Part shown: in pieces, positions 1 through 32,879 of the stretch
Position numbering within the stretch: the stretch's first letter is position 1
How the letters are laid out: each line of letters starts with the position of its first letter
Assembly (NCBI RefSeq): GCF_000003605.2
Contig: NW_003140816.1
Coordinates: 67,933-100,811 of the forward strand
Source: Saccoglossus kowalevskii
Taxonomy: Eukaryota > Hemichordata > Enteropneusta > Harrimaniidae
Direction of reading: 5' to 3'
DNA length: 32,879 nt
Made by a program: the position numbers and the translations under genes
The notes under the pieces: generated by a model
Told to the model about the DNA's origin: nothing
Database searches by the model: none
What the model saw: only the letters and a program-made list of their open reading frames with translations

Positions 1-260
1 TTCACTCGGTGTCAGTAGAATTGATGCCCTTTCAAAATTAAGCGAAACATGTAGAATAAACACGCTGCGAAGATGGTCGGCTTATAAGCCAGTGCAAAAG
101 CACTCACATACTGTGGGTTAGTCAAATGTGAACAATAGGAAGTAAAATACACTTTTATTGGTTCACACGTTCATTGGCCAGTTACAGTGCAACGCGCGGG
201 AATTGACCACAATCACGTGATTACCAATTGCCGCCATTTTCCAATATACAGTCAATGCAG
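1..260 (-). promoter_or_regulatory. Possible promoter patch of a gene lying off the left edge
   Basis: Within about 80 bases there are two ATTGG boxes (about 159 and 173; CCAAT on the minus strand), a CGCGCG run near 192, a TCACGTGA E-box near 213 and a perfect GCCGCCATTTT (YY1-type) near 231. On the minus strand these read as AAAATGGCGGC, CACGTG and CCAAT in an order usual for CpG-type promoters, so transcription would leave the window to the left. No exon was recognised in 1-158. The call is inference from motif clustering. Confidence 0.28.
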
Positions 261-1837
261 TGGAGGGCTAAAAGCTAGCATTTTGCTTGTAAAAGTATTT
301 ATTAAAAATGGAAATACCTTGATGGATATTCAGCTTTCATCAAATTCAATTATTTGCGAGTAGTGATAGGCTCAGGCGCTAAACATTGTCTACGACCATA
401 ATGCACACGCGTGCCTTTATAGAGCATCGCAGCTGCGATCGCCCACTTAGTCAAAATGATACTATATATGTTGAACTAACTCATCAATATTAATTTGATA
501 AATAGAAAACTGTTTTCGAAATTATTAAGTGGTGTTTTATTGAAAAAAATGTATAGAAACCAACGCCAACAATTTGAGCATGTTATTTAAAGTTTGTTCT
601 GAAGACGGAAAAAACAGATTGATTGTAAATAAAAAAATAGCCATATAGTGTTTGGCAGAACTTCATATGGAATATTGTCACTGTTACATATATGTTCAAT
701 GATCTTGTACATGATCACACATGCATTCTAGTAATTTATATTTTAAAAGTGGTCAAAACTGGGTTTATTTTAAATATAATTGTATATATTACCATACTGC
801 GTGTTCCAAATTGCGTATACAAACCTGCAAATACAACATGCAAATAAGTTAGTTTCAATATATATCAACTTGTAATTTGAATAACGTTATTTTTAATTTA
901 TTTTCAAAAGTTGGCAGAATAATTATATCGAGTTTTACGCCAAGCTATTCGGAGAATGCATAGCATGGGTCATTGGCCGGGATCTTAACAACGTTGCAGC
1001 GGACAATCGATATAACTTTAGGGACACTGTTCATATTAGTATTTCTGTTGATAATTATACGACTAGGCCAACACACATTTTTATATTTTGAGGATATATC
1101 TACATTTCCATTATAATTTTAAAATGGTTTAAAATAATTTTAAAATAGTTTAAAATTAATATCGATATTTGTGGGTGGTATTTTATGAACCAGTTTTTAA
1201 ATATATGTGTTGAGTCATAAAAATGGTCTTAGAATTAATATAAATAATGACAATTCATATCAAATTATCAATACGGCGGACACATGTTACATATAAAAGC
1301 CAAAAGATTCGTAAAATTGGAATGTAACGATAAAAAAAATTATTTTATTGTAGAAGGAACCATGATTTATAGCTTACTTAGTTTTTACCATTGGATCTTA
1401 GCCAGGAATACTTCTTAAACGTCAACTAGTGTTGGCGTAGCAGTAAGATATTTTAGTGACGCGGTGAACAGATCATTACAATAGACTCACACATGTATAT
1501 ATATATATTCATGTACATATTATATGTTATATCATGTATTAGATATGAGAGTATTTACAGGGTCCCTCATTATACTATTGCACTGAAAGGTATTTCAGAT
1601 ACATAATGACATGTAGAGACATCTTTTGTCAGATTGCACCATCTTTTGTCTCTATGAATATATATTCACACTTTCATTCAATGTGTTAATCATAAGTTCA
1701 AGCCATTTTGGATCTGAAAAATAAGTTTGAAATAAAAACGTATATACGCTCAAATCAGGTCAAAACATACTTATAGATGGTGCTAGTAATAATTAACTTT
1801 CCAAAGGCTCCCCCAACGTCACAGTACACGAGGTGAT
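261..1837. other. Non-coding A+T-rich stretch
   Basis: Stop codons are dense in all frames. There are short TA/ATG microsatellite-like runs around 1490-1545. No RNA gene, recognisable exon or repeat shared with the rest of the window was seen. Confidence 0.5.
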
Positions 1838-1845
1838 TGACGTCA
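1838..1845 (+). promoter_or_regulatory. CRE-type site TGACGTCA
   Basis: A perfect 8-base palindromic cAMP-response element, about 100 bases upstream of the open frame that starts at 1943 in a strong initiation context. The same octamer also occurs in the two copies of the dispersed repeat near 4119 and 13241, so by itself it is weak evidence for a promoter. Confidence 0.25.
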
Positions 1846-1942
1846 TCAACATATCAAAGAATTACGACGTTAAGTGTACTAGTGTAATGAGTGTTCTGAA
1901 TACTATTTCAAAATAAAATAAAATCTTTCGTATCGTTTCACC

Positions 1943-2107
1943 ATGGATTTACATTCGACTGGTGATGGCGCAAGTCTGGCTGCTGGTATTGACACAGTAG
2001 AAACATTCGGTATCAACAACAGCCATTGTACACATGCTATTGCGCCGGTTGGGCCGCCTCCTAGTCGCCTCAATATTCACGTTGCTTCGCCTTGTTTTTG
2101 TGAATAA
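1943..2107 (+). CDS. Small open frame of unknown function, 54 codons
   Basis: The ATG lies in a strong context (TCACCATGG). The frame starts MDLHSTGDGASLAAG and ends with a cysteine-containing tail SPCFCE before TAA. Its amino-acid balance is more protein-like than the surrounding A/T-driven frames, and local G+C is higher. There is no signal peptide, membrane segment or family I recognise. It could be a short peptide gene, the first exon of a longer gene, or part of a decayed mobile element. The two longer open frames just downstream (2034-2258 and 2251-2538) overlap it in other frames and look like chance. Confidence 0.2.
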   Translation: MDLHSTGDGASLAAGIDTVETFGINNSHCTHAIAPVGPPPSRLNIHVASPCFCE

Positions 2108-2540
2108 GCAATACTGCTGGCGCAAAGTTGGAATTTTGCTGGTTGCGTCTTTATGTGTTCGTAATGTGCATGTAATTAATATTTTAGTAGTTTTTGTTGT
2201 ATCCAACAATTTTCAACTATGTTTAGCCACACGACCTGCCAGGGCCGCGAATGTTTAACCCGGCAAGACGTGCGCCTGTTGTTTCATTTCGTCATTACTT
2301 TAACGTACCACGTAATTCGTTCTGTGGCGTCTCCCAGTTGGACAAACTTATGTATTTTAATAAATTATTAAATAATAAAATGTTATATAACTTTTCATTT
2401 ATTCCCCTTTCCTGGTATCGATTTCAAGTAATCACTGATCTTTGTTTATACCACTCTTTCCTTTATCACAATCTTTGTTACGCGCTAATGTTATATGCAA
2501 ATTTTAACGCGCGATGTAGACACACCCTATTATATTAAAA

Positions 2541-4049
2541 TATACCAAGGGTTGAAACACTGTTCAGACGAGCCCAACAACCATCCCAAAGTACTGTTTT
2601 CTTAGAGTTTTCGGTTTTTGTTTTCACCGTTATGGTTTCCGGACGATGAAAATGCCTGGGCGTCCGCTCGAGAATTCAACCAAATGGATATGTTTAACAT
2701 CTGTAAAAGGGTTAGTTGGCGTGTCCCTGGCAGTGAAGGCAAGGTTCTTACTGACCACTCATAAAATAAGCATATAACAAATTTGACGCTAACCGGAATA
2801 TCATTTGACATTTTGACATCATCCATGGCAACTTGTTTATATTTCCACATACACATATGCAATGATACGTGTGATTTAGCGGTCTATTAACCAAATTTAA
2901 TTTTTATTTTGGATGACGCTGTTTTTCATCATTCAGTAGACAGGGTGGCAAGATAGGTGTGATCCGAACTTGTAGCTCGAAAATTAGGTCAAAGTGGAGC
3001 AGATACTGATGTTATAGAAAATGATGCTCCTAACGGATTTCAAAAACAGTAAGATGATATGATATAAGTGGTAGTCTAAAGAGCTGAAGAGAAGCAAGCG
3101 TCGACTGAGACGTTAATAGAAGTGCCTACATAGAGGTGTGTGACAGTCTTCTCATATGAAACACAATTGTAATCGCATGGATTGCAAAACATTAGATTAG
3201 GGGATGAGGATTGGGTAGGTTATGTGTCCTAACGGTGCAGTATGATTTTCGTCCTACAAGTTTAGATGGTTCGTGACTTTTTACCCTTGACATTTTTCCT
3301 GTTTTTGGAATTGTATTTCAGTCAATATTACATTGCTTTTATTAGGAGAGCGTGATATTGCAAATTATATAGATCGACGTAGTTTACAAATTATGTTTTT
3401 TTATTGTTTCACAGTAAAGACGCCTGTCACAACGCAGCTGTCATCTATTTGTATTTAGTTTCATGTAGATTATGAATATTTTGATACTGACATACTGTTT
3501 GTCTATTTATAAACATCCTAAAATCATACCAGCGATTGTCGAGAATGCATAATTAATTAGGTATTGCCCAAAATGTTCAAGAAATTGTTTTTGGGTGTTT
3601 ATCAAACTCAGTCACGGTTGTTCTTGTGAGCAAAAGAATGCAAATGTTGCTGTCAATTAATAACTTCATGTGTGGTAAACGTGACGAAGAATATATTACT
3701 TTCCAAGATGAAAAAGACACTCCAAATATCAAGCCACCTTCTGCAAAAGTTGGTACGAGAAAAGTTTTTTCACGTGTGTTCTGTTTTCCTCCCGATCATT
3801 CGTAGAAGGGTGCAAATACGTCTTTATGTTCGATGACAACGTTCATTGCCCCTCAAAATGCAGGAAATAGCGTCTCGGGGTCTATATTTCAAAATCATGT
3901 CCCCGGACCCCCTAGTAAGGTTGCGCCTTTGCAAGTTTGGTGAGCAGACCCCCCCCCCCCATGCAGAATTTCGTGCCGCCGCCTCTGCGATACGGTGATT
4001 ATTTAGAACATAGCAAGCTATTACCAAATTGAATTCTTGTTCACGTGTT
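2541..4049. other. Non-coding stretch
   Basis: No exon or RNA gene was recognised. A run of about 13 C residues sits at 3949-3961. The minus-strand open frame over 3824-4069 crosses this homopolymer and the edge of the dispersed repeat and is not credible as a gene. Confidence 0.45.
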
Positions 4050-4395
4050 ATTGCGTGCCTCTTTCGCACATTTGTCTCCTAGTTACGCTTGTAAACTGTT
4101 ATGTACTAGTACGGTTTGACGTCATGCGATGTTAACCTCTGAACTGTCAAACTATTTATATCAATGACATAACTGAAATGAATCAATATAGTTCTTGTCT
4201 CGCGCTTTGTGTTCTGGTCGGCTATTGTCTACGTAAATTCCCGAGTTTAAAATCGGGCTGTGAATCGGTGGCATTAGGACTTTTCCGGGCGGTCACATTC
4301 TTGCTAAATATCATGTTAGAAAATGCTGTGAGCCTCATTATAACTGGTGATTTATGGTGTTAAGTATCGGGGTATTGTACTAGCTGTAATTGGAT
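4050..4395 (+). repeat. Diverged dispersed repeat, copy 1
   Basis: This segment aligns by eye, with substitutions and small indels, to about 13150-13515. Shared blocks in the same order are GCCTCTTT..TTGTCTC, GTAAACTG.TATGT, GGTTTGACGTCAT..G.TGTTAACCT and, near the right end, ATTTATGG..TTAAG..ATCG.GGTA.TGTAC. Both copies have the same orientation. No terminal inverted repeat or coding capacity is visible, so its class is unknown. Confidence 0.55.
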
Positions 4396-4399
4396 CGCC

Positions 4400-4900
4400 A
4401 ACGTAATGTCCTGTCAGTTGCTTACTTCATACAATAATACTTGTTCTTTATTATCCCTGGGGAAATAGTTCATATAAGGTTATGTAGGTAAGAGTTAGAT
4501 TATACTGAAGGGTGCACAGAAACAAGTTGTAGTTGACTTTGAGCTAAATCAGATTTGTTTAACCTTAATAATGTATTTAAAATCGCATTCTAACTATGTA
4601 AATAGATGAAACAAGAACAAGCTTAAAAACAAAAAAATTGTTTAAATTGTGTTGTTTTAGCTTTAAAAATTATATGATATATTGAAAGTAGATATTCTGT
4701 CCACTGTTTATTGCCAATTTTATTTTAAGAGTTCTGTATTATCTTAGTCAAACATACTTACAATGTAACTGACCTTCAAAGACATACAAAAGTCACCTAA
4801 ATTAGTGAGTGTTTATCTTTACTTAATAACGTTAAAGGCCAGCCACTGACATTAAATTAACTGAGCTATGTTTGTGTTTTGTATTACGTTGCTTAACCGA
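4400..4900. other. Non-coding stretch
   Basis: A+T-rich sequence with no recognised gene, RNA or repeat. Confidence 0.45.
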
Positions 4901-4910
4901 TGAGCCCCGG

Positions 4911-5258
4911 CTATATTCGTCTAAATGAATGGTTGATACTTCTATAGATTTCGTCTAAATTTATGAGAATGTGGGATATCCCCAAATGTAGATCAGCTGG
5001 TCCAGGAGTTATGGGGTGATATTCGTAGTTCAGGACAAAACGAGTAGGAATACGCCCGTCAAAATGTTTTTGGGGGGCACAAACAAGTTCGTACCCATGT
5101 GACTCAACGATCTCAGTAATGCTGTGGAAGTCAAATGCCAGTTGGCGGTATTCGCAGCTACTCTGTTTAGTGTAGTGGCATTCAAGCTGGTTTTGCGTGA
5201 TTTTTATCAAACGTATTTTTGTCAAGGATATCCACCATCTAACGAAACATGTACTCTT
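4911..5258 (-). CDS. Unrecognised open frame, possibly a gene or mobile-element fragment
   Basis: The minus strand stays open for about 115 codons, ending at TAG (4911-4913). The first clear ATG-type start is lacking, and the 5' part (around 5258) begins just after a stop, so this would be an exon or fragment. Composition is protein-like rather than low-complexity: stretches such as YELVCAPQKHFDGR, YEYHPITPGPADLHLG and ILINLDEIYRSINHSF have mixed charged, aromatic and proline residues. No signal peptide or membrane segment is seen, and I do not recognise the family. The plus-strand frames overlapping it are shadows. It may be a remnant of a transposon or a captured gene. Confidence 0.28.
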   Translation of the reverse strand, partial: KSTCFVRWWISLTKIRLIKITQNQLECHYTKQSSCEYRQLAFDFHSITEIVESHGYELVCAPQKHFDGRIPTRFVLNYEYHPITPGPADLHLGISHILINLDEIYRSINHSFRRI

Positions 5259-5399
5259 TCATTTTGTGAATGTTCCTGGAGAGATTTTAGGCTTGAATTA
5301 TTACCATATATTTATAGTAATACTTATATTTATTCTTTATAGTGTATTTCTCATCCGCACTGCCTTCCGACATTTAACGCAAGTTTGCCGACTTTGGAA

Positions 5400-5860
5400 A
5401 TGTTAGTTTTGAAAACACCGAGGTACTAGTATATGATGGATATAGTTTAGGAATGATTTGCAGATTTCTATATATACGTAATCGACTAACAAGTTCTTTT
5501 ACGATTGAAAGACGTGGATGATGGAAGTGCTTCTATTTTGGGGATAATGTTATTTTTACATCATCATCAACTGCTTTGCTCGAACATGTCTTCAATAGGT
5601 TTTGGCTGATGTGCCATTTGTGTTTTGGCATGACGCCCTCTAAGATATGGTAGATAAGTGCGCTGTTAAAATTGGGCGAGTGCCAACGACAACAGTAGAC
5701 TTACTTAGTTCAGTGGGGGTTAGGTACCTGTTTTAGCCCATCGGCTTTTTTGATGCGCTGTTTTACTGCGGCAAATTACCGTGCCGAACTTCATTAAACG
5801 GGACGGTTACAGTAAAATAGCGGAATATCTACAAATAAACGCCGATTCGTCATCTTCGTG
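5400..5860. other. Non-coding, likely upstream region of the death-domain/ZU5 gene
   Basis: No coding signal. CpG dinucleotides become more frequent from about 5740 (CGGCAAATTACCGTGCCG, ACGGGACGG), just before the predicted 5' UTR exon that ends at 5917. No TATA box was picked out with confidence. Confidence 0.3.
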
Positions 5861-5869
5861 ATAGTTGTA

Positions 5870-5917
5870 TTAGTGTTCGAGACTGTATTGTTGGAGTGGC
5901 GCAGTAGGGTATCCGAG
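5870..5917 (+). other. Possible non-coding 5' UTR exon end (donor at 5918)
   Basis: A near-consensus donor CCGAG|GTAAGT lies at 5917/5918. The next good acceptor is TTGTTACAG ending at 6086, which would leave an intron of about 170 bases and an exon beginning at 6087 that carries the ATG at 6175. This suggests a spliced leader exon for the downstream gene. The 5' end of this exon is not determined; 5870 is only a nominal start. Confidence 0.35.
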
Positions 5918-6174
5918 GTAAGTTTCTGGCCTTAGTAGTCTGAAGCGTTAAATCAAGATAGCTCATATGAATCCATGTCCACAAACTTTGACATTGACAT
6001 CGGTGATGACCACTGTTTTGTGTCACTGGCAGTAAACTTATTTTAGCATGAACGCCGCTTGTGTCTATGTTGTTGAATTGTTACAGTGAGACCGGCGGGT
6101 TTTTGGTTTCGAGTGTTGCTAGCATTCAATTTATCTGTCGATCATTAGTCACATAACTATATAGTACTTTTATA

Positions 6175-6277
6175 ATGCAAACGACATATTATTTAAAGAC
6201 CCTCGCACTATTCTTACTTTTAGTTGTTTATGTGATGGCTACAAATGACACAGTGCAGAAAACTACCAGAAATCATG
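6175..6277 (+). CDS. Exon 1: signal peptide
   Basis: The frame starts MQTTYYLKTLALFLLLVVYV. A short polar start with one lysine is followed by a hydrophobic core (LALFLLLVVYV) and a small-residue site (VMA|TND), giving a predicted cleavage after residue 22. The exon ends CATG|GTAAGT, a strong donor, in phase 1; the split codon completes as GAT (Asp) with the next recognised exon. Without splicing the frame would stop at 6340-6342, giving a 55-residue secreted peptide. The link to the death-domain exons rests on matching phase and on having no better exon between. Confidence 0.6.
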
Positions 6278-9200
6278 GTAAGTACACTGATTTTTGTGAC
6301 AATTTTGATCAAGAGACACCTGTCGTAATAAAAAAGAAATAAAATGTGAAAATCCTTTCACCCAAGTTTTTTTTAAATCTGAAAATCGCCGAAATGTTTG
6401 GGATTAACAGGGGGATGTTGTTGGGATGCCTAGATATCGTCAATTTGTGGTCAATGTTATCCGGGAAGGACGCACGATTAAGTCTCGTCGTGCAAGAATT
6501 CCAATGCAGGCTGGTCACCGCTAAATAAACGCACCTCCGCCATTTTTAGTTTCGAGTACCCACGAATGCAGCACGTCTGTTATATGCGATGGCAAACACG
6601 TGACATCTTGGTTGTCACATGTGGTGTTCTATAATACGAAATGCGCTTTGGTTTGCTAAAGGGAATTGTAAAAACGCCAGAAAGGTAATAATCGGCCTTC
6701 CCAATAGCAGTAGAACTAGTATGTCTGTTATTTTGTGCATTGTCTGTTTATCCAATAATTTACATTTTCAAGTGTTTTTTGTGTTTTTTTTAATATGTTT
6801 TGTGCCAGGCGACAGTTCTGGACATTAAGTGTCACTGTTGTCTCTCCTGGCTTTTTTTTTTTGTATGTGCAAATTGCAAGTGCTAGTGACGACACATAGT
6901 GCATTTTGCCACAGAAGTCGTATTCATATTTGGGACTACATGACCGGGCTGTGTGGCCATCTCTCTGTCAAATGGCAATTTGTAATGCGCTATCCTGGCG
7001 TCAACCAGGCCCGGTCGAACACAAACACCTGCGGACCTTAACCAAGGTTCCCCCAAAGTCGCATTCGTTAGTGAATGAAGTGTGTTTTTTGCTGTTTTTG
7101 TTCGACGCATATGTGTTACTGCGTGAAACTTCAGACAACTAACAATTTTATACTCTGTTTTATTTTTACCCGGACCTGTTTTATGAATATCTATAGGCCC
7201 ACGAGAATCACTAACGTAAGGAAAATATTAAACTTCGGTCTGACCTTTTGTGTCACTTCCTGTTGAAACACCATAGTAACTCGCGGGGTTGTGCGTTTTC
7301 GTGTGACTTCGTGGGCAATTTCCTATCTCCCCCAGTTGCTTAACAGCTTTAAACGTTATCGCAAAAGTAAACACGAGACACAAGTTAGATCAAAAGAAAT
7401 ACCTGCCGTGCCAGTATGTTTATTAATTGTCTGAGGTGAAACAGAGTGAACAGAGTTCTTAAGTTTCCGAGATACTTGAAATCAAAACATTGGCACTCTT
7501 ATCCACACTCAGGTATTGTATAAATTATCATTATAACTCATTCAATACACGTATTACCGTGTATTGATTTACTGTGTAGTAAACTGTTGCCATAGTGACA
7601 TCACGATATTGTTATTTATTTATTTATTATTTGTTAGAAACAAATATCACAGGAGTGCTATAAATGTATTGTTTGCTAATTATGTTCAGTATTGTCAACT
7701 TCGTAATTTAGTTCTTGAGGCACACCCCTTCTAATCACGTGATCGTCAGGGTGCCGTCGGCTGCAGCCATTGGCTGTCACATGTTTGCTCATCCGCGCCT
7801 TAGATTGTCATTGGGTATTGACGAGTCTGTAAGAGAAGTGAACAGCAATGCGTTAACGCAGCTGGTTGTTTGAGGAATAACTCGGACTATCCGTAATGAA
7901 CTAATGTGTATTCCTTTGGTTGAGACCTAGTATCTTTACAGTGTAAGAGCTATCTGCCAAGTGTGTGGAAGTTCTACACTCTACGTTCCTTTCGTAGCAT
8001 ATGGTGGAGAATCCGGCCATTAATCCCCATACCTCTCATAGAGACCATTTAAAGATCTACGTTCTCTTGTAATGCATCTTTGTAACATTTTATAAGCATT
8101 TATTGGTTCACATGAGATATCTCAGAATAGTTCGTATATGTGTTACCATAGCTTGGTTCACACAACCTTGCAGTATCATTAGGATCTACAATTTGCATAT
8201 TTAAGGTAGATATTATAAACATATATTACAGGAATTGTATAACTAATTGTGTTCAATATTGGCAATTTCTAAAAAATATCAGATTTATATTTAATACAAT
8301 GCTCGTCTGAGAATAATCATGATATAATGAACAAAATTACCCTCAACGCTAACATTAAAAAATGTCGTCTAGACACCCTATGCTCTGTAAGGTTCGGTAC
8401 GATTGTTATTGTATTGTAGTGTGTTTGTTCTCGTCCCGTAATCAATATCGATTTTTCTTTTCTACGTCTCGACAAGTTGAAAACACCTATTGTATGGCAC
8501 TCTGTTTTTGAATGGTCGTACTAGTAAAGTGTCAGTGAAGTGAAAAGAACGACGGCTGAAAGCTCCATGACCGAATACAGGACATTTGCACTCTTCTATT
8601 TTCCTTCTGTGGGTACCAATTCATATGTAGCATATAAACGTAAATGTCCACCCAAGATGTACATTTGATTTACAAGACCAGTGTATTAAAGATGGGGGAG
8701 TTTCATATTTGTGGGAGTGGAGAGAATGGTTTATCGTGACATTGTGAATATTAGTTGTTACAAACAAGGTGATCATATGTCCACCATTGGTAACTTCATA
8801 CTGTCTATACTTGTGTAAGCTGATTTGTTAGTATTGGTACGGCTAACTGAAAAGTTTGAGAACATTTCGGAATAGACTTGATGATTTTCCTTTTGTAACA
8901 ATAAACACATTCTGCAATTTCTATGTATTATCAAACATATTCACCTATGTATGGAAACACAGCATGATGAAGTTCCTAACCCAAACCACGCTAAGACTAG
9001 AAAACATACATTATGAGGAGTAAACATTTTTTGCAAACATTTTCTAAAAACGTTTATAGCAATTTATACTTTTATGCCGCAGATTCGGTGCTGAAAACAG
9101 CGATAGATGTACTGAAAAAGTCTCTCAGATGCATGGATTCACGACGGCTTGGGATCAGATTAGGTTTGTCTGATGCCGATCTGAACAGCTTGGAACATGA

Positions 9201-11849
9201 CTACCCGCGTGATCTGAGAGAACAAATTTATCAGATGTTTGAAATGTGGAAAGGAAGGCGGGGAAACAAAGCAACGATTGCAATTCTGATTGCTGCCTTG
9301 AAGGACGAGGGCTTGAACAACATGGCACAGTACATTGAACAACTTGGTAAGAAAAAAATATAATTAAATATTGTATTTTAAAGGTCGATTGCTCATTATC
9401 AAAAATAGTATATTACATGAACATCTTATCACAGAAGATAGGGGACATCCAAATAGGTGGTTTACATTTGGAATTCAAATGATAAAATTTGTGTTGCAAG
9501 GCTGTTGAAAATGAACTGCATTTCATTATCATTTTGTTTTGTTTTTTTCAGTGGGCTCTGAAAAAGGAAGAGGAAACGAGGTTATAGTCAGAACAATAGA
9601 CACCTACGAAGATGTCGTGGTATGCCGAATGTGTTATATATATCATTATTACGCAATAATAATTACGTAATAAAATGACCTTCGTTGGTCGGGTCAAAAG
9701 TAGTCATTAATTGGCATACATGTATTTGTATAAAGCATGCTCGTTTATTTATATGTCTTGTATTACAGTGTGTAACCGAGAAGATCAAGGTTGAGGTGCC
9801 ACGAAATGCTGTACCGGAAGTGGTCAGCCTAACATTCCAAGCAAAGCAAATGGATGCTCGGAAATTATGCATTGGTCCTCGTGAACCTGACATTATAGAA
9901 TGTTTAGAACTTGGTCCAGATGGATATAAATTCTTGAAACCACTCACATTATGCTACAAATTGCCGAAGGTTGTGTTAGAGAGGAGTAATGTGATCATAC
10001 TAGCACTAACTAGTGAAAATTGTACTGGTCCATGGACTAAACTTAAAACCTGGAAGGTAAGAGTGTTTTAGTTTGTTGCTGTATGGGAATTGCTCTTGGA
10101 TTATTTACACACTAACAGATAATAATAAAAAAAGTGTTCGAACTGGGTGTCCTAAATTTTAATAACGTAACAAAATATTAATGATTGTAAACGTGGTTAT
10201 GTTGTTTTATTGGCAGGAAGGCAGTAATATCAAAGTGGAAGTCGAACACTTTTCCTATTTAGCTATAGTGTTCCAAAAGAAAGATGAGACCATTAAGATG
10301 GTGGGTTTCAATGTAACTTACACAAACACACACTATAACTCAAAATTATTAAATAAATGTGCACAATTTTCAAGACTCTGCATTCCTGTTTTCTTTTCTA
10401 TGATTAGTCGTCAATTTGTGTGTCTGCGGACTTAATTTTCCAGATCTGTTAGAAAATGGATTTTAAAGACTCTGTGCATATAATACATATAATTGGGCTC
10501 GTCACCCTGTGCATGTGGTAAAATCTTTTCAGTTGTCCTGTCCAGCAATGGGGTTAGGGGTCGTCAACTAATGAGCAGTTACCCCCCCCCCCTTCATTTT
10601 CTTTTGGTATAGATAAATGAATGTAAATTGTTGAATAATACGACAAACATCAATATTTATATTTCAAACATTCAAAAATGTTACTACAACTTCGACATGT
10701 GAATCGACATATGGGGCTTATTTAATTTGCATTGCATACTTTATATAATTGTTTCAGAAATATGCAGAGAAAAAGCTGGCAAAAGAAAGAGATCAAAAGT
10801 GTAAGTTCAGTTACATACAATCCAATAGGAGTTAGTATGCGTGTAATAGCTCTTAATCAATCACTAAACGCCATGCCCACTTTCGTTGTATTCAAAAACT
10901 GCGTCATCTTTAGATTCACTATAGTTTTTGGATTCACTTAGCATGGCGTTCGGCATTCCCACCTATTCAGAATTAGAGTACTCTAAACTATAGTTGTTCA
11001 AATGGTCATATTTTTATATTTTTTTCTTTACTAGTGAACTTTGCCTGTCTGTTTCTGTCTTTTAGTGAAATCTGTTGTAAGCAAAATTTCGCCTGCACTT
11101 CGCTCGAGAGACTGGAAGTCCGTAGCTAGAGCTTTGCATTTTATCGAGGCAGACATTGATGCTATAGAAAAGGATTATGCTAACGATTTTCAAAAGCAGA
11201 AAGACGAGATGTTTCATAGATGGAGATCTAGAGTAAAGCATAATGCATCAGCTGAAACATTAATAGATGTGCTTATAGAACTAGAGATGTATAAATTAGC
11301 TGAAGAAGCAGAGAAAGCACGTAAGGCAATTAGTTATTACGTAATGTTTGAATGTCAAGTCACTGTACAGTGTTTTTCCATGCAAAGCATGCCTGATACA
11401 TCGATAAAAGTGTATACGTATGTGCGAATTTGAAGATTTAAAAAACAAGTTCTGAATACGAGGTACTATAAACTACTTTATTTTCGCTTAGAATTAATTT
11501 TCGCTGAAGGAGTGATTCAGTGAAAATAAAATCCAGCGAATATACCTTTTTTTCTATATTTTACATTCAACTCGTCAAAAATCAGTGAAAAAAAAATTCC
11601 ATACAAAACACCTAAAATCTCCTTTCAGCGAAAATGAATTGCAGCTCAAATTTAGTATTTTACATCATCTAGTTTTGTATCAAATTTTGTATATATCAAA
11701 AGGGTTGTTGACATTATGTTTAAATTTATATAAATAGGTTATATATACTTAGTGCTTTTTCCATGTTCATTACAGTTACCGTCATGAAAACGGATACAAA
11801 ACAGAAGAAATCTATTTTTAAAAGCAGTGCTGTTAACATCGGACTGTAA
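6175..11849 (+). CDS. Death domain-ZU5-death domain protein with predicted signal peptide (8 coding exons)
   Basis: Joined exons 6175-6277, 9083-9346, 9552-9619, 9769-10056, 10217-10300, 10758-10800, 11066-11320 and 11776-11849 give 1179 bases, 392 residues plus stop. Every junction is GT-AG and phases match throughout (1,1,0,0,0,1,1). Order: signal peptide 1-22, death domain about 35-118, ZU5 about 146-263, charged linker 270-283, death domain about 285-365, basic tail to 392. Death domains bind other death domains in apoptosis and NF-kB adaptors; ZU5 occurs with death domains in UNC5, PIDD and ankyrins. UNC5 and PIDD have a UPA domain between ZU5 and death domain; none is seen here. No transmembrane segment is seen, so either the protein is secreted, exon 1 belongs to an alternative product, or an extracellular/TM exon in the 2.8-kb first intron was missed. 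Function is inferred from domains only; orthology is not established. Confidence 0.72.
6278..9082. other. Intron 1 of the death-domain/ZU5 gene
   Basis: 2805 bases with no further exon that I could defend. It contains one copy of an A-tailed retroposon (6793-6957, minus orientation) and, at 7725-7800, a patch with TCACGTGA and two ATTGG boxes resembling the left-edge promoter patch, which might be an internal promoter. The CCGCCATTTTT near 6538 is a YY1-like motif. An unrecognised exon for an extracellular or membrane segment could be hidden here. Confidence 0.5.
6793..6957 (-). mobile_element. A-tailed retroposon, copy 1
   Basis: About 165 bases are the reverse complement, with only scattered mismatches, of 31943-32100. 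Shared words include GTGCCAGGCGACAGTT, ACATTAAGTGTCACTGTTG, TGCAAATTGCAAGTGCTAG and CACAGAAGTC. Read on the minus strand the unit ends in an A-rich tail (next to 6760-6793), as SINEs and LINE 3' ends do. No coding capacity was seen. Confidence 0.6.
9083..9346 (+). CDS. Exon 2: first death domain
   Basis: The acceptor TTATGCCGCAG|A and donor CTTG|GTAAGA bound 264 bases in phase 1-1, a complete shufflable module. The product has the death-domain pattern: an N-terminal helix (SVLKTAIDVL), then LGIRLGLSDADLNSLEHDY, the helix EQIYQMFEMW, and ATIAILIAALKDEGL before a last helix (NNMAQYIEQL). The LGL.DADLN.LE and MF..W positions are the hallmark residues of UNC5/ankyrin-type death domains. Confidence 0.85.
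9552..9619 (+). CDS. Exon 3: linker between death domain and ZU5
   Basis: A long T-rich acceptor (GTTTTTTTCAG) precedes a 68-base exon that encodes a hydrophilic linker, GSEKGRGNEVIVRTIDTYED, ending VV at GTG|GTATGC. It enters in phase 1 and leaves in phase 0, which is what the flanking exons require. No domain is recognised. Confidence 0.72.
9769..10056 (+). CDS. Exon 4: ZU5 domain, main part
   Basis: 288 bases, phase 0-0, from TATTACAG|TGT to GGAAG|GTAAGA. The opening IKVEVPRNAVPEVVSLTF matches the ZU5 start (I.IP.GA.P). ECLELGPDGYKFLKPLTL matches the conserved block (CGP.G..F.KPV.L) seen in UNC5, ZO-1, PIDD and ankyrin. The stretch CTGPWTKLKTWK corresponds to the later 'W' strand. A PIDD-type HFS autocleavage site is not in this exon; the HFS motif falls in exon 5. 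Confidence 0.8.
10217..10300 (+). CDS. Exon 5: end of the ZU5 domain
   Basis: 84 bases, phase 0-0, from TTGGCAG|GAA to AAGATG|GTGGGT. It encodes NIKVEVEHFSYLAIVFQKKD, which fits the last ZU5 strands (V..HFS.FAV) of ankyrin- and PIDD-type domains. HFS is the tripeptide at which PIDD ZU5 domains cleave themselves; here it is followed by tyrosine, so cleavage is possible but unproven. The donor GTGGGT is weaker than others in the gene. Confidence 0.75.
10758..10800 (+). CDS. Exon 6: short charged linker
   Basis: A 43-base micro-exon between ATTGTTTCAG and a perfect donor GTAAGT. It encodes KYAEKKLAKERDQK, a likely helix, and moves the frame from phase 0 to phase 1 as needed for the second death-domain exon. 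It takes the place where UNC5 and PIDD carry a UPA domain. Confidence 0.68.
11066..11320 (+). CDS. Exon 7: second death domain
   Basis: 255 bases, phase 1-1, after acceptor TCTGTCTTTTAG and before donor CAC|GTAAGG. The product shows VVSKISPALRSRDWKSVARA, then LHFIEADIDAIEKDYANDF, the helix DEMFHRWRSR, AETLIDVLIELEMYKLAEEA. It is a paralogue of the exon 2 domain (LE/IEKDY, MF..W), consistent with an internal duplication of a phase 1-1 exon. If the donor at 11321 is not used, the frame reads on to a stop at 11431-11433 with a tail of unremarkable sequence. Confidence 0.85.
11464..11665 (-). mobile_element. Palindromic MITE, copy A (in intron 7)
   Basis: Eroded ends TACTATAAACTACTTTATTT and AGTATTTTACA with internal TTTTCGCTGAAGG and ATCAGTGAAAA match the family consensus (see copy at 26093-26283). 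It is oriented like copies E and F, opposite to B-D. It lies between the second death-domain exon and the predicted last exon and supplies no coding sequence. Confidence 0.75.
11776..11849 (+). CDS. Exon 8: predicted last coding exon
   Basis: A good acceptor (TTTTTCCATGTTCATTACAG) opens a frame in the required phase 1. It encodes the basic tail LTVMKTDTKQKKSIFKSSAV, followed by NIGL and TAA. Phase agreement and the total length divisible by three support it, but a 23-residue tail has no domain to confirm it. An alternative acceptor at 13624 would also give a short in-phase tail. Confidence 0.5.
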
Positions 11850-12517
11850 CCACAATACCAAGAATTTCTTCATATCAACTCTTGTGAGCTGAATTTTAAA
11901 TAATATGTGTTCCATGCGCGTTAAATGAAATTCTTGACAAATCCAAGATTGAAGACATGTCAACCATGTTGTTATCATTATAAAGCCACTTTTAACAGCC
12001 TCGTGCTGCCACCAAAGAAATCCGCCAGGATGAAAACGCACCCCAATGGGAAAGTACCTGTTAGTGTATTTGTTGTAAATGCATACGTGAAATATCATGT
12101 TTCTCTTTTATTCATACATTTGTGTATCTTGTTAGTTTATATGTAGTTTTCTCACTAGATACATCATGTACATTTACTGATGTCAGAATCCGAATCTGCT
12201 TGATTTCTTGGAGACAATGTATTGTGTTTTATTTTCTATTCTCTTACATTCCATTCTGTTGAATTTGAATTCAGCAACACATCAATACAGGTGTCACCAT
12301 ATATAATATTCATTTAGAATCTATCCATATGTGACTTTCCGTGTATTCCAGAATAGAATACAGTCGTGCAGGTAAAATATACATTTATAGAGCTTTGTAT
12401 TTCAAACGTTAGTTCAAATATAAAAGAAATATATAAAGTATAAACCCATTGTGGCTGCCTTGAACAATTTATGAAGTGAGACAATTATTTGTTTTCAAAT
12501 AATAATGTTATAATCAG

Positions 12518-12911
12518 AATAAACAAGAAATATCAGTTTTATATGTATGTGCAATATTAAATTATAGGATGAATTTATGACGTGAACTTGACTTTGCTTT
12601 ATGGAGTGTTTTATATTAACGTAATTTATTGTTTCAGTATTTTGATGTATTAACTTTACGATTAACTTTTCATTGTGTGTTTGTATTATATCCTCGTTTG
12701 TGGGAGTTTATGATAAGGAACCTGTGTCCAGGTCATTATTTACAATGCAGTGTCAATGCACTTTTTACAATAGATGTGTTTGTCTCATTAACATATGTAT
12801 ATGCTTCTACATTCTGATATTGTACTGGAATTCTGTATCGTTTTTTATGAAATACATTTACATGTACGCGTGTTAACTGAAAGTAATAAAATACTTTGTG
12901 TCACTAATAAA
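12518..12911 (+). terminator. Candidate poly(A) signals of the death-domain/ZU5 gene
   Basis: AATAAA occurs at 12518-12523, 12885-12890 and 12906-12911. The last two are followed within 30 bases by T/G-rich sequence (TTTGCTTTCGTTGGTGAC and a T run), the usual downstream element. The 3' UTR would then be roughly 0.7 to 1.1 kb. Open frames at 11925-12146 and 12629-12876 inside this region look like chance. Confidence 0.4.
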
Positions 12912-13149
12912 TTTGCTTTCGTTGGTGACATTTTTTTTTCAGCAAAGAACATACACATCTAGTGCTACTATTACGCTATTTGTTTCTGTTACATAACATA
13001 ACAACATTGTCGTACATGTCTGTAAATGCCTTCGCAGTATAGCACAAACATCAAACACCAAATATTGTGGATATTAAGATCATAGCACACTATTGCCAAA
13101 TTGAATTACTTCATTCTACAAAGCCTGTGAAATAAAACGTTTCATATTC
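12912..13149. other. Intergenic, nothing recognised
   Basis: A+T-rich, with no exon, RNA gene or repeat recognised. Confidence 0.4.
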
Positions 13150-13515
13150 AACGGGTCATTAGACACCTCTTTATAGTATAATTGTCTCTCAGCGACGCCC
13201 GTAAACTGGTATGTCCGTCACGTGTTGGTGGGGTAAATGGTTTGACGTCATATGGTGTTAACCTATTGACTCCAGACCTCGTTAATATATAGAAAGCTTG
13301 TTCGTTCACATCCAGATTATATTTTTGGACAACTAAATAAAAGAAACAATGCGTCACACGAGTTGCGTGCTGGCCGAGAGATTGGATTTTTAAAAAGAAT
13401 GTAAATGCGATAGGTTTTAAAATCATGTGACACGTAAGAAAATGTAATTCGCTTCATTATCAATACTAATTTATGGCATTAAGACATCGAGGTACTGTAC
13501 GAGTTACCCCTCTTG
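13150..13515 (+). repeat. Diverged dispersed repeat, copy 2
   Basis: The counterpart of 4050-4395 with the same order of conserved blocks, including TGACGTCA at about 13241 and the ATTTATGGCATTAAG block near 13470. The minus-strand open frame here (13148-13426) has no counterpart frame in copy 1, so the repeat is probably non-coding. Confidence 0.55.
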
Positions 13516-14968
13516 GTATTATCGTACCCACTGTCGCTTATGCCTTCACTCTTATGTGTAGTCAAATATTTAACAGCTTTTATCGAAATCCCTAAAATAC
13601 TGTTAATAAGTGTGCATCTCGTCAGGCACGGCGCGAAACTATTTTGACCATACAACAGCGAAACAAAGATCTGAAATCAATTCGCATATTCAAACACAGT
13701 AACAATGCACACCACAATTGTTTGCATACAATGGTCCAGATCAGTGCCCCAAACCACATAGTTGCTATCCCGCCAAAAATACCAAAGTTTGAGCCACACA
13801 GTAAGTGGTTTTCAACAGGACTATTTTAATGCTGCATAATACATCAGAGAACTGTCAATGGATTTTATTTGAATATCGAACAGGCCAATCAATGTCCATG
13901 AAATTCGTAAATAGCGTTCTCGGCGTCAATAAACGAAAGAGAAATAAAAAAACAGATCTCATCTATAGAGGGCCTTAATCACAATACAAAACCATATTTA
14001 TAAGAAAATGATTTGATATATATTCAAAATATGCCTAAGAATGTAGTGTAGCTAGATTGAAGACTATGGGTATAATAGTATCACTAAAACACCGAAACGA
14101 GGTCACATTCACTGATAAATGTTATGTAATAAATAAGAATGTTTTTGTTCGAGAAACAAGTTTACATTTATTTATCTTAAATCATTGTCCATTAGCGTGA
14201 CACAAAAGCTACAACTCCCTTTTTACAAATATATCAAAGTAGGACTACTATTCATAATGCATCCCAAAATAGTAAACAGCCTAAATTTGAATATGCACCG
14301 ACCAAACGATGTCATTCACTAGCGCCCTCTTGCCGAAAATACAGATAAACGAGCGAAGTCCAAGCATGAACACTAGGGAAAGTAAAATTCATAGATCAGT
14401 CGAAGTTCAATTAAGCTGGATGGAGTTCTGGAATACAGTTATTTATGAAATCATTTTCGCAATTTCTCACAACAGTGGATTTGATGTTATGCTTACCCAT
14501 AATCATTTGCTGAAGAATCAAGATGGTTGACTACATGAACTGATTAAATGTTGAATATCTAGAAAAAGAAAAGTGATAAAAAAAACTGTAAATTGCATTT
14601 TCATACATTTGTTGAGCTTTTATGTTGTTGCCCTTGACTTTTCCTTTACGAAATGGCAAAAAAGTCGAATTAGTGGAGAATAACACAGTTACTGTACCAA
14701 ATATACGGTAAAACAGGTTTTAAATTCAATCCTTCGTATTTTGTAAATACCTCGCTGGGAGAACGTTATAAGCATTTTTTTAATTACGTTGTGGAAATGC
14801 GAATGTCTTTTACAACAAATGGGAATATTAAATATGAGTATTAGATATTACGACTACATCTTCTGGAACGCTGCACATAATAAAAAATGTATATATTTAT
14901 GCTATTTAATGCGTTCAATTATGATAAAATGTTTATGTTCCATGCGTCTTCCGGAGATGACCTGTCCT

Positions 14969-15351
14969 AGCGCCCTCTGATGACAAAAAAAACCATATTT
15001 GTCTCGTAATTTTAGTTCCCATCGGCTGCTATGATGTTTTGGTAGCCTGTCATGTTATCGGGTTATTGACGAAACCATAATTATTGGATACACACCATTA
15101 AGTACCACACCAAGTCGTGTTCGATATGGGTATTTTGCAACCATAGAAAAAATACATTGCACTTCGACCACAGTCAGTTCGGATCATTGCTCATAGATTC
15201 AAACGTTTCGGGCCAGGAAGCACTAATTTCCAGAATTTTTTGCTCAACTCAAAAAATACTTTTTTTTAAGTTTTTCGAAATTTAGCTAATGTCTATGGAT
15301 TTGTTTCTGAATTTTAAATACAAGTACTGGGTTTCGTCGACAGAGGGCGCA
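14969..15351. mobile_element. Possible small DNA transposon with AGCGCCCTCTG ends
   Basis: AGCGCCCTCTG..GACAAAAAAAACC at the left end and GGGTTTCGTCGACAGAGGGCGC at the right end are imperfect inverted repeats about 380 bases apart. A solitary AGCGCCCTCT occurs at 14321-14330. No target duplication is clear, and the motif is short, so the boundaries are tentative. Confidence 0.3.
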
Positions 15352-15913
15352 GCGGTTAATTCACTGTCCTCAAATTGACACCATCTCGATTTTCAATATT
15401 TTCGTAAACTTTGTGCAACAGTTTGTCCCGACAATTCAGTTCCTCCGTCAATCGCGGTCTAAAAAACTTATTCTTTCCCACTACACGTGCACGTTTACAT
15501 GCATTCGTGTTAAAAACTACGAACACACGTCACAAATTCCTAATGACGCCCATTTCGGGGAAAGTCTGCAACTGAAAAGAAAATATAATAGACCCTCTAT
15601 CGACGTATTCCTGAGAGTATATCAGGTAACAAATGACGTGTTTTACAAATCTCATGACATATTTTTTTTCAGTTTCAGTTTCAGTGATCATGAAAATGTT
15701 ACTTATAAATCATGACGTTCTTCTTTATGTTTTGTTTATTTGTGTTGTTTAATTTAATTACTTAATTGTTAGCTAGTTAAAGACTAATTCAAACAACTAC
15801 TAGTAACAGTCGGTATAAACTCAAAAATATTGTATTGTTGTGGACGCGAACTACTTTGTGCACAGTGTGACAACACGGAACTTGAAATTGTTGGGCTATT
15901 TGTCATTGGTTTA

Positions 15914-16094
15914 TGTGGTAAAAGATAGAATCATATCTAAACATTTTGGTCAGTTGCATATGTGGTAAAAAAACATCACATGTGGGAAACGTGTCAACAT
16001 AAATTCATACGCACAGTGTAACAAAAATGTGCATTTTTTTCTCCAACAAAACAATTCAAACTTGGTAAAGAAAAAAAGTCAATGACTTGTGGTA
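15914..16094 (+). promoter_or_regulatory. Cluster of RUNX-like sites with one Su(H)-like site
   Basis: TGTGGTA(A) occurs at 15914, 15961 and 16088 and TGTGGGAAA at 15981, all on the plus strand within 180 bases. TGTGGT is the RUNX core and TGTGGGAAA resembles the Su(H)/CSL site. The cluster lies about 2.1 kb upstream of the LATS start codon. It is a motif reading only; nothing shows it is bound. Confidence 0.22.
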
Positions 16095-16350
16095 AACTGT
16101 ACGTCTAAAATTGTGAAAACGTTATCTGAAATAAAACTAGTGTGTTGCTAAAAATTCGTCCTCGGATACGAAAAGTTTGCTGGTTTCGTTTTTGTTGGTT
16201 TTAAAGATTGCATAGTAACGTTCTGTTGTTAAGGTTCGTGATTTTTCAGTCATCTATACCCAATATAATTGGTATACAACATAATTGACGAAAACTGGTT
16301 TAAAACTACTCGGATTATTAATATACATGTATTAGATTGTATTATTAAGT

Positions 16351-16470
16351 TTAAAGGGGTCGTCGCGCCGCGTCCTGTTCGAGATAGGACTCATAGCGAC
16401 GTAGACAACGCGTGTAAATGTCATTACGTGAAATTCGAACACGCGCTTCGTGACGACCACCGCCCTTTAA
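16351..16470. mobile_element. TTAA-flanked 120-bp MITE (piggyBac-like)
   Basis: The block begins TTAAAGGGGTCGTCGCG and ends CGTGACGACCACCGCCCTTTAA (last 20 bases TGACGACCACCGCCCTTTAA). Reversed, the end reads TTAAAGGGCGGTGGTCGTCA, so the termini pair over AAAGGG and GTCGTC with a five-base insertion. Its high G+C contrasts with the neighbours. TTAA duplications with CCC/GGG-starting inverted repeats are the signature of piggyBac elements and their non-autonomous derivatives. The open frame crossing it (16269-16529) is therefore not taken as a gene. Confidence 0.55.
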
Positions 16471-17400
16471 TGTGCGAAAGCCAGGGAGGTGATGCTAGAA
16501 GTCATGGTCATGTGGAAACGGTAAATTAAATAACATAATTTTACATTTTTGACACTTTTGTTTTTATCAATTTCAGTAACAGTTTTTGTATCTTGAAAAC
16601 AAAGTGTTGGGGCAGCAGAGTCGCTTCCAGCTCCACACGTGTAGTTGTTTACACTAAAACTAAGCGACGGGAATTGTGGTCAATGAAATCGCTTGACTTG
16701 ATTGGTATGTCAACAATGTAACACGGCAGCCTGTCTATGACTGTCAATCAACGGTGTCATTTTCAAAACCAAATTTCGCTCTATACATTCATTGACTTTA
16801 CTGCGATCACTTTTGTAGTGAGAATTTGAACCGTTTGTCATTCGCGTCACGACTTCACGGATCATGTGATTAATTATAATACCGATTTTGTTACTTTGAT
16901 ATGCGAAAGATGCGTGGGAGTAGTTTTAAAAGATGAAAAAAAAAATAGTTAGGCAGTCACGAAAAAGGAAACGAAAATGTTAAAAATATCATTTAAACAG
17001 GAAGTGGCCCACTCAAAAAGCGTTGCAATTAAATCAGGAAGCGTTCCAAAATTAAAGTTGTTACTTTAGAAATACTTCGCTTTGAGAATTTTCCGGTTCC
17101 GGCTTAACGCTGTATTAATTTGAGACCGTGTGTTTATTTTCAGCGTAACAGGTAATCATAATTTACTGAAGTTCCCACCCAAGGTAAACTTTGTGATCAG
17201 AATGTCAATTCTCCTTAGTGGGGAATTTCCCGACCAGCATTCCGGTATGTTTTCGCATCCCCAATAAAGATGGCCGTCTGGCCGAATGCACGCGATTATG
17301 CTCCGTAAACTTGATGGTTATACACACATGATGTAACACTGTCCGCACACGATTCAATTCGCCGAACGAAGAGATATTGGAATACATGGATTTATAATTT
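16471..17400. other. Intergenic upstream of LATS, nothing recognised
   Basis: No exon recognised. It contains scattered E-box (CACGTG near 16636) and CpG-containing words but no clear gene or repeat. Confidence 0.4.
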
Positions 17401-18197
17401 CTGTGCCTATTTACTTGAAAATATTGCGATTGGAGCTGTACTTTCCCGTCCGTTTTTTGTTCACTTCCGTACGCGTACTGCTTTAATAGTGCGGAACAGA
17501 TCGGCTGTCAGAATCGGAGTTTGTAGCGGGTGCCTGTGGCTGTTGTCTGGGAACAGAGTGTTATCTGTGAATGGCGTAAACGCTATGAGTCTATAGTTAA
17601 CCAATTCGACTTTGCGTTTATTGTGTTTGAGTTATTTATTTCACGTACGTGGGACAACTAGCAACCGATCTGCCGACACATACACCGTACGCGCAACTGA
17701 CAAAATGGCTGCCAGTGGGCAGACTCTCGTACACTATCATGTTTACTTCAGAACTGGTACATCTTGAACCGTAGAAAGTAGTCTCCCGTACACTAATAAC
17801 ACCCGCCTGGGTGTATGGGTGGGTATTTTAGGCTAGGTTTATACAATTTTCCTCGAAGTTGGTATTTGAATAGTATTTGTTGCCTGCGATCACCGCCATA
17901 TTGAATTCCTTAAAGGTCAGGGCGATTACTGGGCCAGTTGCTACTTCCTGCACTGTTTACCGATTTCTACGGAATGTATACAAGTTGTGAAATTTTCGCG
18001 TAAATGTGATTATTGCAAGACCAAAAAGTTAGCCTCGTTGTCAATTCAACAAAGAAAATTTATATTTGTTACCGAAAAAATCGCCAAGTTTTAAATAATA
18101 TGAAATGGCTTCTGTAAAAACGAGGGCAAGACCGTACATGAGAGCGTAAGTTGAGTAGAGAGAAGTTAGGGGCATTTATTTTTTTTGTTTTCGTAAT
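17400..18197 (+). promoter_or_regulatory. Probable promoter and 5' UTR region of LATS
   Basis: CpG dinucleotides are clearly more frequent here than in the introns. Words typical of CpG promoters occur: CACTTCCGTACGCG (ETS-like, about 17463), AAAATGGCTGCC (YY1-like, about 17703), and CACCGCCATATTG (YY1-like, reverse, about 17892). A strong donor AGC|GTAAGT at 18145/18146 sits 50 bases before the start codon and could mark an alternative 5' UTR exon end. The transcription start is not determined. Confidence 0.38.
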
Positions 18198-18575
18198 ATG
18201 AAGCGAGACAATACAGACAGAAAAAATCGCCCCAAAACTGTCCCCAGTACGTACGTGGGCAACAGCCAACAAATGCTACAAGAAATAAGGGAAAGCTTGA
18301 AACACTTGCAGATCCAACCCGAACAGAACCAGGACCTCTCCAGCAAAAATCAAACACACCGAGCTGCTTCCTCAGATAGCGGTAGTTCCCAAATGGCAGC
18401 TCAACAAGGTGCAAGTGGAAGGCAGCAGAACAGGTTTGGTTCTCACCAGAAAGCACTAGCACAGATCAAGAATAGTTTGGAACCATATCAAACTGTAACA
18501 CCAAATGGACTTGACCCGTCGTCGGCCAAATATGCTGCCATGTTGCAAGATATGGCAGCTCTAGGAATAAATGAG
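18198..18575 (+). CDS. LATS: LATS/warts serine-threonine kinase, first coding exon (N-terminal 126 residues)
   Basis: LATS is the NDR-family kinase of the Hippo pathway; it phosphorylates YAP/Yorkie and keeps it out of the nucleus. The frame opens MKR and shows the landmarks of animal LATS N-termini: RPKTVPSTY at 11-19, MLQEIRESLKHL at 26-37, FGSHQKALAQIKNSL at 80-94, and the start of the UBA domain (KYAAMLQDMAALGINE, 111-126). Between the first two blocks lies a Q/S-rich linker (38-79). The ATG has A at -3. The exon ends AATGAG|GTTTGT in phase 0, so the UBA domain is split by the intron. Reading past the donor gives only an intron-like tail to a stop at 18687-18689. The kinase domain is not in the window. 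Invertebrates usually have a single LATS gene, but whether this is LATS1/2-like in a duplicated set cannot be told. Confidence 0.9.
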
Positions 18576-19523
18576 GTTTGTATATTTACTAATATTTTTC
18601 TTATAAATTTACTATACTTTGTGATACATAAGTACATGATTGTTATTAATTCACAAAATAAACAGACACAGTTTGATACTATTTATTAATATTATTGTCA
18701 ATAATGATGAGGTCAACAATAATTGATAAAAGTAAAATATTACTGAAAAATATCAAAACTCCAAGATCATTATTTACTAAAAAATGACTAGTCACTATTG
18801 TAAAAATATCATGAATGAATGGTCTGTTATATGATCAGTTTTCTAATTTTAGTTTCCTTTGTGTACAAGGCAGACAATAGCATGCATTGCGCATTATTTA
18901 TAAAAAAAAATGACAAAGAACATGGCCTCCTCAAATTTAATTTAAAAATTACTGTGGAAATCTGCACTCCTTTTAAAAACGCATAACATGTTTGTATTAA
19001 TACCAGGCAATAAATATTAATATCTACAATAATAATACATATTCCCTTTTTAACAAAAGGAACTGTAAATTTAATGTTTTTTCATGAAAACTAAAAACAG
19101 CACAATAATTAACGTGTGTAAGAATATGTACCTCAACATTCACCAAATTTATGAGATTCAGCAAGAAACATTAAAATTGTGTTTGACTTTTTTCTCTTCA
19201 AATAGTAAAGGTCTCAGGATCTCCCCTGATATAATGTGCTAATTATCATAACAATAGAACCTGTTATTCAAATTGTTCTATTATTTCACACAGTCATTAT
19301 GGGATGACAATTTCTATGGAGTTTGTATACTGTGAACTGCTTTGTTATAGGACAAATTTTCAAGTGTCAGTAAAAAAATCAGGAAAATTTTTAATAGTGA
19401 AAATTCTTCTGTCCTCAATTACAGATTGTCAGTCTTTCACAGAACTTTGTCTTCAGGAATGCTATCAAATTCTGAAATCAACAAAATTTCTATCAGTAAA
19501 AATTAAATGGTTTTAATACAATA

Positions 19524-19726
19524 TACTGTTGAATACTTTATTTTCGCTCGAATTAATTTTCGCTGGAAAGGCTTTTTGGGCGTTCTGTATGGAATTTATT
19601 TTCACTGATTTTTGATGAGTTGAATGTGAAATATAGGAAAAAAAGTATATTTGCTGGATTTTATTTTCACGGAATTGTCCCTCCTGCGAAATTAAATTCC
19701 AAGCGGAAATAAAGTATTCTTCAGTA
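19524..19726 (+). mobile_element. Palindromic MITE, copy B
   Basis: Starts TACTGTTGAATACTTTATTT and ends AATAAAGTATTCTTCAGTA, with internal TTTCACTGATTTTTGATGAG. Terminal inverted repeats extend for about 40 bases each side. A TA dinucleotide at both ends fits a TA target duplication. Minus-strand open frame 19513-19734 is simply this element. Confidence 0.8.
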
Positions 19727-19934
19727 GTATACATACATCTTTAAAAAAAAAAATACTCAATTCCTTTAACTCCGTGGGCATCTGGGCAACTGTGATGGAT
19801 ACCGGTAACTTATTTCAGCTAAAATTTACTCAGGTTGAATACTACAATTTTTATGTCATTAATTTTTCCGTTGCTGGAATTTAAACTCCTTTAAAAAAAT
19901 TGCACAGCGAAAATATCACCGGGTTCCTGTAGAC

Positions 19935-20255
19935 ATCAAGTCACAGTGGCTTTTACAAAAATCTTGTCGCAGTGAACATCATTATGTAGTCAGCCTACAG
20001 TGATATTAAACATTATTTCCTCTTATAGTAGCGCATACATTTACACACTGGTAATCAACAGATATGTTGCTTTGGTCAAAATAAGTGACTTAACCATGCA
20101 ATTTTTGACATATCTGTGCTTACATGTATATACTAGTAGCCAAATATAGCGAGAGTATTTGTTAAATTACATTAAAAATTGATTGGATTCTATTTCCACT
20201 AAATTGTCCATAGGTTGTATGCTCTTTCAAATGATATAAAGGTTGTTGTGTGCAT
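19935..20255 (+). repeat. Left copy of a gap-flanking duplication
   Basis: From ATCAAGTCACAGTGGC to GTGTGCAT this is the same sequence as 20306-20578, apart from two small deletions in the right copy (about 13 and 43 bases), a four-base insertion and a few substitutions. It ends exactly at the N run. This pattern fits two alleles of one locus placed in tandem by the assembler. Confidence 0.85.
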
Positions 20256-20305
20256 NNNNNNNNNNNNNNNNNNNNNNNNNNNNNNNNNNNNNNNNNNNNN
20301 NNNNN
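20256..20305. other. Assembly gap of 50 N
   Basis: Fifty unspecified bases, a conventional scaffold gap size rather than a measured length. Confidence 0.99.
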
Positions 20306-20578
20306 ATCAAGTCACAGTGGCTTTTACAAAAATCTTGTTGCAGTGAACATCAATCTACAGTTATATTAAACATTATTTCCTCTTATAGTAGCGCATAATA
20401 AGTGACTTAACCATGCAATTTTTGACATATCTGTGCTTACATGTATATACTAGTAGCCAAATATAGCGAGAGTATTTGTTAAATTAGTATTACATTAAAA
20501 ATTCATTGGATTTTGTTTCCACTAAATTGTCCATAGGTTGTATGCTCTTTCAAATGATATAAAGGTTGTCATGTGCAT
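20306..20578 (+). repeat. Right copy of a gap-flanking duplication
   Basis: Begins at the first base after the gap with the same words as 19935 and ends in GTGCAT like the left copy. It lacks the ACACTGGTAATCAACAG segment present in the left copy. Confidence 0.85.
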
Positions 20579-21440
20579 ACACACGGAAATGAGTCCTACA
20601 CGATGATAACAACCCACTAAAAACAAGAAGGTTCATTATGTAGAGTAGACGCTTGTTTGTAAACAGCGATATGCTATGGCCGCATGTGCAGGTGACAACT
20701 CTCGCTTTTAATCCTTCAGCAAGAAGGATCTACATTTCTGCATTTTGTAGTTGTTACCATTTTGATGTTGGAAACAATTTAGTCTGCTGGTGACACACCA
20801 CTTAAAAAAATATATTTCTATTTTTTTATGGTTCATTTTATCACTAATAAAATCATTAAATTCAACCTTGCTAACTCTTTAGAGCTGTAGTTGTAGTAAA
20901 TGGAGGGCACCTTTCTATCACTGTGAAGGAAATGATAAAAGTAGTCACCCCTCCCGAAGTCCAACTATTACGAAAAAAGACATCGCTGGTAAAACAATGT
21001 GTTCATGCCATGTGTTCTTTTCACTGCTACAGTTTTCATACTTGACTAGGTTCTTTGAATAGTAGTTTTGTCTTTGCCAGTTCTCACCTCTGTGCTAAGT
21101 GTTTAAACATTGAAATAAATCACACACTAAAAAGCCCAGTCAATGAACCTAAGGGTCAGGTCACTAAACTGTTTTCTTTTAGAATGCTTATGCAAATGTG
21201 ATCTTTGTAGCTAGACCCTACAATTCTTACTATTTTATTAGTATTTATGATAGTAATTGCATATTATAAGGCCAAATAAAAAAAAATGTGTGGTCCTAAT
21301 CTACTCCTACCCTACATAAAATTTATTGCCTACCATAAACATTGTTTTGGTCAAACATGAAAAAAATGGTGCGAAATTTCAATGAGAATTTAATGAAACT
21401 GAATTTATTATCCAGAATTTTGGCGAAATTGGAAAGACAT

Positions 21441-21654
21441 TACTGTAAACATGGGTTTTGTTAAGTAATCGGCAAGTTGGATTTTCACTGAAAAGATTTT
21501 TTGGGTGTTTTGTATGGAATTTGTTTTCACTGATTTTTGATGAGTTGAATGTAAAATATAGGAAAAAAAGTATATTCACTGGTTTTTATTTTCACTGAAT
21601 CATTCCCTCAGGGAAAATAGCGAATTCCAAGCGAAAATAAAGTATTCTACAGTA
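21441..21654 (+). mobile_element. Palindromic MITE, copy C (left end degraded)
   Basis: The right end AATAAAGTATTCTACAGTA is intact and the interior (TTTCACTGATTTTTGATGAG) matches copies B and D. The left inverted repeat is hardly recognisable (TACTGTAAACATGGG at 21441). Confidence 0.7.
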
Positions 21655-23915
21655 CTTATTATTTTATCAAGGAAGTTTGTTTTAGAGTAACTGCTTTAGC
21701 AGCATTTTACAATAAGTACGAAGTACCATATTTGCTCTATTCAAACTTCAAATAAACCAAATATTACATTTTTTACCATAGTTTTTTTAGGTACGTGTAT
21801 TAATTAGTAAAGTTTGTGTTCTTTATGAAATTACTACGAACATAGAATCGGCAAGTTTGAATGAATCATCATGCTGTGTAGACATTTTTCCCAATGGTGT
21901 TCTGTGAATGAAGTTTGTCCCAACATTACGCTGCTTGCTTCCTTTGTCAAAAAATTTCTGGTTTGTCTGATTATGATGTTATAGTATTGGGTGCAAGGTT
22001 TGAAATTCCATAAAACGGAGATTATTTGTTTAATGTGTTCATTGTTCACAATTAATGCTGGCCTTACTATCCTGAATCTAGTAAACTAATGTATGTTTTG
22101 AATGGTGGGCCAATAAGTTGTTAATTTCATCATTTAATTTGACATGCAATTGTCATTCACTAAATGTCGCTATTAAAGAGAATGATCGAAGCAAAGGCAG
22201 ATGACGAAACTTTATTTTTACTGTCCCAATCTTTGCCAAATTTTATTAAAAATTGGCATACAAATTGTACCTATACTCAATTGATTTATTTCTTGGGGAA
22301 TGACCTACCAGTACTGTACTGCAGACTAGTATGTTTTTTTGGTCAGTATTGAACCATGACATTGCTTGCATGCCATAGAGCCAAATTCCACTGATGACAT
22401 AGGAAATAACATTTATGTGGCAGTCAGTGTGTAAGTGGATGTGCACATGGTTGCTCACAAATGGCATATTCTAAGAAAGTAGGCACTCCCCGTAGTTGAA
22501 GTATGTTATGATCTTCCTGGGTAGTCATTGTTAGTGTCCTTATTTGTAGTGTACATGTACCTATTCTCAAGAAAATTGTAAATACATTGTGTGTGCCTGA
22601 TACCGTGTATATAATTGTTATAATATTGTCCATATTTGGGCATTGCATTACGTCATTGCTATATATTATCATTACTCAATCACTTTCAATTCGTTCCGGA
22701 TCTTTGTGATTTTAAATTGGTTTCCTAATGAAATATGGTGTTGATAAGATTGCACATAAAGTTTTTCTTCCTTCAGACATCTTTCCCTTCATGCGCTCGT
22801 TATTTAACAAAACCTGTGTGTAACTTTTTCACTACCAGTTCCCGCTTTTCATCACAAATTTACAAAACACATGTACATTGTAGTCCCATTTATACATAGT
22901 CTGCACTTTTCTTCAGAAGATTGGGACAAAAATAGCCAATTTTTCTGTTGGCTGCAAGATTAGGGTTCATTTCCAGAAATATTGAAGGATACAAGAAAAA
23001 AAGTGTGAACAAATTTGAGCGATGTTTACATTTTAGTCTTCCCAAATTCAAAAATTCTGGATATCAGTCAGTTCCATTAAAGTCTTATTGAAATCTTGTG
23101 AAATTTTATACCCTTTATTATGTAGGCAATAAATTTTAAGTAGAGAAGATCAAGTAAATGGTACCACATATATTTTCCCAATATAAATTGATAGAATATT
23201 ATATTTGCACATGGTTGAAAGGGGAAACTCCTGTTTCTGTATTTACTTTCAGTCACTTTTAAATAATATGTTTTGAAAAACAGTCTAGTTTTTTGAATAC
23301 AAAATTAAATTGAAAATTTGAACTGGTCAAAAAAAATCAGACATTACAAAAACATAAGATGCAACAGGCACATCGTTTGTTGTAAGAAAAAGCAACATAT
23401 CCATCAAAACAGAATCACTTATTTAAAAGATTAAAATATGATTGAGTTTTATCGCTGTAAAAAATACTTGCAGATGTCTTTCGTGAGTTTCATCTGTTAA
23501 ATATCATCATGACAGCTGTTAAAACTATTTCAGTACTCGTTTTACCTTTTAAAAAGTGGTAATCATCTCTTTAAAAAACATTTTGCAGCGAAATCAATGT
23601 CAACAGATCCACTGTCAGCTGGCATACAAGTGATGATAAAATCAATGCGATTAATTTACCAATATTTACTATTTTGAGAGAAGCCATCTTGAATACGACT
23701 TGAAACTGAAGCTAACATTGAGTCAACCGCTAATAAAATTTGACAGCATTCATTGGTTTTGCATGGAAAATCTCTTGCATATAACACCTCATTATATGTA
23801 AATACCTTCCTGAGGTTTTTGAAACTGAAATAGTCATCTAGTAACTGTAAGGCCGTTGCTGATTGGCTCCTTCGTTGGATGACAATTTCAGTTTCAATAG
23901 CAAGTATAATTTGTA

Positions 23916-25025
23916 GAATATGGTATTAACCCTGTACCTACATGTCCACATTAAATCACTTTCCAGGCAAGTACTGTAAAATACTTTCTTTTAGCTGGAA
24001 TTAATTTTTGCTGAAAAGACTTGAGTATTTTGTATGGAATTTATTTTCACTGATTTTTAACAAGTTGAATGTAAAATACAGGAAAAATGGTATATTCACT
24101 GGATTTTATTTTCACTGAAACATTCCTTCAGCAAAAACAGCGAAAATTTATTCCAAGCGGAAATAAAGTATTTTACAGTAGAATATGGTATTTACCCTAT
24201 ACCTACATGTCCACATGAAATCACTGTCTAGGCAAGTGGCATATGGTATTTACCCTATACCTACATGTCCACATGAAATCACTGTCTAGGCAAGTGGCAT
24301 ATGGTATTTACCCTATACCTACATGTCCACATGAAATCACTGTCTAGGCAAGTGGCATATGGTATTTACCCTATACCTACATTAGATGACTGTCTAGGCA
24401 AGTGGGATATGGTATTTACCCTTTACCTACATGTCCACATTAATTCACAGTCTAGGCAAGTGGCATATGGTATTTACCCTGTACCTACATGTTCACATTA
24501 TATCACAGTCTAGGCAAGTGGCATATGGTATTTACCCTGTACCTACATGTCCACATTAAATCACAGTCTAGGCAAGTGGTATATAGTATTTACCCTGTAC
24601 CTACATTAGATGACTGTCTAGGCAAGTGGCATATGGTATTTACCCTATACCTACATGTCCACATTAATTCACAGTCTAGGCAAGTGGCATATGGTATTTA
24701 ACCTGTACCTACATGTCCACATTAAATCACAGTCTAGGCAAGTGGCATATGGTATTTACCCTGTACCTACATGTCCACATTAAATCACAGTCTAGGCAAG
24801 TGGAATATAGTATTTACCCTGTACCTACATTAGATGACTGTCTAGGCAAGTGGCATATGGTATTTACCCTGTACCTACATGTCCACATTAAATCACAGTC
24901 TAGACAAGTGGAATATGGTATTTACCCTGTACCTACATTAGATGACTGTCTAGGCAAGTGGCATATGGTATTTACCCAGTACCTACATGTCTGCATGAAA
25001 TCACTGTCTAGGCAAGTAGAATATG
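23916..25025 (+). repeat. Tandem array, 58-bp and 50-bp units with a 224-bp higher-order period
   Basis: The long unit (58 bp) begins GCATATGGTATTTACCC and contains TACCTACATGTCCACAT and TCTAGGCAAGTG. A short unit (50 bp) replaces the middle with TACATTAGATGACTG. From 24181 the order is LLLS LLLS LLLS LS L: units starting at 24181, 24405 and 24629 are exactly 224 bases apart. One further unit at 23916-23973 is separated from the rest by a MITE. A degenerate piece follows 25019. Open frames across the array repeat the same peptide in shifting frames and are not genes. Confidence 0.92.
23972..24180 (+). mobile_element. Palindromic MITE, copy D, inserted in the tandem array
   Basis: Begins TACTGTAAAATACTTTCTTT and ends AATAAAGTATTTTACAGTA. 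The array resumes as GAATATGGTATT right after. The uninterrupted junction GGCAAGTAGAATATG survives at 25011-25025, so the insertion site was a single TA that was duplicated. Confidence 0.88.
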
Positions 25026-25859
25026 ATTCACCATACATGTACATGTATGACCTCAGTATTAACAGAAATGGATTTTAATTTGATAGTATTACAGTAATAT
25101 TTTAATTCTACCAAATAAAAAATAGATGAAAGTTTAATGCAACAGCTTTTTGCAACCTGTCTGTCACAGTTTTTGTCCACATAAATACATACGAACTTGA
25201 TGTTAGTTGATTTCCCCTCAGTGACAGCTGTTTTCACATTGCCCAAATTAATTTGATTCACTAAGGATAGTTGTATGGCAGTAGAGAACATTCATTTTAC
25301 AGCCAAAATAGTTGAAATGGTCATAGGAATAATATAAGGGATATTGAATGGAGTCAAACTTATTCAGCATCTAGAAAATTACATTTGATGCCTCATGAAG
25401 TTCAAGTCTTATCAACTCTTTTTATGTTCAGAATTGTCTGAGAAAATGTATTAATTTTGTGATTTTATTTTGTCATCAGTGAATATTTTAAATTGAGATT
25501 ATTTACATGATTCACTCATTTAGTGAAGTAGGAAAACTCGTTTGGGAAAAATGGGAAATTTAATTCATGAGCTCAAAATTTATTTATTTATGTGTAAATT
25601 AGCTATGGTCATTCTGACAAATTTGTTGATAAATATCTAGCGATCTGTGATATTTAAAAAAAAATATATTCTGAAAATTTAGATGTCATTTTTCCCTGCC
25701 TATCTACTTAATTACTTCATGTTTAGACCCCTCTGTAGCAGGAAGGTTGGATAACTGAAATGACAGTAGTGTGTCTGTGGTTAAATTAGATTGTATTTTA
25801 ATAATCCAGTATATGATATAACTGTTGGTTTACATGGGCTTCTAATGAAGCAAATATAA
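25026..25859. other. Intronic, nothing recognised
   Basis: A+T-rich sequence with no exon, RNA gene or identifiable repeat. Confidence 0.4.
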
Positions 25860-26092
25860 TACTGTATTTATCCGGGTAAGAGCCCAGGGTCCTGAACATG
25901 GAAAATTGCCGAAAAATAGGGGTGTCCTATGCCCGGACATCCCCTCCAAAAAAAACGAAAATTACCCAAAATTTACAACACGCAGATCGAATGCGACAGG
26001 GAATAGAACGGCAAATAAAAACAGAAATAAATGAACATTATGCAACATTAAAAGTAACAAAAAAAATAATGTATTGCTTATAATGTGACAAA

Positions 26093-26283
26093 TACTGTAG
26101 AATACTTTATTTTCGCTTTGAATTTATTTTCGCTGAAGGGATGATTCCGTGAAAATAAAATCCAGCGAATATACTTTTATTCCTATATTTCCCATTAAAC
26201 ACATCAAAAATCAGTGAAAATAAATTCCATACAAAACTTTTCAGCGAAAATTAATTCCAGCGAAAATAAAGTATTCCACAGTA
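26093..26283 (-). mobile_element. Palindromic MITE, copy E (best preserved)
   Basis: Both ends are intact: TACTGTAGAATACTTTATTT and AATAAAGTATTCCACAGTA, followed inward by TTCGCTTTGAATTTATTTTC and its approximate complement. It is inverted relative to copies B, C and D. At about 190 bases it has no room for a transposase. Confidence 0.85.
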
Positions 26284-26515
26284 ACTAAAAATAATAATAA
26301 TCATTAGAATTTAGGATTTCCTCACCGACAAACATGTCCAATACGCTTGAACTCAAAATGAACTAAAATGTCAGGGGTTAAACTGCGTAAACTTTTTCTA
26401 ACAAGATCAACAGTCATACTAGAACAATAATAATTTACACATTTACACAGTAAAAATTACGAAAGTTCATAGAAAAAAAAATTCTCAAATCTTTATTTGT
26501 ATGTTCATCGCCATC

Positions 26516-26614
26516 TTAGTGAAAGGTGAAACCCTCAAAGTCCAAGTCGGCAGTGAACAAAATCCTTACAGCTTCGTCCTGAAGTTCGTCGATGTCGTTG
26601 CACACAATTTGAAC
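26516..26614 (-). pseudogene. C-terminal fragment resembling a Tigger/pogo DDE transposase
   Basis: The minus strand reads CNDIDELQDEAVRILFTADL followed by DFEGFTFH and TAA, then AATAAA on the minus strand (26492-26497) about 20 bases downstream. An acidic tail ending in D-F-(D/E)-G-F is common at the C-terminus of pogo/Tigger transposases. An in-frame TAG sits just upstream (GTGCTAG), which could be a splice acceptor or a break. The catalytic domain was not found, so this is at most a fragment. It could instead be the last exon of an unrelated minus-strand gene. Confidence 0.35.
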
Positions 26615-26700
26615 CTAGCACTTTTACTCCATGGATTTCGCTGTCTGTCAGCTTGGCACTTTTAATTCATGTCTTATCACAATAAAGAGACAAGAAAAAT

Positions 26701-27468
26701 GGGGTTGTGGCAAACTACTCTGCTGCAATTAGACACGATGTTTTTGTTTACAGTCTGTCAATCATTTTTGACCTTACTGATTCAGTGATTGGCTAAGAAT
26801 GACATGACTACTAGTGTTTCATCATAGAGGTCAAGTCAACATTGCTTTCTCATCAGCAGAGATGCCCATCAATCATGGTCAAAGTTATCATTCAGCAAGT
26901 TCTGTAGGTTGGAATGTCTCATTATATGGATATCGTGGTGGTCTCCAAAGACAGAAAAATAATTAGACAGAAATGCAATAGCTGTGATGAAAGATGGTAA
27001 AAAAGTTGGCAATCTTCGGCGTGAGATGGCAAAATTGCTGGCCTCGGTTATGGATTATGCGGACTAGCAAAATTAGGTGCAATGAATTTTGCTCGCCACT
27101 CAACCAACTTCTCTTAACTGTAGATATTGCAAAATTACATTCTCCCTATGATGTGACCCTGACACCAACATGCATCTCATCCCATGCAAACCACTACTAT
27201 CTGATGCCAGACAGAGGAGTTTATTCCCTGTCTGAGTCATTGTCTGATGAAATGAGATGAACCCCTGAACTAAATGTTTTTGAACTATGGTTTAAAACTC
27301 AACTTGCTTAAAAGTGGTTTTTCTGGAAGGATGTACTGCTATAATCTGTTTATGATGTCTAGATGATCTATGATCTTGTGTGGTTAAAACTAAAAGGTCA
27401 ATCATTGCCCACTCTCAATTCTCTGAAACTGCTACACGTGATTAAATAAACTGGTGTGCTACTATGCG
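26701..27468. other. Intronic, nothing recognised
   Basis: The plus-strand open frame at 26994-27260 has no family features and begins in an unremarkable context; it is not called. Confidence 0.4.
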
Positions 27469-27625
27469 TACTGTAAAAGACATTATTTCCACTTTGAATT
27501 TATATTCGCTAAAGGGATGAATCGGCAAGAGTAATACCCTGAAAAAAAAATAGTTTTTTTCCTGTATTTTACATTTAACTTTTCCAGAGAAAAGTCATTC
27601 TAGCTAAAATAAAGTATTTTACAGT
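27469..27625 (-). mobile_element. Palindromic MITE, copy F (internally deleted)
   Basis: The left end TACTGTAAAAGACATTATTT and the right end ATAAAGTATTTTACAGT match the family; the middle (CCTGTATTTTACATTTAAC) is recognisable, but about 35 bases are missing compared with copy E. Confidence 0.75.
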
Positions 27626-27884
27626 GTTTAGCATATTAGTAATCTAAGCCTGTTGTGTTGTGGTTGAAGGCAGCTCAATTAACTAAAAAAAACAGGTGCT
27701 AATGCATCATCCATGCACGTTGACCAGTGAAAACTTGAACATGTATGTCTAAATAAAAATAATTCTTGCATCTTTAGAAATACAAGCTTTCATTCAGTCT
27801 GTAGCAATAAAGTAATAAAAGAAAGTTTAGTTAGTTAATAATAAGATAAAAGTAATAGTAAAATAGTAAAGTACCTAGTAATGA

Positions 27885-28260
27885 GTTTATAAAGAATTTT
27901 TATTTCTGATTTCAAAATATCTGTATATATACTTTCCTACTTGTTTAATTATATTGTGGTTCTTATTGCTCATCAGAAATACAAATGTTTTTGTTTATTA
28001 TCTATTTCTTTAAGAAGTTCAATATTTTCCTTCATGTCATCTCATTAATTGTTGTAGAGATGACAATCCATGAAGAAATGTAATTCATCTTCAGTTTTAT
28101 TATGAGGACAGTTTATGCAAGTTCTATTTTCAATTTGAGTTTTGGGTCAAGTGTGTCTACCAGTTTCAATAGCGAGGTTATGGTCTCTGGTTCTAAATTT
28201 ACATAATGTGACTCTTTCCTTTTATGACAACGCATCATATTGGCTGACTGTTTTAGTTTC
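27885..28260 (-). pseudogene. LINE (non-LTR retrotransposon) 3' fragment, dead
   Basis: Read on the minus strand the DNA encodes FRTRDHNLAIETGRHT, a stop, then NRTCINCPHNKTEDELHFF and MDCHLYNN, two stops, and finally (after a frameshift) IKQVGKYIYRYFEIR. This is the order of the C-terminal part of many animal LINE reverse-transcriptase proteins: an R...N..L.IETGR motif, a C..C....(T/I)EDE.HF...C zinc-knuckle-like block, then a terminal K.I...F..R helix. At least four stops and a frameshift show it is inactive. Upstream RT and endonuclease parts are absent. Confidence 0.72.
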
Positions 28261-30611
28261 TGAGAAATCAAATATAATGAAACAGAAGAGATATAATGAT
28301 GTAACTACAATAAGTTATTCCATAATCGTGATAGATGGCAACCAATAATATAAAATATTTATAAAAAGCTGGGTGGAGACTACTCACTTTTCATGTACTT
28401 TCGTTTGATTAAATTAAATTAGTATGGTACCCATGAGTTTTTCACATGTACGCATATATTTCATGTCAAAATTAGTTATACCGGTAATCAATTATTCAAC
28501 AGTATGTGGACTTTTTTGATTCTCTGTTAATCTTTTTTTTTTTTCTCAGAAAAACGGTAAAATAATATGCATAAAATGTCATTTTAGCAGCTGTTTCCAT
28601 AGACCACAATGAAAACGCATAAAAATATTGTCATTTTTTTTTTAAACTTCTAGGCATCAAAAAGGACCCTGTAGGAAACTAACCCCGGTATACTTTTTTT
28701 TCACCGTATGACATCAAGCAAAATTTTGAGATATTGAAATATATATATTCAATAGGAAACTATGTTAAAATACCTTTACACTGACAAAACATGCTATTTT
28801 TACTGTATTTTGTAGATCAATTTTCTCAGAAAATCATAGTACGATGACCCCATATTTCTATTTCATTTTCTTTATCCTTGTGACATGAAATAATAAAAGT
28901 TTTGAAAAGGACAATATTTTTACTTTCGTGTAACATTCTACCTCAAATTACATTTGAGTGGAAAAGTATCAGTATGCAGAACTAATTTTTAAAGGTTCTT
29001 AAGTTAAAATCCTTCGAAATCAGGTCAGATGTTGACTGCTCAGGAAGTTGGTCATCAAGAAAAAGATTGCGTTGTACGTGACTATGTGACTTGAGGTACA
29101 CAAATTACAAATTCCATAACTATAGTAATGTTTTTCTAGATCACAATATCAGTGTACTTTTTTCCATTGCATTAATGTTGTGCCAGTGAACTAGCATTAC
29201 TAGTTGCATCGCAGCAAATATTTTTGCAACAGTGGTGCATCGTATCAGCTTAGAGACTACACTGGAGAGTGCCTACAACCAGTGTTTAAGTGGGAGTGAC
29301 TATATTGTTTGTTCAACAGATTTCAGACAACCTGATGAATTCACTGTAGTCATCATAACCTACTATGAAAGTTTGTCTGTGTCCCTGCACTAAGGAGGAC
29401 TGACATTGTTTGTCACTCTATTGAAATTGCGAGTCACCAGAAGTCTACCTGAACATTTGACTGTTGACTTTGAACCATTGTATTAACACACCCTTATTTG
29501 TCAGTATTCTCATTTGACAGCCGTCATCCACAATGCGTATTACAAGATGACTGGCTTGATTTGAATGGACGCCTATCTCAAGTGCCAGCTCAGTTTAAAG
29601 TTAAGTGGTGTTTGGTGCACTATGCGCGGTCAATGCTTAGTTAAGTTGCGCTATTGTTCTTTGTACAGACCTCCACTGTCTCATGTAGCATAAAATCTGT
29701 TATGATTACCCCCCCCCCTCCCTAGATGTATAAGAATAATCCATCATTTGCAGCTTAATCAGAATATTAATAAGTCAATTATCATAATTAGTCTATCTTC
29801 ATATTCCTAGTTATGGGAAATCTTCTAAACTGTTATTCTCTCTCTGGGGACTGACATTTTTTATTTGTCGATACCCACCCGGTGACCCCTGTGGGCAAGT
29901 ATGACGTATACACACTGCCAAGTTCTGCCTACAACTCTCTGTTAGTGTTAGTTTGTTGCTGTATTTTAAGAGATTGTTTTCACCAGACAGACATTTTGGA
30001 TTTGGAATGATTCCATTTTACCTACCTACCAGTTATTTGACATGTACGAGTACCTGATTGCTACATTTGACTTCCTACATGTATCTATAATTTTACAGCA
30101 TTGAAATAATCAAACTTTATATCAATCTGACCAACCCAAAGCTGCCATTCAAAGATGGATTCTATACAATTTGTATAATGAATGTGTTTTTGAGACCACT
30201 TGAAACAGTCAATACAAGCAACTACATGTACTATGTGGCAACCGAGAGTTCATATGAAAGTCAAATAATGGATTGATTGATTGATGAAGTGAATTCATTC
30301 CAAGTTGAGCATTTTTGACAGCGTGCTACCTGAGGCAACCCATGGGCTGCTTATGGAACTTCAGCAAGCCTTTAGTTCTTCTGCAATTTACAACCTTAAT
30401 TTCATGCCTGTATATACATTAAATATAACATAATCCACTTTTAATTTTATTTCGCAAGAGACAAATTTAGTTAAAATTTTGCTGGGATTTCTAAGCAGTG
30501 ATAAAATTTTAGTCATGAATGCCTGCTAGTTATTGTATTATGAACTATTGCGAATACGAAAGGTTTATACTTAGTACTAGAGGTTATAATTGTTATTTCT
30601 AAATCTTTTTT

Positions 30612-31465
30612 AGCTCCGCTGTCAACTTTGTCGAGCGGAGCTTATCATATGAGTGATTGTCCGTTGGCGTCTGTCGTCCGTCGGCGTCCATGTCAATGTT
30701 TTACTTTTTCGACTTCTTCTTGAAAACTACAAGCCTGAATGCTTTGATACTTGGTGTGTATGTACCTGGGGTAGATCTCTTTTAGATTTGTTCATTTCAT
30801 GGTGATATCTTCAATTCTCTAATTTTGGTAAATATTTTTGTAATTTTTTGTAAAGTGATATTTTTGACTTCTTGTTAAAAACCGCAAGTGCAATTGCTTT
30901 GATACTACATATATAGATGCTACATGTGGACCTTTCTCAGATTTGTTCATTTCGTGATGATATCTTCAATTCTCTAATTTTGGTGAATATTTTTGTAATT
31001 TTTGGTAAAAATTGATATTTTTGACTTCTTGTTAAAAACTGCAAGTCCAATTGCTTTGATATTACATATATAGATGCTACATGTGGACCTTTCTCAGATT
31101 TGTTCATTTTGTGATGATATCTTAAATTCTCTAATTTTGGTGAATATTTTTGTCATTTTTGGTAAAAAGTGATATTTTTGACTTCTTGTTAAAAATCGCA
31201 AGTCCGATTGCTTTGATATTACATATATAGGTACTACATGTGGACCTTTCTCAGATTTGTTCATTTCGTGATGATATCTTCAATTATCTAATTTTGATGA
31301 ATATTTATGTCATTTTTGGTAAAAAGTGATAATTTTTGAATTCTTGTTGAAAACAGCAAGTCCGATTGTTATACATATTGTTCATTTTCTAATGATATCT
31401 TCAGTTCTTTAATTGAAAGGTGCCTTGCTAACAGCAGAGCTATCTCAGCCGAGAGGCTGCTTGTT
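30612..31465 (+). repeat. Mosaic element beginning AGCTCCGCT with internal ~157-bp tandem repeats
   Basis: A perfect 9-base inverted repeat, AGCTCCGCT...AGCGGAGCT, lies at 30612-30620 and 30634-30642, followed by a TCCGT-rich stretch (GTCTGTCGTCCGTCGGCGTCC). Then a block containing GACTTCTTGTTAAAAA, CTTTGATA, ATGTGGACCTTTCTCAG and GTGATGATATCTTCAATT repeats: its GATATCT word recurs at 30814, 30959, 31116, 31273 and 31394 (spacings 145, 157, 157, 121). The right part (CAGAGCTATCTCAGCCGAGA) closes it. Elements starting with this hairpin are, from general knowledge, abundant in bivalve genomes. No transposase is encoded. Confidence 0.75.
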
Positions 31466-31942
31466 TGAAGATGTATTTGTCGAATTGTGGATCCCATGCG
31501 ATGACTTATACGACACATGTAAAATACATTGCTTATTACCAGTACACGATATTCAAACGCATACTCATCCTTAGGTGTTTCAATCTTAAGGATTTTTTTA
31601 GAACTTCGAATATAAAAAAAACAATCCTTCCATTCTACTTGGTGTTGACAACACAGTGGTTAAGTTGTTTTATTGACGTGTTATCTAACTCATCAGTCAG
31701 GTCGCAAGGTTATAGGTCAGAAAATAAATAAGCTTACTGTAAGTTCCACAACTGTGGGATATCGTATGTAAATTAGTTGAATGACTGGTCCCAGGTGGGC
31801 AATAATGCCACATAAGTAGAAGGACATGAAAATGCTTGCTGTTTGTAGTGGACCACCAGCCAGCAATTTGTTTATCCATGGGCAGTACTACCATAATATT
31901 TTAGTGACATGATTTTGTTTGAAATGAGCATATATAGTCAGC

Positions 31943-32140
31943 CCACACAGCCCTGTCATGTAGTCCCAAACATGAATATGACTTCTGTGGCAAAATGCAC
32001 TATGTGTCGTGACTAGCACTTGCAATTTGCACATACAGAAAAAAAATCAGGAGAGACAACAGTGACACTTAATGTCTGGAACTGTCGCCTGGCACAAAAA
32101 AAATATTTAAAAAAAAACAAAAAAAAAAAAACAATTATCT
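31943..32140 (+). mobile_element. A-tailed retroposon, copy 2
   Basis: Inverted relative to 6793-6957 and closely similar from CCACACAGCCC to CGCCTGGCACAAAA, then an A-rich tail of about 35 bases (32093-32132). The tail at the same end in both copies points to retroposition. The minus-strand open frame 32013-32198 is the tail read backwards. Confidence 0.6.
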
Positions 32141-32491
32141 CAGTATTGGCTATTCTATTTTGTTGAAAAGCTTTAAAAATCTTATTCAAACAAATCAAAT
32201 CTTGAGAAAGGAAGAATTGTTATAAAAGCAACTTTTATTAACAGGAATTTGCCTATTAAATACCCCACTAATGCAATATACATGGATTCAGTGTTGATAT
32301 AATTTTTCAGTAAATATGTATTGCACATGGTTTTTTTTAGAGTCACTGAATCTTTGTTTGTTGCCAATACTTAGGTTTCATGTTTTGCCTTATCAGCATT
32401 ACTTATTCACACCTGACCTTTTTCCAAAACTGCTTTAACTCAAAATTATAGATATTAAATAAAACCCTCACCCGTTCTTTTAAAAAAAAAG

Positions 32492-32571
32492 TTTTGATAT
32501 ATAAATTCACTGTATGTGTATTTACAATTGGTTTTTGATATATAAATTCACTGTATGTGTATTTACAATTG
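32492..32571 (+). repeat. 41-bp direct duplication
   Basis: TTTTGATATATAAATTCACT...TTTACAATTG occurs twice, at 32492 and 32533, essentially identical; a third TTTTTTGATA start follows. Probably a recent slippage or a low-copy minisatellite. Confidence 0.85.
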
Positions 32572-32879
32572 TTTTTTGATAAGGCGGTACAAGTTGCAGG
32601 GAATAAAATATCTGCTGGTTAGTTTTTTTTTTGTGGTCATGAAAATTATGAGTCACATATTTTTCTCAACATTATTACCGGGTACCCTGGTATTTTCTAT
32701 ATTGTTGCGCATGTGTTGTGCATGTAAATTACAGCTGTGTTTAATTCTATGGTAAAATTAATATTGAAATAGTCACGTATACACCAATGCCATTTTGGTT
32801 TCATGTGCATTCAATTGGAATTGCGCTTCTAATAGAGAAATATCAGTATTCAATTTGTATAAATACAAAGTTCATTTTT
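32572..32879. other. Right edge, nothing recognised
   Basis: A+T-rich intronic sequence; the plus-strand frame 32555-32755 is hydrophobic by composition and not called. Confidence 0.4.

Follow-up and report, generated by a model that had tools for sequence, protein, structure and literature searches.

A predicted gene for a protein in which a ZU5 domain is bracketed by two death domains (DD1 and DD2) was found in a stretch of 32,879 nucleotides from Saccoglossus kowalevskii (contig NW_003140816.1, positions 67,933 to 100,811; hereafter the window). Judged by sequence comparison, this gene appears to belong to an expanded PIDD-like family of the same genome, and we hold with moderate confidence that it is a PIDD-family derivative with an extra death domain in front, whose ZU5 would cut itself and whose product would modulate full-length PIDD-like proteins.

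Eight exons (E1-E8, Table 1) were joined into 1179 nucleotides, corresponding to 392 residues and a stop codon, and the frame proposed in an earlier note on this DNA was thereby reproduced, with GT-AG borders in all seven introns and consistent phases (1, 1, 0, 0, 0, 1 and 1). Splice sites were ranked with a simple splice matrix, whose values are approximate, in the region 5870-12911 (507 GT and 363 AG sites), 5870 being the start of the 5' exon as given in that note. The seven donors ranked between 2 and 17 of the GT sites and the seven acceptors between 2 and 49 of the AG sites, with the weakest acceptors at E4 and E6 (ranks 44 and 49). E1 is the least secure exon, and no convincing paralog of it was found, the best tblastn match elsewhere in the genome stretches compared having an E value of 0.32. 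This exon encodes the hydropathy maximum of the protein, and a membrane segment is proposed solely from this hydropathy; the protein would begin at or in the membrane if E1 is real. A repeated element is located within intron 7. No Rfam match was obtained in the window, and among six further window frames searched with Pfam, five had no match up to E 5 and one had only matches below the cut-off.

Table 1. Location of the gene, its domains and neighbouring features in the window (positions counted from the first nucleotide of the window).
Feature	Positions	Strand	Evidence
Decayed death-domain exon copy, in-frame stops	2972..3128	+	Nucleotide match and tblastn
Colinear remnants of the 3' flank of the gene	3990..4383	+	3990-4145 resembles 13062-13271; 4312-4383 resembles 13431-13503
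Possible 5' untranslated exon	5870..5917	+	Donor 5917: 11.8 bits, rank 1 of 507 GT sites in 5870-12911
E1, start codon and hydrophobic stretch (signal peptide or N-terminal anchor), phase 1 donor	6175..6277	+	Donor rank 3 of 507
E2, death domain 1 (DD1) in one exon, phase 1-1	9083..9346	+	Pfam Death 55.4 bits
E3, link and beginning of the ZU5 region	9552..9619	+	Acceptor rank 2 of 363
E4, ZU5 core	9769..10056	+	Pfam, PDB-chain HMM, paralog HMM, tblastn from the L019 ZU5 exon
E5, ZU5 end including EVEHFS	10217..10300	+	Similarity to L020 and L019; motif in both
HFS codons (residues 252-254), predicted self-cleavage F253/S254	10247..10255	+	Motif meaning: PMC3210808 (in excerpt)
E6, short charged linker	10758..10800	+	Gene model
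E7, death domain 2 (DD2) in one exon, phase 1-1	11066..11320	+	Pfam Death 56.3 bits
E8, C-terminal tail and stop	11776..11849	+	Gene model
Two AATAAA (12885, 12906) 3' of the stop	12885..12911	+	Sequence scan

The domain order Death-ZU5-Death expected from a domain search was recovered by Pfam for the two death domains, which lie far above the cut-off of 22.6 bits, and not for the ZU5, which reached 16.6 bits (E 0.0098) against a cut-off of 21 bits. Profiles built for this domain were also applied: with an HMM of nine paralogs from which the window was excluded, E4 scored 31.8 bits, against 11.5 bits for the best of 5000 shuffles, and with an HMM of four PDB-chain sequences the E3-E5 piece scored 16.2 bits, against 7.7 bits for the best of 2000 shuffles. 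The ZU5 exon of the PIDD-like locus L019 also matched E4 by tblastn (E 3.5e-9), and no match up to E 10 was obtained when E3-E5 was searched against PDB sequences. By these comparisons the ZU5 was confirmed as real but divergent. A score of 64 bits was set aside because the HMM that produced it had the window among its sequences. A seeming match of E3 in L024 was rejected, as that sequence has no AG/GT borders, and the E4 acceptor region resembled 4867-4900 only at a level (E 0.17) that was taken as chance.

The two death domains share 27.6% identity (40.8 bits), so that their description as paralogous holds loosely, but each is closer to the death domain of the PIDD-like locus L020, the top match of both (47% identity and 77.8 bits for DD1; 38% and 58.2 bits for DD2), and a simple internal duplication was rejected for this reason. 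In a tree of 37 death domains of at least 30 bits (two from the window, weaker domains having been dropped) and two FADD pieces, neither DD1 nor DD2 obtained a supported placement. Among PDB sequences, both exons matched FADD best (E 1.3e-8 with DD1 and 1.3e-6 with DD2); death domains of the same genome outscore it, however, and the identification of DD1 as a FADD gene was rejected for this reason. No family of the death effector domain (DED) type present in FADD was detected in the Pfam scan of the protein.

Relatives were surveyed with Death and ZU5 profile scans of the 572 Mb genome, which produced 55 Death matches and 44 ZU5 matches up to E 10; such a scan may miss divergent ZU5 domains, the one in the window being outside those 44. 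As judged by pairwise scores and exon borders in this one genome, the nearest relatives are PIDD-like genes with an LRR exon, ZU5, further blocks and a death domain. Both L019 and L020 consist of an LRR exon (Pfam LRR_4 at 85.3 bits in L019, by pattern in L020), ZU5, an exon with HFS, two more conserved blocks and a death-domain exon. Position and phase of the intron after ZU5 agree between L019 (between TWQ and ED) and the window (between TWK and EG), and the L019 death-domain exon is preceded by a phase 1 intron, as are E2 and E7. LRR-type frames were located 5' of ZU5 in 7 of 20 genome stretches. ZU5 and death domains were both detected by HMMs in 12 of these stretches, five of which (L024-L026, L033 and L034) had no LRR frame found.

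None of these 12 loci has a same-strand death domain ahead of ZU5 within the stretches of 3.4-6.9 kb. L027 and L028 each contain two same-strand death domains, with no ZU5 found between them, and L029 has the order LRR-ZU5-DD-DD. The statement that known ZU5/death proteins carry a single C-terminal death domain was thus contradicted by L029 and also by MACC1, which has two (PMC11585957, in excerpt). The order DD-ZU5-DD, which the earlier note had presented as apparently new, is present here and was not found within the stretches of the other 12 loci, and no description of it was found in the literature searched, among the matches listed; its novelty across animals is unproven, the comparison having been made within one genome. 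A new kind of protein was not sustained, since the shared exon border and EVEHFS point to a rearranged PIDD member.

Several PIDD parts were not found. No LRR family appeared in the Pfam scan of the protein and no LRR pattern in any window frame, and the LRR exons of L019 and L020 had no tblastn match at E 0.5 in the window or L031. No match inside the gene was obtained with the second ZU5-like block of either L019 or L020. No UPA family was detected by Pfam, and an HMM of the block at the UPA position in nine relatives gave no window score above 3.8 bits; a UPA-like remnant at 81-248 (tblastn E 0.015) was discarded, as the nine-sequence HMM gave no confirmation.

E5, L019 and L020 carry an identical EVEHFS motif at the end of the ZU5, whereas identity in the ZU5 exon has fallen to 27-32%; E5 itself is 67% identical to L020 over 18 residues and 42% identical to L019 over 26. 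HF/S is the self-cleavage motif of PIDD (PMC3210808, in excerpt). When the region downstream of ZU5 was scanned in ten relatives, HFS was present in L019 and L020 and absent in L021-L026, L029 and L037; SFS strings occur in L024, L025, L026, L029 and L037, none of them in a ZU5-end context, and KHFS ends two ZU5-like exons of L030. A stricter motif scan was set aside because it missed the known HFS of L019 and L020. The only histidine of the ZU5 region is that of HFS, and counterparts of the other histidine and of the glutamate important in CARD8 were not identified in this region.

Cleavage at the predicted F253/S254 site would part DD1 from DD2. The earlier note had proposed that the ZU5 could bridge two death-domain assemblies. 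Such a passive bridge, an uncut ZU5 that spaces the two death domains, is consistent with the absence of UPA but is considered unlikely, because EVEHFS is conserved despite so divergent a ZU5 exon; a possible self-cleaving hinge is the preferred reading of the domain. Not every ZU5 has the motif, as UNC5B reads DQLG and ankyrin-1 TDFP near the HFS position, which also fits an uncut bridge; these residues were matched by eye, MAFFT having left the ZU5 ends unaligned, with the help, for UNC5b, of its Leu where cleaving proteins have Phe (PMC3210808, in excerpt). Cleavage may moreover fail here because UPA is absent, whereas in PIDD, CARD8 and NLRP1 the cut sits inside a ZU5-UPA module.

Upstream of the gene, nucleotides 2999-3128 align with 11149-11275 at 69.7% identity (E 1.2e-9), and DD2 matched 2972-3124 by tblastn (E 7.8e-5). 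The remnants of the 3' flank are, by their similarity, those of an old tandem duplication. The decayed death-domain copy would suit an arrangement of two genes, in which E1-E2 would end a PIDD-like or death-domain-only gene and E3-E8 would be a separate ZU5-DD gene, with no DD-ZU5-DD protein. PIDD-like genes do adjoin in this genome, in tandem on C1602, where 8 kb separate the death domain of one gene from the ZU5 of the gene that follows, and inverted on C1345 and C1316, and an ATTAAA occurs at 9363, directly after E2. However, the gap between E2 and E3 has only 205 bases and no AATAAA, the phase 1 donor of E2 fits the phase 1 acceptor of E3, and the promoter and first exon of an E3-E8 gene must fit these 205 bases or overlap E2, so that two genes seem quite improbable. 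Also improbable is a gene of recent origin or in decay, a PIDD-like copy that was rearranged and has low or no transcription, as the decay of the nearby copy and the repeated element in intron 7 could suggest, since all eight exons are open, the splice sites are mostly fair and, in all nine comparisons made between window exons and paralogs or among the window exons, conservation of the second codon position equalled or exceeded that of the third. For E2 and L020 the codon-position identities (0.54/0.74/0.33) form a pattern interpreted as that of a protein under constraint; E7 and L019 gave little contrast (0.49/0.58/0.48).

In the explanation favoured, that of a PIDD-family derivative, a PIDD-type gene without LRR sensor, second ZU5 and UPA would have received a second PIDD-type death-domain exon before ZU5, an insertion that would be frame-neutral because of its 1-1 phase. 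The protein would fold as DD1-ZU5-DD2 and its ZU5 would cut itself at F253/S254, in analogy to the self-cleavage of PIDD behind its ZU5 domains. The resulting halves, DD1 with most of the ZU5 and the last ZU5 strand with DD2, would stay associated until one is removed, and DD1 and DD2 could then enter PIDDosome-type death-domain assemblies. As UPA is missing, weak activation is expected from a freed DD2 piece, which would bind partners and so act as modulator or competitor of the full-length PIDD-like proteins of the genome. A more far-reaching version is doubtful: a two-headed switch in which the self-cut ZU5 would leave different death domains on two non-covalently held halves, and one signal removing or pulling away the (perhaps membrane-bound) DD1 half would free DD2, so that two death-domain assemblies would be coupled or uncoupled at a single stroke. 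A description of this arrangement was not found in the literature searched, among the matches listed. In PIDD, the choice between survival signalling and activation of caspase-2 is made by successive self-cleavage; a relative without sensor or UPA, with the cleavage motif and a second death domain, would offer a natural way of testing the contribution of each part, and would illustrate the rearrangement of cell-death genes through frame-neutral exons in an expanded PIDD-like family of an invertebrate-type genome.

UNC5 and UNC5CL have the layout membrane part-ZU5-UPA-DD, and the window gene shares with them the ZU5 followed by a death domain and, if E1 is real, the N-terminal hydrophobic stretch, and differs in having no UPA and an extra death domain. 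The FIIND of CARD8 and NLRP1 is a ZU5-UPA followed by CARD, and resembles the window gene in ZU5-type self-cleavage, predicted here, before a death-fold domain (PMC3210808, in excerpt), but has CARD instead of a death domain, the motif SF/S and a UPA. MACC1, whose closest homolog is named as SH3BP4, is also a ZU5 protein with two death domains (ZU5-SH3-DD-DD; PMC11585957, in excerpt); both lie near its C-terminus together with an SH3, whereas those of the window gene bracket ZU5 and no SH3 appeared in the Pfam scan of the protein up to E 10. PIDD1 is organized as LRR-ZU5-ZU5-UPA-DD (PMC11637483 and PMC8385073, in excerpt); cleavage of the human protein takes place at S446 and S588, its PIDD1-CC form kills, and its PIDD1-DD form, when alone, binds RAIDD with no evident killing (PMC11637483, in excerpt). 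The window gene differs from PIDD1 by the missing LRR and UPA, the single ZU5 and the additional death domain in front, and shares with it HFS at the ZU5 end and the C-terminal death domain, and with the PIDD-like L019 the exon border after ZU5.

Rebuilding the window gene from the sequence regained the 392-residue, eight-exon (E1-E8) protein of the earlier note, with seven GT-AG introns in phases 1,1,0,0,0,1,1. The two death domains, DD1 (E2) and DD2 (E7), are each encoded whole in a single exon with phase 1 at both ends, and the E3-E6 block that includes the ZU5 part is likewise phase 1-1. Most donors and acceptors scored fair to good and the E4 and E6 acceptors were weak, on an approximate matrix. 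The start codon is in E1, as is the protein's most hydrophobic stretch. In E2, no in-frame ATG precedes residue 52, which lies within the death domain, and therefore an intact DD1 requires a coding exon further upstream. A scan of 5870-9000 (ATG-to-donor, phase 1, donor of at least 5 bits) revealed four candidates, two of them corresponding to the two ATGs of E1, whose donor was the best (9.5 bits vs 7.2 and 5.4). No convincing match to E1 was found among the same-genome loci compared (best non-self match, E 0.32). Shorter isoforms are possible because AATAAA and ATTAAA signals are present in introns as well as 3' of the stop codon. Intron 7 also contains a short repeated element, recurring with 81-86% identity, which looks like a non-autonomous mobile element.

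Pfam domains expected in the order Death, ZU5, Death were recovered for Death twice (by exon, 55.4 bits for E2 and 56.3 bits for E7; cut-off 22.6), but ZU5 was weak and below the cut-off (16.6 bits against 21). This ZU5 is nevertheless real, because two HMMs beat the best shuffles: one of four PDB ZU5 sequences (16.2 bits; best of 2000 same-residue shuffles, 7.7) and one of nine same-genome paralogs with the window left out (31.8 bits; best of 5000 shuffles, 11.5). FADD was the top PDB match for both death domains.

Features located in the window and in related loci of the same genome
Sequence	Position	Strand	Feature
Window	2972-3128		Decayed death-domain copy with in-frame stops
Window	3990-4145, 4312-4383		Colinear matches to 3' flank of the window gene
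Window	6175-11849	+	Window gene
Window	9669, 10124, 10352, 11525		AATAAA, among intronic signals
Window	9363, 10348		ATTAAA, among intronic signals
Window	12885, 12906		AATAAA, 3' of stop codon
Window	11455-11664		Repeated element, intron 7
Window	about 19532-19716, 21481-21663, 23975-24180, 26093-26275		Recurrences of this element
Window	18159-18632		LATS-like exon
Window	24277-25078		Minisatellite-like DNA giving long repetitive open frames
Window	30819-31279	-	Further set of short repeated frames
L027 (C2359)	2388-8513	same	Two death domains
L028 (C2351)	6702-8214	same	Two death domains
L029 (C2440)	2273-7229		LRR frame, ZU5, two adjoining death domains
L030 (C1316)	737-3505	+	ZU5-like exon, weak score, ending in KHFS; death domain downstream
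L030 (C1316)	9592-7302	-	ZU5-like exon, weak score, ending in KHFS; death domain downstream

Elsewhere in the window, the exon at 18159-18632, which we take to resemble the N-terminal part of LATS, a kinase of the Hippo pathway, matched LATS1 peptides weakly in PDB (E 0.048) and had no Pfam match above the cut-off.

The window gene was compared with two PIDD-like loci, L019 and L020, which form an inverted pair on contig C1345. They have in common, in this order, the exons for LRR, ZU5 and HFS, two more conserved blocks and the death domain exon. The middle blocks have no Pfam match, so that naming them second ZU5 and UPA is tentative, by position and look. The ZU5 exon of L019 matches that of the window gene (E 3.5e-9), E5 is 67% identical over 18 residues to its L020 counterpart, and EVEHFS is identical in the three genes. 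The intron between the ZU5 and HFS exons has the same place and phase in the window gene and L019, in which a phase 1 intron precedes the death domain exon, as before E2 and E7. The L020 death domain was matched by DD1 (47% identity, 77.8 bits) and DD2 (38%, 58.2 bits), and DD1 by DD2 (27.6%, 40.8 bits). No LRR was found in the window gene by Pfam, pattern scan or the L019/L020 LRR exons as queries, nor a second ZU5 with the L019/L020 blocks, and the UPA-position block reached at best 3.8 bits over the whole window. Because of these likenesses and missing blocks, the window gene reads as a member of the PIDD family, its sensor half apparently replaced by a second death domain exon of PIDD type. 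DD1 had no resolved placement in a tree of 39 death domains.

Over 2999-3128 the decayed upstream copy has 69.7% DNA identity to E7 (E 1.2e-9), and the flank matches follow it in the same order as in the window gene, a pattern that, judged from the sequence, represents an old tandem duplication. This copy and the paired PIDD-like genes on contigs C1345, C1602 and C1316 (the latter inverted) demonstrate local duplication of such genes, which could plausibly have supplied the extra death domain exon.

A profile scan of the assembly (572 Mb, 4830 contigs) gave 55 matches to Death and, up to E 10, 44 to ZU5; the window's own ZU5 was not among the 44, so divergent ZU5 domains escape the scan. From the loci examined (20 stretches, then 20 more), both domains were found by HMM in 12/20 of the first set, with ZU5 preceding the death domain in all 12 and no same-strand death domain ahead of ZU5 within the 3.4-6.9 kb stretches examined, nor in a further 10 kb for L019 and L020. 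On C1602, with two tandem ZU5-DD genes, the first gene's death domain lies 8 kb ahead of the second's ZU5, outside the stretch examined for the latter. LRR-type frames were detected by pattern scan upstream of ZU5 in 7/20 stretches (L019-L023, L029 and L037; Pfam tested and confirmed for L019 only) and not in L024, L025, L026, L033 or L034, also among the 12 loci. L029 has a second unusual PIDD-like order. The HMM scan, which can miss divergent ZU5, found none between the paired death domains of L027 or L028, which are either other tandem-DD genes or neighbouring genes.

The earlier view that known ZU5/death proteins have a single C-terminal death domain is contradicted by L029 and by MACC1, a ZU5 protein described with two death domains in passages of PMC11585957. 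The order DD-ZU5-DD was not found in the open-licence literature, among the matches listed and passages available, nor were the strings Death-ZU5 and ZU5-Death among the matches listed; its novelty is a limited claim resting on that literature.

According to passages of PMC3210808, PIDD is cut after each ZU5, at HF/S. By analogy, self-cleavage would fall between F253 and S254, giving predicted halves 1-253 and 254-392 with one death domain each. The ZU5 is indeed flanked by two death domains, as in the earlier proposal of a bridge between assemblies, but the HF/S analogy favours a hinge able to open. The fragments of PIDD have effects of their own: in excerpts of PMC11637483, PIDD1-CC kills, and PIDD1-DD by itself binds RAIDD with no obvious killing. 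The freed DD2 half would be expected to bind more than activate, because UPA is missing. Against cleavage, HFS was present in only 2/10 relatives in a downstream motif scan, and the passages on ZU5 self-cleavage mention no precedent without UPA. In 8/10 best Pfam ZU5 matches (L009-L018), namely L009, L010, L012, L013, L015, L016, L017 and L018, the frame runs on to HFT at PIDD's HFS place, and this threonine could be an alternative nucleophile. UNC5B and ankyrin-1 chains have different residues near the cleavage site, as compared by eye (alignment did not match the ZU5 ends).

PIDD1 has the order LRR-ZU5-ZU5-UPA-DD in the passages of PMC11637483 and PMC8385073. L019 and L020 are alike in block order, their middle blocks being likened by position and look, whereas the window gene, without LRR, second ZU5 and UPA, keeps HFS and has an extra death domain in front.
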